Below are positions 1 through 64,000 of a stretch of DNA of 64,000 nt, piece by piece; the stretch's first letter is position 1, and each line of letters begins with the position of its first letter. Source of the stretch: Bacteroidales bacterium (GTDB lineage: Bacteria; Bacteroidota; Bacteroidia; Bacteroidales; UBA932); assembly GCA_022648545.1 (NCBI GenBank), contig JALCMP010000001.1, positions 1 to 64,000 on the forward strand, in the 5' to 3' direction. Position numbers and translations under genes: made by a program. Below the pieces are notes generated by a model that saw nothing but the letters and a program-made list of their open reading frames with translations, did not search any database and had not been told where the DNA came from.

Positions 1-2903
1 ACAAGGGCGATTATTCCCTGAGTGAAGTCGCTCCGAACGCCGTACTCGTTTTTTCATTTATGGGAATGGAAACAAAAAGGGTAGAGGTCAACAACCGCTC
101 CAGAATAAATGTTGTTTTGCAGGATGATTCGCAATTACTTGATGCCGCTGTAGTAATAGGATACGGAACATCAAGAAAAAGCGACCTTACCGGATCCGTA
201 GCATCCATAAGTGCAAAAAAACTAAATGACACCCCTTCGCATTCTATAGACGGACTTCTCCAGGGACGCGTTGCAGGTGTTCAAGTAATAAATGACTCAC
301 AGGATCCCGGAGCAAGTTCCGTCATAAGAATAAGAGGAAATTCATCATTAAATGCTTCTAATTCACCTCTCGTAGTAGTTGACGGTTTTCCTCTGGGCGA
401 AGCCGGGGATATAAAGCAGATTAATCCGCAGGACATAGTTTCAATGGAAGTATTAAAAGATGCGTCATCAGCTGCAATCTATGGATCGAGAGGTGCCAAC
501 GGTGTAATATTAATAACCACAAGGAAGGCCGGAGAGAACATAAATCATATAACCGTACGGCAGCAAACCACCATGTCATCCTTTACCTCGGATCTCGATC
601 TCTGGAGAGATCCGGTTCTTATGGCCATACTTTCCAACGAATCATATTTAAACGGAGGCCTTACACCTCTATATACCGGGACGGCTTCTGCCTCGGGCAT
701 ATATTATCCTTCAGTAGAGGAACTTCAGACCACATGGAACAAGTTCACGAATTGGGACGACATAGTCTTCCGCAATCACCCCGTTTCAAACAATACTACA
801 CTGCAAATATCCAGCGGAAACAAAAGGACACAATTCATTGCCGGCGCCAATTATTACACCGATAACGGCATGTATAAAGAATCCGCTTACAAGAAGGCAG
901 GTGCTAATTTTTCCGTTTCGCACAATATTTTCGACAATCTCACTATTAAGATGAGCGCCAATTATATACATAGTAAAAAGACTTATGACCTGGGAACATC
1001 ATACGGAAGAAATCCGATTTTCCCGGTTTATAATGAAGATGGCAGCTTTTTCCAGTACAGCGCTTCGGACTATTACAATCCGGTTGCGATAAGAAACACT
1101 TCATACAATAACGGAAAAAGCGATGATTTCCTCGGATATGCGTACGCCGAATGGAAAATACTTCCCGAACTCACCCTCAAAGGTCAACTGGACTACAAAC
1201 ATGGTGAAAGTATTTCCGATGCCTACTATGCAAAAAAATACACTGAAAGCGGAACTTTCAACAACGGATACGGGTATATTTCAAACTGGAAAGACGATAA
1301 GATAGTTGCAGAAACATATGCCACATATGATAAGCTATTTGCGAAAAAACATCATCTCAAAGCCATGCTCGGATATTCCTACGAACATTATCAGACAAGA
1401 AGCTCCATGCTGGGAGCCGTGGATTTCGTAAACGAGACTCTCGGGAACGAGAACCTCGAAGCCGGAAATCCGGAATCATACAGAATAAGCAACAGCCTTA
1501 CGAGGACGGAACTTGTTTCAGGAATGGCAAGACTAAACTATATTTACAACGACAAATATCTGGCAACTTTCACCGCCCGTCTCGACGGATCTTCAAAATT
1601 CGGAAAAGATAATAAATACGCATTCTTCCCTTCCGGAGCATTAAGTTGGAAAATGCAAAACGAAGACTTCATAAAAAAGCTCAATATTTTCGACATCCTT
1701 AAACTCAGGGTAAGTTACGGCTTCTCGGGGAATCAGGGAATCAGCGCATATCAGACCCTTAGCAGATACGGTCAGCATAAATATTACAATATGGGATCAT
1801 GGGTTACCGCAATAGGACCGGGATATCAGTCGGGTTATACCGGAGACGACTACAGATATGCTCTCTGGGCAGGAATAGCCAATTCTTCGTTAAAATGGGA
1901 AACTACCGGACAATTTGATATCGGTCTGGAAACGGCATTTTTCAAACGCAGGCTAAATATTACTTTCGATTATTACGACAAACAAACAAAAGATTTGCTT
2001 CGTCAATGTAATATAGCTCCTTCTTCAGGCTACGACCAAATGTGGGTAAACGACGGTAAAATACAAAACAGAGGCATAGAACTCACCATAGACGGAACCA
2101 TATACCGCAACAACGACTGGAATATCTCCGGAACTCTGGTGTACTCACGCAACCGCAACAAGGTAAAAAGTCTCGGCAATACAATAAAGGCAGGACTCAA
2201 GACAGATCCTAATACCGGAATGCAATACGAGTATTACGGAGCTTCCCTCGGACAATTCAGAGGATATCCCAACCTGCTCGCGGTAGGAAAACCGATGTAT
2301 GTATTTTATGGATATAAGGTAAAAGGCATAGTGCAGACATACGCTGAAGGATTGAGCAACGGACTTGTGGGCTCCGATGCATATCCCGGCGAATTCAACT
2401 ACATAGATACGGATGAAAGCGGCACCGTAGATGAAAACGACCGTACGATAATAGGAGACCCTAATCCGGACTTCTGCGCTTCTCTGGCTCTCAACATAAC
2501 CTGGAAGAATATGGATTTCGGAGTCTTTTTTAACGGAGTATTCGGCAACGACGTACTGGACTGCACTAAATTCACAAAACCAAGCGCCCTTCCCAAACGC
2601 TGGACCGAAGATAATCCAACCAACAATTATCCGAGGCTAAACACAACCAGACAGACGAAACTTTCCGACTGGTGGATAGAAGACGGATCCTTTGTAAGAA
2701 TACAAAATATCACGTTCGGATATACCGTCCCTGTTTTTAAAACTACTACGGGGCACAGATGCAGGATATACCTAAGTGCCGACAATCTTTACACTTTTAC
2801 GAAATTCGACGGATACGACCCGGAAGTCAGCCAGAAAGGGATTTATTCCGGAGGATACCCCAGATTGCGCAAATGGACATTAGGAATAGATTTCACCTTT
2901 TAA
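1..2903 (+). CDS. SusC/RagA-family TonB-linked outer membrane protein (5' truncated by window edge)
   Basis: Frame is open upstream of the listed ATG at 60 (KGDYSLSEVAPNAVLVFSFMGME...), typical SusC N-terminal extension; plug motifs VVIGYGTSRKSDLTGSV, LVVVDGFPLGE, SMEVLKDASSAAIYGSRGANGVILITT; C-terminal beta-barrel ending in F; SusD follows immediately. Confidence 0.95.
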   Translation, partial: KGDYSLSEVAPNAVLVFSFMGMETKRVEVNNRSRINVVLQDDSQLLDAAVVIGYGTSRKSDLTGSVASISAKKLNDTPSHSIDGLLQGRVAGVQVINDSQDPGASSVIRIRGNSSLNASNSPLVVVDGFPLGEAGDIKQINPQDIVSMEVLKDASSAAIYGSRGANGVILITTRKAGENINHITVRQQTTMSSFTSDLDLWRDPVLMAILSNESYLNGGLTPLYTGTASASGIYYPSVEELQTTWNKFTNWDDIVFRNHPVSNNTTLQISSGNKRTQFIAGANYYTDNGMYKESAYKKAGANFSVSHNIFDNLTIKMSANYIHSKKTYDLGTSYGRNPIFPVYNEDGSFFQYSASDYYNPVAIRNTSYNNGKSDDFLGYAYAEWKILPELTLKGQLDYKHGESISDAYYAKKYTESGTFNNGYGYISNWKDDKIVAETYATYDKLFAKKHHLKAMLGYSYEHYQTRSSMLGAVDFVNETLGNENLEAGNPESYRISNSLTRTELVSGMARLNYIYNDKYLATFTARLDGSSKFGKDNKYAFFPSGALSWKMQNEDFIKKLNIFDILKLRVSYGFSGNQGISAYQTLSRYGQHKYYNMGSWVTAIGPGYQSGYTGDDYRYALWAGIANSSLKWETTGQFDIGLETAFFKRRLNITFDYYDKQTKDLLRQCNIAPSSGYDQMWVNDGKIQNRGIELTIDGTIYRNNDWNISGTLVYSRNRNKVKSLGNTIKAGLKTDPNTGMQYEYYGASLGQFRGYPNLLAVGKPMYVFYGYKVKGIVQTYAEGLSNGLVGSDAYPGEFNYIDTDESGTVDENDRTIIGDPNPDFCASLALNITWKNMDFGVFFNGVFGNDVLDCTKFTKPSALPKRWTEDNPTNNYPRLNTTRQTKLSDWWIEDGSFVRIQNITFGYTVPVFKTTTGHRCRIYLSADNLYTFTKFDGYDPEVSQKGIYSGGYPRLRKWTLGIDFTF

Positions 2904-2915
2904 AAATATATAACC

Positions 2916-4436
2916 ATGAAAAAGATATCTATCATAATATCGTCAACGATCATACTTCTCGGACTTGCCTCCTGCAGTCTCAACGAAGATCCATACGGAT
3001 TTTACTCGGAAAATAACTTTTACATTACTGCAGCCGATGCAGAATCGGCGGTAAACTACATATACGATGCAATGAATTATATAGAATTCTCCCGCGACAT
3101 CGTATTTCTCGGCGATATGAATACAGATGAAATGGATCCGAAAAGCGACTGCGGGGCCGACACCCAGACGATCGACAACTGGGACATGACAAATTACAAG
3201 ACCAATGTACGTCTCGGCAATCTTTTCAAATATGCATACATAATAATAAACCGCGCCAATTCGGTAATTGCAAATGTACCGGGCATGAATATCGAAGAGA
3301 GCCTCAAAAACAGATATACCGGAGAAGGGTACTTTATGAGAGCATACGCATATTACTTTCTTGCAACGAATTTCGGAAAAGTTCCCATACACAAAACACC
3401 TGTAACTACAGCAGAAGAGACTTCTGTTCCGGCTGCATCTTCACTTGATGAAATGTGGAATTTCATAATATCCGATTTTGCCGCCGCCGCCGACTTACTT
3501 CCTTATTACAAAACGCCGGAAGCAGGACGCGCCGATAAGGTGGCCGCATACGGATTCCTTGCAAAATCATATCTTTACATAGCCTCTGCAAAAGACCACG
3601 GAGTACCTCAATACAGGGAAATGAATTTTAATGTAGATGATTATTACTCAAAAGCCGCAGAAGCTGCCGCAATGGTTGTAGACAATCCGGAACAAACGGT
3701 TTTCGGGTTTTCAAGTTCGCTAACTTCCATATATGACGTAAACAAACCCGACGGTCCCGAACACATTTTCATCATGTCCATGGACAGAACCGGAGAAGGT
3801 GAAGGACAGTTCTCTAAAATAGACAAAATGTATATCCCTTATATTTCGGGCTCAACCGTATATATAAAAAATCAGGAAACGGGAAGGATGAACCCTAATC
3901 ACGACGGATGGGGGGAATACAGGACCAATATAAACTTTTACAACAGTTACTCATCAACGGACAGAAGGAAGACATGGCTGATAGCCGACAAGGCATACGA
4001 TGCATCCGGTAACGTAATAGCCGACTACTCTCAGGGAACACTATCCTATCCTTTCTGTATAAAATACACCGATCCCTCATTTTCCGGAGACAAAACCTCT
4101 ACACGCCCCTACCTTCTTAGGTACTCCGATATAGCGCTGGTCTATGCCGAAGCCGAAGGCCCTTCCGGCAAATCATACGAACTGGTAAATTACATAAGAA
4201 ACCGCGCCGGACTGGGAGACCTCGATCCAACACTGGACAAAGAAGCATTCCGCCGGGCGATATTAAACGAAAGGACTTATGAACTGGCGTTCGAAGGAAA
4301 CCATTGCTATGACCTAAGAAGATGGAATAAGATGCAGGACATAACGGCTGCAAAAGCCAGAGGGTTGACTTCTGAAGATATGGTATTCTACCCTATTCCT
4401 TCTATAGAGACCGATTTAAATAATTCCATAAATTAA
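2916..4436 (+). CDS. SusD/RagB-family nutrient-binding outer membrane lipoprotein
   Basis: Lipobox LASC; RAYAYYFLATNFGKVPI, ILNERTYELAFEGNHCYDLRRW motifs; 13 nt after SusC. Confidence 0.95.
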   Translation: MKKISIIISSTIILLGLASCSLNEDPYGFYSENNFYITAADAESAVNYIYDAMNYIEFSRDIVFLGDMNTDEMDPKSDCGADTQTIDNWDMTNYKTNVRLGNLFKYAYIIINRANSVIANVPGMNIEESLKNRYTGEGYFMRAYAYYFLATNFGKVPIHKTPVTTAEETSVPAASSLDEMWNFIISDFAAAADLLPYYKTPEAGRADKVAAYGFLAKSYLYIASAKDHGVPQYREMNFNVDDYYSKAAEAAAMVVDNPEQTVFGFSSSLTSIYDVNKPDGPEHIFIMSMDRTGEGEGQFSKIDKMYIPYISGSTVYIKNQETGRMNPNHDGWGEYRTNINFYNSYSSTDRRKTWLIADKAYDASGNVIADYSQGTLSYPFCIKYTDPSFSGDKTSTRPYLLRYSDIALVYAEAEGPSGKSYELVNYIRNRAGLGDLDPTLDKEAFRRAILNERTYELAFEGNHCYDLRRWNKMQDITAAKARGLTSEDMVFYPIPSIETDLNNSIN

Positions 4437-4441
4437 AAGCA

Positions 4442-5392
4442 ATGAAAAATATAAAATATATAACATGTCTGATGCTTGCCATATCACTTTTCTCATGCAA
4501 AAGAGATCCGTGGTCGGATATAGCGGACGGAAGCTGGAATCATCAGCGCACGATTCTCGGCATATCCTTCGAAGGACAGGCCGGAACGCCGGAAATAACC
4601 AATACGGATGCATCTACGGGAACGATAGACGTTTCAATAGCCACCGATCTGGTAGCCGATCTCTCCAAGGTAAAGATCAATTCGCTCCAGTTATCATACA
4701 ACGCCGCTTCGTCGGTAACCACGGGACAGACGCTCGATTTTTCTTCCGGGAATGCACAAATAACCGTAACATCAGAGAACAACGACGCAAGGACATACAC
4801 CATTAATATGAGCGAATTCAATGAAGATCTGACGGGAATTTACGATATTTCGGCTTTATATATTTACGGAGGCACTGGACCGGAATACGGAGGAGCTGCA
4901 TTAGTGGCCCCAGAATTAAAATCATGGTGCTGGAACACTGCCGGAGAAGGGCCGGAAGCCGAAAAAGACAACACGCTTACCTTTACCCTCTCTTCTATTC
5001 TGGACAACGGAAACACAACCGGAACATGTGTAAATGATGCAGGGAACGACGGAAAATACTGGGACTGCATATTTGCAGCAAAAATGAACAGGGCGGGGAC
5101 CGGGGACCTTGACCTAAGCGGATTCTATAGAAAAATACCAAAAGGAACGAGTACATGGATAAGGAATTACAACGACGGATCCATAACCTTCACTTCGGAG
5201 GACGGAACGGTAACGACATCCTCGATGCTCGAACCAGGAACATATACTATAGGGAGCAAGACCCTAAAGCTCACTTCGAGATGCTTTAATTTCATTCTGC
5301 ACGGAGCCGACGACTGGGCTAATATTTACTCCGATTATGACGTTTTTGCGAAAAATCCGAGAAATTTCCTTATAGTAATAAATAAAAGATAA
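4442..5392 (+). CDS. Putative surface glycan-binding lipoprotein
   Basis: Lipobox LFSC, beta-rich sequence, position directly after SusCD and before the hydrolases. Confidence 0.6.
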   Translation: MKNIKYITCLMLAISLFSCKRDPWSDIADGSWNHQRTILGISFEGQAGTPEITNTDASTGTIDVSIATDLVADLSKVKINSLQLSYNAASSVTTGQTLDFSSGNAQITVTSENNDARTYTINMSEFNEDLTGIYDISALYIYGGTGPEYGGAALVAPELKSWCWNTAGEGPEAEKDNTLTFTLSSILDNGNTTGTCVNDAGNDGKYWDCIFAAKMNRAGTGDLDLSGFYRKIPKGTSTWIRNYNDGSITFTSEDGTVTTSSMLEPGTYTIGSKTLKLTSRCFNFILHGADDWANIYSDYDVFAKNPRNFLIVINKR

Positions 5393-5411
5393 AAACTGAT
5401 CCTGCTCTATT

Positions 5412-6935
5412 ATGATCCGGAACATTACATTAAAACTGGCTGCTTTTGCATTAATTCTTTCTGCTGCTCACGGATGCACAGGAGGGGTTAATGCAGAGGC
5501 CGTCATTACAAAAGAAGCCATAAGCAAAAATTACACGGGAACCGGAATAGAATGGGACCCTTACGATGAAGCCGAGGCATGGGGAGCCGATATTTCCGAT
5601 GCTGACTGGGCCAAACTTTACGAAAGGCTGGATTTCATGAAGCCCGGATATATCAGATGTATGATAAATTCCGGATGGAAATATTACGATAAAAAGACGG
5701 GGGTCTATGACAAGACCAAGAACATCCGGAACCTGAGGAGGTTATTGGATTACTGCACAAAAAATAATATAACGGTCATATTCGGAGAATACAATCCTCC
5801 TTCGCCGGATATGAAAGATTCGCAAAAATGGGTGGAAATGTCCGTAGATTATCTCAACTATTTGGTAAACGTTCTGGGATTCCGCTGCATAAAATACTTT
5901 GTAATTTTCAACGAACCCGACGGATACTGGTCTTCGGTAAACGGAGATTTCTCACTTTGGATGTCCATGCTAAGAAAGTTCGACGAGCAAATGTCAAGAT
6001 ATCCCGGACTGTCCGGCAGGATAAGATTTGCCGCCCCCGACGCAGTTATGGGATACAAGAACCCGGAATCCCCTTTCAACACCGCCGGATGGATTAAAAA
6101 CACATCCGAACTTGCGGACTCATTAACGGGTATATATGATATACATTCCTACCCCGGACAATACGAAGTAAGATACGGGGATTTTGAGAAAAATCTCGTT
6201 TCGCTCAGGAAACAAGTCCCTGCCGGAAAGAAGATACTATTAGGCGAAGCCGGATACAAATATTACAAGCCGGAAGACTCCCTGCTTGCCTTAAAATCGA
6301 CGGAACTTATCGCCGGACACAAACTCACACTTGGAAGCGACTGCAATCTATTCGTTTACGATTATTTCTACGGAATAGACATGGCGCTCATGGCCATGAA
6401 GGTTATGAACGCCGGATACTCTGGCATAGCCGCCTGGATGCTCGATGATGCCATGCACGGAAACGGAGATTCGGGAAGAACCGGAGATCTTAAGATATGG
6501 GGCATGTGGAACATCCTTGGCGAGGAAGTATTCGGAATGCCCAAAGAAGAAGAAATTCGCCCATGGTTTTATACCTGGTCGCTCATGTGCAGATATTTTC
6601 CGGAAGGAAGCGACATTCTTAAGACTAAAACAAATAAATTCCCCCGCACCTGCTATATATCTGCAGGTATAAAGGACGGACATTATACGGCAGCAGCCGT
6701 AAATTTTGGGGAAAAAGATATTTTGGTCTCGCTCGAATTTCCCAAAGCCCTTTCGAATGCATCCCTGTTCTTATACTCCCGCAACAAAATGGAAAAAGAC
6801 AAAAACGAATTCCCAGTTCCGATAAAAAGAGATATGAACGGAAATTCCTTCAGAATAAATATTCCGGCAAACGGTTTCATACTAATAACGGAACTTCCAT
6901 ATTTAAGATCAAATAAAAAATCAAACGAATCATGA
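5412..6935 (+). CDS. Clan GH-A-like glycoside hydrolase, family not assigned
   Basis: Signal peptide; candidate acid/base in FVIFNEPDGYW and nucleophile in KILLGEAGYKYY, spaced as in (beta/alpha)8 retaining hydrolases; beta-rich C-terminal region; 4-nt ATGA overlap with the GH26 gene. Confidence 0.65.
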   Translation: MIRNITLKLAAFALILSAAHGCTGGVNAEAVITKEAISKNYTGTGIEWDPYDEAEAWGADISDADWAKLYERLDFMKPGYIRCMINSGWKYYDKKTGVYDKTKNIRNLRRLLDYCTKNNITVIFGEYNPPSPDMKDSQKWVEMSVDYLNYLVNVLGFRCIKYFVIFNEPDGYWSSVNGDFSLWMSMLRKFDEQMSRYPGLSGRIRFAAPDAVMGYKNPESPFNTAGWIKNTSELADSLTGIYDIHSYPGQYEVRYGDFEKNLVSLRKQVPAGKKILLGEAGYKYYKPEDSLLALKSTELIAGHKLTLGSDCNLFVYDYFYGIDMALMAMKVMNAGYSGIAAWMLDDAMHGNGDSGRTGDLKIWGMWNILGEEVFGMPKEEEIRPWFYTWSLMCRYFPEGSDILKTKTNKFPRTCYISAGIKDGHYTAAAVNFGEKDILVSLEFPKALSNASLFLYSRNKMEKDKNEFPVPIKRDMNGNSFRINIPANGFILITELPYLRSNKKSNES

Positions 6936-8119
6936 AAAACGGATATAAGAAAATACTCAAAGCATTATACATTATAACAGCAATACCTTTCATCTTTTCA
7001 TGCTCCGGCAAGGAAGACAGACCGAACCCGAATCCGAACGGAGGAGACGGATCGGGCACTACATTATCGATAGTAAACAAGAACGCTACCAACGAAACTA
7101 AAAATCTCCTCGCCAACCTGTGGGCCATACAGGAAAAGGGGACCATGTTCGGACATCAGGCCGATCTTATGTACGGACGTACATGGATTAATGAAGACGG
7201 ACGCTCTGACACTAAAGATGTATGCGGAGACTATCCGGCAGTGTTCGCCTTTGACATTGCAAGAGTGATGGACGGATATTCCCTCGATTACGACCAAATA
7301 ACGGCCGGCGTCCTAAAAAAATGCATGGTAGAAGCATATGACAGAGGCATGGTACTTATGGCCTGCGCACATCTCCATAATCCCCTTACCGGAGGCACGG
7401 CATGGGACGATTCCAGTAATGAGGTAGCAAAGGAAATACTTACGGAAGGAAGCGCTACGCAAATAAAATTCGAAGGCTGGCTGGATAATCTCGCCGACTT
7501 CATGAAAGAGCTAAAAGGATCCGACGGAAAGCTCATTCCTGTTATTTTCCGCCCGTTCCACGAACATACCCAAAGTTATTCATGGTCGTGGTGGGGATAT
7601 ACATGCACTACGGAAGCAGAATTCATAGGGCTATGGAGATTTACGGTAAATTATCTGATAAAAACCAAATCGGTAAACAATTTGCTTTTCGCAATTTCAC
7701 CACAGGATTCGGATATACTGTGCCGCTGGCCGGGAGACGATTACGTGGATTTCATAGGCGCGGATTGCTATCAGGGTACTGATATAACTGCTTTCGTATC
7801 GCATCTTAAAACGCTCCAGTCTATTTCACAGGAGAAAAAGAAGCCTTGCGGAGTTACCGAAACAGGCATCCAGGGATTCCGGATATCCGATTACTGGACA
7901 AGATACATACTTGCGCCTTTAACCGGAAGGAAAATAAGCATGATCATAACATGGCGTAATGCATACGATCCCCTGCAACATGGAGACGAATATTTTTCAG
8001 TCTACAAAGGGCACATTTCACAGGCGGACTTCGTTAAATATTATAACAGCGATATTTCTTATTTTTGCAATGATCTGCCCAATATGTACGCTCCCATATC
8101 GGAAATAGCCGTAGAATAA
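6932..8119 (+). CDS. GH26 family endo-beta-1,4-mannanase, lipoprotein
   Basis: GTMFGHQADLMYG, VIFRPFHEHTQSYSWSWWG, CGVTETGIQG motifs of GH26; lipobox IFSC followed by SGKED. Confidence 0.85.
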   Translation: MKNGYKKILKALYIITAIPFIFSCSGKEDRPNPNPNGGDGSGTTLSIVNKNATNETKNLLANLWAIQEKGTMFGHQADLMYGRTWINEDGRSDTKDVCGDYPAVFAFDIARVMDGYSLDYDQITAGVLKKCMVEAYDRGMVLMACAHLHNPLTGGTAWDDSSNEVAKEILTEGSATQIKFEGWLDNLADFMKELKGSDGKLIPVIFRPFHEHTQSYSWSWWGYTCTTEAEFIGLWRFTVNYLIKTKSVNNLLFAISPQDSDILCRWPGDDYVDFIGADCYQGTDITAFVSHLKTLQSISQEKKKPCGVTETGIQGFRISDYWTRYILAPLTGRKISMIITWRNAYDPLQHGDEYFSVYKGHISQADFVKYYNSDISYFCNDLPNMYAPISEIAVE

Positions 8120-10707
8120 TGAAAAGAACGATAATATTCATTCTAAATCTTATTATAATGATGCCTGCCATAAACGTTTCCTCTTTCTCACAACCCGTTT
8201 CGAAAACTATAAACAGTGGGTGGAAATTCAGAGAAACCGGCTCCGGACACTGGTACGACGCATCGGTTCCCGGAACGGTACATACGGACCTCATGGCGGC
8301 CGGATTAATAAAAGACCCTTTTTACAGGCTGAACGAAAAGGAAGTACAATGGGTAGATAAAAAAGACTGGGAATACGAAACCGTTTTCGACACCGGTCCC
8401 GACCTCCTGGATAAAAGGAACATCTATATAGAATGCCTCGGTCTGGACACCTATGCCGACATTTACCTCAACGGATCGCAGATAATAAAGGCTGACAATA
8501 TGTTCAGGAACTGGCGGGCGGATATAAAACATTTGCTTAAGCCGACGGGAAATATTCTTAAAGTTTTTTTTCATTCTCCCGTAAATCACGATATTCCTAA
8601 ATACGATTCCCTCCCGTATCATTATCCGGCCGCCAACGACCAAAGCGGTAACGGCGGACTGGGAGATAAAAAGGTAAGCGTATTTGCAAGAAAGGCAGGA
8701 TACCATTACGGATGGGACTGGGGGCCGAGGCTGGTCACATCAGGAATATGGCGCAACATAATAATAACAGGCTGGGACGGGGCACGCATAAACGACATCT
8801 TTTTCGAACAAAAAAAGATTTCCCCCGCATTTGCAGACATAAAGGCGCATATTGAAATATCCGCGGAGTCGAATATTAAAAACGTGGAAATATGTATTTC
8901 AGATACTGCAACCTCACAGGTTTTTATCAAAAAAGAAATCGATCTCACAAAAGGGAACAACCTTATTGAAATACCCTTCCGCATAAACAGCCCCAGGTTA
9001 TGGTGGGCGAACGGACTCGGACCGCAAAACATGTACGACTTTCTCACTACCATAAAAGAAGGGTCAGGCGTATTGGACGAAAAATTAAAGAAAACGGGAA
9101 TACGATCCTTAAAACTTATAACCAGCAAGGACAAAGACGGACACACTTTCCATTTTGAGCTGAACGGACATCCTCTGTTCTGCAAGGGAGCCAATTACAT
9201 TCCGCAGGACAACTTTGTTACGCGTGTAACCGATTCACAATATATAAAGACCATCGGCGATGCGGCAAAGGCAAACATGAACATGCTGCGGGTCTGGGGA
9301 GGAGGGATATACGAAAACGACATATTTTATGACCTTTGCGACAAATACGGCATACTCGTATGGCAGGATTTCATGTTCGCATGCAGCATGTATCCCGCCG
9401 AAGGCGAATTTCTTGAAAACGTACGCAGGGAAGCCGAATACAACGTAAAAAGACTCAGAAATCACGCCTGCATAGCACTATGGTGCGGAAACAACGAAAT
9501 ACAGGAAGCATGGTACTCCTGGCACTGGAAAGAGCAATCTTATTCCCTGGGAAAGAAAACGGGGGACAAGGTATGGAACGAATTCAAAAATCTTTATTAC
9601 AAGACTCTCCCTGAAACGGTAAACAAATATGATCCGCAGGTAAGCTACAGACCGTCGTCGCCATTCTCGGACTACGGCAAAGCCCAGGATTTCACCGAAG
9701 GCGACTATCATTACTGGAATATCTGGCACGGCAAAAAGCCCATATCCGAGTACAACAGAGTAAAAGCACGGTTCTTTTCCGAATACGGCATGCAGTCCTT
9801 TCCAGACTTCATTTCCGTAAAAAGATATGCCCCGCTCGAAAGCGACCGGAATATATACGGAGAAGTGATGATGTCCCACCAGAGAGGAGGGCCAGAGGCA
9901 AACGAACTTATAGAAAGCTACATCAAAAGCGAATACACGGATCCTGCCGACTTCGCGGACTTCCTTTATGTAAACCAGCTGCTGCAGGCCGACGCAATAA
10001 AGACCGCCATAGAAGCACACAGAAGATCAAAGCCATATTGCATGGGTACGCTTTACTGGCAGCTAGACGACTGCTGGCCGGTTGCATCATGGTCGGGCAT
10101 TGATTATTACGGCAGATGGAAAGCTCTGCATTACTTTGCGAAAAAGGCATATGAAGACATCCTCGTATCACCTATAAAGCAAGGGAACGAACTTTATATC
10201 TATCTGGTCTCGGACAGATTATCGGATACCCGCGGAAAACTTGATATTAAAATAATGAAATTCGACGGACAGGTAATATATTCACACATATCCGAAATAA
10301 ATATTCCTGCCGATAAGGTTGTTTCTGGAGTAGAACTAAAAGTAACGGATATCCCCGGAAATATAAAGCAGAACGATATTTTCGTAAGGGCCGTTTTTAC
10401 AGATGAAAACGGAAAGTCGTATGACAACAACTACGTTATGCTGAAACAAAAGGAGATGAACTATCCCCGCACTGAAATAAAAACGGAAATAGAACCACTG
10501 GGAATTGATAAATATTCGTTAACCCTCACTTCACCGTTTTTTGCAAGAGCTGTTTACGTAGAGATAGACGATCCCCGTACATTCGTAAGCGACAATTACT
10601 TCGATCTCCTGCCGAGGAGCCCCGCAAGCATTACCGTCTCATCGGACCTAACGGAAGACGAGTTAAAAAAATCGTTGAAAATATATACGCTTGCAAACAT
10701 AAAATAG
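8119..10707 (+). CDS. GH2 family beta-mannosidase
   Basis: FHFELNGHPLFCKGANYIPQDNF, MLRVWGGGIYENDIFYDLCDKYGILVWQDFMFACSMYP, LWCGNNEIQEAW; TAATG overlap with the GH26 gene. Confidence 0.92.
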   Translation: MKRTIIFILNLIIMMPAINVSSFSQPVSKTINSGWKFRETGSGHWYDASVPGTVHTDLMAAGLIKDPFYRLNEKEVQWVDKKDWEYETVFDTGPDLLDKRNIYIECLGLDTYADIYLNGSQIIKADNMFRNWRADIKHLLKPTGNILKVFFHSPVNHDIPKYDSLPYHYPAANDQSGNGGLGDKKVSVFARKAGYHYGWDWGPRLVTSGIWRNIIITGWDGARINDIFFEQKKISPAFADIKAHIEISAESNIKNVEICISDTATSQVFIKKEIDLTKGNNLIEIPFRINSPRLWWANGLGPQNMYDFLTTIKEGSGVLDEKLKKTGIRSLKLITSKDKDGHTFHFELNGHPLFCKGANYIPQDNFVTRVTDSQYIKTIGDAAKANMNMLRVWGGGIYENDIFYDLCDKYGILVWQDFMFACSMYPAEGEFLENVRREAEYNVKRLRNHACIALWCGNNEIQEAWYSWHWKEQSYSLGKKTGDKVWNEFKNLYYKTLPETVNKYDPQVSYRPSSPFSDYGKAQDFTEGDYHYWNIWHGKKPISEYNRVKARFFSEYGMQSFPDFISVKRYAPLESDRNIYGEVMMSHQRGGPEANELIESYIKSEYTDPADFADFLYVNQLLQADAIKTAIEAHRRSKPYCMGTLYWQLDDCWPVASWSGIDYYGRWKALHYFAKKAYEDILVSPIKQGNELYIYLVSDRLSDTRGKLDIKIMKFDGQVIYSHISEINIPADKVVSGVELKVTDIPGNIKQNDIFVRAVFTDENGKSYDNNYVMLKQKEMNYPRTEIKTEIEPLGIDKYSLTLTSPFFARAVYVEIDDPRTFVSDNYFDLLPRSPASITVSSDLTEDELKKSLKIYTLANIK

Positions 10708-10732
10708 CCGGGGAAAAGTCTCAGGCTATTTT
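10701..10732. terminator. Bidirectional hairpin between convergent GH2 and ROK genes
   Basis: AAAATAGCC-g-GGGA-aaag-TCTC-a-GGCTATTTT; 9-bp perfect outer stem, overlapping the last codons of both genes. Confidence 0.6.
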
Positions 10733-11827
10733 GTCGAGCTGATTTAGTGCAAAGGCATATGCCCCGAGTGCAATAGCTCTGCTGGCACCTATTTTCGTAG
10801 TTGCCACTCCTATTCGTTTAAGAGGATCGTACATTACATATCTGTCCGTTCCGTAAACCTTAAGCCGGCTTGCATTGCCCTTTGCAAATTTCGCAAATTC
10901 ACCTTCAGCATCCAGATCATATACTTCCATTTGCACCCTGTTGAGGGTATCGCCGCTCAGAGTATGTATCTGGCTTCGCATTTCCTTGAAGAACGAAGGC
11001 ATGATATACTTTTTAGCACCTATTATTCCACCCCCTATTACGACTATACCGTCTATAAGAGTTACGGCCGTAGCTATGGCATCGCCCATAACTTCGCCCA
11101 TCTTGGCAAACGCTCCTTTTGCGGCAGCAACATTTCCGTCGCGTTTTCCTTCGGCTATATCGCATATATCTCTGGGCTCGAAAACCGACGAAACATCCCC
11201 GGACAATTCGGCATAAACTCTTTTTACGGCCCTTACTGAGACTCCGTCCTCAACTATGACTGAAGAGTTGTCCTTATGCTTTAGGCAGTATGTTTCCACA
11301 CAGGAATTATCTCCTACATGAAGTTTGTTGTCGGTTACGAACCCGAATCCGAAACCGGTTCCTAACGTATAACCAAGCAAATTATGATATTGCTTTACGC
11401 TTCCCAGTTCGGTAAGCCTGCCATTGACTTCGGGAAGAGCACCGGAAAGGGCTTCGCCATATGCATAAAGATCCGCATCATTATTTATATAAACAGGTAT
11501 ATGGAATATTTCCTTTAACATAGGTCCGAGTGCTACACCGTTTCTGAAAGAAGGAAAATTCGGCAGATAGCCACCGATTATTCCGTTGGGATAATCGGCA
11601 GGACCTGGAAAAGCGAAACTTATGGCAGCCGGCTTGAGATCGCCGAGATGCGTAATAACATCTCTAAATCCGTCCTTTATATTTGAAAGGCACTTGTCGA
11701 GATCGGAAGATTCCGACGGTCTGACTATAGGATCGAGTATATATTTATTGCCCTGCACGGCACTGAAAACGAAATTCGTCCCTCCTGCATCCAGAGTTAC
11801 GACTATTCTGTTGTCTGTATTATACAT
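10721..11827 (-). CDS. ROK-family-like sugar kinase
   Basis: N-terminal VVTLDAGGTNFVFSAVQ phosphate-binding motif, INNDADLYAYGEA, IDGIVVIGGGIIG; the usual CxCGxxGCxE zinc motif is not seen. Confidence 0.75.
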   Translation of the reverse strand: MYNTDNRIVVTLDAGGTNFVFSAVQGNKYILDPIVRPSESSDLDKCLSNIKDGFRDVITHLGDLKPAAISFAFPGPADYPNGIIGGYLPNFPSFRNGVALGPMLKEIFHIPVYINNDADLYAYGEALSGALPEVNGRLTELGSVKQYHNLLGYTLGTGFGFGFVTDNKLHVGDNSCVETYCLKHKDNSSVIVEDGVSVRAVKRVYAELSGDVSSVFEPRDICDIAEGKRDGNVAAAKGAFAKMGEVMGDAIATAVTLIDGIVVIGGGIIGAKKYIMPSFFKEMRSQIHTLSGDTLNRVQMEVYDLDAEGEFAKFAKGNASRLKVYGTDRYVMYDPLKRIGVATTKIGASRAIALGAYAFALNQLDKIA

Positions 11828-11849
11828 TGTATTTCTTCGTGTTTATTTA

Positions 11850-11857
11850 CAAATATA
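11850..11857 (-). promoter_or_regulatory. Putative Bacteroidota -7 box (TATATTTG) upstream of the ROK gene
   Basis: Exact TAnnTTTG match on the minus strand, 22 nt upstream of the start codon; no convincing -33 element. Confidence 0.4.
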
Positions 11858-11895
11858 CTCCTTATATGTATAAATACCATCATTTGCGGCAAAAG

Positions 11896-12972
11896 TCATG
11901 TCCTTTTCCTATAACTGAGCACTGCCCATATATTTATAAGTACGGTAAATAAAAACAACATGGAAAAATTGAAAGAATTGTCAGCTATTCCGCTTCCCCG
12001 TATATAAACAGAGCGCATTATATCTATAAGATAACGGGGAGGTACGAGATAAGAAAAACATCTGGCCCACAACGGCATTGATGAAACAGGCGTAAACAAC
12101 CCGCTCATTAGGACGAATATCATAACTACAAAAAACATCATGAACAGGGCCTGGGGCATAGTAGATGCTTTATTGGAAATTACCAGCCCTATACCGGATA
12201 CCAGAAAGACAAAAAGCATCGCTCCTAAATAAATAGTGAGGAAACTGCCCTGCGGTACCATACCGTAAACGAGAACGGAAATAAGTATGCCAATGGTAAG
12301 TGAAACGAGCCCCATTATCCAGAAGGGGATAAGCTTTGCAAGTATGAAGGAAAATCTCGATACAGGAGTTACGTTTATTTGTTCCATAGTACCGGTTTCC
12401 TTTTCGTTTACGATGTTGAGCGCAGGGATGAACCCGCATAAGATAATCAGTATCATTACCATAATTGCAGGAATCATGTAAAGTTTATAATCCTTGCACG
12501 GGTTATACATATTCATGCCGTACCCTTTTGCGTTTCCTGATACGAATCCGTTTAGCATTGCCGAAAGATATCCGGTCCCCAATGACCCTTTTATTTCGTT
12601 TACGGAATTAACTGCAACAAGAGCCTCGGGATTTCCCGAAGTCTCCAGATCATTACCAAAGCCACGCGGCAATTCCAGTATTACGTCCGCATTCCCTTTT
12701 TCTATATCTTTTAACGCTTCCCCGTAATTATTCCTGACATTGTAAAGCTGGAAATACTTAGAATTATCCACCTTACGGATGAAACGGCGCGACACTTCGC
12801 TCATATCCTTATCCACAACGCTAACCTTCATGTCCTCTACGTTGAAATTGGTAACCCACGGAAATATAAGCAAAACAAGCAGAGGATATGCAAATACGAT
12901 TTTCGGTAATATGGGACTCCGGAAAAATTGTTTAAACTCCTTTTCGAGCAAATATTTTATTACCATAATCAA
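11896..12972 (-). CDS. ABC-2 family transporter permease
   Basis: VVDKDMSEVSRRF, NEKETGTMEQINVTPVSRFSFILAKLIPFW, multiple TM segments; YbhR/YbhS-like layout. Confidence 0.88.
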   Translation of the reverse strand: MIMVIKYLLEKEFKQFFRSPILPKIVFAYPLLVLLIFPWVTNFNVEDMKVSVVDKDMSEVSRRFIRKVDNSKYFQLYNVRNNYGEALKDIEKGNADVILELPRGFGNDLETSGNPEALVAVNSVNEIKGSLGTGYLSAMLNGFVSGNAKGYGMNMYNPCKDYKLYMIPAIMVMILIILCGFIPALNIVNEKETGTMEQINVTPVSRFSFILAKLIPFWIMGLVSLTIGILISVLVYGMVPQGSFLTIYLGAMLFVFLVSGIGLVISNKASTMPQALFMMFFVVMIFVLMSGLFTPVSSMPLWARCFSYLVPPRYLIDIMRSVYIRGSGIADNSFNFSMLFLFTVLINIWAVLSYRKRT

Positions 12973-14072
12973 GCAAGTCTGTTCTTAAAATTCTTTAAAC
13001 TTATAGAAACTACGACAAGGGCCATCCCTGCAAGCACAGATATTTCCATAATTGCAAACCTAACCGAAAGTCCTTCTATCATAAGTTTCCTAACTGCAGA
13101 TATATACCATCTTGCAGGAACAAGGCACGAAAGCCACTGCAATATCGCGGGAGAGTTTTCAATTGGAAAGACCATGCCGGAAAGCAATATTGTAGGCAGT
13201 ATTAAGCCTGCGACCGAAAGGAGCATTGCGGAGAGCTGGGAATCCATCACTGTAGAAACAAGCAGCCCTATTGCAAGCGCCAGAAAAATATACAGCACAG
13301 ACACCACGCACAGCCATATCAAACTGCCCGACACTGGAACTCCGAGCAAATAAACCGAAAGCAGCATAATTGTAGCCAGATTGATGCATGATATCATAAA
13401 ATAGGGCACCATTTTGGCGAGTATTAAATTTAGCGGCGTGGTGGGAGATACCAGGAGCAATTCCATAGTTCCGGTTTCTTTCTCTTTTACTATGGAAATA
13501 GATGTCATCATGGCGCATATCATCATAAGTATCAATCCCATTATTCCGGGAACAAAGTTATATGCACTGTCAAGTTGGGGATTATACAGGAATTTGACAT
13601 GTATTCCTCCCTTTTTCCCCGCCTTTTTCATGCCGCGGTCGAAAAAGCTTCTTATCAATTTTAACGAATATAATTGTTCGGAAGCAGCCATGCTCGGGTT
13701 GGAGGCATCGGCTATCACTTCTATATTCTGAAGAGGATCTCCGGACATGTTATCCAGATTACCTTTGATATGCAGTATCATATCCGCCTTGTCCTTCCTG
13801 AACTCGGAATCTATGTCAGACGATTCGTTGAGATATCCCTTGAAAATAAAATAATCGTTTGCATCCAATTTGGACACAAAGCGATTCAGAGCCTCGCTTC
13901 TTTTTTCCGTTATTATTTCCACCCGTATGTTCCTTATTTTTGTGGAAATTGCAAATCCGAAGAGCAATATTTGAACCACCGGCATTATAAGTAATATGGC
14001 CATGGTCCATCTATCTCTAAGGATATGTCTGTTTTCCTTTCCTACGAGCGATATGAATTTTTTCATTCCCAT
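12969..14072 (-). CDS. ABC-2 family transporter permease
   Basis: KEKETGTMELLLVSPTTPLNLILAKMVPYF, VFPIENSPAILQWLSCLVPARWY; overlaps the preceding permease. Confidence 0.88.
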   Translation of the reverse strand: MGMKKFISLVGKENRHILRDRWTMAILLIMPVVQILLFGFAISTKIRNIRVEIITEKRSEALNRFVSKLDANDYFIFKGYLNESSDIDSEFRKDKADMILHIKGNLDNMSGDPLQNIEVIADASNPSMAASEQLYSLKLIRSFFDRGMKKAGKKGGIHVKFLYNPQLDSAYNFVPGIMGLILMMICAMMTSISIVKEKETGTMELLLVSPTTPLNLILAKMVPYFMISCINLATIMLLSVYLLGVPVSGSLIWLCVVSVLYIFLALAIGLLVSTVMDSQLSAMLLSVAGLILPTILLSGMVFPIENSPAILQWLSCLVPARWYISAVRKLMIEGLSVRFAIMEISVLAGMALVVVSISLKNFKNRLA

Positions 14073-14078
14073 AAAATA

Positions 14079-14819
14079 TTATTCATTCCGCCCCGCATTA
14101 CGGGCTATTATAGTAAAGACATCGTTCATAGCATTAACTCCGTAACTTTTCTTAAGATTGGCCGGAGTATCAAGAGCAACAATTTTTCCCGCAACCATAA
14201 TTGACACCCTGTCGCAGTACTCGGCTTCGTCCATATAATGAGTGGTTACGAAAACCGTTATCCCGCGTCCTGCAGCCTCGTATATCAATTCCCAGAACTG
14301 CCTTCTTGCAACAGGATCTACACCTCCCGTAGGTTCGTCCAGAAAAACTATTTCGGGATCATGTATGACCGAAACAGAAAAAGCGAGCTTCTGTTTCCAG
14401 CCCAAAGGAAGGGATTTTACAAGAACGTCCTTTTCTCCGTACATGTCAAGCTTTTTCAAAAGCATATCTCCGCTCTTTTTCATCCTCTCCTCGTCAAGAC
14501 CGTATATTCCGCCGAAAAGACGTATATTTTCTCCAACGGTAAGGTCGGAATACAAAGAAAATTTCTGACTCATGTAGCCTATACGGCTCTTTATCTTTTC
14601 GCTGGCACTCCATATATCCAGACCGGCAACCATGCCTTTTCCAGACGAAGGCCGGCTCAATCCGCAGAACATACGCATAGCTGTGGTCTTTCCGGCACCG
14701 TTGGCGCCAAGGAATCCGAATATCTCACCCTTTTCCACGTAAAATGAAATATCGTCAACAGCCGCAAAATTCCCAAACTTCTTAACAATATGTTCAGCTT
14801 CTATAACCCTTTGTTCCAT
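14079..14819 (-). CDS. ABC transporter ATP-binding protein with non-canonical signature
   Basis: Walker A GANGAGKTT, Walker B IVFLDEPTGGVDP; signature region is SLPLGWKQKLAF rather than LSGGQ. Confidence 0.92.
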   Translation of the reverse strand: MEQRVIEAEHIVKKFGNFAAVDDISFYVEKGEIFGFLGANGAGKTTAMRMFCGLSRPSSGKGMVAGLDIWSASEKIKSRIGYMSQKFSLYSDLTVGENIRLFGGIYGLDEERMKKSGDMLLKKLDMYGEKDVLVKSLPLGWKQKLAFSVSVIHDPEIVFLDEPTGGVDPVARRQFWELIYEAAGRGITVFVTTHYMDEAEYCDRVSIMVAGKIVALDTPANLKKSYGVNAMNDVFTIIARNAGRNE

Positions 14820-14820
14820 A

Positions 14821-15747
14821 TCATATCCTCCTGCCGTCCGTTATATACAAATAACAATCTTCTATACACGGCTCGAGCCTTTCTATTTTCACATTTTCAT
14901 TGCCGCATCCCCACAGATAATTCCCAAAATCAGAAATATCCGGTTCCTGGGAGTTGAAAAAGACATGGTGACTGTTTCCGAACGGATAGCACCTTAAAGT
15001 TCCGCGGTAACTGCGCACATCGCACAACAGCTTGTACATATTGTTCCCGGAAACACCCCATACCTGATTCCCCATTTGGGAAATCAGATTTTCGGTAGTA
15101 TCCAGAGCCAGGATCATTCCCTTTTGCATAAGAGCAATTTTGTCACACATATCAGCCTCGTCCATATAAGGAGTAGAAACCATTATGGTAATACCATTAC
15201 TCCTTAGATTACGCAGCATTTGCCAGAATTCCTTTCGCGAAACAGGATCCACCCCGGTCGTAGGTTCGTCAAGAAAAAGCACATCCGGCTTGTGGATTAA
15301 GGCACAGCACAATGCGAGTTTTTGCTTCATGCCTCCGGATAGCGCTCCGGCAAGACGATTTCCAAAAGGCCTAAGAGATCCATATATGTCTTCTATAAGA
15401 GGCATCGACTCCTCTTTATCCACCCCGAACAGCGAAGCGAAAAAATTTATATTTTCATTTACGGTAAGATCCTGATAAACGGAAAACCTGCCCGGCATAT
15501 ACCCTACGGAGTTCCTTATCTTCTCATAATCCTTCACCACATCCATACCGTTTACGGAGGCAACCCCCTTATCGGCGAGTATGAGAGTTACAAGGATTCT
15601 GAACATAGTTGTTTTTCCGGATCCGTCCGGACCTATAAGTCCGAATAATTCCCCGTCGGATACCGAAAATGAGACATCGTCGAGCGCCTTTACAGGCGCA
15701 TGCCCCGCGGAAACATAACTTTTGGATATATGTTCAGCTTTTATCAT
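14821..15747 (-). CDS. ABC transporter ATP-binding protein
   Basis: Walker A GPDGSGKTT, signature LSGGMKQKLAL, Walker B VLFLDEPTTGVDP. Confidence 0.92.
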   Translation of the reverse strand: MIKAEHISKSYVSAGHAPVKALDDVSFSVSDGELFGLIGPDGSGKTTMFRILVTLILADKGVASVNGMDVVKDYEKIRNSVGYMPGRFSVYQDLTVNENINFFASLFGVDKEESMPLIEDIYGSLRPFGNRLAGALSGGMKQKLALCCALIHKPDVLFLDEPTTGVDPVSRKEFWQMLRNLRSNGITIMVSTPYMDEADMCDKIALMQKGMILALDTTENLISQMGNQVWGVSGNNMYKLLCDVRSYRGTLRCYPFGNSHHVFFNSQEPDISDFGNYLWGCGNENVKIERLEPCIEDCYLYITDGRRI

Positions 15748-16658
15748 TCGAACTTCACCTTTCCGAACATGCCTGTTTTGGCATATCCGTCGTTGTTTAT
15801 CATAATTTTTACGGCATAAACCAAATCCTGCCTGTCGTCTTCGGTTTGTATATTATTAGGAGTGAATTCCGATTCTGAAGCTATGAAGGTTACCCTGCCG
15901 TCATACTCCCTGGCAACACCTCCGCCGAAATCGGCATAGACCTTTGCCGATTGCCCGAGCTTTACAGCATTAAGCTGAAGCGAAGTTATATAAGCTCTAA
16001 GGTACATATGTCTTATATCGGCAACCTTAAACAGCGGACGGCCTACTGGAGCAAACTCTCCGCACTCGGCATATTTGGCAAGCACCGTTCCAGACACAGG
16101 AGATTTTATATAACATTTACCCAGACGGTCCTCTATAGCTGCAAGTTCTATTTCCATTGAAGAACTGCGCGCATCAATGCTCGATACACTTTTATCCAGA
16201 GATGAAAGTTTTGCAGACAATTCGTTTTCGAGCACCTTAACCGAGGAATTAACGTCGTCAAGTTGCTTGGAAGTTGCAGCGCCGTCCCTGAGAAGTCTTT
16301 CTATCCTGGCTTTTTCAGTTTTTTGCTTTTTCAGGCGCTCCTCCAGCGCGGCAATCTGCTTTTTTACTGCAGGTCGTCCGCTGACCACGGATTCTATGCT
16401 TTTTTGCAGCTGCATTTTTTGCAGGTACAATTGAACCGTATCTATCGTTCCTGCCATTTCTCCGGCTGAAAGAGTATCCCCTTCTTCCATGTTAAAGTAA
16501 ATAAGCCGTCCCGGAACTTCTGAAGAGACTATGACTTCGGTAGCCTCGAACGTTCCCTGCGCATCATATTTATTTTCACCTCCACTGCATGCAGGCAACA
16601 AGGCCAGCACGGAAATGCAAATCACATTAAAAACAGTTTTCATAATATTCTCAGTCAA
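15744..16658 (-). CDS. HlyD-family periplasmic adaptor (membrane fusion) lipoprotein
   Basis: Lipobox LPAC; EVPGRLIYFNMEEGDTLSAG, coiled-coil, CYIKSPVSGTVLAKYAECGEFAPVGRPLFKVAD; overlaps both neighbours by 4 nt. Confidence 0.9.
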   Translation of the reverse strand: MTENIMKTVFNVICISVLALLPACSGGENKYDAQGTFEATEVIVSSEVPGRLIYFNMEEGDTLSAGEMAGTIDTVQLYLQKMQLQKSIESVVSGRPAVKKQIAALEERLKKQKTEKARIERLLRDGAATSKQLDDVNSSVKVLENELSAKLSSLDKSVSSIDARSSSMEIELAAIEDRLGKCYIKSPVSGTVLAKYAECGEFAPVGRPLFKVADIRHMYLRAYITSLQLNAVKLGQSAKVYADFGGGVAREYDGRVTFIASESEFTPNNIQTEDDRQDLVYAVKIMINNDGYAKTGMFGKVKFE

Positions 16659-17968
16659 TCGTTTATTGTTGTTTTATGATCGTAAATAGCTTTAACCAGT
16701 GTTATTTCATGCAGGGATTCGGTAATCCTTGCATCGTTTTCGTCCGTTATGCTCTTCAAAAGATCGTTTACGCTTATCACTCCGTTTTCGAACTTGGATT
16801 CGGAAGCCTTTCTTATTGAAGTACGCAACTTTTCTATGCTTCTGTCGCGTTCCACCATTTTTTTCATTTTATCTATTTCAGCCAGTTCGGCAATTCCCTT
16901 AATACGGCTGTTAAAAAGGAACGTCCTTTTTTCGGCATCGAGGCTGCGGGAATTCAAATCTATCTGCCTTAGTTTGTTCCTTCTTGTATAATACCCTCCC
17001 AGATTCCATTGCAGCCTTATTCCTGTAACATAATTCCAGCTCCAGTGATCATGCATCATGTCTCCGAACATATCCAGCCCGGGATTCCCGTAATATCCCT
17101 GAAAAAATGCACCTAATTTGGGACGCATTGATGCCTTAAGTGCGGCTGTCTGCGAAGAAAGATCTTTCTTCCGGGCATTTATAAGAGCAATCTCGGGCCT
17201 CAGCAAAGCATCGGAAAGCATAAACGCAGAATTAAAAGCGGCGGTATCACATTGCGGCATTACCGGCATTATATCCCCGGCAGCAATTCCAGTGAAAAGA
17301 GAAAGCATTCCAATGTAAGATCCCAGGGAAGCTTCTATTTCAACACGGGAGTTTTTTGCAGCAAGCAGCTCAACTCTCACGGCATCATAGTCTGCAGGCA
17401 TAGCAATTCCGTTCCTTACACAGGAAGCAACCATGTCGCAGTTGCTGTTAAGCAGCTTTTGCAAATTGTCGTTGAATTCGCGTTTCTTCTCAAGAAGCAA
17501 AATCCCAAAATAAAGATTGTCTATCCTGTCGTTCAGGGAGTACAATTCTACTTCAACGCCCATTCTTTTTACTTCGCTTTCGGTTTTCGCACGTTTTTTC
17601 TGGGATGACGATTCTCCTCCGTCCCAGATATTCTGTTCGGCCTGAACGGCCATCTTGTACTGATCCTTGTTAAATCCGTCGATGTGCAGTCCTGTCTGCG
17701 CGTATAGCTGTTCAATTTCTTCCGGAAAACCGCTAACCCGGTTCTGCCAGGAAGCCTGGGAAGAAACCGAAAAACGCGGAAGATAATTACGGCGTGCGTT
17801 GGAAATCGAATATTCGGAACTTTTCCGGATAAGACCCAGTTTTACTATCTGAGGGTAGTTTTTTCTCGCGGCACTGCGGCACGATTCCAGAGTCGTCTGG
17901 GCTCTTACCATTGCAGGAAAAACAATTGCAAATAAAAAAGGCATCAATATTTTTGACATAAGTTTCAT
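16655..17968 (-). CDS. TolC-family outer membrane efflux protein
   Basis: Signal peptide; AEQNIWDGGESSSQKKRAKTESEVKR, paired alpha-helical repeats; upstream of the HlyD gene. Confidence 0.88.
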   Translation of the reverse strand: MKLMSKILMPFLFAIVFPAMVRAQTTLESCRSAARKNYPQIVKLGLIRKSSEYSISNARRNYLPRFSVSSQASWQNRVSGFPEEIEQLYAQTGLHIDGFNKDQYKMAVQAEQNIWDGGESSSQKKRAKTESEVKRMGVEVELYSLNDRIDNLYFGILLLEKKREFNDNLQKLLNSNCDMVASCVRNGIAMPADYDAVRVELLAAKNSRVEIEASLGSYIGMLSLFTGIAAGDIMPVMPQCDTAAFNSAFMLSDALLRPEIALINARKKDLSSQTAALKASMRPKLGAFFQGYYGNPGLDMFGDMMHDHWSWNYVTGIRLQWNLGGYYTRRNKLRQIDLNSRSLDAEKRTFLFNSRIKGIAELAEIDKMKKMVERDRSIEKLRTSIRKASESKFENGVISVNDLLKSITDENDARITESLHEITLVKAIYDHKTTIND

Positions 17969-18002
17969 TGTATTGTTTTTATATATTTTTTACTTTTTAA
18001 TA

Positions 18003-18638
18003 TCACCTGTTGAAAAGACGTCCGGTTATAACCTTAATGCTTTCTTCTCTGCGCATGTCAAGAAAATCCTTTTCATATTCTGCGAACGGTGCTCCTATAT
18101 TTTTAAGAAAAGGAAGCACGAGAAAAGGAAAAATATTTAACGAAACGGCATCCATTATTATATTAATTGCATCTATCCTGTTTGCAACACCCTTGGCCGA
18201 CTCTTCGTCAATAGCTTTCTGCAGTTCTTCTCCTAATTTGGGAATTATCTCCCATATTTTCTTATCCAAAAGAATTCCTCTGCGTGATCCGGAATTGAAT
18301 TCGTTTATTATGAACCGGGGCAGCTCCGGATTTTTCCGGATAAAATCGAAATGTGATTTTACAGCCTCTGTAATTCTCTCCCTGAATGGCAGCCCGCTGC
18401 TTTTGAAAGTTCCGAATATAACCTTGATAAGCATATCAACCTTGGCATTCAGTATCTTTTCAAATAAATTTTTCTTCGTCCTGAAATAATAATGCAGCAT
18501 TGCATGCGTCACTCCTGCATTACGTGCAATAGCTTCCGTTGTGGCTCCGTCGAATCCCTTGTTAAGGAACTCCTCTTCGGCAGCTTTTAATATGCGTTCC
18601 TCCACACTTGCGTTTTCGTTCTTAGTCTTATTAACCAT
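18003..18638 (-). CDS. TetR/AcrR-family transcriptional regulator
   Basis: VEERILKAAEEEFLNKGFDGATTEAIARNAGVTHAMLHYYFRTKKNLFEKIL; start taken at MVNKTKNEN rather than the longer ORF start at 18722, because promoter and operator-like elements lie just upstream. Confidence 0.9.
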   Translation of the reverse strand: MVNKTKNENASVEERILKAAEEEFLNKGFDGATTEAIARNAGVTHAMLHYYFRTKKNLFEKILNAKVDMLIKVIFGTFKSSGLPFRERITEAVKSHFDFIRKNPELPRFIINEFNSGSRRGILLDKKIWEIIPKLGEELQKAIDEESAKGVANRIDAINIIMDAVSLNIFPFLVLPFLKNIGAPFAEYEKDFLDMRREESIKVITGRLFNR

Positions 18639-18659
18639 ATTGTTTAACCGTATTGTTAA
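18631..18659. promoter_or_regulatory. Tandem operator-like repeats at the tetR start
   Basis: TTAACCATATTGTT and TTAACCGTATTGTT, 14-mers with one mismatch at 13-bp period; the second lies in TTAAC-N6-GTTAA (18644-18659). Confidence 0.55.
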
Positions 18660-18661
18660 TA

Positions 18662-18693
18662 CAAACATAAAAGAAAAATCCGGGATCTCCAAA
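18662..18693 (-). promoter_or_regulatory. Putative tetR promoter
   Basis: Minus strand TTTG-N20-TATGTTTG: -33 at 18690-18693, -7 at 18662-18669. Confidence 0.55.
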
Positions 18694-18707
18694 CTGAGAT
18701 TCCGGAT
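18671..18707 (-). terminator. Intrinsic terminator downstream of the TonB/DUF4876/barrel operon
   Basis: Minus strand ATCCGGAATCTC-AGTTTG-GAGATCCCGGAT (12-bp stem with one G:U) followed by TTTTTCTT. Confidence 0.75.
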
Positions 18708-18757
18708 CAATCGGTAAAACAAACTAAACTATCACTTAAAACATTAAAAATGTTTTT

Positions 18758-20383
18758 TTAAAATGCGCAGCCTACCTTTATGGAAACTACGCTATGGGTT
18801 CCCGAGAGATACGTGCAGTCGAACGGATTGGTAAAATCATAATCGGCCGAAACATATCCCAGCATTTTACTGAAATTATGCGAATATTTGAAACCGGCAC
18901 GGGCCCTTATCCTTCCTTTTGTAAAATACTCGTACTCCCTGTTAAGGTATGCATTCATAGTTACCGGCTGTGATGTGGAAGAAGAGCCTTTGTATTCTTC
19001 GTCCCTGGCCATATAGCCGCCGCCCTTTTGATAACCGGCGCCTAGCGAGATCGTAAAATATCCGCGCCTGCTCATCAGATTCCTTTCCGCAAAAGCATCG
19101 GCCACGGCATAACGTATGCGCTGCTTTCTATAGAAAGGATACGACGAGCTCCGGCTGTCCCTCCTGTTATGCGAAGCCGACAGGCGCAAATGCCAGGCCG
19201 GGACATCGCCGCTGAATTTCCAGTAGGCATCGAATTCCCCTTTAACATCATATACCTGCCTGCTGAGCGCTTCGTTTCTCCCATAATATACTATTATGGT
19301 AGTACTACTGGAAAGAGTATTCCGGTCCCACATATTTACATAATTCGTCAGATCGGTATACCGGCCGCTTACGCTGAACAAATATCTGGCATCCTTCCCC
19401 TGTTTGAACAAACTGCCGTCGAATGCAAGGCCGGAACCGCTATGCTCCATATATCTTATGGCAGTAGTACCGTTTTTCCCATAATATCCGTTGTTATCGA
19501 ACATATAGGCGAAACTTCCGTATAATTTTACGGAACGGCCCGTATTCCACATCATTTGAAGGGATGCCGTATGGGACTGGTCGAACAACGGATGGTTTTC
19601 ATAAGTATACCCTGACGATCCTCCGAAGACTTCGGTCGTTCCGTAAAACGCGCCGTAATCTATAATGGTATAATAAGTCTTGTCGGTCTGTCCGTTCATA
19701 TCAAAATTAACCCCCTCGACCCTCTTCTTGTAAGTATAATCCAGACCTGCAGAAAAAGCATCCGAAAATCTGTACACGGAACCGATATTAATATCCATAT
19801 CCATAATACGGTTATCATGCCTCAGGTCTTTCGTCTTGGAATAATTAATTGAAGTATAATCAACTCTTGCACCTATCGAAAAACGGTTGGATATCTTTGC
19901 ACCTATTCCGCACATTACCTTATAGGTTTCCGCCAACTTGGTCCCTGCATTCGTATCCAATTGTTCTACCATATTAAAAGAGGCTGCATATGGATCATAA
20001 AAGACAGATCCGGTCATACCGTGTCCTCGGAAATTCGAATAGAGGATTTTACCGTAAACACCAATCTTTTTATTTAGTTTTACGTAGGATTCGGTTTCCA
20101 GTCCGTATTTAACACTATTGTCTGATTGATAATAATTTACAAATTTCCCTTGTTGGGTTTCAAACAAGGCACTGGCAACCGACAGCGAAGAGGAATCCAT
20201 AGTATAAAGCATGGCGGCATTAGGGCTCGTCAGCCAGGCATTCCCCGTCTTCTGCATTTTAAAGGAGTAATCCTTGCTGTTTTGCGCAAAGACGTCGGCG
20301 GATCCTATAATAAGAATCCCGCAGACTCCGTATTTCAGTATTGATTTATATATAGCTTTCAAATCTGATAAAATTTTATGCAT
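18758..20383 (-). CDS. Outer-membrane beta-barrel family protein, DUF6850-like
   Basis: 541 aa, signal peptide, amphipathic beta pattern; KTGNAWLTSPNAAML N-terminus; adjacent to a DUF4876-like gene; family name from memory. Confidence 0.6.
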   Translation of the reverse strand: MHKILSDLKAIYKSILKYGVCGILIIGSADVFAQNSKDYSFKMQKTGNAWLTSPNAAMLYTMDSSSLSVASALFETQQGKFVNYYQSDNSVKYGLETESYVKLNKKIGVYGKILYSNFRGHGMTGSVFYDPYAASFNMVEQLDTNAGTKLAETYKVMCGIGAKISNRFSIGARVDYTSINYSKTKDLRHDNRIMDMDINIGSVYRFSDAFSAGLDYTYKKRVEGVNFDMNGQTDKTYYTIIDYGAFYGTTEVFGGSSGYTYENHPLFDQSHTASLQMMWNTGRSVKLYGSFAYMFDNNGYYGKNGTTAIRYMEHSGSGLAFDGSLFKQGKDARYLFSVSGRYTDLTNYVNMWDRNTLSSSTTIIVYYGRNEALSRQVYDVKGEFDAYWKFSGDVPAWHLRLSASHNRRDSRSSSYPFYRKQRIRYAVADAFAERNLMSRRGYFTISLGAGYQKGGGYMARDEEYKGSSSTSQPVTMNAYLNREYEYFTKGRIRARAGFKYSHNFSKMLGYVSADYDFTNPFDCTYLSGTHSVVSIKVGCAF

Positions 20384-21738
20384 TATTTACCATCTCTTAA
20401 CGAAGCCTGCAAACGTTGATGAAAATCACTGGACGAATTATTCGTATCCATATAAACGATCTTCGCTCCGTTTGCAATTGAAGCTTCAGCATCTATTCCG
20501 CTCGGATCGGTACTCCCGTCGGTTATATCACCTGTTCCGTAAGCATAGCTGTATACAAGCTTACCTTTATTGGAGACTATAGCCTCGGTAGCATCCTTGT
20601 CTACATTCCTGTAAACCGAATATCCAAGCTTGGCCTTGAAAAGAATATCCCCTGCATCAACCGCTGATGTAAGGCGGTTCTTATTTGTAGAATATCCCTG
20701 CCTGAATATTTCCACTCCGTCATAAACCCAGTCCACCGGGACCTTTTTGCATACCTGCGTAGTTGATCCTCCATAATAAGATAAATTATTCGGATCAGCT
20801 GCAAATGCCGCAGGCGTGGAATTTTTGGTTGAAAACACGAATAATGCAGGAGACGTAAAACTTAGGGGCCATGCATTTCCCGCACCATAAGCATACGCAC
20901 TGAAATAATGCGAAACAGGAATATTCGCCGACGGCGCCGGATGTAACACCGTATTGGTATAAACAGATGGGTCATAAGTAACGTAATAGGATGCATCGCT
21001 CAGATCTACCGATTTAGAATAAGTTATTGTGTTGTCGTTTGCATTGTTGAATGCTATTACCACAGACTTCCACGGCTCTATGGTAAGCGACGGAATGTAG
21101 AAGAAACCCTGCCCTGCAGGAATCCATCCTTCGCTTTCATAAGAAAGTTTTCCATCAATAATATATTTATTGGTAGAGTTTGCATTATACGGCATAGCCA
21201 TTCCTATGCATAAATTCGTAAGATTTGCAACATCATCCGAATTATTATACAATTTCATATACTTGTCATAATAATAGGAACCGGAAGCATTATCCTTAGG
21301 ACATCCACCTATATACAATTCGGATATAACTATCTGGGATACCTGCGATTCCGTAAAATCTATAGAATAATCGGACGTCTCCTGCTCCTTGCTGCTCACT
21401 ATTATATTGGATACGTTTCCGTTATAGAGTTTCTTTATTCCGTTATCAAGGTTGCTCGTAGAAGCGGAAGCTCTGAATACGCCTACCGGAACTTCAAATT
21501 TTGCGGCACCTCCGGCGTCCGTCTCAGCCGTATATTCCGTACCGCTTGAAACCGACGTAAGATTCACCGTTATCCCTTCGCTCGGAGCGGAAGCTCCTGA
21601 TTCCGGGAATACTACCTTCACGGTCACCTCGTATGTCTTATAATCATTAAGTTTCTTGCATGAGACGGACATCAGGGCGACGAAAAGCAAAATAAGTGAA
21701 ATTTTCTTCATCATGATATTTTGTACTCTTTTAATCAT
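20383..21738 (-). CDS. DUF4876-like lipoprotein
   Basis: Lipobox MSVSCKK; N-terminal Ig-like segment then IVISELYIGGCPKDNASGSYYYDKYMKLYNNSDDVANLTNLCIGM; start taken at M28 of the ORF, giving an ATGA overlap with the TonB gene. Confidence 0.7.
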   Translation of the reverse strand: MIKRVQNIMMKKISLILLFVALMSVSCKKLNDYKTYEVTVKVVFPESGASAPSEGITVNLTSVSSGTEYTAETDAGGAAKFEVPVGVFRASASTSNLDNGIKKLYNGNVSNIIVSSKEQETSDYSIDFTESQVSQIVISELYIGGCPKDNASGSYYYDKYMKLYNNSDDVANLTNLCIGMAMPYNANSTNKYIIDGKLSYESEGWIPAGQGFFYIPSLTIEPWKSVVIAFNNANDNTITYSKSVDLSDASYYVTYDPSVYTNTVLHPAPSANIPVSHYFSAYAYGAGNAWPLSFTSPALFVFSTKNSTPAAFAADPNNLSYYGGSTTQVCKKVPVDWVYDGVEIFRQGYSTNKNRLTSAVDAGDILFKAKLGYSVYRNVDKDATEAIVSNKGKLVYSYAYGTGDITDGSTDPSGIDAEASIANGAKIVYMDTNNSSSDFHQRLQASLRDGK

Positions 21739-24737
21739 ATTTTTATCCTTAGAGTAAGTCCGTAGTAATATAACGGAATCTGAGAACTTTGATAAAGCGT
21801 ATACTTTGTATGGTTCCATGTCTGCTTTACCTTATTCATATTATTCAGAAAATTGTTGGCATAAAACGATATGGAAAAATGCCGTCCTATTTCTTTTGTT
21901 ATATCTATATTCGCAGAGAAATACGGAGAAATTCTGTTGGTATTTAAATAATACGAAGTATTCGATTTGACAACGAGCTTGCAAAGTTCGGCATATAACG
22001 CCGGATCGTTATTCTTAGCCCATTTTAACTTCGGAAGGAAAGGGATTTTCGTAGTCAAGTCATCATAACTTACATAATAATCAGGGTACACGGCCGCATA
22101 ATGATCCTTCAGATCAGAAATGGTCGTGGAAGGAAGATAATCTTCCCTGCTGTCGAGAACATATGCTCTGGTTCCGGAACCGATGGTCGACAGATTTCTG
22201 GTAGCGGAATACAAGGAACTCTCCACTCTCAGAGATACTATAAGACGCAATTGAGGGATATGTGTAATTATAGTTGCATTCGCATTAAACTGCTTTTTCA
22301 ACTGTCCGTTACTTACGTCCCTATCGCCCGAATAAAAACCCACATATCTATAAGGAGAACCGTCAGCCATATAAAGTGCGTTACCTGGCATACCGGCACT
22401 CATTTTCTTATCCATATATTTATATCTGTAATATATTCCGTCGAGCCTGAAGGAAGTTTGCAGCGATTTTATCTTTCCGAAATCTACGACCCATTCGAGC
22501 CCCTTTCGCGTAGAAGGTGCTTCATTTATACAATAGCTATTCTTTTTAAAAGTCTCCCGTGTGGTATAAGAAAGAATTTCCGATTGCTGGACACCAGTCT
22601 TATCTATTACCGTAACTATTCCCGTATTCCGGTCTACGTTGTATTTCCTGTTTTCCAAAGGTATGGTGCAACTCTCGAGATTCGACTGATCGGTAAAATT
22701 ATAGGCGAACGGATCATATCCGGTAGTCGTGGAATACCTGTTGAAAGTTTTATTATCGAAATAAACGAGAGAGATCTTGACATTTTTTATTTTCATATCT
22801 ATCCCTATTTCCTTCTTTAAAGTATACTGCCACTTTAGATCGGGATTATACAGCATGGTCGCCGGTCTGATATAATAGGCATAGTAAGAGGTACCATCGG
22901 CAAGCGCACCGGGGGCGAATGTAAGTTCGTCAGTATAATAAGGTCTTGGATAAAGGACGCCGGAAGAAGGCAGTTTAACAGACTTGCCTATACCTCCCTT
23001 TATGTTCAGATATTTCAGGAAAGAATTATTATTATCATTTACAATACGGTATGTAAGATTGAACCTCGGTGAATATGCCGATATATTTCCGTATTCCGAT
23101 CCGTTCATATGCGTATAGGAACCTCTTATACCAGCGGTAAGACCCAGTACGGTGCTCCCCAGCGGCAGGGAAACGGATTCTTCAGCATAAGGAGCAAGAG
23201 TATGATAGAAAGGCACATCCTTATAACGGTATTCTCTCCACCCGTCGGGAATAGTTTGGGGGTCCTTATAATATATTCCCTTTCCGTAATTTCCGCTGAA
23301 GCTGTACTCCACGCCTAATTTGAAATGGTTCCTTATTTTATTGGAAAATTCCTTTACGGAATTTATTTTAAGGCTTGCGGACCCATTCATCGGCTTGTCA
23401 TCGTTATAACACGTTTGATACCAATACCCGGGAGGGATGAGTGATACGGCGGCATTAGGATCCGTATCATAGTCGGTTGCAACAAAATAGCCTTCTTCGG
23501 TTCCGTGGACCGCGGCAAGCGCGGTTGCGGAAGACTTATAGCTCTTGTCGGTCGTCCTCTTATAGGAATAATTTACCGACCCTTTTAATTCTGCATTGGT
23601 TATGAATTTTCCGTTTACAAGCCAGTTGAATTTAAAATGCCCCCTTATGTTATTATTCTTCGCTTTCGAATAGGTATCGGAATATGCATCGGGATCGGAT
23701 TTTTGGTTCCGACCTCCGATATTCCCGCCTATACCGGCCTCGAATCTCAGAGGAGAGCTGCTCTTCCTTGCAAAGGTATTGCTGTAGGTCAAAGTAAGGG
23801 CATTCCTCGTATATTTGGTATAAGGAGACATAAGCGAAGCTACGGAACGGGCCCTGTCGTAATTGAAGTTGAGCACTCCCCCTTTTCCTACGCGGACACC
23901 TTTTGACAAGGAAACCTGTTTGGTATTAGGGTTATATGTAAAATCCACCTTCAGCGGAGACGCTCCCTTCTGGGTATTTATTACAACTATTCCACTGCTC
24001 AGGTCGCCGTATTCCACGGACGCTACACCCGAAATAACATTTACGGATTCCACGTTAGACGTTCCTATATTTCTCGTATCGGCCCCGGTCTGGCCTTCGG
24101 TGTAATCGGAATTAGTGGAAAGTCTAACGCCGTCAACTTCTACGGCCGTTCCAAAACTGGACGCTGCTCTTATCTGGAATTTTCCAATATTCTTGTCGGT
24201 CTTTGTCAATTTAGGATCATGTATCGACTGTCCCCCGGGCAAAAGAGTAAGAACATCACTTATGTTGGTAAGCTGAGATTGTTCGATCGCCGCTTTGTCG
24301 ATCGTATACTGAGTAGTATTACTGGCCTTGTTTTTTTCGGCGGTTACCGTCACTTCCTTAAGCGACAGGTCGGCAACATCCATGTAAACGGCATAATTTG
24401 TAATGTCCTTATCGACATTCAATTTAACGGTAACTGTTGCGTAACCCAGACTCGAGATGGTAAATTCCCTAACGCCGGCGGGAACTTTTGCAAAAGAGAA
24501 CTTTCCGTTCTCATCTGCGGTAGCCCATAGTTCGAAATTGTTACATTTTATTACCGCCATAGGAACAGGCTCTTTATTGCCTTTCCTATAGACAACGCCG
24601 CTAACTTTAAACGACTTTAAACCAGTTAGTTCCCCTCTACCGTAACTAAAAGACGGTAGCAAAACACATAAAATGAAAAGAGGCATAATCAGCCTCGTGA
24701 TCAAAAAATTTTTACTTGTTTTCAAAATAGGTTTCAT
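21735..24737 (-). CDS. TonB-dependent receptor with N-terminal carboxypeptidase-regulatory-like domain
   Basis: VSGVVYRKGNKEPVPMAVIKC...FSFAKVPAGVREFTISSLGYATVTV; plug FQIRAASSFGTAVEVDGVRLS, NVISGVASVEYGDLSSGIVVINT; no SusD partner. Confidence 0.9.
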   Translation of the reverse strand: MKPILKTSKNFLITRLIMPLFILCVLLPSFSYGRGELTGLKSFKVSGVVYRKGNKEPVPMAVIKCNNFELWATADENGKFSFAKVPAGVREFTISSLGYATVTVKLNVDKDITNYAVYMDVADLSLKEVTVTAEKNKASNTTQYTIDKAAIEQSQLTNISDVLTLLPGGQSIHDPKLTKTDKNIGKFQIRAASSFGTAVEVDGVRLSTNSDYTEGQTGADTRNIGTSNVESVNVISGVASVEYGDLSSGIVVINTQKGASPLKVDFTYNPNTKQVSLSKGVRVGKGGVLNFNYDRARSVASLMSPYTKYTRNALTLTYSNTFARKSSSPLRFEAGIGGNIGGRNQKSDPDAYSDTYSKAKNNNIRGHFKFNWLVNGKFITNAELKGSVNYSYKRTTDKSYKSSATALAAVHGTEEGYFVATDYDTDPNAAVSLIPPGYWYQTCYNDDKPMNGSASLKINSVKEFSNKIRNHFKLGVEYSFSGNYGKGIYYKDPQTIPDGWREYRYKDVPFYHTLAPYAEESVSLPLGSTVLGLTAGIRGSYTHMNGSEYGNISAYSPRFNLTYRIVNDNNNSFLKYLNIKGGIGKSVKLPSSGVLYPRPYYTDELTFAPGALADGTSYYAYYIRPATMLYNPDLKWQYTLKKEIGIDMKIKNVKISLVYFDNKTFNRYSTTTGYDPFAYNFTDQSNLESCTIPLENRKYNVDRNTGIVTVIDKTGVQQSEILSYTTRETFKKNSYCINEAPSTRKGLEWVVDFGKIKSLQTSFRLDGIYYRYKYMDKKMSAGMPGNALYMADGSPYRYVGFYSGDRDVSNGQLKKQFNANATIITHIPQLRLIVSLRVESSLYSATRNLSTIGSGTRAYVLDSREDYLPSTTISDLKDHYAAVYPDYYVSYDDLTTKIPFLPKLKWAKNNDPALYAELCKLVVKSNTSYYLNTNRISPYFSANIDITKEIGRHFSISFYANNFLNNMNKVKQTWNHTKYTLYQSSQIPLYYYGLTLRIKI

Positions 24738-24747
24738 TTTGTAAGCG

Positions 24748-24778
24748 CAAAAGTAATTAGAAAAATCCAAAAAACAAA
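24748..24778 (-). promoter_or_regulatory. Putative promoter of the TonB/DUF4876/barrel operon
   Basis: Minus strand TTTG-N19-TACTTTTG: -33 at 24775-24778, -7 at 24748-24755. Confidence 0.55.
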
Positions 24779-24803
24779 AGGATACCCCTTAAAATAAGGG
24801 AAG

Positions 24804-25415
24804 TTAAGGTATTCCCGGATAATCGTCTACGGTTATGATTTTATTTGAAATCGCATAAACCGCAAGACCTGCCTGGCTTTTTATTCCGGTTTTTCTGGTT
24901 ATATTTTTTCTATGACTTACAACCGTATGAAAGCTTATATTCAAATCATCTGCGATTTCCTTATTCGACAGACCAAGCGCGACATGTTTCAGGACATCCA
25001 GTTCCCGGGACGACAATTGTTCGGACATCTGCCCGCATATTTTATGGGCACGGCGGGAAAATGATTTTTCTATTATATGCTCTATGGTTTTACGCGAATC
25101 ATTAACCTGTATGAACGAATCAAAAAGATTTACTATTCCCCGCTCGAAAAATGAATACAGAAGGCCTATCCAGTAAACGGAATGGAATGAAGTTTTTTTA
25201 AGGATGAATCCTTCTGGATCGGAAATCACGAATGACGGATTTATTATCAATATATCTATATCGTATTCCGCAACGGATTCCCAGACCTCCTCCAGTGTTT
25301 CGAACCGGTACAATCTATATCTGCCGTCGAGTTGTAGCAATATATTAGAAAGGCCTTCGCATATTATTGCAGAAGGTTCCAGTATCCCTATGTTACTTTT
25401 TCTGGCAGTCATCAT
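24804..25415 (-). CDS. LuxR-family regulator with degenerate receiver-like N-terminus
   Basis: C-terminal LSSRELDVLKHVALGLSNKEIADDLNISFHTVVSHRKNITRKTGIKSQAGLAVYA; N-terminus IGILEPSAIICEGLSNILLQ...IDILIINPSF. Confidence 0.88.
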   Translation of the reverse strand: MMTARKSNIGILEPSAIICEGLSNILLQLDGRYRLYRFETLEEVWESVAEYDIDILIINPSFVISDPEGFILKKTSFHSVYWIGLLYSFFERGIVNLFDSFIQVNDSRKTIEHIIEKSFSRRAHKICGQMSEQLSSRELDVLKHVALGLSNKEIADDLNISFHTVVSHRKNITRKTGIKSQAGLAVYAISNKIITVDDYPGIP

Positions 25416-26116
25416 TTATATTTCTCTACATTGGTAACAGACGGTATGAGAACATATTCTTCCAAAATGGAATGTATATTAAGATCCGATTCCAATTCAA
25501 GAAGATTAAAAAGCAGATTACGTTTTAGATAACGGTTGCTTTTAAGGGGAATATATCCGGCAAACAATTTTTTAAGATCCGTAACCTTGGTCTCTATATC
25601 GGAATGATGCCTTCTGTAAATACGTGCGGAAAATTTCTTTTCCCGTATGTCCGCATTATTATGAAGCAATGACGCGAAATACGGAAACGCCGTTTTCTCC
25701 TCATAATAAAGATGCTGCTCTACTTCTTTCTCATATTCAGAAAAGAAAAGCTTTGCCGAACGGACTTCCGGCGTATCGTTCAATTCCAGTATCCGGTCGA
25801 GGATATTTTTAATTTCGGGAATTTTTTCTTTCAAATAATAACTGTGACTGTTTTGAAGGAATGAAATCAGAACGGGAAGCTTATCAGAAGGCAAAATCAC
25901 TACCTCCGACGGCTGGAAACCGTTATAAAGATTTGCAATCAGGACAAAAATCCCGATATCGAGATTTTCGTCCCGGCAAAAGTCCGAAACATTTTTATCT
26001 TTGAAAAGCAGGGGGACATTAAAATGCTCCAGCATTATCATCAAATACGGATTCTCGAAGACGAGGTCCGATATCTTCATATCCGGCTTTATGTAAGTCT
26101 TTCTAATTTGATACAT
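25412..26116 (-). CDS. Hemerythrin-domain protein (YtfE/ScdA-like organisation)
   Basis: SEYEKEVEQHLYYEEKTAFPYF, YRRHHSDIETKV, NIHSILEEYVLIPSV give HxxxE-type ligand spacing; overlaps the LuxR gene. Confidence 0.82.
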   Translation of the reverse strand: MYQIRKTYIKPDMKISDLVFENPYLMIMLEHFNVPLLFKDKNVSDFCRDENLDIGIFVLIANLYNGFQPSEVVILPSDKLPVLISFLQNSHSYYLKEKIPEIKNILDRILELNDTPEVRSAKLFFSEYEKEVEQHLYYEEKTAFPYFASLLHNNADIREKKFSARIYRRHHSDIETKVTDLKKLFAGYIPLKSNRYLKRNLLFNLLELESDLNIHSILEEYVLIPSVTNVEKYK

Positions 26117-26126
26117 TACATTTTTG

Positions 26127-26134
26127 CAAATCTA
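26127..26134 (-). promoter_or_regulatory. Putative -7 box (TAGATTTG) upstream of the hemerythrin gene
   Basis: Exact TAnnTTTG match on the minus strand in the 26-bp gap between the TonB receptor and hemerythrin genes; weak -33 only. Confidence 0.4.
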
Positions 26135-26142
26135 ATAAATTT

Positions 26143-28521
26143 CTAATGTATATTCCCAATTTTAATACCTATATATATAGTCCGCGGTAAAGAAGGACCG
26201 TATATAAATGCAGGATCCCTGTCTATTCCATTATCGAAATCGTCCTGATACGAATTAAAAATATTCTTCATCCCGCCGTATATCTGGAATCGCATTCCCT
26301 GGAATTTGACATTATATTTTATTTTTGCTCCTGCATCAAAGAATGGATCGGATTTTATTAATGCCCCGGCATCAGGATCGGCAAGTTTCTTTCCGAAATA
26401 AGGGATGAGCATCTTCCCCGTATAATCCCCGGAAAGAGAAATGCCTATTTTGGGGGTCGGATTTATATCCATGGAGAAATACCCGTAATCATCGGGCGTT
26501 CTCATGAATTTTTTTCTGTTGAAATTCTGGGCATCGCCATATTTGCTGCTCTGGACGGTAAAGCCCGATCTGAACGTACATAATTCGCCTAATGCTATAT
26601 TTAGTTCCATGTTTATTCCCTTTACTGTTGCTCCGTCATCTGCATTCGTCCGTGTATAAACCACTATCCCGTTTTCATCCGGTTCGCCGTAATCGGAAAC
26701 GAACGCATCTTGAAGTTTTGTATAGAACCCTTCCAGAAGAAATTCCAATCCCAGATTTTTATTAATTCTTTTATTATAATCCAGCGACGCCATAATACTG
26801 TGGCTGGTTTCCTGTTTAAGATCTGGATCATTTTTATGAAGGACCTGACGGGACCCTGATGTAGCCGTATGCAAATCCTCATCATAAACCTGCGGAGCCC
26901 TGTAACCTTCGGAATAGCTTAAGCGGGCCTGCAAATATTTCATAATATCATATTTTAAAGTAACTCTGGGACTAAATACATTGCCGCTATTGTCACCTGA
27001 AGAAGATGTCTTATCGGAAATTTTATAACTATCAAAGCGCCCTCCGGCCGAAACGTCCAGTTTCCCTACCTTAAATTCATACTGAGCAAATACTCCGCCA
27101 ATGGAGCTCGTTTGATCCGCTACCTGCGTATCTTCTGTATGAGGAATTTCCTTAATAATACCATCTTCTATTACGGCTTTATCATAATCGGGATAACCAA
27201 GTTTTTTATCATTCAGAGTTTCCCTTTTGTATTCCGCACCTACTATCAATTCGGTTCCACCGAAATGTGCATCATATTGTGATCCGGCTACATATGTAAA
27301 GCCTGCGGTTTTACCATAATTCTTAAGGGATTTATTCGCCCCGTAATATGAATTACGCAAGACACTTTGTCCAGAAAGATACACGGACCAGAGATCGTTT
27401 TTCCCAATATATCTGTCATAAGTAAGAGCTCCGGTTGTAATATTATGTCTTAAGGATTCGGAGATATCCGCTTCATGTTCGGGATAATCGAATCTGTCTC
27501 CCCCCCTCCTGTCTTCTCTTATATTAAAGAAATCAGCGGTAATCTTACTTTTTATGCCGAACCTGTGGAAAACACGGGTTCCGAACGTTGTGTTTTTTAT
27601 TTTCGTCACTTCGGAATAGCCGTCGTCGGTAGCATCGAAAGGCTGTCGGTTACGGTAAAAGCCATATACAGACATGCCGGTCCTGCCGTCGTCGGAAACT
27701 ACTGAAGTATTCGCATTAAGGGTTCTGTCGACGGCCGGCTTATCCGCATCTTTAAGGCCAACTCCTACAAAACCTTCGTTTATACCAAATTGATAAGAAT
27801 TCGCAACCGGATCTTTTAAAATAAGATTTATAGTACCGGCAATTGCATTGCTGCCGTAAAGAGCTGAGCCTCCACCTCGTACTACCTCTACTTTTTCGAG
27901 CATATTGGAAGGGATCATCTCGAGACCGTAAACTCCTGCCAGACCGCTGAATATGGATTTTCCGTTTATCAATATCTGAGAATAGGCACCTTCCATTCCA
28001 TCCATCCTTACCTGATTAAATCCGCAATTCTGGCAGTTGGTCTCCATTCTCACTCCCGGGCTAAAATTAAGCCCCTCGCTAAGGGTTATAGCATTCGTTG
28101 AAGCAAATAATTTAGGAGTAATAGTATTTACGACAACAAGAGCCCTCCTTCTGGGCTTCTCGCTTCTGTCTCCCGTAACTACTATCTGATTAAGACCAAG
28201 AGCATCCGATTTGAGATCGAAATTCACTTCAAGGGTCCTGCCCCGTTTCATAATCACTTTACGTGATTCGTTCTGATACCCCATAAAACTTGCGGTTATT
28301 GTAAGCGGCCCTTCAGGAAGGTTCAGCAATCTGTAATGACCTGTTTCATCCGTCGCGGTACCGATTGCTGTTCCATTTACACTTATATCTACAAATTGTA
28401 AATGCCTGCCGTCTGAAACAACATGCCCGAATATATTCGCATCAGTGTTAGTCTGTTGAGAATATACAACTTGCACAATTCCAATAAAGAGTAAAAGAAT
28501 AAAAAAAATTCGCTTTTTCAT
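26143..28521 (-). CDS. TonB-dependent receptor
   Basis: Signal peptide; CarboxypepD_reg-like domain; plug VRMDGMEGAYSQILINGKSIFSGLAGVYGLEMIPSNMLEKVEVVRGGGSALYGSNAIAGTINLI; terminal beta-strand. Confidence 0.93.
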   Translation of the reverse strand: MKKRIFFILLLFIGIVQVVYSQQTNTDANIFGHVVSDGRHLQFVDISVNGTAIGTATDETGHYRLLNLPEGPLTITASFMGYQNESRKVIMKRGRTLEVNFDLKSDALGLNQIVVTGDRSEKPRRRALVVVNTITPKLFASTNAITLSEGLNFSPGVRMETNCQNCGFNQVRMDGMEGAYSQILINGKSIFSGLAGVYGLEMIPSNMLEKVEVVRGGGSALYGSNAIAGTINLILKDPVANSYQFGINEGFVGVGLKDADKPAVDRTLNANTSVVSDDGRTGMSVYGFYRNRQPFDATDDGYSEVTKIKNTTFGTRVFHRFGIKSKITADFFNIREDRRGGDRFDYPEHEADISESLRHNITTGALTYDRYIGKNDLWSVYLSGQSVLRNSYYGANKSLKNYGKTAGFTYVAGSQYDAHFGGTELIVGAEYKRETLNDKKLGYPDYDKAVIEDGIIKEIPHTEDTQVADQTSSIGGVFAQYEFKVGKLDVSAGGRFDSYKISDKTSSSGDNSGNVFSPRVTLKYDIMKYLQARLSYSEGYRAPQVYDEDLHTATSGSRQVLHKNDPDLKQETSHSIMASLDYNKRINKNLGLEFLLEGFYTKLQDAFVSDYGEPDENGIVVYTRTNADDGATVKGINMELNIALGELCTFRSGFTVQSSKYGDAQNFNRKKFMRTPDDYGYFSMDINPTPKIGISLSGDYTGKMLIPYFGKKLADPDAGALIKSDPFFDAGAKIKYNVKFQGMRFQIYGGMKNIFNSYQDDFDNGIDRDPAFIYGPSLPRTIYIGIKIGNIH

Positions 28522-28633
28522 ATTTCTAATAATTATTCTTTAAATAACAAAGAAACCTTTTTACAGCAGAGCAGTCAATCCCGTAATCTTGGGGTTTTGT
28601 AATACAGGATTAATATTTTATTTTTACATAATT

Positions 28634-31498
28634 ATGAAGGACGTCGGAAGAAACGGCATAAAAATACTTGCCGCGGCAATTACGTTATTCGTACTAACGG
28701 GAACCGCATTTGCCGGCCCCAATATCATTAATTTCGGAAGATCGGACTACGGGGCGGCAAATAAGAACTGGTCCATAGCGCAGGACGGCATGAAACGGAT
28801 CTATGTTGCCAACGACATGGGTCTGCTGGAATTCGACGGCATAAAATGGTCTCTCTATACAACCCCCAATAAATCCGTAATACGATCCGTAGCCGTTTAT
28901 TCCGACAGTCTTATTTTTACAGGGAACTATGAAGATTTCGGACGTTGGGACAGAGATAAGGCCGGACAATTACATTATACTTCTCTTGCGTCAACAATAA
29001 AGGAAGACATCCCCAAAAACTGCGACTTCTGGAAAACATTCATAACCCGTGACGGCGTAATCTTCCAGTCTTTCAGCAAAATATACAAATACGACTTTCA
29101 CAGCGTGAATATATATCCTTCAAATTCTTCCGGATTTCTTTTTTTCTCGAGAATAAACGGTAAATTCTGGGCACAAAAAATCAGAGACGGATTATACGAA
29201 ATAGACGAAGGCCGTTATAAAGAAATAAAGGGAAGCGGAAAAATCTTTACAAATACCGATGTCCGGGTAATATTGGACTTGGGTAAAGGAGAAGTACTTT
29301 TGGGGACCGCCTTGCACGGACTCTATAAATATTCGAATGGCAAATTCAAACAATTCAATGAAAAGCTGTCTTCCATTATGGAACGCGACGAACTTAACTG
29401 CGCAATAAAGTTAGCTGACGATAAAATAGTATTCGGAACAATAGGGAACGGATTGTATATGACAAATCGTTCCGGGGAAATAGAATCACACATATCCATT
29501 GCTTCAGGACTTATGAACAATACCATACTTTCCCTCTTGAAAAACGACGCCGGGGATATATGGGCAGGCATGGATAACGGAATAGCCTTTCTTAATTACA
29601 GTTCCAACATGGAATACTACACTGGTAAAAAATGGAATTACGGTGCAGTATATTCCGCCATATTATGGCAGGACAAACTTATAATAGGGACCAATCAGGG
29701 TGTTTTTTATTCTGCATGGAACGCATCTCATATTTCCGACACAATTCCTGCATTCAGAACCGTCCCGGGAACCGAAGGACAAACATGGAATTTTCATATA
29801 GCCGGGGACGAACTTTACTGCTGCCATAACAGAGGACTGCTGAAAATAACCGGAAATTTCCGGTCCATAGCCGTACCCGGTATAAATACGGGAATTTACG
29901 ATATGACAAACGCCGACATGAATGGAAAGGAAGTTTCACTGCTGGCTACATATTCGGGCATATATATAAAGAAAAATAACGAAGATTCCTTCTCGCTTAT
30001 AAAGGGAACAAACGAACCTTTTATAAAGATAAAGGTAGACCATCTTCAGAATATATGGGCAGAAGATCCAATGAAGGGTATTTACAGATGCAGACTTACT
30101 GACGATCTGCAATCCGTGGAAAGCATGCATTATTTCGGAGGCCCCGGAGGATATCCGGCATCATTCAAGCTTAAGCTGTTTATGATAGGAGGCAGGGCGG
30201 TCCTTCTCGGAGATAACAGGTTTTATACTTATAATGATATAAAGGACACTCTGGAACGCGACGATATTCTTAACAGTTGCTTTAAAAAAATCCTGAATCC
30301 TATAAGGAATATAATACATATATCGCAATATGAATTCCTTGCCATATCCGACCGTGAGATTTACAAATTCTATTACAACGGATACAAGGCTGAAATACTG
30401 GGATCAGGGAATATTGATAAATCATCCAATCTGGTTTATAATTATGAGAATGCAGCTATATTGAACGACACCACGTACCTGCTTTTTCTGGATAATGGAT
30501 TTTTGATCAAACGCTACGGCGAGAAAAAAGATAAAGGCACAATCATATCGGAAAACACACCCGCAAGGCCGTACATAAAGGGGATAACGGCAACTAACGG
30601 CAAAAGAACCATTTATTTCTCTTCTTCGGATCAAAATATAGAAATCCCGCATTCCTTCAAAAAGATTTCCTTTCAATATGCGGCAATAAACATGTTCGCT
30701 TCCGATATATATTTCAGATATAAGGTAAAAGGTTTGTCCGATGCATGGTCGGAACCGGGCAGGAACGGAATTACAAATCTCGAACGCATATCAGCAGGCA
30801 ATTATGAATTCATTCTCGGGACTATAGACGAAACGGGAAAAACAGAACAGGCCGAATCCGTAAAATTCAGAATAGAGTCCCCATGGTACGAAACCTTTTA
30901 TGCTTTCCTTATATTCACATTCGTTCTTTTCATAATTATTGCCGAAGGGTTCCTTATATTCAGAAAAAGATACAGGACAAAATATCTCCGTTCCCTGCGA
31001 TACAAGGAAATAATAGATTTGAGAAAAGAGAACAAAGATCTCACGGACGAGATTGATGATAAAAATGCAGAAATATATTCCCAAAGCTCCGCTATTATAA
31101 AAAGAGACGAAATACTCACAAAGGTAAAAAGCATGCTTTCCTCGGAATTGCCGCTGGGTAGCCGTCCCGTAATTAAAATTGTAAGGAAGGTCAATTCATA
31201 TATCGAAGAGAACCTTAATTCCGACAAAGACTGGAACCTGTTCCTCATTAAATTCAATCAGCAAAACGACGGTTTCTTTACAATGCTGAAGGGAAAATAT
31301 CCCGATCTAAGTTCCAACGATCTAAAATTATGCGCATGTCTTAAATTAAACATGAATTCAAAAGACATAGCCTCCTTCATGAATCTATCTGTAAGAGCAA
31401 TTGAAAATGGAAGATACAGACTCAGGAAGAAGATCGGACTCAGCCAGCGGCAGAACCTAAACGAATTTATAATGAATATAGGTAAAGAAGAATCCTGA
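28634..31498 (+). CDS. Membrane-spanning propeller-type sensor with C-terminal LuxR-type HTH
   Basis: Signal/TM N-terminus, repeated propeller-like segments (WSLYTTPNKSVIRSVAV, DIWAGMDNGIAFL), Y_Y_Y-like FRYKVKGLSDAWSEPG, TM FYAFLIFTFVLFIIIAEGFLIF, C-terminal LSSNDLKLCACLKLNMNSKDIASFMNLSVRAIENGRYRLRKKIGL; start taken at internal M16. Confidence 0.85.
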   Translation: MKDVGRNGIKILAAAITLFVLTGTAFAGPNIINFGRSDYGAANKNWSIAQDGMKRIYVANDMGLLEFDGIKWSLYTTPNKSVIRSVAVYSDSLIFTGNYEDFGRWDRDKAGQLHYTSLASTIKEDIPKNCDFWKTFITRDGVIFQSFSKIYKYDFHSVNIYPSNSSGFLFFSRINGKFWAQKIRDGLYEIDEGRYKEIKGSGKIFTNTDVRVILDLGKGEVLLGTALHGLYKYSNGKFKQFNEKLSSIMERDELNCAIKLADDKIVFGTIGNGLYMTNRSGEIESHISIASGLMNNTILSLLKNDAGDIWAGMDNGIAFLNYSSNMEYYTGKKWNYGAVYSAILWQDKLIIGTNQGVFYSAWNASHISDTIPAFRTVPGTEGQTWNFHIAGDELYCCHNRGLLKITGNFRSIAVPGINTGIYDMTNADMNGKEVSLLATYSGIYIKKNNEDSFSLIKGTNEPFIKIKVDHLQNIWAEDPMKGIYRCRLTDDLQSVESMHYFGGPGGYPASFKLKLFMIGGRAVLLGDNRFYTYNDIKDTLERDDILNSCFKKILNPIRNIIHISQYEFLAISDREIYKFYYNGYKAEILGSGNIDKSSNLVYNYENAAILNDTTYLLFLDNGFLIKRYGEKKDKGTIISENTPARPYIKGITATNGKRTIYFSSSDQNIEIPHSFKKISFQYAAINMFASDIYFRYKVKGLSDAWSEPGRNGITNLERISAGNYEFILGTIDETGKTEQAESVKFRIESPWYETFYAFLIFTFVLFIIIAEGFLIFRKRYRTKYLRSLRYKEIIDLRKENKDLTDEIDDKNAEIYSQSSAIIKRDEILTKVKSMLSSELPLGSRPVIKIVRKVNSYIEENLNSDKDWNLFLIKFNQQNDGFFTMLKGKYPDLSSNDLKLCACLKLNMNSKDIASFMNLSVRAIENGRYRLRKKIGLSQRQNLNEFIMNIGKEES

Positions 31499-31646
31499 AG
31501 GCCGGCAACGCACTGAACTATATATACGTTTTATTATCAAACACATGTACCATCATGAGAGGTAAAGATGAGGTGCATTTCATAAAAAAATTCATGTTGA
31601 GAAATCGTAGTGAGTAGCATTCCCGCCTATCCGGCAGGTCAAATGT

Positions 31647-31654
31647 TAAATTTG
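31647..31654 (+). promoter_or_regulatory. Putative -7 box (TAAATTTG) of the beta-1,2-glucan PUL susC
   Basis: Exact TAnnTTTG match 115 nt upstream of the susC start; no clear -33. Confidence 0.4.
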
Positions 31655-31768
31655 TATTAAAGGATCTCCGAGAAAGTGTTACTATTTTTTCTTGTATCCA
31701 ATAAAAATATCAAGAAAAGACAGGAAAACAAAACGAACCAACAAATTTAACCAAAAATCTTTAACATT

Positions 31769-34700
31769 ATGAGACAAAACAAATTACGGCACTTATTAAG
31801 ATTTAAGACATGTGCCTTGTTCGCTTGTCTGCTCTTTATAGGCATCGGAATCGCATCGGCTCAGGAACAAACCGTTACCGGCCGTGTTACCGATCCCCAG
31901 GGAGCGGCCGTAGAGGGAGCAAACGTAATAATACCCAACACCAACAGGTATGCTATTACAGACATGGACGGAAAATATTCCATAAAGGCCCAAAAGGGCG
32001 AAACTCTTCAATTTTCCTGCCTGTCGATGAAAACACAAAGCATTGATGTAACCAAGAACATTATCGACGTTGTAATGCAGTATGAATCTACAATGCTGGA
32101 ACAGGCCGTGGTAATAGGTTACGGCACTGCCAAGAAGCGAGACCTTACAGGTTCCATAGCGAGTGTATCGGCCAGTACCATAGCAGACAGACCCGCGTCT
32201 AATCCGCTTGCAAGCCTGCAGGGAAAGGTAGCAGGAGTACAGATAGTAAATACCGGACGCCCTGGCCAGGATCCGGAAATAAAAATAAGAGGGACTAATT
32301 CCATCAACGGATATGCACCTCTTTATATTGTTGACGGAGTTTTCTGCAACAATATAAATTTCGTAAATACTGCAGATATAGAACGTTTCGAAATACTAAA
32401 GGATCCTTCATCTCTGGCTATATTCGGAGTAAGAGGGGCCAACGGAGTAATAATAGTAACGACAAAACACGCAAGGGAAGGACAATTCGACATAAACTTC
32501 AATACATCCTACGGACTTAAGTTCGTTTCTAAAAAAATATCCCTTACAAATGCTGCCCAGTTTAAGGAACTTTATAATGAACAGCTGTTGAACATGGGCT
32601 CGGATGCTTTCGACTATACCTATTACAAGGCCGACACTGACTGGCAGGATAAAATATTCCGAACCGCATCGGTAAGCAACACCACACTTAGCGTTTCCGG
32701 TGCAACCGCCAAGAACAATTTCTATATGGGCATAGGTTATCAATATGAACAGGGAAATATAAAAAGCGAGGAAATGAGGAAACTCACATTTAATTTCAGC
32801 GATGAATATACCCCAAAGGAATGGCTGAAACTCGGATACCATATAAACGGATCTTATTTCGAGCCGGCAGATGCTAAAAATGCAACTTCGGCAATACGTT
32901 CGGCTCCTATAACGCCTTCGGAAAGAGAGCCTGAAACCAATGCATTATACGCAAATCCGTCTTTCCAGAGAGCTCAGGTAACCAATCCCCTGTACGATAC
33001 CGAAGATAAGGGAAACCACAATATTGCAAAGAATTATTACTTTCAGGGAAGTGCCTACGGAAAAATCGACTTTACCAGGGATTTATCTTTTAAAGCCACC
33101 TTCTCCGCAGATTACGCTTCAAACAACACAAGAGGTTTTACTCCGTACCATTACGAATATTACCCGGAGGAAGGCACGACCAGATATATTTCAAAGGTAG
33201 CATCGGTATCGCAGGACAAATCCAACACATTACATACACAGAGCGATTATACCCTGACATATAAAAAAGACTTCGCAAGGAAACATCACCTTACGGCAAT
33301 GGCGGGTTTCTCCACAAATTACACTTCATATGAGTATCTGGTAGCAGGAAGGACCCAAAACGCAGGCAACGCCGATATAAATATAACCAACAACAACGAC
33401 CAGTGGTGGATATCCTCTATATCCGACGGTACTACGGCAACCAACGGAAGCGATCAATACAACAGATTCACCATGTCCTTCCTCATGAGGGCCCTTTATA
33501 ATTACAACAACCGATATCTGTTTAACGCATCTTACCGCCGCGACGGAGCATCCGTATTCCAGCACTCGGGAAATACATGGGATAATTTCTACTCCTTCGG
33601 AGCAGGCTGGATTGCATCGGAAGAGAACTTCCTGAAGAACGTGGATTTTCTCGATTTCCTTAAGATCAAGGCATCCTACGGAGTTCTGGGAAATCAAAAT
33701 ACAGGAAGTGACGGAGGCTACTATCCCGCCTACCCAACACTAACTTCTTCTTCCGCCGTTTTCGGAGACAATATAATTTCCGCATACCGGCAATCATATC
33801 TGGTAACCAATCTAAAATGGGAAAAAACTTATGCATGGGAAGCCGGATTCGAAGCCAAATTCTTAAAATCGCGCTTAAGCACCGAAGCGGTTTTCTATAA
33901 TAAGAAAACCACCGATCTTATAGTTTATCTACAGAATTTCATGGGGTCACAGGACGGACTCACCAACTCGGGAGACGTAAGGAACAGGGGCGTGGAACTT
34001 TCCGGAACATGGAGCGACAAGATAGGTGATCTCCGCTACTCGGTATCAGGGAATCTGACGACAATAAGCAATAAGGTCATCAAACTTGGCAAAACCCTAT
34101 ATTCCGGTTCAAACAGCGTATGCGTAACAGAACCGGGGAAACCGATAAGTTATTTTTACGGTTACGTAGTAGACGGGGTTTATCAAAATTCCAACGACAT
34201 AAAAGAATCGCCTGTCAACACTCTGACATCCGTCCTTCCCGGAGACCTAAAATTCAGAGATGTAAACGGCGACGGAAAAATAACTGCGGCGGACCGTACG
34301 AAAATAGGCAACCCTACGCCTGACTTTACTTACGGATACTCCGTAAATCTGGGATACAAGAACTTTGATCTTGGAATAGATTTCCAGGGAGTTTACGGCA
34401 ACGAAATATACGACAGCGGATACACCTCCAACTATGCTCAATTCAATTACCTTAAAAAGAGGATGGGACGCTGGCACGGAGAAGGGACATCCAACTGGGA
34501 ACCTATACTGGATTCCTCACGTTCCATACAACAGGAAAACTCCTCGTATTACATAGAGGACGGAAGCTACCTTAGACTGAAGAATCTTCAGCTGGGATAC
34601 AGCTTTGGACAAAAACTGGTTAGCAAACTTCGCCTCAAGGCCCTCAGGATATATATGAATGTAAGTAATCTTCACACGTGGGGACATAACGTAGGATATA

Positions 34701-34810
34701 CCCCGGAAATAGGAGGTGAAAACGGTTCTGCCATAGCCTTCGGAGTAGACTCCGGATCAACATATCCCATACCGTCCATATATACGTTCGGCTTAAATCT
34801 TACTTTTTAA
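31769..34810 (+). CDS. SusC/RagA-family TonB-linked outer membrane protein
   Basis: CarboxypepD_reg-like VTGRVTDPQGAAVEGANVII, VVIGYGTAKKRDLTGSIASV, RFEILKDPSSLAIFGVRGANGVIIVTT. Confidence 0.96.
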   Translation: MRQNKLRHLLRFKTCALFACLLFIGIGIASAQEQTVTGRVTDPQGAAVEGANVIIPNTNRYAITDMDGKYSIKAQKGETLQFSCLSMKTQSIDVTKNIIDVVMQYESTMLEQAVVIGYGTAKKRDLTGSIASVSASTIADRPASNPLASLQGKVAGVQIVNTGRPGQDPEIKIRGTNSINGYAPLYIVDGVFCNNINFVNTADIERFEILKDPSSLAIFGVRGANGVIIVTTKHAREGQFDINFNTSYGLKFVSKKISLTNAAQFKELYNEQLLNMGSDAFDYTYYKADTDWQDKIFRTASVSNTTLSVSGATAKNNFYMGIGYQYEQGNIKSEEMRKLTFNFSDEYTPKEWLKLGYHINGSYFEPADAKNATSAIRSAPITPSEREPETNALYANPSFQRAQVTNPLYDTEDKGNHNIAKNYYFQGSAYGKIDFTRDLSFKATFSADYASNNTRGFTPYHYEYYPEEGTTRYISKVASVSQDKSNTLHTQSDYTLTYKKDFARKHHLTAMAGFSTNYTSYEYLVAGRTQNAGNADINITNNNDQWWISSISDGTTATNGSDQYNRFTMSFLMRALYNYNNRYLFNASYRRDGASVFQHSGNTWDNFYSFGAGWIASEENFLKNVDFLDFLKIKASYGVLGNQNTGSDGGYYPAYPTLTSSSAVFGDNIISAYRQSYLVTNLKWEKTYAWEAGFEAKFLKSRLSTEAVFYNKKTTDLIVYLQNFMGSQDGLTNSGDVRNRGVELSGTWSDKIGDLRYSVSGNLTTISNKVIKLGKTLYSGSNSVCVTEPGKPISYFYGYVVDGVYQNSNDIKESPVNTLTSVLPGDLKFRDVNGDGKITAADRTKIGNPTPDFTYGYSVNLGYKNFDLGIDFQGVYGNEIYDSGYTSNYAQFNYLKKRMGRWHGEGTSNWEPILDSSRSIQQENSSYYIEDGSYLRLKNLQLGYSFGQKLVSKLRLKALRIYMNVSNLHTWGHNVGYTPEIGGENGSAIAFGVDSGSTYPIPSIYTFGLNLTF

Positions 34811-34830
34811 CAAATAAACTCTGAATCGAT

Positions 34831-36381
34831 ATGAAAAATATAAAATTCATTATAGGATCTGCCATAGCCCTGATATTTATTTCGGGCATTGCAACATCCT
34901 GCAACGACTGGCTGAAACAGGCCCCTCAGGGACGCTGGACGATCGACGACGTTGAAGGCGGAGCCTACACTACACAAATCATGGCAATATATCAGGCTAT
35001 GAGAGGATACTCCATAACAGGCGGAATACCCCCGCTGATGATAGAAAACGCACGGTCGGAAGACGAATACAAAGGCAGTACATCTTCAGACGGTGCAGAC
35101 CAGGAAGCCATGTTCGACAATTTTAGCTACAGCGCCTCAAATGGTACCATAAAAAGTTATTGGACGGCCAATTACTCCATAATAAACGATTGCAACACCA
35201 TTATAGACAACCTTGATTCGCTTAATAAAGTTTCGGGGCTGAACGAAGCCACAAAATATATAAACATGGAAGCGCACTTTTTCCGTGCATACTGCTTTTT
35301 CAATCTGGTAAGAGCTTTCGGAGAAGTACCTCTTGTAGATTTTGCAATAACTTCTTCAGACCAGGCCAATATAGCAAAATCGCCGGTAGGAGATATCTAT
35401 ACTCTTATAGACAGCGATCTCACATATGCCGAAGGGCTTCCGGTTTCATGGGAATCAAAATATATCGGCCGCCTTACATGGGGTGCGGCACGCTCCCTGC
35501 ATGCAAGAACATATATGACGCGCAACGACTGGGGCAATATGTATACCGCAGCCACCGACGTAATAAACTCGAAACTTTACAATCTTAATACTCCTTTCGA
35601 CAAGATATTCCGCGAAAGCGGCGAAAACAATTCCGGTTCTATTTTTGAAATTCAGTGTACCGCAACCACAGGACTTCCGGCAAGCAGCGACATAGGATCA
35701 CAATACGCTCAGGTTCAGGGATGCAGAGGATCAGGGGATTCCGATCTCGGATGGGGCTGGCACATGGCCACTCAAAAACTTGCCGAAGCCTTTGAGACAG
35801 GTGACCCGAGAAAAGATGAAACGCTGTTGTACTATACCAGGCCTGGTGAAAACTGGAACGATATGATAACCGCACTGGGATATCCTGCAGACGGAAACAA
35901 GCCTTACGGTGAAAAATTATCGGCACAGAACTGTCTGGGCAGATATTTCAATAAGAAAGTATATACCAATCCATCCATAAGGACCTCCATAGGAAATCGT
36001 TTCGGATACTGGTTCAATATACGCATCATACGTTATTCTGACGTCGTCCTCATGGCCGCCGAATCAGCCAACGAATTGGGCAACCAGCCGGATGCAATAA
36101 AATATCTGGAAATGGTACGCTCAAGGGCACGCGGAAACAACTCGTCACTACTGCAAAAAGTTACGACAACTGATCAGTCCGAACTGCGTAAGGCCATTCA
36201 TCACGAACGCCGTGTAGAACTGGCAATGGAAGCCGGGCGATTTTATGATCTGGTACGTTGGGGAGAAGCAGATTCTGTTCTCGGACCACTGGGATATAAG
36301 CCTAAAAACCAATATCTGCCTATACCTCAGGACGAAATAGACGCATCAAACGGCGTTCTCGTACAAAATCCTAATTATTAA
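34831..36381 (+). CDS. SusD/RagB-family lipoprotein
   Basis: Lipobox ATSC; HFFRAYCFFNLVRAFGEVPLV; AIHHERRVELAMEAGRFYDLVRWGEAD; YLPIPQDEIDAS. Confidence 0.96.
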   Translation: MKNIKFIIGSAIALIFISGIATSCNDWLKQAPQGRWTIDDVEGGAYTTQIMAIYQAMRGYSITGGIPPLMIENARSEDEYKGSTSSDGADQEAMFDNFSYSASNGTIKSYWTANYSIINDCNTIIDNLDSLNKVSGLNEATKYINMEAHFFRAYCFFNLVRAFGEVPLVDFAITSSDQANIAKSPVGDIYTLIDSDLTYAEGLPVSWESKYIGRLTWGAARSLHARTYMTRNDWGNMYTAATDVINSKLYNLNTPFDKIFRESGENNSGSIFEIQCTATTGLPASSDIGSQYAQVQGCRGSGDSDLGWGWHMATQKLAEAFETGDPRKDETLLYYTRPGENWNDMITALGYPADGNKPYGEKLSAQNCLGRYFNKKVYTNPSIRTSIGNRFGYWFNIRIIRYSDVVLMAAESANELGNQPDAIKYLEMVRSRARGNNSSLLQKVTTTDQSELRKAIHHERRVELAMEAGRFYDLVRWGEADSVLGPLGYKPKNQYLPIPQDEIDASNGVLVQNPNY

Positions 36382-36403
36382 CAGATAATAAAATCCATAA
36401 AAA

Positions 36404-37252
36404 ATGAAAAAGATATTAAATATTATAGCTGTCATATCTGTTTTAGCTGCATTCCAGTCCTGTTCGCAGGACCTGCACCAGCATCCAGCCTTCAACTATC
36501 CCGAAAGGACACCCGTAGGAGGAAAAGATCTGCCCGAAGGCTGCATAATGCACATGTCTTTTGACGATACAACCCTTACAGTGCAGGGCGATGATGCAAT
36601 GGCATACACATATAACGGAAAAACGCCCGAACTTACCGACGGTATAAGCGGAAAGGCTTATCAGGGAAAAGACGGAAACGCAATTATGATAAACCCCATG
36701 CTCGAACTTACCAGAGCACTCAAAAACCTCGGCAGTTTTACATATACGGCATGGATAAAATACGACGGAGGCAACAGCGCTTCATGTGCCCTGTTCGCAC
36801 TTTCCGATCCTGACAAATATTTCGCCAACATAGATTTATTCATAGAAGGAAATACGACGACTAATTTCTATTTCAAGGGATATTTCAACAGCAACAACGG
36901 AGAAAAATGGCTTGACAGGGGCAACGATGCAAAAGTACCTTTGAACGATATCGCAGGTAAATGGACCCAGATAGGGCTCGTATACGATGCAACTATTAGT
37001 ACAGCACGCATATACATCAACGGTACCGAATTATGCGAAGGAGCCTTCACGGGCTTCGGAGAACTGACGTTCAACGCCATAGGTAAAATGGTACTCGGAG
37101 CCCATCCCGCCATGACCGGAATAACCAGCGACACCACAAGCTGGCCCGCATCCGGATCATTCTACACCGGAGCGATGGATGAGCTCTACCTTTACAATAA
37201 GGCGCTTACATCGGATCAAATAGCCGCACAATATAATAGCCAGAAATCCTGA
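36404..37252 (+). CDS. LamG/concanavalin-like lipoprotein (putative surface glycan-binding protein)
   Basis: Lipobox FQSC; FTYTAWIKYDGG, WTQIGLVYDATISTARIYINGTEL, GAMDELYLYNKALTSDQIAAQYN. Confidence 0.85.
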   Translation: MKKILNIIAVISVLAAFQSCSQDLHQHPAFNYPERTPVGGKDLPEGCIMHMSFDDTTLTVQGDDAMAYTYNGKTPELTDGISGKAYQGKDGNAIMINPMLELTRALKNLGSFTYTAWIKYDGGNSASCALFALSDPDKYFANIDLFIEGNTTTNFYFKGYFNSNNGEKWLDRGNDAKVPLNDIAGKWTQIGLVYDATISTARIYINGTELCEGAFTGFGELTFNAIGKMVLGAHPAMTGITSDTTSWPASGSFYTGAMDELYLYNKALTSDQIAAQYNSQKS

Positions 37253-37263
37253 CGGCATTCAAT

Positions 37264-37306
37264 ATGATCAATTATGGCATGGGTCATACCTGCCATAATT
37301 GATCAT
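37264..37306 (+). promoter_or_regulatory. Perfect 16-bp inverted repeat (intercistronic hairpin)
   Basis: ATGATCAATTATGGCA-TGGGTCATACC-TGCCATAATTGATCAT between the LamG and GH144 genes; no T-tract. Confidence 0.8.
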
Positions 37307-37328
37307 TTATAAAAACCCCTGGAAAAAA

Positions 37329-38981
37329 ATGTTAAAAAAAGTCATACCGTCTCTATTGCTTATCCCGCTTATCTTATCATGCGGAGGCAATTCATCCCCG
37401 GAACACAAAACGGAACAATTCAAACTGGAAAATATTACGATCGGAGACCAAACCGATCTCTCTGAATTCTCCGACGTGGATCCCGAGGCGGAAATCATCC
37501 TAAAATTCTCTGAAGCTCCGGATGAAAATACTCTCGGATCCAATATAATGCTCCGTAATTCGTCTAATAATAAAGTTCCCGTCGACTGTATTTACGACGG
37601 CAAAAAAACCGTAACCGTGACTCCCCAAAAGGCATTAACACCCTTCCAAACATACACACTGGTTATCAATCCTTATATAAAATCAGCGGAAGGAGATTTT
37701 ATTTTTACTGGAAAAACCTGCACCCTCAACATCTCGATGGATTACACAGATAAGTTCAAACGAATAAGCGACGACGACCTTCTGACTTTAATAGAAGAAA
37801 AGACTTTCAACTATTTCTGGGATTTCGGACACCCTGTTTCAGGAATGGCCAGAGAAAGAACGAATTCCGGGAACACCGTAACGACCGGAGGAACGGGATT
37901 CGGCATAATGGCCATATGTATAGGAGCGGAAAGAGGGTTCGTAACCAGAGCAGAAGCCTGCGAACGGATAGGTAAAATAGTATCGTTCCTTAAGGACAAC
38001 GCCACAACCTACCACGGAGCCTTTGCACACTGGATGAACGGAGAAACCGGAGCAACAATACCTTTCTCCACATATGACAATGGTGCAGATATAGTAGAAA
38101 CTTCATTTTTATTCGAAGGCCTTCTTACGGCAAGATCCTATTTCGACGGATCATCGGAAGAAGAAACACAATTAAGAAACGATATAACAACATTGTGGAA
38201 AGCCGTAGAATGGAACTGGTTTACCAAAGACGGTACGGAAAATCAATTATACTGGCACTGGAGCCCGGATTATGGATGGAAAACCAACATGGCCATAACA
38301 GGCTGGGACGAAGCACTCATAACATATGTACTGGCGGCATCGTCTCCGGACCACTCTATTACAAAAGAAGTTTACAATAACGGATGGGCCCGGAACGGAG
38401 CCATAAAGAACGGAAAGAAATTTTATGACATAACTCTTCCGCTTGGAAACGACTACGGCGGCCCGTTGTTTTTTACACACTACTCATTCCTTGGATTAAA
38501 TCCGCACTTATTAAAAGATACTTATGCAGATTATTGGGAACAGAACACGGCGCACGCAAAGATCAATTATGAATACTGTGTCCATAATCCCGGTTCTCAT
38601 GCAGGATATTCCCGGGAATGCTGGGGTTTGACCGCATCCGACGGAAACGAAGGATACTCTGCATATTCCCCTTCAAACGATAAGGGAGTAATCGCACCTA
38701 CTGCGGCATTATCATCAATGCCATACGTACCGGAGGAATCAAAAAATGCCATGCGTTTCTTTTACTACAAGCTTGGAGACAAGATTTTTGGGGACTACGG
38801 ATTCATAGATGCATTCAATCTCTCGGCTAACTGGTTCGACACCAACATGAACCTGGCAATAGATGAAGGCCCCATAATAATAATGCTTGAGAATTACAGA
38901 ACGGGGCTCATATGGAATACTTTCATGAAAGACGAAGATGTAAAACACGGACTTGCAAAACTGGGATTTACAACGGAATAA
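37329..38981 (+). CDS. GH144-type (glucoamylase-family, PF10091-like) endo-beta-1,2-glucanase with N-terminal Ig-like domain, lipoprotein
   Basis: TFNYFWDFGHPVSGMARERTNSGNTVTTGGTGFGIMAI, YWHWSPDYGWKTNMAITGWDEALITYVLAASSP, FFTHYSFLGLNP, ECWGLTASDG; lipobox ILSC; listed ORF begins at a TTG, so ATG 37329 preferred. Confidence 0.85.
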   Translation: MLKKVIPSLLLIPLILSCGGNSSPEHKTEQFKLENITIGDQTDLSEFSDVDPEAEIILKFSEAPDENTLGSNIMLRNSSNNKVPVDCIYDGKKTVTVTPQKALTPFQTYTLVINPYIKSAEGDFIFTGKTCTLNISMDYTDKFKRISDDDLLTLIEEKTFNYFWDFGHPVSGMARERTNSGNTVTTGGTGFGIMAICIGAERGFVTRAEACERIGKIVSFLKDNATTYHGAFAHWMNGETGATIPFSTYDNGADIVETSFLFEGLLTARSYFDGSSEEETQLRNDITTLWKAVEWNWFTKDGTENQLYWHWSPDYGWKTNMAITGWDEALITYVLAASSPDHSITKEVYNNGWARNGAIKNGKKFYDITLPLGNDYGGPLFFTHYSFLGLNPHLLKDTYADYWEQNTAHAKINYEYCVHNPGSHAGYSRECWGLTASDGNEGYSAYSPSNDKGVIAPTAALSSMPYVPEESKNAMRFFYYKLGDKIFGDYGFIDAFNLSANWFDTNMNLAIDEGPIIIMLENYRTGLIWNTFMKDEDVKHGLAKLGFTTE

Positions 38982-39011
38982 TAAAACAAGAAAAAATAAT
39001 AAACCTGCAAG

Positions 39012-41324
39012 ATGAAAGGGAGAAATAAAATAAGGAAAATTATGCCGGCGGCAGTAGCAGTTCTATCGCTGATATTAACCGTATCCTGCAACAGTGAGGG
39101 AGGAAAGAAATCTGAAATGGACGGATTCGTAGGGAATCTCATGAAAAAGATGACCCTGGAAGAAAAAATCGGACAGATGAATCTGCCTACGGCCGGAGAT
39201 ATAACAACCGGACAGGCAAAAAACAGTAATATAGCCGAAGCAATAAAAAAAGGAGAAGTAGGAGGATTATTTAACATAAAGGGAGCTTCAAAAATATCGG
39301 AAATACAAAAGATTGCAGTAAAAGAGAGCCGTCTTGGCATACCTCTGATCTTCGGAATGGACGTCATACACGGATATGAAACCGTATTTCCTATCCCTCT
39401 CGGACTTGCAGCCACGTGGGACATGAAGGCAATAGAAGAATACGCACACATAGCTGCAACAGAAGCCACTGCTTCGGGCATATGCTGGACATTCAGCCCA
39501 ATGGTGGATATTTCCAGAGATCCCCGCTGGGGACGTGTCGCCGAGGGTATAGGAGAAGATCCTTTCCTGGGTTCCGCAATAGCGCGGGCAATGGTAAAAG
39601 GCTATCAGGGCGACAACACCTTTTCCGGTAACGACCGCATGATGGCCTGTGTAAAACACTTCGCTCTCTACGGAGCGCCTGTTGCCGGCAGAGATTACAA
39701 TACGGTGGACATGAGCCGCAGCATGATGTACAACATATATTTTCCTCCATACAAAGCTGCGGTGGAACAGGGAGCCGGAAGCATAATGTGCTCTTTCAAC
39801 GAAATAGACGGAATTCCCGCGACGGCCAACAAATGGCTTCTGACAGACGTCCTGAGAAAACAGTGGAGATTCGGCGGATTCGTTGTAACGGATTACACCG
39901 GGATTTCCGAAATGATAGCCCACGGCATAGGGAACGCTCAGGAGGTTGCCGTAAAAGCCCTTGGAGCCGGTGTTGACATGGATATGGTAAGCGGCGAATT
40001 CCTCAAATACGTAAAAAGATCCATCAAGGAGGGTAAAGTTTCCGAAAAGGAGGTAGACGAAGCATGCAGGCGAATATTGGAAGCAAAATACAAACTGGGC
40101 CTATTTAAGGATCCGTACAAATTCTGCAACCCCGACAGAGAAAAAAAAGAAGTTTACACTCCCGGGCATATGGCCGAAGCAAGAAAAATAGCGGCTGAAA
40201 GTTTCGTATTGCTGAAAAACGAAGGCAACCTGCTTCCACTGAAGCAAAACAGAAAAATAGCTGTAGTAGGGCTTATGGCCAACTCCGGTGCGAATATGCC
40301 TGGGACATGGAGCGTGGCCGCCGATTTCAGCAAGCCTAAGACCATACTAAAAGCAATAAGGGAAGCAGCAGGAAGAAACGCAAAGGTAACCTATTCCGAA
40401 GGCTCCCGCATATGTCTCGACTCGGCCCTTTCAAAAAACATCACCTCTTTCGGAAAGATATTTCCGGATATTACAAGATCCGATGCACAAATGACTGCCG
40501 AGGCCATAAAAAATGCAAAAAACGCAGATGTAGTAATAGCAGTTCTGGGAGAATGCTCGGAGATGAGCGGCGAATGCAGCAGCCGTACGAACACCGGCAT
40601 TCCCGATGCACAGGAAAATCTGCTGAAAGCTCTTTACAAAACCGGAAAGCCGGTGGTTCTGGTCTTATTCGCCGGACGTCCCATGACAATCCCATGGGAA
40701 GACAAACACATACCTTCGATTCTCAACATATGGTTCCCGGGATCGGCAGGAGGAGATGCAGTTGCTGACATTTTGTTCGGAAAAACGGCGCCGCAGGGGA
40801 AACTTCCTTCAACATGGCCGCGGAACACAGGACAAATTCCCATATTCTATAACCATAAAAACACCGGAAGGCCTCTGGAAAAAGGCAAATGGTTTACGAA
40901 ATTCAGGAGCAATTATCTCGATGTCCCCAATTCTCCGCTGTATCCGTTCGGATACGGACTCACCTATACGACATTTGCCTATTCAAATCTCAAATTATCA
41001 TCGGACGGCATGAAACCCGACGGATCCATAACTGCAACAGCAACATTAACAAACACCGGCAGCCGTACAGGAACGGAAACCGTACAGATGTATATAAGGG
41101 ATATGTCAGGATCCGTAACCAGACCGGTAAAAGAGTTAAAAGGATTTAAGAAAGTAACTCTCGAACCGGGCGAATCCGAACAGGTAAGTTTCGAAATAAC
41201 GGACAGCCTTCTGAAATTCTACAACTACGATTTGAAATATACATCCGAACCAGGAGATTTTAAAATAATGATAGGAGGAAACAGCGAAGATGTATTATCC
41301 GCCGATTTCATATTAAAAAAATAG
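39012..41324 (+). CDS. GH3 family beta-glucosidase, lipoprotein
   Basis: DIHG-type motif MDVIHGYETVFPIPLGLAATWD, nucleophile motif GGFVVTDYTGISEM, LLKNEGNLLPL, C-terminal fibronectin III-like domain. Confidence 0.93.
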   Translation: MKGRNKIRKIMPAAVAVLSLILTVSCNSEGGKKSEMDGFVGNLMKKMTLEEKIGQMNLPTAGDITTGQAKNSNIAEAIKKGEVGGLFNIKGASKISEIQKIAVKESRLGIPLIFGMDVIHGYETVFPIPLGLAATWDMKAIEEYAHIAATEATASGICWTFSPMVDISRDPRWGRVAEGIGEDPFLGSAIARAMVKGYQGDNTFSGNDRMMACVKHFALYGAPVAGRDYNTVDMSRSMMYNIYFPPYKAAVEQGAGSIMCSFNEIDGIPATANKWLLTDVLRKQWRFGGFVVTDYTGISEMIAHGIGNAQEVAVKALGAGVDMDMVSGEFLKYVKRSIKEGKVSEKEVDEACRRILEAKYKLGLFKDPYKFCNPDREKKEVYTPGHMAEARKIAAESFVLLKNEGNLLPLKQNRKIAVVGLMANSGANMPGTWSVAADFSKPKTILKAIREAAGRNAKVTYSEGSRICLDSALSKNITSFGKIFPDITRSDAQMTAEAIKNAKNADVVIAVLGECSEMSGECSSRTNTGIPDAQENLLKALYKTGKPVVLVLFAGRPMTIPWEDKHIPSILNIWFPGSAGGDAVADILFGKTAPQGKLPSTWPRNTGQIPIFYNHKNTGRPLEKGKWFTKFRSNYLDVPNSPLYPFGYGLTYTTFAYSNLKLSSDGMKPDGSITATATLTNTGSRTGTETVQMYIRDMSGSVTRPVKELKGFKKVTLEPGESEQVSFEITDSLLKFYNYDLKYTSEPGDFKIMIGGNSEDVLSADFILKK

Positions 41325-41331
41325 TTCCCCC

Positions 41332-42684
41332 ATGAACACTATAAAAAACACCGTCAGAACCGGCATTACTGTATTTCTGGCGATATTATCAATGATCTTC
41401 ATTCCCGCAGGATGTCACAACGGGACATCTTCTGTCATTAGTGACGAAGCCCTTATGGACAGCGTACAATTCCACACGTTTCAATATTTCTGGGAAGGAG
41501 CCGAAACCGTAAGCGGTATGGCACGCGAAAGGATAAACCCCGACGGCAAGTACCCTCTGAACGATAAAAATATAATAACCGCAGGGGGAAGCGGATTCGG
41601 CCTGATGGCAATTCTTACGGGAATCGAAAGACATTTCATAACCAGAGAAGAAGGATTAGAACGATTTGAAAAGATAATGAATTTTCTGGAAAAAGCCGAT
41701 CGCTTTCACGGAGCATATCCGCACTGGCTGAATGGAGAAAACGGCAAAATAAAACCGTTCGGGACAAAAGACGACGGCGGAGATCTGGTTGAAACGGCAT
41801 TCCTGATGCAGGGGTTGATCTGCGTAGAGCAATATTACATGAACGGCAGCAACCGTGAAAAGGCTTTGGCCGCCAGAATAGACTCCCTGTGGCGGGCCGT
41901 CGACTGGGACTGGTACAGGAACGGGAAGAACGTACTATACTGGCATTGGAGTCCACACTACGGATGGCAAATGAACTTTCCCGTACACGGCTTCAACGAA
42001 TGCATGATAATGTATATTCTAGCCGCATCTTCCCCAACACATTCCGTTACGCGAAAGGTTTATGACATGGGATGGGCGGAAAACGGGGCTATAATATCTC
42101 CGCATAAGGCGGAAGGATACAAACTGGATCTTCGCTGTCAGGGTACTTCAAAGGCAGGCCCATTATTCTGGGCTCATTATTCATTTCTGGGTCTGGATCC
42201 GCACGGACTGGAGGACGGATATGCGGATTATTTCATGCAGATGAAAAATTACACGCTGATAAACAGAGCCTACTGCATACGCAACCCGCATGGATACAAG
42301 GGATACGGAGAAGATTGCTGGGGGCTTACCGCAAGCTATTCCGTTAACGGATATGCGGCACACGCCCCCGAAGAGAAAAACGACCCCGGTGTAATATCAC
42401 CTACGGCCGCATTATCTTCGATAGTCTATACTCCCGAATATTCATTACAGGTAATGAGACATTTATACAAAATGGGGAACAAGGTATGGGGGCCGTACGG
42501 ATTTTACGATGCTTTCAGTGAAAACGCAGCCTGGTATTGCAAAAAATATCTTGCAATAGACCAGGGGCCCATAATAGTAATGATAGAAAATTACAGATCG
42601 GGGTTCCTGTGGAAATTATTCATGAGCAACAAAGATGTACGGAACGGATTGAAAAATCTTGGTTTCCGGTCCGGAGCAAACTAA
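41332..42684 (+). CDS. GH144-type (glucoamylase-family) glycoside hydrolase, lipoprotein
   Basis: Paralogue of 37329-38981: FQYFWEGAETVSGMARERINPDGKYPL...TAGGSGFGLMAI, YWHWSPHYGWQMNFPVHGFNECMIMYILAASSP; lipobox PAGC. Confidence 0.86.
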   Translation: MNTIKNTVRTGITVFLAILSMIFIPAGCHNGTSSVISDEALMDSVQFHTFQYFWEGAETVSGMARERINPDGKYPLNDKNIITAGGSGFGLMAILTGIERHFITREEGLERFEKIMNFLEKADRFHGAYPHWLNGENGKIKPFGTKDDGGDLVETAFLMQGLICVEQYYMNGSNREKALAARIDSLWRAVDWDWYRNGKNVLYWHWSPHYGWQMNFPVHGFNECMIMYILAASSPTHSVTRKVYDMGWAENGAIISPHKAEGYKLDLRCQGTSKAGPLFWAHYSFLGLDPHGLEDGYADYFMQMKNYTLINRAYCIRNPHGYKGYGEDCWGLTASYSVNGYAAHAPEEKNDPGVISPTAALSSIVYTPEYSLQVMRHLYKMGNKVWGPYGFYDAFSENAAWYCKKYLAIDQGPIIVMIENYRSGFLWKLFMSNKDVRNGLKNLGFRSGAN

Positions 42685-42751
42685 AATTAGTTGACAAAAC
42701 ATTGGGCATTTCACATAAATATCGGATATTTACAATGCGTAAAACAACATT

Positions 42752-43684
42752 ATGAATTTTGATGTAAATAAAAAAATGAGAAAAAGAAAGTTCATTTTAT
42801 TTATTCTGGCTATACTGGCCCTGTCTTCGGTCCATGCACAGAAAATATTCGATAATCCTGCCCTTCCTAAAAAGCCTGATACGCTAAAGATTCTGGGCAT
42901 AGGAAATTCCTTTACCGAGGACGGCATGGCATATCTTCCTCAATTGCTTGAAAGCGCCGGAATAAAAAACGTAAAGCTCGGCAAACTGACCTATCCGGGA
43001 TGCAGTCTGTCGCAGCATTATGATTTTTATACGCACAATAATCCGGTGTACGAATTTCAGGTATCCGGTTACGGAGAAAACAAGTGGAAAACGATAAGTG
43101 GCCATTATACATACGGCGGTGCACTTAAATATGACGATTGGGACATAGTGGTAATCCAGCAGGTGTCGCATTATTCCGGAATGTGGGAGACATATCAGCC
43201 ATACCTCGACAGATTTCTGGAAATAATAGAAAAGGAGTGCCCCAAGAAACCGTCGATAGCGTGGCAAATGACATGGGCTTACTCCAGGGAATCGCCCCAC
43301 CCCAAATTCCATTTCTACGATAATAACCAGAATACAATGCTGAAGGCAATATATGCAACGGTAAAGGAAATGCAAAAGGGCAGATTCCTTTATATAATTC
43401 CTTCGGCAACAATAATACAAAGTCTGAGGAACAGCCCCCTGAACAACGTTAAGTTGGACATGACCAGGGACGGATATCATCTTGATATGGGAGCAGGCAG
43501 ATACGCAGTGGCATGCGGATGGTTCGAAGCCCTTATAAAACCCACCCTCGGCATATCAGTAAAAGGAAACGGTCTGCGTACCGACAAGGGAAACATAAAT
43601 GTTACCGACGGAAATGCAGAAATGATACAGGAAATCGCACGCAAAGCCGTGAGGAATCCCTTTAAGACACAAAGAATTAAATAG
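42752..43684 (+). CDS. DUF4886-type SGNH-hydrolase-like protein
   Basis: LKILGIGNSFTEDGMAYLPQLLESAG, DWDIVVIQQVSHYSG, DGYHLDMGAGRYAVACGWFEALI; signal peptide, real start possibly 42776. Confidence 0.75.
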   Translation: MNFDVNKKMRKRKFILFILAILALSSVHAQKIFDNPALPKKPDTLKILGIGNSFTEDGMAYLPQLLESAGIKNVKLGKLTYPGCSLSQHYDFYTHNNPVYEFQVSGYGENKWKTISGHYTYGGALKYDDWDIVVIQQVSHYSGMWETYQPYLDRFLEIIEKECPKKPSIAWQMTWAYSRESPHPKFHFYDNNQNTMLKAIYATVKEMQKGRFLYIIPSATIIQSLRNSPLNNVKLDMTRDGYHLDMGAGRYAVACGWFEALIKPTLGISVKGNGLRTDKGNINVTDGNAEMIQEIARKAVRNPFKTQRIK

Positions 43685-43714
43685 ATCTTATAACGCAAGA
43701 AAATATAAGGTAAC

Positions 43715-43753
43715 AAAAAAGCCGTCCGACGATAATCGCCGGACGGCTTTTTT
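43715..43753. terminator. Rho-independent terminator, probably bidirectional, ending the beta-1,2-glucan PUL
   Basis: aaaaaaGCCGTCCGacgataatcgcCGGACGGCtttttt. Confidence 0.9.
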
Positions 43754-43799
43754 CATAATAACAATAATTATACTTATATTTAAATTAGTTAATACTTCT

Positions 43800-46190
43800 A
43801 TGAAAAGGTTTCCCATAACTTCGTTAATCATAATATACATCATATGTATGCTGTCTCCGGAACCGGCCTTCTCCAACATATATGCGGCCGGGCAGGATAC
43901 CATAAGCCGCGCGGCTCCCCTCGTTATAGCAGGCAGTTCTGCATATCCCCCTTTCAGCTTCCTTAATGAAGACGAGAAACCTGACGGATTTGACGTAGAT
44001 ATAATAAAGGCCCTGATGGAAAAGATAGGTTATAAAAACAACTATTCCATTACACTTGCTTCCTGGCCCGAATTAACATCCGATTTCATCAAAGGGAAAA
44101 TAGACATACTTATAGGAGTAACACATACAAAAAAAATTCTTAAAAGCGGATATTTCACAATACCATATTCTCGTATAAAACACTGCTTCGCAACAAGGAA
44201 GAAAGACAACATTAATACCCTCAATGACCTTAAGGGGAAAGAAGTAATGATAAGAAAAGGAGGATGGTACGATTTCTATCTTTCGGAAAATCCCCCGATT
44301 TTTAAAATATTTTATGTAAAAGATGTTGAATGCGGACTCAAGATGTTGGAGAAAGGGGAACACGACGCTGTTTTGAGCAGCAATATGGTAATAAACTATT
44401 TTCTGGATAAAAACGGCACACGTTCAATCAAAATACACAAGTCAGGACTTGAAAGCACCGCATATTCCATAACGATAAACGCAAGTCGGAAGGAAATGCT
44501 CGACAAAATAAATTCCGGACTCGAAGAAATGCACTATGAAGGCACATATGACAAAATCATAAATAAATGGTTCGGATTTTTCAAAAGGGCAAAAAACAGA
44601 AAGATTTTATTTATAATCGTTTTTCTGATGCTTCTACTTGCTTCAATACTATTATTGTTCATATATTTTTCAAGAAAACGGATACGCAAGGTCATCTTGC
44701 AGCTTAAAAATTTCAGACAGGAAGCCGAAATCGCCATGTCGGCAGGAAAAGTCTTTGCATGGAGCTACGATGTTAATAACGGAGTATTAAGAAGAATAAA
44801 CATAAAAAAAGGAGAAGAAGAAAAACACAAAGCAAAACAATCTTTAAAGGAAGAGATGCGAGACATGGTAGAAAAAGACCGTAAGATTTTCTCAGGAATA
44901 ATGTCCGATCTGATAAAAGGGAAATCAAGTTCATCATTCATGGAATTCAAAAAAAATGACGGAAAAGGAGGGTTTCTCCATTATGAAGCCAATATAAAAC
45001 GTATAGAAAAAAGCAGATATCAGCATTTACGCATAATAGGAACAGTAAAGGAAGTCACAGAAAGGAAAAACATGCTGAACCAGCTGGACCTTTACAGAAA
45101 AAGAATAAAATTCATAAATGCAACTTCCGATTTCGTTCTTTTTCAATACAACGTATCAGAACAAATATTTTATCTACTGGAAGAGTCAGGAGAAGTAGAT
45201 TCTAAAAAATACAGATCTGAAGAATATCTCGAAACTGTTTTTCCATCAGATATGAAAACTGCGCGAATATTTTTCGAGAACATGAACAAAGGTCTGCAAA
45301 AAACGATAGATACCGAACTCAGGGTAAAAGACAACCTTCATAAGCAAGACAAGGAATCCAGTTCTGGAGAAATTTTCCATTGGAACGCAGTACACGCCGA
45401 AGCATACGAATACGACAAGGACAACCGTATTCTCACATACCTGGGAATAATAAGGAATAACAACCAATGGAAAAAAATGAATGAAAAACTTGTAAAACTG
45501 CGTGACGAAGCGGAAGAAGCAAACAGAAACAAAACGGATTTTTTGGCCAATATAAGCCATGAAATAAGGACCCCTCTTAATTCGATAGTAGGATTTTCAA
45601 ATCTTCTCAAACAAACAGTTTCAAAAAAGGAGAAAAAACAATTCATAGAAATAATAAAGAAAAACAACGAAGCACTTCTGCAGCTCATAAATGTAATACT
45701 GGAACTTGCAAAAATAGATGCCGGTTCATATAAAATAAATTATACATACTTTCAGATCCTTCCTCTTATTCAAAAAACTATTTCAGCTTATGATAAGCTT
45801 TTGAAAGAAGGTGTTTCCATAAGATGTAATTGTACCGATAATACCGAAATATATTCGGACAAGGACAAACTCACACTGATCCTGAAAAATTTAATAGCCA
45901 ACGCAGTAAAATTCACTCAAAAGGGACATATAGACATATACTACGAATTCAACATGGGCAAAATGACCCTTTCGGTATCCGATACCGGCATAGGAATCCC
46001 CAAAGAATACAAAAAAAAGATATTCGAACGTTTTGAGAAATTCGACAGCTTTGCACAGGGCACGGGACTCGGACTCTCGCTTTGCAAATCTATTGCAACA
46101 ACCCTGGGCGGAAAAATAGGGTTCGAGTCCGAAGCAGGCACAGGAACTCGGTTCTGGCTTGTGATACCTTATATAAAGGAAAAATTATAG
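43800..46190 (+). CDS. Sensor histidine kinase with periplasmic SBP_bac_3-like domain (no receiver)
   Basis: SAYPPFSFLNEDEKPDGFDVDIIKALMEKIGY periplasmic binding domain, TM IIVFLMLLLASILLLFIYF, PAS-like region, FLANISHEIRTPLNSIVGFSNLL, HATPase DTGIGIPKEYKKKIFERFEKF. Confidence 0.9.
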   Translation: MKRFPITSLIIIYIICMLSPEPAFSNIYAAGQDTISRAAPLVIAGSSAYPPFSFLNEDEKPDGFDVDIIKALMEKIGYKNNYSITLASWPELTSDFIKGKIDILIGVTHTKKILKSGYFTIPYSRIKHCFATRKKDNINTLNDLKGKEVMIRKGGWYDFYLSENPPIFKIFYVKDVECGLKMLEKGEHDAVLSSNMVINYFLDKNGTRSIKIHKSGLESTAYSITINASRKEMLDKINSGLEEMHYEGTYDKIINKWFGFFKRAKNRKILFIIVFLMLLLASILLLFIYFSRKRIRKVILQLKNFRQEAEIAMSAGKVFAWSYDVNNGVLRRINIKKGEEEKHKAKQSLKEEMRDMVEKDRKIFSGIMSDLIKGKSSSSFMEFKKNDGKGGFLHYEANIKRIEKSRYQHLRIIGTVKEVTERKNMLNQLDLYRKRIKFINATSDFVLFQYNVSEQIFYLLEESGEVDSKKYRSEEYLETVFPSDMKTARIFFENMNKGLQKTIDTELRVKDNLHKQDKESSSGEIFHWNAVHAEAYEYDKDNRILTYLGIIRNNNQWKKMNEKLVKLRDEAEEANRNKTDFLANISHEIRTPLNSIVGFSNLLKQTVSKKEKKQFIEIIKKNNEALLQLINVILELAKIDAGSYKINYTYFQILPLIQKTISAYDKLLKEGVSIRCNCTDNTEIYSDKDKLTLILKNLIANAVKFTQKGHIDIYYEFNMGKMTLSVSDTGIGIPKEYKKKIFERFEKFDSFAQGTGLGLSLCKSIATTLGGKIGFESEAGTGTRFWLVIPYIKEKL

Positions 46191-46193
46191 AAA

Positions 46194-48557
46194 ATGAAAA
46201 GCCGGACAATATATTTAGTATCCTTTATACTTTTGCTGGCAGGGTCCATAGCATTTCTGTCGTATGCTGAAAATCCTTTTCTTAATTCAGGGAAAGACAG
46301 GGAAATAATAATACAGGGAAGCAGGACTTCTCCCCCTTTCGAATTCTTGAACAAAGAAGAAAAACCGGCAGGATTCGACGTGGAACTAGTAACTGCTGCA
46401 CTAAAGGCTGCGGGATATGAAAATTACATAATACTACTCGACGATTACCGTACATCTTTACGCAACGTAGTAAAAGGAGATGCGGACATTCTTTTGGGTG
46501 CCGAAGAAAAAGCCGATAAAAGCGATTCCCTTCTATATTCCATTCCCACCTGTACGATGAACTGCAATTACATAACATATCAAAAATCTGATATAAAATG
46601 CCTCGCAGATTTCAGGGACAAGGAAATAATGGTAGAAAAGGGATCCTGGGCCGAACACTATCTGGAAACCATGGGCATAAGGGAAAACATATACTACATA
46701 AGAACTATAAGTGAAGGGATAAACATGCTTCACAAAGGCATGCACGACATACTCATGGCCAACGGTCTTACAGCTCATTACATAATAACCAAGCAGAATA
46801 TCTCAGGAATGGAAGTCCGTCCCCTTAATGTCCCTCCGACGCAATACGTATTCGCTACCGGATTAAAAGGGAAGGAACTGCTAAATAATATCAATGCAGG
46901 CTTAAGGAAAATAATGGCGGATGGTACTTACGACAAGATATATGGAAAATGGTTCTTTTACGATTCCGAAAAAAAATACATGAAAACAATTTTCAAAATC
47001 GTTTTATTAGCAATCCTTATGGCAGCCGCTCTGAGCATATTTATATTTATGTTACGAAAAAATGTTGCAAAAGCTACAAGGAAATTAAATTATTTCAGAC
47101 AAGAGCTGGAACTGGCCATGCGCGCCGGAGACATTGTAGCATGGACATATGATACTAATAATAAGCATTTGAAAAGGATACATGAATTCTCTTCTTTTTC
47201 ATCAGGTTCCGGCATTCCTTTTTCTGAAGATCTAACACATTTTCTGCCAAATGACAGGGAAAAAGTAAGAAAAGCAATTGATGATATCTCGGCCGGTTTA
47301 AAGGATTCTGCATATCTACAATTCGGATATAGAAATCAGGACGGCAGCATATCTTATATAGAAACAAATATGCAGAGCCTAAAAAACACATCCGGAATAC
47401 CCTATCGCATCGTAGGAACGGAGAAAGACATAACAGAAGACAGGGAAATGCAAAAAAAACTTGAACAATACTATACGAAGGTTCAATTCATAAACAAGGC
47501 CAATGATCTTACATTAATGCAATACAATCCCCAAAAGCACGAAATACAGATATTAAGTAATGAATACGAAAACATGTCCGTCATATACACAAAAAAGAAT
47601 TACCTGCAAATGGTAGATCCGGCCGATATGGAAATTGCTGATATATTCTTCAGAAATATGGATAACAGCACATCCCAAACCGTAAACGCCGAATTCAGGA
47701 TGAAGACAAGTCATAACGATATGGCTTGTTATCTTTACGATATATATCAATGGTATGCTTTCCACACAACAGCATATGAATTCGACGAGAACGGAAAAAT
47801 AACCGACTATCTGGGCATAAAGAGAAACAACAATAAATGGAGAATATTAAATGAAAATCTCATCAAGCTAAAGAATAAGGCAGACTCCGCCAACAAGCTC
47901 AAATCTACGTTTCTGGCTAATATGAGCCACGAAATACGCAATCCACTTAATGCCATAGTTGGATTTTCCGACCTTATGTGCGGTGATGTTTCCGAAAATG
48001 AAAAAGAGCAGTATGTCTCCATAATAAACACCAACAACGAAATGCTGCTTCAGCTTATAAACGACGTTATAGACTTGTCGAAAATAGAATCGGGATCCTA
48101 CGAACTCGATTACACATCATTCAATCTGAGAAAATTCATGGAAGAACTTACAATATCGTTGCAGATAAATAAACCGCCGAAAGTAAGCATCTTTTGCGAA
48201 TGCCCGTTTGATATTGAAATATATGCCGACCGCCTGAGAATAACACAAATCATAACAAATTTCGTACACAATGCAGGCAAATTCACAAAAAGCGGAAGCA
48301 TAAAAATATATTACCGGATTGAAAACGATGAAATCCTGATTGCAGTAAAGGATACAGGCATAGGGATCGAACCAGAAAACCAGAAAAAGATCTTCGATCG
48401 CTTCGAAAAGCTTAATCATTCCATACAAGGGTCAGGACTGGGACTGTCCATCTGCAAGGGACTGGTAAAGCTCATGAACGGAACCATAGGGGTAGAATCG
48501 TCTCCCGGAAAAGGATCCACATTTTGGTTCCGCATACCATACAAGAAAAAAGAATAA
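46194..48557 (+). CDS. Sensor histidine kinase with periplasmic SBP_bac_3-like domain (no receiver), tandem paralogue
   Basis: SRTSPPFEFLNKEEKPAGFDVELVTAALKAAGY, FLANMSHEIRNPLNAIVGFSDLM, DTGIGIEPENQKKIFDRFEKL. Confidence 0.9.
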   Translation: MKSRTIYLVSFILLLAGSIAFLSYAENPFLNSGKDREIIIQGSRTSPPFEFLNKEEKPAGFDVELVTAALKAAGYENYIILLDDYRTSLRNVVKGDADILLGAEEKADKSDSLLYSIPTCTMNCNYITYQKSDIKCLADFRDKEIMVEKGSWAEHYLETMGIRENIYYIRTISEGINMLHKGMHDILMANGLTAHYIITKQNISGMEVRPLNVPPTQYVFATGLKGKELLNNINAGLRKIMADGTYDKIYGKWFFYDSEKKYMKTIFKIVLLAILMAAALSIFIFMLRKNVAKATRKLNYFRQELELAMRAGDIVAWTYDTNNKHLKRIHEFSSFSSGSGIPFSEDLTHFLPNDREKVRKAIDDISAGLKDSAYLQFGYRNQDGSISYIETNMQSLKNTSGIPYRIVGTEKDITEDREMQKKLEQYYTKVQFINKANDLTLMQYNPQKHEIQILSNEYENMSVIYTKKNYLQMVDPADMEIADIFFRNMDNSTSQTVNAEFRMKTSHNDMACYLYDIYQWYAFHTTAYEFDENGKITDYLGIKRNNNKWRILNENLIKLKNKADSANKLKSTFLANMSHEIRNPLNAIVGFSDLMCGDVSENEKEQYVSIINTNNEMLLQLINDVIDLSKIESGSYELDYTSFNLRKFMEELTISLQINKPPKVSIFCECPFDIEIYADRLRITQIITNFVHNAGKFTKSGSIKIYYRIENDEILIAVKDTGIGIEPENQKKIFDRFEKLNHSIQGSGLGLSICKGLVKLMNGTIGVESSPGKGSTFWFRIPYKKKE

Positions 48558-48578
48558 CCGAAAATCCGGGAAACTTTT

Positions 48579-50654
48579 CTATTTGACATCATATACCTCC
48601 GACATTTTCCGGTATAAGAAAAGAGCGGGCATTGCATGTCCTCCGGCATCGAACAGTCCCCCCCATTCGGGAGAAGTCGCCTCCCACAAAAAAGTCCCGG
48701 CACCCAGACCATCGGGAAGGCGACCGGTTATTTCATTTACCTTCTTCTTAAAATCCTTATACTCCACAACTATAACGGGTTTACCATATCTTTCGGCGAT
48801 ATTCCCCAGATTAAATTCAAGGCTGTCCAATTTGCCGTGCCATTGCGGATAATAAGATTCTCCGATAACATCGAATTTTACATCGTTATTCAATATCCCG
48901 TCAAGAAACTTTACGGATTCGGCATTCTGTCCTCCGCATGCGATATGCACCATTATCTTTATCTCGGGATCGGCAGCACGCACTCCGGCGCTTGCGCAAC
49001 GCAGTAATGTGGCGAAAGAGGAACTTACGGTTCCCGAAATTTTTCCGGCAGGCCACAAAAAACCTTTATTTATTTCATTTCCGGTCTGCACCATATCCGG
49101 ACGGACGCCGGCCTTAATGAATTTTTTCACCACATCCCTGGAATATTCATATATTTTCCCTTCGAGTCCCGATCCATAATACTTCTCCCATGACACAGGA
49201 ACGGTTTGATGCGAAGGATCGGCCCAGGTATCGCTATAATGAAGATCCAGCAGGAATTTCATGCCGGCATCCTTTACCCTCCGGGCCATTGCAACTGTTT
49301 GCTCTATTCCGCAATATGCTGTTCCGTCCGATCCCATGGCATGAGCATAACCGCCTTTGGCCAGCGGGTCAACAAAAAGACGGAGACGTATCCAGTTAAA
49401 ACCGTTTTCCTTTAAAATGTGAAGGATATCTTCTCTTTTCCCCTGCACGGAAAATACGGTTCCGCGATCTTCCTGCATGGGAACCCATGATATATCCGCT
49501 CCTATTACGGGAGCGTCGAATACTGCTTTTCTTATAAAAGGAGGCGCCACACATAAATCGGTTCCACTTGAATACCTGCGATAAATATCATCATAAATAC
49601 CCATGATTTTTGCAGAAGCCCTTCTGGGAACTACCGGAGGATGCATTCCTTCCACCGGACGCATATCTTCATGAAGGGAATCAACGGGAACATTTTCGGG
49701 GGGGAAGAATAAGCCCGACGGCTCCCAGGCCATAGTTCCGAGCCCCAACCCATTCGGTACGGAACGTACTATATCGTTAATTTTCCTTATATTGCTGCTG
49801 TCCGCACCATATTCGGCCACACACACGGGCTTCCCGTATACGGACGCCAGATCATATAAATTGTATTTAAGATCATTATAGGTTTCATGCCAGCGCTCGT
49901 AATAGGACAGTCCTATAATATCGAAATCAGCCTTCTCCCTTATCATTCCGTCGAGGAAATCCCTGCATAACTTATTTTCTCCCCCCAGAGCCAGATGAAC
50001 CATGATTCGGGTTCCGGGCAAAATTTCACGGACGGCTTTTACTCCGGATTTATAAAAGCGCATTGCCGCTTCCATACCTTTAACATCGCCGAACCCTTTT
50101 ATTCTGCCGTCGGGCCACAAAATGCCATGATTTATTTCATTCCCTATCTGTATTATATCGGGGGCGACACCATTTTCCTTCATATGCTGCAAAACCTCCA
50201 AGGTGTAAGAATAAACGGAATCTTCCAGAACACTACAGCACGCTTTATTCCATGCGGCAGGCTTGTACTGCTTGTCGGGATCGGCCCATGTGTCGCTGTA
50301 ATGGAAATCCAGGACAATCCCCATGCCGGAAGACTTAACCCTTTTTGCCATGGCTATGGTATGATCCAAATCGCAGAACCCCGTTTCGGGGGAGTATCCG
50401 GACGGATCGGCCGGATCTGCAAAAAGACGCAGCCTGATATAATTGAAATGATGATCCGCCAGTATTCGGCATATATCCTTGCGCGATCCGTCAACATCCT
50501 CGTATCTATTCCCGGAAAACGCTTCCATCTGCGGAACAAAAGAGATATCCGCCCCTATTATGTAATCATCGGCCGGATTACGGCATCCGCTTATAAAAAA
50601 CAAAGACGAAGCGGCAAGGAAACACACTGCTGTATGAAAAAGGAGTTTTTTCAT
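48579..50654 (-). CDS. Tandem double-domain GH53 (endo-beta-1,4-galactanase family) lipoprotein
   Basis: Two copies of ADIS.VP / NyIRLRLFaDP / LDfHYSDTWADP / QIGNEIN-QTGNEIN / AEYG-VEYK motifs; lipobox ISGC. Confidence 0.9.
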   Translation of the reverse strand: MKKLLFHTAVCFLAASSLFFISGCRNPADDYIIGADISFVPQMEAFSGNRYEDVDGSRKDICRILADHHFNYIRLRLFADPADPSGYSPETGFCDLDHTIAMAKRVKSSGMGIVLDFHYSDTWADPDKQYKPAAWNKACCSVLEDSVYSYTLEVLQHMKENGVAPDIIQIGNEINHGILWPDGRIKGFGDVKGMEAAMRFYKSGVKAVREILPGTRIMVHLALGGENKLCRDFLDGMIREKADFDIIGLSYYERWHETYNDLKYNLYDLASVYGKPVCVAEYGADSSNIRKINDIVRSVPNGLGLGTMAWEPSGLFFPPENVPVDSLHEDMRPVEGMHPPVVPRRASAKIMGIYDDIYRRYSSGTDLCVAPPFIRKAVFDAPVIGADISWVPMQEDRGTVFSVQGKREDILHILKENGFNWIRLRLFVDPLAKGGYAHAMGSDGTAYCGIEQTVAMARRVKDAGMKFLLDLHYSDTWADPSHQTVPVSWEKYYGSGLEGKIYEYSRDVVKKFIKAGVRPDMVQTGNEINKGFLWPAGKISGTVSSSFATLLRCASAGVRAADPEIKIMVHIACGGQNAESVKFLDGILNNDVKFDVIGESYYPQWHGKLDSLEFNLGNIAERYGKPVIVVEYKDFKKKVNEITGRLPDGLGAGTFLWEATSPEWGGLFDAGGHAMPALFLYRKMSEVYDVK

Positions 50655-50680
50655 TATCAGGTCGTTTAAAATTATTCCCG

Positions 50681-52162
50681 CTATATGATCTTGTGCATCT
50701 GATGTCCCTCAACATGAATAGCAGCAAAAGGACGTGCGGGACAAACATATTCGCAGGCACCGCATCCAATGCACCTCTGTTCGTTCACCGCCGGCACCCT
50801 TGCGGAATGCGGATCGGAAGGATTTTCCTTAACCATGGTTATTGCTCCGGAAGGACAGTGCCTGGAACAGTTTCCGCAATGAACACCGTCGGTAATAACT
50901 ATGCAGTTGTCCCTTATCCATACAGCATGGCCTATCTGTATCGAACTTTTTTTCTCTCTGCTAACGGGAAGAATTGCCCCAGAAGGACAGACTTCGGAAC
51001 ATGCAGTACACTCGGGTCTGCAAAAACCGCGTTCATAAGACATGGAAGGCTGCATAAAATGATATATGCTTCCCGAGGGACGAAGCACATCGTTCGTACA
51101 GGATTGTACGCACAATTGGCATGCAGTACAATGTTCTGCAAAATGTTTAGCTCCAACGGCTCCGGGCGGCACAACAGGAGTCTCCCTAACATACGGCTTC
51201 TTCCGTTCGAGTGCCGCAATAACATTCCCGCCCTTCTCTTTTGCGGAAGCCGTAGCCGCCGAAGCAATCATAAGAGTGGAAAGAGACAGGAAATTTCTGC
51301 GGCCGCCGTCGGGTTGTTTTAAAGAAGTTTCCCTTACGGGACGCAGCGCAGAATAAGAAATTGCGCCGCGAACGCAATTATCGATACAATCCATGCAGGC
51401 CACGCAGCGGCTGTAGTCCACCTTCTTGTTCTTTATGTCTATGCAGGAAGCTTTGCAACTGCGGCTGCATAATTTGCATCCGACACACTTGTCCCCGCTT
51501 ATTCTTATCTTAAAAATTGAGAACCTCGACAGGAATCCGAGTACTGTCCCTACGGGGCATATGGTATTGCAGTAAGTTCTCCCGTTGCGCCACGCCAGCA
51601 CGGCGATAACCGCAAAAGAAACGGCAGCCACAAGTAACGTAATTCCGCTCTTCAGCCAGACGTCGGAAGAATAGAAGGCATAACTTTCCAACCTTCCGGA
51701 AAAATAAGCCAGTATATTATTCAGCCACGCATATACCGGAGCGAACAATTCCGAAGCTATCCTTCCGTAAGAACTATACGGTGCGATAAGAGCCGGAATG
51801 CCGGCCATACCGAAAAGCATCATAACCACAAATAATGCAAGCACCGCATATCTCAGCAGATTCATAGCGGGAGAATAGCCGTAGTGCAATTTCCTTTTCC
51901 GTCCTATCCGGCCCATACGGGCTATTATATCCTGCATTATGCCCAAAGGACATATTACCGAACAGTAAATCCTTCCGAAAATCAGGGTCACGGCAACAAG
52001 AAGCAATACTATTATGAAATTAGAAGCTAAAAGCGCCGGAAGGAACTGTACTTTTGCGAGAAAACCAAACCACAACCTTATGGTCCCCGTAAAATCGAGG
52101 AATAGCAGGGTCAACGGCACAAAAACGATTACCGCAAGAAATATTCTTATTTTTCTCAACAT
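50681..52162 (-). CDS. Multi-4Fe-4S polytopic membrane protein (NapH-like N-terminus, NapG-like C-terminus)
   Basis: GRIYCSVICPLGIMQD, CNTICPVG, CVGCKLCSRSC, CVACMDCIDNC, internal GGRRNFLSLSTLMIASAATASA, then CTACQLCVQSC, CTACSEVCP, CGNCSRHCP, CIGCGACEYVCP. Confidence 0.85.
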   Translation of the reverse strand: MLRKIRIFLAVIVFVPLTLLFLDFTGTIRLWFGFLAKVQFLPALLASNFIIVLLLVAVTLIFGRIYCSVICPLGIMQDIIARMGRIGRKRKLHYGYSPAMNLLRYAVLALFVVMMLFGMAGIPALIAPYSSYGRIASELFAPVYAWLNNILAYFSGRLESYAFYSSDVWLKSGITLLVAAVSFAVIAVLAWRNGRTYCNTICPVGTVLGFLSRFSIFKIRISGDKCVGCKLCSRSCKASCIDIKNKKVDYSRCVACMDCIDNCVRGAISYSALRPVRETSLKQPDGGRRNFLSLSTLMIASAATASAKEKGGNVIAALERKKPYVRETPVVPPGAVGAKHFAEHCTACQLCVQSCTNDVLRPSGSIYHFMQPSMSYERGFCRPECTACSEVCPSGAILPVSREKKSSIQIGHAVWIRDNCIVITDGVHCGNCSRHCPSGAITMVKENPSDPHSARVPAVNEQRCIGCGACEYVCPARPFAAIHVEGHQMHKII

Positions 52163-52174
52163 GATATCTTTATT

Positions 52175-53545
52175 TTACCTCGACAATTTCAATTTTTCAA
52201 CCATTTTATCCAGCATCATCATTCTTCCGGGAATTGGAATATGCTGCGGACATTTGGAAACACATTGCGCACATGCCACGCATTTGTCTGCCTGCGACAA
52301 CTCGGCCACAGACCTGTCGTATCCCAGGAGAAATCTTCTTCTCAGCTTTTTATATCCCTTATCCATAGCTTCATCCGGTATGAGACTCTCCTTAACGCAC
52401 CTGTTATAGTATGCGAAGACACCCGGAATATCAACCCCGTATGGGCACGGCATGCAATAACGGCACCCCGTACATGGAATATCCTTGTATTTTTCCCAGT
52501 TGGCAAGAGCTTTTGACAAAACCTTTTTTTCCTCTTCCGTTAACGGAACAATCGGAGAAAACGTTTTAAGATTGTCCTTAAGGTGTTCCATATAAGTCAT
52601 ACCGCTAAGCACGCATAATACGCCGGGGAAAGAACCTGCGAATCTGAAAGCCCAGGAAGCAACCGATTTGTCGGGATGCACTTCCTTCAGCATTGCATTA
52701 GCATTATGATTAAGATCAGCCAGCCGTCCGCCGAGCAGAGGCTCCATTATTACAACGGGAATCCCTCTTTCCGCAAGCTTCTCATACATCCATTTTGCCG
52801 GGGGACGGCTTTCCAGCCAGTCGCGATAATTCATTTGTATCTGCACGAAATCCCATTTCACAGGCAATGCGAGCATATACTCAAATAACTTTTCGTCGCC
52901 GTGAAACGACCATCCGAGATTTCGAATCTTTCCTTCTTTCTTCTTCTTAAGAAGAAAATCCAGGAGTCCCCATTCTTCATAAAACAATTTATAATCCTCA
53001 AGAGAATGCAGAGCATGAAGAAGGTAATAATCAAAATAATCGGTTCTGCAATTTTCGAAAGATCTGTCGAACATCTCAAGAGCATCTTCCCGGCTCTTAC
53101 ACGCCATGGTTGACATTTTGGTAGCCAGATAAAAGCTGTCCCTTTTATATCCGGAAAGAGCCTTCCCTATTGCTATTTCAGATTTTCCGGCATTATATAT
53201 GGGAGCAGTGTCAAAATAGTTGACGCCGTGCGATATTGCATAATCCACGAGACCCTGTACTGCATCCTGATCTATTTCAGCATTCCGGTAATCGCCATTT
53301 TTTATGGTCTCCGCTTTCAGCGGGAAACGCATGCATCCGTATCCCAGAAGAGAGACCTTGTCGCCACTTCTATTATTGGTCCTGTATGTCATGTCCCCGT
53401 AAGTTCCGCCATCTCCGGCCGAGAGGGAATTCTTTCCTCGTTCTCCACTACAGGAAGAAGCTGCTGCCGAAGCCGCTATCCCGGATCCCAGCATGGCAAG
53501 CATGCTGCGACGCGTAATTTTCTTTTTCTTATCAACACTCTTCAT
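52175..53545 (-). CDS. Aldo/keto reductase with C-terminal 4Fe-4S ferredoxin-like segment and Tat signal
   Basis: Tat motif TRRSMLAMLGSG; NYFDTAPIYNAGKSEIAIGKAL, DYFDYYLLHAL; CTGCRYCMPCPYGVDIP and CVACAQCVSKCPQHIPIP. Confidence 0.88.
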   Translation of the reverse strand: MKSVDKKKKITRRSMLAMLGSGIAASAAASSCSGERGKNSLSAGDGGTYGDMTYRTNNRSGDKVSLLGYGCMRFPLKAETIKNGDYRNAEIDQDAVQGLVDYAISHGVNYFDTAPIYNAGKSEIAIGKALSGYKRDSFYLATKMSTMACKSREDALEMFDRSFENCRTDYFDYYLLHALHSLEDYKLFYEEWGLLDFLLKKKKEGKIRNLGWSFHGDEKLFEYMLALPVKWDFVQIQMNYRDWLESRPPAKWMYEKLAERGIPVVIMEPLLGGRLADLNHNANAMLKEVHPDKSVASWAFRFAGSFPGVLCVLSGMTYMEHLKDNLKTFSPIVPLTEEEKKVLSKALANWEKYKDIPCTGCRYCMPCPYGVDIPGVFAYYNRCVKESLIPDEAMDKGYKKLRRRFLLGYDRSVAELSQADKCVACAQCVSKCPQHIPIPGRMMMLDKMVEKLKLSR

Positions 53546-53559
53546 ACAAGAAATTTTTA

Positions 53560-54459
53560 TCAACAATTTTTATCGTCACATACGTAAGACTCGTCTTCGA
53601 ATTCAAAAGTAACATGGCAAATCCCGTCATGTTTCAATTTTTGTTTGAGAATATGCTTTATTTCTTCCATCCGTGAGATATCATACAAAACCACATGTGC
53701 CGTCAACGCTGTTTCAGTAGTGCTCAGAGCCCATATATGTATATGGTGAGAACCGGAAACGCCGTCCTGGGAATCTATCTCGCGTTCTATGGCTGCAGGA
53801 TCTATACCACGGGGAACGCCGTCAAGCGCAAGACGCAGACTGTCCCCGAGAAGTTCTACGGTAGAAAAAATTATGATTACTGCAACGGCCAGACCTATGA
53901 CGGGATCTATAATATACCATCCCGTAAAACTTATTATAATCCCGGAAACAACCACCCCTATTGAAACAAGAGCATCGGCAGCCATATGAAGATAAGCGCC
54001 CTTAACATTCATGTCCTTGTCCTTGTCGCGCATGAATAACAATGCAGTAACGGCATTCACGACTACTCCTATACCTGCGACAATGATTATCGTCCCGCCT
54101 TCCACTGGAACCGGATTAAGGATTTTACTTATGCTTTCCACAATAATGAAAACTACGGCAACAAGCAATATCACCGAATTGACAAGCGAAACCAGTATGG
54201 TGCTTCTCTTGTATCCGTATGTAAATCGTTTGTTCGGATTTATTCCCGAAAGCCTAAAAGCAAGCAGAGCCAGCACAAGACTGGCCACATCGCCGAGATT
54301 ATGACCGGCATCGGACAATAGTCCCATGGAATCCGACAGGAATCCGAAAAAAAATTCCACCAATACAAAAATGACGTTCAAAGCTATTCCCCATAAGAAA
54401 GCCTTATGCAAAGAATCCCTTTTCAGTAAATTATGATGTTCATGAATATGCATTTCCAT
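53560..54459 (-). CDS. Cation diffusion facilitator family metal transporter
   Basis: SDSMGLLSDAGHNLGDVASL, AYLHMAADALVSIGVVVSGIII, GSHHIHIWALSTTETALTAHV. Confidence 0.92.
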   Translation of the reverse strand: MEMHIHEHHNLLKRDSLHKAFLWGIALNVIFVLVEFFFGFLSDSMGLLSDAGHNLGDVASLVLALLAFRLSGINPNKRFTYGYKRSTILVSLVNSVILLVAVVFIIVESISKILNPVPVEGGTIIIVAGIGVVVNAVTALLFMRDKDKDMNVKGAYLHMAADALVSIGVVVSGIIISFTGWYIIDPVIGLAVAVIIIFSTVELLGDSLRLALDGVPRGIDPAAIEREIDSQDGVSGSHHIHIWALSTTETALTAHVVLYDISRMEEIKHILKQKLKHDGICHVTFEFEDESYVCDDKNC

Positions 54460-54513
54460 TGCAAAATACAGGTTATGTCAATCAAAAATAGAAAACTTTT
54501 AATAAAAAAGTTA

Positions 54514-54542
54514 TTAACTTTGGTTTCAATATACAAAGTTAA
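54514..54542. promoter_or_regulatory. Palindromic divergent promoter/operator between the CDF transporter and M24 aminopeptidase genes
   Basis: TTAACTTTG-N11-CAAAGTTAA perfect 9-bp inverted repeat; each arm contains TAACTTTG (TAnnTTTG) on opposite strands. Confidence 0.55.
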
Positions 54543-54553
54543 CGGTATAAATC

Positions 54554-55954
54554 ATGTTTGATAAAGAAATTTATATAAAAAGAAGAAAAGTTTTGTCGGA
54601 AAAAATAGAATCCGGAATTGTATTGTTTTTGGGGAACGGCGAAGCTCCTGCCAATTACCAGACCAATTGCTACAAATTCCGGCAGGACAGTTCTTTTCTT
54701 TATTATTTCGGACTCAACGAACCAGATCTTGCAGCAGTTCTGGATATTGACTCCGGAGAAGAAATTCTTTTCGGCAACGACGTTAATATAGATGATATAA
54801 TATGGATGGGTCCGCAGCCTTCCATAAGCGAACGCGCGGAATCCACGGGTATAAGCAAAAGTGCACGGTTCGCAGATTTGAAAACATATCTCGGAAAAGC
54901 ACTGTCCACGAAAAGGCAAATTCTTTTCCTTCCCCAATACAGATTCCGCAACATGATCCTTCTTGGTGAAATGCTGGACACCCCTGCAGGAAATATAAAT
55001 GAAAAAGCTTCCGAAAAACTCATAAGAGCAGTAGTATCCATGCGTTTGATAAAAGGTCCAGAGGAAATACGGCAAATCGACAAGGCCTGCCAAATAGGAT
55101 ATCAAATGCATTATACGGCCATGAAAACTGTAAGGCTTGGCATGAAAGAACAGGAGGTGGCGGGTATAATGGAAGGAATAGCGCATTCCAAAGGCTCCAT
55201 GGTTTCATTTTCAACTATACTTTCCCAACACGGCGAAACCATGCACAACCATCTTCATGATAAAATAATAGAAAACGGAAAGCTAATACTCATAGACGCC
55301 GGCGCTGAAAACGACATGAATTACTGTTCCGATTTTACCAGAACCATTCCGTCCGGAGGAAAATTCACCCAAAGGCAGAAAGAAATATATGAAATAGTAT
55401 CCGGCGCAAATAATCTATGTCAGGAAACAGCAAGACCCGGAATAACATATCTGGAAGTACATCTAAAAGTGTGCCGTCACATCCTGTGCGGACTCGCGGG
55501 GCTGGGCCTGGTAAAGGGGAACATAGACGAAGCCCTGGCCGCCGGTGCTGCCGCCCTTTTCATGCCTCACGGACTGGGCCACAACATGGGTCTCGACGTA
55601 CATGATATGGAGAACCTCGGGGAAGATTTCGTAGGATACGACGAAGGGCAGCATCGCTCTTCGCAATTCGGACTGGATGCCCTCAGAATGGCAAGGAAAC
55701 TTGTCCCCGGACATGTTATAACGGACGAACCGGGGATATATTTCATACCGGCACTAATAGAAAAATGGAAAAGGGAAAAGATAAACACCCGGTACATAGA
55801 TTTCGGCAAACTGGCCGGTTATTATGATTTCGGAGGTATAAGACTGGAAGACGATATCCTTATAACCGAATCAGGATGCAGACTTCTGGGACAGAAAAGA
55901 CTTCCGATTACAGTTGAGAATGTAGAAGAAGAGATGAAGGATAACAACAGATAA
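54554..55954 (+). CDS. M24 family Xaa-Pro aminopeptidase (aminopeptidase P)
   Basis: SSFLYYFGLNEPDLAAVLDI, ILIDAGAENDMNYCSDFTRTIP, MPHGLGHNMGLDVHDM, GHVITDEPGIYF. Confidence 0.93.
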   Translation: MFDKEIYIKRRKVLSEKIESGIVLFLGNGEAPANYQTNCYKFRQDSSFLYYFGLNEPDLAAVLDIDSGEEILFGNDVNIDDIIWMGPQPSISERAESTGISKSARFADLKTYLGKALSTKRQILFLPQYRFRNMILLGEMLDTPAGNINEKASEKLIRAVVSMRLIKGPEEIRQIDKACQIGYQMHYTAMKTVRLGMKEQEVAGIMEGIAHSKGSMVSFSTILSQHGETMHNHLHDKIIENGKLILIDAGAENDMNYCSDFTRTIPSGGKFTQRQKEIYEIVSGANNLCQETARPGITYLEVHLKVCRHILCGLAGLGLVKGNIDEALAAGAAALFMPHGLGHNMGLDVHDMENLGEDFVGYDEGQHRSSQFGLDALRMARKLVPGHVITDEPGIYFIPALIEKWKREKINTRYIDFGKLAGYYDFGGIRLEDDILITESGCRLLGQKRLPITVENVEEEMKDNNR

Positions 55955-55986
55955 ATACCGTTCCTTTAATCCCCATTGACTGTTTT

Positions 55987-58317
55987 ATGCGATATTTCTT
56001 AAAATATGACATTTGCAGGACTATAGCCGTCTTTATTTTAATCGCAATATCCTGCCTGCAGCCGGTTTTCGGGAAGCCCGTATCCGAAAACGAGAAATTA
56101 CCCGTAGTGATAATATGCTCATATAATCCTTCTACGGCGGGAATGGAACGCATTCTTTCTGATTTCGAAAGAGCACGTGATTCTTCGTCGTTTCCACACC
56201 TTACCATAACTGAAAGCCTGTATTGTAAAAATCTGCAGGAATGTGCATATGCAAAAAACCGATTCCTGAATATCCTCTCCAAATATTCCGGAGGAGAAAA
56301 ATCTTTAAAAAAAATGCATCCCGCTGTTTCCTCAATAGGGATTATAGGCCAGGAAGCCTTTGCTGCACTATTAAGCATAAGCGATGACTATCCCAATCTT
56401 TTCAAGGGAATTCCTATTGCCGTTGCCAACGTAAGCAGCAACTACATAACTCTTCCAGAAAACGGATCGTCACTTGAAGACTGGCACCCCAAGATACACT
56501 CTTATCAGGAAATAGCTAAAAAAGACCTTAACATAAGAGGAACGTTATATGCGTACGACCTGCAGGGCAATTTTGATCTTATAAGAGAATTATTCCCGGA
56601 AACAAGGAACATCGCTTTCGTTACCGACAACTCCATGGGAGGGATATTGTTATATCTGACTGCTGCATCGGCCTTCAAACATTACGAAAATGCCATGAAT
56701 CTTATCCAGATAAGCAGCCGTTATCTAAATAATGAAAGCATTAAGGAAAAATTGCTCGAATTGCCCCCATACTCGGCAATTCTAATAGGAACATGGAGAA
56801 TAGATAAAAACAATAATTTCAATCTTCCTTCTTCTCTTCAGAGCATACTGGAACATACCAACGCTCCCGTTTTTTCCACTACTTCAAGAATAATAGGTTC
56901 AGAATCCATCGGTGGAATAAAACCGGATTATTTCAATCAGGGAAAAACATTGTTCGAAGATCTGAAGGAGGGAATGGCGGATAAGGAAGAATCCAATTCG
57001 GGATTTTTCGAATTAAGAAAAAACGAAACAATAATAGACGCATCCAAATTAGCCGAAAGAGGTATAAAAAAAAGCAAAATAAAAGAAGCACATTTCATAA
57101 ACGATTTTATTTCTAACAACAGTACGGTAAACAGCTACAATCCTGTTATACTTTTTATCATTATTGCCGCTATAATAACCGCCATGCTTTTTCTTCTGTT
57201 TTCTTTCTGCATAAGAAATAAAAGGAAAATATCCCAATACCAGCTAAATCAAAAATTAATTTCCGACAACATAAACAGCGGCATAATTCTTATAAAAGGC
57301 ACAAAAGTCATTTTCTGCAATTTCGACAAATCCAAGGTAATGCAGGATTTCTGCAACGGAACAGGGATATCCGAAGGTGACGATTGTTTCAAAATAAAAG
57401 ATTCAGATTCACCCTGCAAAGATTGTCCGATAGAAAAAGCGGCAGAAAAAGGCGTCATAATAAAAAGGAAATACATAAAGGATAACGGTCAGATCTTTTC
57501 CGTAGAATACATTCCAGTAAAAGAAGAGAAAGACTCCTTTACCGGAACGGTCATAAGAATAGACGATATTACCGAGTCTGAAAAAAGAGAAAAAGAATTG
57601 ACCGAGACCAAATTGGCCAACGAAAGCGCCAATGCCTTCAAAACACGGCTTTTTGCAAATCTAAGTCATGAAATAAGAACGCCCCTGAATGCAATAATAG
57701 GATTCTCGGATTTGCTTTCCGAGACCGACGATGAAAAGCTGCGTATCGAATATGAAAAAATCATAGACACCAATAACAGGAAATTACTCTCCTTGGTAAA
57801 TAATATGGTGGATATTTCTGATTTGGAAACAAACCATATGAATATAAAGATCCAGAATTTCAATCTGCATGAAATATTCGACGACCTTTATGATAAATAT
57901 CTTCCTCAATTCGAAGCCAACGGTCTGTATCTTCATAAAGACATACCCGATGACCATGTACAGATAGTCTCCGACAAGGAGAAAATAGAACTTCTGATGG
58001 ACAACCTGCTCTCCAATGCATTAAAATTCACAGTAAAGGGAGGAGCGACCATCGGCTACAAGGAATCCGTAAATCACTGGAAACTATATGTAACCGATAC
58101 CGGAACAGGAATAGAAGAAGATATAAGGGAAAAAATCTTCGAACGATTTTTTAAGGCCGACAATTTTTCAAACGGCATAGGCCTAGGCCTATCGATAAGC
58201 AAGATGATAGCCGAAAAACTTAACGGCTCAATAGAAGTCGAATCAAAAAAGGGACAAGGATCACAATTCACGTTTTTACTGCCTAAAACAGCCAACGGGG
58301 CTGATAATGCTTCATGA
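55987..58317 (+). CDS. Sensor histidine kinase with periplasmic ABC_sub_bind-like domain and Cys-containing PAS
   Basis: Periplasmic region with IGIIGQEAFAALLSIS...KGIPIAVANVSSN, TM VILFIIIAAIITAMLFLLFSF, PAS with DDCFKIKDSDSPCKDCPIEKA, FANLSHEIRTPLNAIIGFSDLL, HATPase DTGTGIEEDIREKIFERFFK; no receiver. Confidence 0.87.
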   Translation: MRYFLKYDICRTIAVFILIAISCLQPVFGKPVSENEKLPVVIICSYNPSTAGMERILSDFERARDSSSFPHLTITESLYCKNLQECAYAKNRFLNILSKYSGGEKSLKKMHPAVSSIGIIGQEAFAALLSISDDYPNLFKGIPIAVANVSSNYITLPENGSSLEDWHPKIHSYQEIAKKDLNIRGTLYAYDLQGNFDLIRELFPETRNIAFVTDNSMGGILLYLTAASAFKHYENAMNLIQISSRYLNNESIKEKLLELPPYSAILIGTWRIDKNNNFNLPSSLQSILEHTNAPVFSTTSRIIGSESIGGIKPDYFNQGKTLFEDLKEGMADKEESNSGFFELRKNETIIDASKLAERGIKKSKIKEAHFINDFISNNSTVNSYNPVILFIIIAAIITAMLFLLFSFCIRNKRKISQYQLNQKLISDNINSGIILIKGTKVIFCNFDKSKVMQDFCNGTGISEGDDCFKIKDSDSPCKDCPIEKAAEKGVIIKRKYIKDNGQIFSVEYIPVKEEKDSFTGTVIRIDDITESEKREKELTETKLANESANAFKTRLFANLSHEIRTPLNAIIGFSDLLSETDDEKLRIEYEKIIDTNNRKLLSLVNNMVDISDLETNHMNIKIQNFNLHEIFDDLYDKYLPQFEANGLYLHKDIPDDHVQIVSDKEKIELLMDNLLSNALKFTVKGGATIGYKESVNHWKLYVTDTGTGIEEDIREKIFERFFKADNFSNGIGLGLSISKMIAEKLNGSIEVESKKGQGSQFTFLLPKTANGADNAS

Positions 58318-58467
58318 ATTTAAAACCAGCGGCATCAAGCATTTTTTATAAAATTGTGCGGTAAATCTTCAAAAAGAAGACACTAAAGGTTTAATTTGCT
58401 AACTTAGTACATAAAATACGGGGCTTTTAGCCCGAAAATGTTATCAAATTTTTAACCTTAAATTTCT

Positions 58468-61400
58468 ATGCTTAATTTAACAAAGTATCGTCATGTATTA
58501 CGATCAGTAATTATGACTATCACGGCACTTACTTTTTCCTTTAGTATTGCGCCGGCACAAAATGTTACGGTTACCGGAAAAATAACAGACGGTAGCAACG
58601 ACCCGTTACCGGGGGTATACGTACTGCAGCAAGGTTCCCAAAACGGAACTACTTCCGACGCCGTTGGCGAATATCGAATAAATGTTCCGTCAAATTCCAC
58701 ACTTGTCTTCACGTTTATGGGAATGAATAATTCCGTAGTTCCGGTAAACGGACGTCAGGTAATAAACGTAAAAATGACGGCCAGTTCAATAACTCTTCAG
58801 GATCTGGTAGTCGTGGGATTCGGCACACAGAAAAAAGCCAACCTTACCGGAGCCGTGTCCACCGTAGACACAAAAGCTCTGGACAACAGGCCTATTGCAG
58901 ATTTAAGCAAGGGACTTCAGGGACTTACACCCGGTATGTCCATAACATATTCCAGCGGTCAGCTGGACAATTCCGCTTCGATAAGATTACGTGGAATAGG
59001 AACAATCGTAGACGGCAAGTCCTCCGGATCTCCTCTTATCCTGGTAGACGGAATCCCAACCGACCTTAATATGGTGAATCCACAGGATGTTGCAAGCATA
59101 TCCGTTTTAAAGGATGCTGCATCGGCCTCAATTTACGGAGCACGTGCCGCTTTCGGAGTAGTTCTCATAACTACCAAAACAGGAAAATCAAATCAGGGAC
59201 TAAAAGTATCCTACGATGGAAACATAGGATGGAACAATCCAACAAAGATGGTACACTTTCTTGATCCGGTAGAAGAACTCACGGGAATAATAAGTGCCGC
59301 GGATGCAAGAGGCGAAGAATCCGAATCATTCGGAATGTATCACAAAACACTTATACAAGGTATTCAGAATTGGGAGAAGAATTACAGGAATAACCGCAAA
59401 AGCAACGAAATGGTTTACGGCGAAGACTGGGAAAACCTCAACGGACACGCATACTTTTACAGAGTGTGGGATGCGAACAAAATAATGATAGGACGCAATA
59501 CGCCGGAGACGCACCATACGCTCCAGATATCCGGACAGCTCTCACCTAATTCAACATTAATGGCATCGGTAGGATATTCCGCAAAGGAGGGCGTCATGGA
59601 GATCAATCCGGAAAAAATGAAAAGATTCAACGTAAACCTAAACGTAAAGACCCAGGTAAAAAAATGGCTTACAGCTACATTCAAGGTAATGTCGACGCAT
59701 GGAATATACAAGGAACCGTACAACTATTACGGAAACGGATATTCAGGATCGGAATCCAACGGATATTTCGGCTACTATATGCGCTGGGGAGAATATTTCC
59801 CTTACGGTACATATAAGGGATATTACTTCAGACATGCTCCCGGCTTTCTGGCAGGTGCACATTATAATAAAAAGGTAACCGATTATATAAGGCTCGGAAC
59901 CACGTTACAGGCGCAAATCACAAAAGATATTACGGCAACCGCCGAATACAGCGTGGCAAATAATTTCGTAAACTGGAAGGAAAACGGACAGCCCGTAAAA
60001 CTATGGAATTTCTGGGCAGGAGCCATAGACACATCTGATACCGCAGTTCCCACAACATTTTATAGCGGGAATTCTTCCGACAACAGCGTAAGAGTAATAA
60101 AGACTTCAAACAAAACACAGGTCTTCAACGCATACGCAAAATACACACATACTTTCAACAAGGTTCACAACGTCTCTGCACAAATAGGATTCAATTCCGA
60201 ATGGAACAATTGGGAAAGGACCTATAGCGCAAGATACGATCTGCTTGATCCGGGCAAGAATCAATTCGGACTTGCCACCGGCGATCAATATTCATACAGT
60301 GCCGTAAGCGCCTTCGAACCTGGCGAATCCGAATATGCCATAGCCGGAGTCTTTTCGCGCCTTAATTACAACTATAAGGGCAAATATCTGGCCGAATTCA
60401 ACATACGCTATGACGGATCTTCTAAATTCCCGTCGGACGATCAATGGGGATGGTTTCCGTCGGGGTCTATAGGGTGGAGGATCTCCGAAGAGCCTTTTAT
60501 GAAAGATATAAAATGGATCGACAATATTAAGCTTAGAGCATCTCTGGGAACTATAGGGAACCAGAACGTTGCCTCAAATGCCTTTATTCCCATAATGTCC
60601 TCCAAGAACGCGTATTGGCTGGGAAACGGTTCTAATATTCTTTCAATTACATACGGCCTGCCCACTACGGTCAGCAGCAATCTCACATGGGAAAACATAG
60701 TTACTACGGACATTGGATTCGACTTCGGATTTCTTAATATGTTTAATGCAACGTTCGACTGGTACCAGAGAAATACCAACGGTATGCTCGCCACCGGCAA
60801 GGCATTACCTGAGACATTCGGAGCAAGCGCTCCTTTGGCCAATTCAGGAAACCTGAGAACAAGAGGGTGGGAATTCTCCGTCGACTTTAATAAAATAATA
60901 AACGACCATATTTCTGTATTTGCAAGCGCCGGCATATCCGACAGCAGATCAGTCGTTACCAAATGGGATAATGACGCAAAGACGATAGGTACTATATACA
61001 AAGGAATGGTTATTGGTGAAATATGGGGACTCGAAACAGATCGTATCGCCCAGAATTCAGACAAATTCGACTATAGCGACGGAACTCAAAAAATAAACGG
61101 AGTAGATCAATCAAAAGTTGCAAAGGGAACATTCGTATTCGGCCCCGGCGATGTGATATACAAGGATCTGAATCACGACAAAAAAATAGACGGCGGAAAA
61201 GGAACGGTGGACGATCACGGAGATCTGAAGAAGATAGGGAACTCAACGCCTAGATATGAATACAACTTCCGTCTGGGAGGTAATTTTTATAATTTCGACG
61301 TTTCGATGTTTTTCCAGGGTGTAGGCAAACGTAAATATTGGGCATCTTCAGACCTGATCCTTCCGTTCTACAATCGTTATGACTGCTTGTATGCCCATCA

Positions 61401-61761
61401 GAGCGATTACTGGACGGAATCCAATACTAATGCCTTCTGGCCCCGCTTATGGAGAGCCAATGCCAGTACGGCCTTTACAGGAGTAAGCGGATGCGACAAT
61501 CAGGCTCGACAATCAAAATACCTTCTGAATATGGCATACCTGCGTTTGAAAAACCTTACCATAGGTTATTCCCTGCCGGCAAGGTTAGCTCAAAAAATAA
61601 AAATGGAAAAAGCTAGGATATACTTCAGCGGCGAGAATTTGTTTACAAAACAAAGCAGCCATCTACCCGTAGATCCGGAAGTAAACCAAAAAGAATCTAA
61701 CTGGGGAAGGACATTCCCTTACCAGAAGACCGTTTCCTTTGGAGTTCAAATAACATTCTAA
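58468..61761 (+). CDS. SusC/RagA-family TonB-linked outer membrane protein
   Basis: VTGKITDGSNDPLPGVYVLQQGSQNGTTSDAVGEYRI, LVVVGFGTQKKANLTGAVSTV, SISVLKDAASASIYGARAAFGVVLITT. Confidence 0.96.
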   Translation: MLNLTKYRHVLRSVIMTITALTFSFSIAPAQNVTVTGKITDGSNDPLPGVYVLQQGSQNGTTSDAVGEYRINVPSNSTLVFTFMGMNNSVVPVNGRQVINVKMTASSITLQDLVVVGFGTQKKANLTGAVSTVDTKALDNRPIADLSKGLQGLTPGMSITYSSGQLDNSASIRLRGIGTIVDGKSSGSPLILVDGIPTDLNMVNPQDVASISVLKDAASASIYGARAAFGVVLITTKTGKSNQGLKVSYDGNIGWNNPTKMVHFLDPVEELTGIISAADARGEESESFGMYHKTLIQGIQNWEKNYRNNRKSNEMVYGEDWENLNGHAYFYRVWDANKIMIGRNTPETHHTLQISGQLSPNSTLMASVGYSAKEGVMEINPEKMKRFNVNLNVKTQVKKWLTATFKVMSTHGIYKEPYNYYGNGYSGSESNGYFGYYMRWGEYFPYGTYKGYYFRHAPGFLAGAHYNKKVTDYIRLGTTLQAQITKDITATAEYSVANNFVNWKENGQPVKLWNFWAGAIDTSDTAVPTTFYSGNSSDNSVRVIKTSNKTQVFNAYAKYTHTFNKVHNVSAQIGFNSEWNNWERTYSARYDLLDPGKNQFGLATGDQYSYSAVSAFEPGESEYAIAGVFSRLNYNYKGKYLAEFNIRYDGSSKFPSDDQWGWFPSGSIGWRISEEPFMKDIKWIDNIKLRASLGTIGNQNVASNAFIPIMSSKNAYWLGNGSNILSITYGLPTTVSSNLTWENIVTTDIGFDFGFLNMFNATFDWYQRNTNGMLATGKALPETFGASAPLANSGNLRTRGWEFSVDFNKIINDHISVFASAGISDSRSVVTKWDNDAKTIGTIYKGMVIGEIWGLETDRIAQNSDKFDYSDGTQKINGVDQSKVAKGTFVFGPGDVIYKDLNHDKKIDGGKGTVDDHGDLKKIGNSTPRYEYNFRLGGNFYNFDVSMFFQGVGKRKYWASSDLILPFYNRYDCLYAHQSDYWTESNTNAFWPRLWRANASTAFTGVSGCDNQARQSKYLLNMAYLRLKNLTIGYSLPARLAQKIKMEKARIYFSGENLFTKQSSHLPVDPEVNQKESNWGRTFPYQKTVSFGVQITF

Positions 61762-61771
61762 CCATTTCTTA

Positions 61772-63535
61772 ATGATAAATACAATGAAAAATTTTATTAA
61801 TAAAATAAGTATAATATCCGGTTTCTGCTCTGCTTTACTTCTTATAGGATGCTCGGATTTTCTCGACAGACAGCCCTTGTCGTCTTTCTCTGACGATAAT
61901 TTCTGGACATCGGAATCAAACGTTGAGGCATATGCCTGGAGCCTGTACAATGAATTTTACGGATACGGCAGAGGATCTTCCACTTATGGAGAATTCTACT
62001 GGCAATACGAAGGAGACAACTCCAACATGTTATACACGGATAATCTTCTAAACAACTCGTTCATAACATTTCCACAAAACGTTTCTCCAAAGAACAGCAA
62101 GTGGAAAGAATATTACGAATATATAAGAAAAGCAAATTTAATGATCACAAGGATTCCTAACGTTCCAATGTCGGACATTGCAAAAACCAACTGGACCGGA
62201 GTCGGAAAATTCTTCAGAGCGAAAATATATTTCGACCTATTGGCAGCATTCGGAGACGTCCCTTATATAAACAAATATATGAATCCCGGCGATCCCGACA
62301 TATATGTAAACAGAACCGATCGTTCTGCAGTTGTCGACAGCATAATTTCGGACCTTGATTATGCCGCCGCTAACATAACCCAAACAGGAGACGACGAAAT
62401 AACATCCGATTGCGCACTGGCATTAAAAGCAAGAGTAGCCCTGTTCGAAGGCACATACGAAAAATATCATAAGTCGGGAACAAAATACGAAGCCTATCTG
62501 GCAGAAGCATATGATGCAGCAAAAAAGATAATGGATAAAGGCAAATATTCCCTAGGATCTTCCTACAAGGCAAAATACAACTCGTATTCCCTTGCAGATA
62601 ACCCCGAAATGATATTCCATAAGAGGTATGAAAAAGACATAATGTGCCACAGCCTTCAAAATTACACTCATACTTCAACGGTAATCAACGGCCTTACCAA
62701 GGCTGCCGTTGAAAGCTACGATTGCACCGACGGCCTTCCAATATCCCAATCTCCCTTATACAAGGGTGATCACGGAATAGCAAGTGTTCTGGCCGATCGC
62801 GATCCGCGCCTGTCTGCCACCATATACAACGAACTTGGCTATAAGGGAAGCCCGATAATGGAAGCCTGCCCCGGACTTAGTGCCGGAACCCTGACTTCTA
62901 CTACCGGATACGTAATTTCCATGTTTGACAACGGAGATGAAAGCTCTTATGTAACAACAGGAGGAGAAAATTATATAGACGCTCCGATATATACTTACAG
63001 CGAAATCCTTCTCGACTATGCAGAATCGAAAGCAGAACTGGGTACAATAACGCAAAACGATCTGGATATTTCCGTCAACCTTTTAAGGAAAAGAGCCGGA
63101 ATAGCGGATCTTAAGATATCCGGAAACAACGTAACTGCAAACGAGATAATTATTAACGATCCCCAGCGTACCTCAACTCTTGAAAGCACAACGATCGGAG
63201 GCATAGTTTCTCCCCTTATATGGGAAATACGCAGGGAACGCAGAGCCGAACTCATGACATGGGCCATGCTCCGTTATCAGGACCTTATGCGCTGGGGGAA
63301 GGGAGAATATCTCGATACCGGCAAAAATCCCGACGTAGCACTCGGAGCCTGGGTAGATCCGTCAAGTTCCAATCTGCAGGTAACATTAACTCCTCAAGGA
63401 TACATAGACTATTACCCTTCAAATACACGAACGTTCACATCGCCGAAAGATTATTTGAACTCAATACCGAACAACGACATAATCCTATATGCCGCCGAAG
63501 GCGTCACGCTGGAAAACAATCCGGGATGGGAATAG
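61772..63535 (+). CDS. SusD/RagB-family lipoprotein
   Basis: Lipobox LIGCSDFLDRQPL; GKFFRAKIYFDLLAAFGDVPYI; WEIRRERRAELMTWAMLRYQDLMRWGKG; start possibly 61784. Confidence 0.95.
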   Translation: MINTMKNFINKISIISGFCSALLLIGCSDFLDRQPLSSFSDDNFWTSESNVEAYAWSLYNEFYGYGRGSSTYGEFYWQYEGDNSNMLYTDNLLNNSFITFPQNVSPKNSKWKEYYEYIRKANLMITRIPNVPMSDIAKTNWTGVGKFFRAKIYFDLLAAFGDVPYINKYMNPGDPDIYVNRTDRSAVVDSIISDLDYAAANITQTGDDEITSDCALALKARVALFEGTYEKYHKSGTKYEAYLAEAYDAAKKIMDKGKYSLGSSYKAKYNSYSLADNPEMIFHKRYEKDIMCHSLQNYTHTSTVINGLTKAAVESYDCTDGLPISQSPLYKGDHGIASVLADRDPRLSATIYNELGYKGSPIMEACPGLSAGTLTSTTGYVISMFDNGDESSYVTTGGENYIDAPIYTYSEILLDYAESKAELGTITQNDLDISVNLLRKRAGIADLKISGNNVTANEIIINDPQRTSTLESTTIGGIVSPLIWEIRRERRAELMTWAMLRYQDLMRWGKGEYLDTGKNPDVALGAWVDPSSSNLQVTLTPQGYIDYYPSNTRTFTSPKDYLNSIPNNDIILYAAEGVTLENNPGWE

Positions 63536-63563
63536 AATAGCAAACAAATAAACACTTCAATAG

Positions 63564-63605
63564 AAGGAAGGCACCCTGTAACAGGGCGCCTTCCTTTTAT
63601 TTTCG
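63564..63605 (+). terminator. Rho-independent terminator after the SusCD pair
   Basis: AAGGAAGGCaCCCTG-TAA-CAGGGcGCCTTCCTT followed by TTATTTT. Confidence 0.9.
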
Positions 63606-63802
63606 TACAAACTCGCCAGCCTCCGGGACAGCGGTTTTAATTATACTATAATATAAATATACTACAATAATAGAAACATATTTTTTCTTAAACAAAACAG
63701 CAAAAAAAGATAAACTTCTACTTCTTACAAATTATTCTTATTTTGTAGAAGCATTAACCTGGACACCACAAATAACTATATCTATTAATCAAATTTTACA
63801 TT

Positions 63803-64000
63803 ATGGCCATTCACAAATTTTTAAGCAGGCCGATACTTTGCGTATTGGCTCTCATCGCGAGTCTGACATTTTCGGCAGGCCCGTTATCAGCTCAGAATGC
63901 GACCGTCACCGGCAAAATAACAGATAACAACGGAGAACCGGTAGAAGGCGTTACTGTAATCGTTAAGGGGACAAAATCGGCAACAGCTACGGATGCCAAT
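63803..64000 (+). CDS. SusC/RagA-family outer membrane protein, N-terminal fragment (truncated by window end)
   Basis: MAIHKFLSRPILCVLALIASLTFSAGPLSAQNATVTGKITDNNGEPVEGVTVIVKGTKSATATDAN: signal peptide plus CarboxypepD_reg-like domain; not in the supplied ORF list because it runs off the window. Confidence 0.88.
   Translation, partial: MAIHKFLSRPILCVLALIASLTFSAGPLSAQNATVTGKITDNNGEPVEGVTVIVKGTKSATATDAN

Follow-up and report, generated by a model that had tools for sequence, protein, structure and literature searches.

Which function, if any, unites two TonB-dependent receptors, a hemerythrin protein, a LuxR-type regulator, a lipoprotein and a large outer-membrane barrel that lie side by side in the genome of a gut-type Bacteroidales bacterium, and does the regulatory pair among them control its neighbors? 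We address this question for a locus in a 64,000-nucleotide stretch of DNA, referred to here as the window. The reading that we favor, with a probability of about 0.65, is that the locus is an outer-membrane iron-acquisition island under local control, for an iron chelate or heme. It would consist of a stand-alone TonB receptor (TBDT1), a CdhR-type pair of hemerythrin protein (HHE) and LuxR regulator, and a trio formed by a second TonB receptor (TBDT2), a DUF4876 lipoprotein and a DUF6850 barrel. These parts are already known; what is added here is their arrangement, together with family-wide comparative evidence for HHE as a sensor.

Organization of the locus

A preliminary description, made from the sequence, had listed six genes, all on the minus strand. 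The ORFs lie where that list placed them, and their Pfam families agree with it; the order of transcription is TBDT1, HHE, LuxR, TBDT2, DUF4876 and DUF6850 (Table 1).

Table 1. Coding and non-coding features of the locus, in order of transcription.
Feature	Coordinates	Strand	Description
TBDT1	26143..28521	-	TonB-dependent receptor, 792 aa
TAGATTTG, TAnnTTTG match	26127..26134	-	just upstream of HHE
HHE	25412..26116	-	RIC-like hemerythrin protein, 234 aa
LuxR, CdhR-type regulator	24804..25415	-	203 aa, pseudo-receiver + GerE HTH
TACTTTTG, TAnnTTTG match	24748..24755	-	just upstream of TBDT2
TBDT2	21735..24737	-	TonB-dependent receptor, DUF4876 trio; ATG start codon at 24737 in an ORF open from 24770
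DUF4876 lipoprotein, surface-type	20383..21738	-	start 21738 or 21711; ORF 20383-21819
DUF6850 outer-membrane barrel	18758..20383	-	541 aa
Intrinsic terminator, end of trio	18672..18708	-	hairpin + T run, -18.7 kcal/mol, z -3.25

The genes for HHE and LuxR share a 4-nt ATGA, as had been noted, and those for the lipoprotein and DUF6850 overlap by 1 nt. A second ATGA overlap had been claimed between the TBDT2 stop and the lipoprotein; it holds if translation begins at 21738, and is lost with the alternative start at 21711. HHE and TBDT2 are each preceded by a box of their own matching TAnnTTTG, which we take to be the consensus of the Bacteroidetes -7 element. We therefore read the sequence as probably three transcription units, and dropped the one-operon reading. 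The strong terminator of the preliminary description is borne out by its folding energy, even though a simple terminator scan did not pick it up, and beyond it lies an unrelated TetR, OEP and ABC efflux operon. Also as described, the ORF list and Pfam annotation place no SusD-family lipoprotein, the mark of a SusCD glycan importer, next to either receptor, and TBDT2 is followed solely by DUF4876 and DUF6850.

The lipoprotein and the second barrel belong to a conserved trio

The lipoprotein and the second barrel had been regarded as unexplained partners of the receptor. This view does not hold, in that both are members of a conserved trio and of known Pfam families. The lipoprotein, earlier called DUF4876-like, matches PF16215 (5.7e-19), and the 541-aa barrel is assigned to DUF6850 because of its match to PF21012 (3.1e-36), both above the Pfam cut-offs. 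Together with TBDT2, which has a TonB plug and barrel, they stand in the order that defines the trio, and the block is found, its gene order unchanged, in most of 60 DUF4876 loci. The lipobox cysteine is invariant in 13 DUF4876 homologues, and the crystal structure of BT_1938 (4Q1Z) is the top match to the lipoprotein by structure as well as by sequence. For DUF6850, an AlphaFold2 model (mean pLDDT 78.9) predicts 18 strands and no plug domain; Foldseek returned only low-TM matches to FadL-type and TonB-type barrels, and the PDB held no sequence relative. Being conserved, the trio is a defined target for structure work.

At other loci, the genes downstream of the trio often encode an ABC ATPase, a membrane protein, DUF4857 and a PepSY-like protein, or else HEAT-repeat proteins. 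The ABC, DUF4857 and PepSY genes are absent after the window trio, which belongs to a divergent DUF4876 subfamily. The same genome carries a second DUF4876 locus, genus-typical, on contig C23.

TBDT1 has a carboxypeptidase-regulatory-like domain (PF13715), a plug (PF07715) and a barrel (PF00593). The plug motif NCQNCGFNQVRM is conserved, as is its CxxC, with NCQNC in TBDT1 and most orthologues. Its match to the heme-receptor family TIGR01785 falls below the cut-off, and we did not retain it as a true heme receptor; its best solved relative by sequence, chiefly over the plug region, is XusA (9GBC). Relatives in other families are 51-60% identical. Among the matches listed, and with one exception (L131), TBDT1 orthologues are mostly on contigs other than that of HHE or distant from it; because of this, linkage between TBDT1 and HHE is not a rule.

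Published relatives respond to iron starvation

In the window, as in the CdhR-type pairs, a hemerythrin gene lies directly upstream of a LuxR-HTH gene on the same strand. Two such pairs, PG1236-CdhR and BT0519-0520, to which the window pair is matched by architecture and published description, are induced by iron starvation: on iron depletion, PG1236-38 rise 2- to 7-fold and BT0519-20 16- to 20-fold (PMC10434189). The DUF4876 operons PG1019-22, BT1938-39 and BT3631-33 are likewise induced, with increases of 20.8- to 214.5-fold for PG1019-22 (DUF4876, TonB receptor) and 112- to 128-fold for BT3631-33 (PMC10434189). CdhR regulates hmuYR, its iron binding being yet to be demonstrated (PMC10434189), and is an activator of the hmu genes (PMC10101095). 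The earlier reading of the locus as iron- or redox-gated uptake is thus supported in part by the published data on its relatives, and by the enrichment of the pair beside TonB receptors and FeoAB described below.

Are the regulator pair and the trio more than chance neighbors?

The main competing explanation is chance: the CdhR-type pair would regulate iron genes globally and lie between two receptors by accident, and control of the receptors would rest with Fur, an ECF factor or regulators elsewhere, not specifically with the pair. We regard this as unlikely, though it is the alternative that fares best. In its favor, 57 of the 59 other DUF4876 trios have no HHE-LuxR pair nearby and most pairs have no trio nearby; pair and trio each have a promoter-like box of their own; and in P. 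gingivalis and B. thetaiotaomicron both loci are iron-regulated though far apart by locus tag (PMC10434189). Because linkage is this rare, any effect of CdhR on the trio may be exerted from a distance, or there may be none.

Against it stand, first, the two remaining loci, which come from two other families. In L241, pair and trio share strand and order, with one 493-aa gene in between, whereas in L264 the pair diverges from the trio across a shared intergenic region; in L247, the pair lies some 18 kb away. A rough calculation puts the expected linkage at about 0.1-0.3 loci, for a p of about 0.005-0.04, using estimated rates (~1.3 HHE per 3.5-Mb genome) and gene calls that may have missed pairs. 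Linkage beyond chance is suggestive only. The preliminary description had staked its proposal on co-occurrence beyond this genome; such co-occurrence exists, though it is rare. Its picture of two receptors around the pair, by contrast, is not a conserved arrangement, and we found no published description of the window's neighborhood.

Second, uptake genes are enriched beside the pair in general. An HHE alignment yielded 80 loci, 75 of them with an intact pair; in the others, the contig ended or gene calling left a gap. In 22 of 73 loci, LuxR is directly followed by the gene of a TonB receptor, versus about 1-2% at a distance of at least 5 genes, in a set made of the loci closest to the window's HHE, near relatives included, so that the events are not independent. 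When the neighbors are clustered, a TonB receptor lies within three genes of the pair at 33 loci, FeoAB at 14 and an OprB porin at 9; 12 adjacent receptors carry the plug CQxC motif. In a less redundant, order-wide sample (54 readable loci out of 60, six being lost to gene calling), TBDT or FeoB fills 14 of 315 gene slots up to three genes from the pair versus 2 of 406 beyond that distance (Fisher p = 0.0003; separately, p = 0.0013 for FeoB and p = 0.08 for TBDT). In the window itself, the side-by-side position of two gene families known to be induced by iron scarcity in other gut and mouth bacteria, the regulator pair and the uptake trio, hints that HHE is the sensor that turns on such uptake systems.

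Third, none of HHE, TBDT1 and TBDT2 resembles its nearest counterpart within the genus, which suggests that they arrived together. Identity to the window HHE is 25-32% for the proteins of congeners and reaches 43-50% for proteins from other families. In the tree, the window HHE falls inside a large clade without congeners (support 100/98), and the two alternatives that join it to a congeneric clade are both rejected by AU tests (p = 4.7e-5 and 1.5e-4), run on groups that were named after the first tree was seen. Its exact position is unsure because its branch is long (1.31). For TBDT1 and TBDT2, too, the genus offers no close counterpart. The cassette is thus foreign to its own genus and was likely transferred as a unit; a search for a donor locus with the whole arrangement found none.

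Motif searches yielded no shared DNA site for the pair and the receptors. Among 62 dereplicated promoters compared with 1583 others, no order-wide motif upstream of HHE genes stood out beyond multiple testing. A Fur-box-like palindrome, TTAGAATNATTCTAA, is present with at most two mismatches at 13 loci of a Proteiniphilum-like clade versus 0.5 expected. It was rejected as a site for the window locus, from which it is missing, since it is confined to that one clade and is no more frequent in genome G000 than its reversed control. The 8-mer ATTAGAAA, all five of whose window copies lie inside the locus, was set aside as chosen post hoc.

The hemerythrin protein as probable input domain of the pair

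HHE matches the hemerythrin family above the cut-off (PF01814, 1.2e-6) and has the di-iron ligands H91, H135, E139, H171, H215 and E219, plus C47. Among 138 HHE homologues, the first four ligands are invariant; H215 is found in 137 and E219 in 136, the exceptions being gaps, and C47 in 137. A profile of 16 family members aligns with most of the length of ScdA (9.8e-11) and YtfE. Where ScdA has a Cys-Cys pair (aligned as FCCGG), HHE and its whole family carry other residues, and the match of HHE to TIGR03652 reaches 50.4 bits versus a cut-off of 204.7. By these two tests, HHE is RIC-like but not a RIC protein.

Its partner LuxR carries a GerE/LuxR HTH (PF00196, 1.4e-17) behind a receiver with Asn59 at the phospho-acceptor position, in place of the Asp of a canonical phosphorylated NarL/FixJ regulator; the conserved Lys is also missing. 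Asn occupies this position in 74 of 81 rows of the LuxR family, two of these rows being HHE-HTH fusions in which the receiver columns are not meaningful. In the order-wide sample, an HTH is adjacent or fused to HHE in 53 of the 54 readable loci, namely 46 pairs, 3 fusions, 2 bare 80-aa HTH genes and 2 cases with LuxR before HHE. Single-gene HHE-HTH fusions without a receiver number 10 among the first 30 loci, mostly from the window's own genus. Because this coupling is nearly universal, because fusions dispense with the receiver, because the di-iron ligands are conserved while the repair cysteines are lost, and because the phosphorylation site is gone, HHE is probably the input domain, i.e., the sensor, of the pair.

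What would it sense? The preliminary description had left the choice between O2, NO and iron status. Iron status is the better fit, and sensing of O2 or NO finds no support here. We consider it improbable that HHE is a di-iron O2 or NO sensor that shuts down uptake in response to oxidative or nitrosative stress. A hemerythrin domain and RIC ancestry would suit such chemistry, and cdhR is down-regulated under microaerophilic conditions, according to work cited in PMC10101095; however, the published induction of the relatives is by iron depletion (PMC10434189), the RIC Cys-Cys pair is missing, and the recurring neighbors are uptake genes, not genes for NO or O2 detoxification. That HHE is instead a RIC/YtfE/ScdA protein for the repair of Fe-S or di-iron centers, with co-expression as its sole tie to an unrelated LuxR, is very improbable, since its likeness to ScdA and YtfE and its TIGR03652 match are outweighed by the size of the shortfall in that match, the family-wide loss of the cysteines, and the near-universal coupling to an HTH, fusions included.

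Proposed mechanism and significance

In the iron-acquisition reading, the iron content or redox state of the HHE di-iron site would report cellular iron. HHE would then act on the translationally coupled LuxR, whose receiver is predicted not to be phosphorylatable in the usual way, and alter its DNA binding; when iron is short, transcription of nearby, and probably also distant, uptake genes would be raised. The DUF4876 surface lipoprotein would capture an iron chelate or heme and pass it to TBDT2, with DUF6850 as a plugless barrel cooperating with both. We infer the sensor role of HHE, the regulation of these receptors by the pair, and the identity of the substrate. A more specific proposal is tentative: HHE could be the iron sensor so far missing from the picture of CdhR-type regulation, namely a di-iron domain that descends from RIC, has lost the repair cysteines and acts on the HTH through an inactive receiver, or without an intermediary in fused proteins, and that here locally gates a lipoprotein-assisted TonB importer with a second, plugless 18-strand barrel (DUF6850).

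The comparative facts on HHE give a direct test of its sensor role. Induction in colitis is reported for many of these iron-starvation genes, and such a sensor bears on adaptation to inflammation in gut and oral Bacteroidota.

Comparison with known systems

HHE resembles RIC/YtfE/ScdA in its ScdA_N-like N-terminus, in the hemerythrin domain behind it and in the six di-iron ligands retained; it differs in lacking the Cys-Cys pair, in scoring far under the NCBIfam cut-off, and in being tied to an HTH partner. XusABC (BT_2065-2063) and BtuBG also combine a TonB receptor with a surface lipoprotein for a scarce nutrient. However, XusB is a DUF4374 beta-propeller, whereas the window lipoprotein is DUF4876; the scanned neighbors include no PepSY domain and hence no PepSY reductase, and a second barrel is present in the window.

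PG1236-PG1237 (CdhR) of Porphyromonas gingivalis and BT0519-BT0520 of B. thetaiotaomicron share with the window a hemerythrin gene followed by a LuxR-type regulator, but are not reported to adjoin a DUF4876 operon. The fused HHE-HTH form described in Prevotella intermedia (PMC10434189) has its counterpart in the fusions of the window's genus. PG1019-PG1022, BT1938-39 and BT3631-33 likewise pair a TonB receptor with a DUF4876 lipoprotein, and the published loci BT3625-33 and BT1933-39 match the ABC/DUF4857/PepSY or HEAT layout of other trio loci. The window copy, in contrast, belongs to a divergent subfamily and is extended at its C-terminus; no ABC/DUF4857/PepSY or HEAT genes trail it, and a regulator pair adjoins it.

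Conserved motifs in the receptors and short DNA elements

The plug of the stand-alone TonB receptor of the window (TBDT1), like that of receptors at other loci, carries a conserved CxxC motif. This motif takes the form NCQNCGFNQVRM in TBDT1 orthologues, and CQxCNFTMVRMQG in receptors adjoining the hemerythrin-LuxR (HHE-LuxR) pairs; a metal or redox role for it is possible.

Two short DNA elements were also seen. In a Proteiniphilum/Fermentimonas-like clade, a Fur-box-like palindrome, TTAGAATNATTCTAA, lies 5′ of the HHE-LuxR operon. The 8-mer ATTAGAAA, an element selected post hoc, occurs five times in the 64-kb window, each time inside the HHE/receptor locus; three of these copies lie immediately 5′ of HHE, TBDT1 and TBDT2 (the receptor of the DUF4876 trio).

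In other genomes, one contig (L140, the same as L033) has two HHE-LuxR pairs separated by roughly 2 kb, and in Prolixibacter bellariivorans an HHE-LuxR pair, an OprB porin, a fused FeoAB and a close relative of TBDT1 form a group on one strand.

Location of features in the window and in other genomes (L-numbers)
Feature	Location	Strand
CxxC-plug TonB receptors	window 26143-28521 (TBDT1); L282-L300, L085, L086, L100, L101, L106, L107, L112, L117, L119, L122, L132, L135	
TTAGAATNATTCTAA upstream of HHE	L114, L117, L128, L130, L132, L136, L138, L143, L144, L145, L148, L159	
ATTAGAAA copies	window 24756, 25344, 26100, 26140, 28523	
Two HHE-LuxR pairs	L140 5293-10008	
P. bellariivorans group	L131 9899-18541	
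SusC/SusD-like genes, GH26, GH2-like enzyme (GH2 by eye only)	window 60-10707	+
TetR regulator, then OEP/HlyD-like/ABC/ABC-2 efflux operon	window 11896-18638	-
Y_Y_Y-type regulator (divergent), SusC/SusD-like genes, two PF10091 glycoamylases, GH3	window 28589-42684	+
Two sensor kinases	window 43800-48557	+
Tandem GH53 domains	window 48582-50654	-

Surrounding genes

The genes from the Y_Y_Y-type regulator to GH3 are a separate glycan-use locus. Those with GH26 are probably a mannan-type locus, in which the GH2 and a kinase-like gene that follows on the opposite strand were assigned by eye only. Elsewhere, one gene encodes a tandem pair of GH53 (galactanase) domains, and two adjoining sensor kinases, the first of which was covered by the Pfam scan, look alike and have solute-binding-type (SBP_bac_3) N-termini.

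The intrinsic terminator of the DUF4876 trio directly precedes the TetR and efflux genes. TetR and ABC genes are also present in the published iron-starvation loci of B. thetaiotaomicron and P. gingivalis, but their make-up there differs from that in the window.
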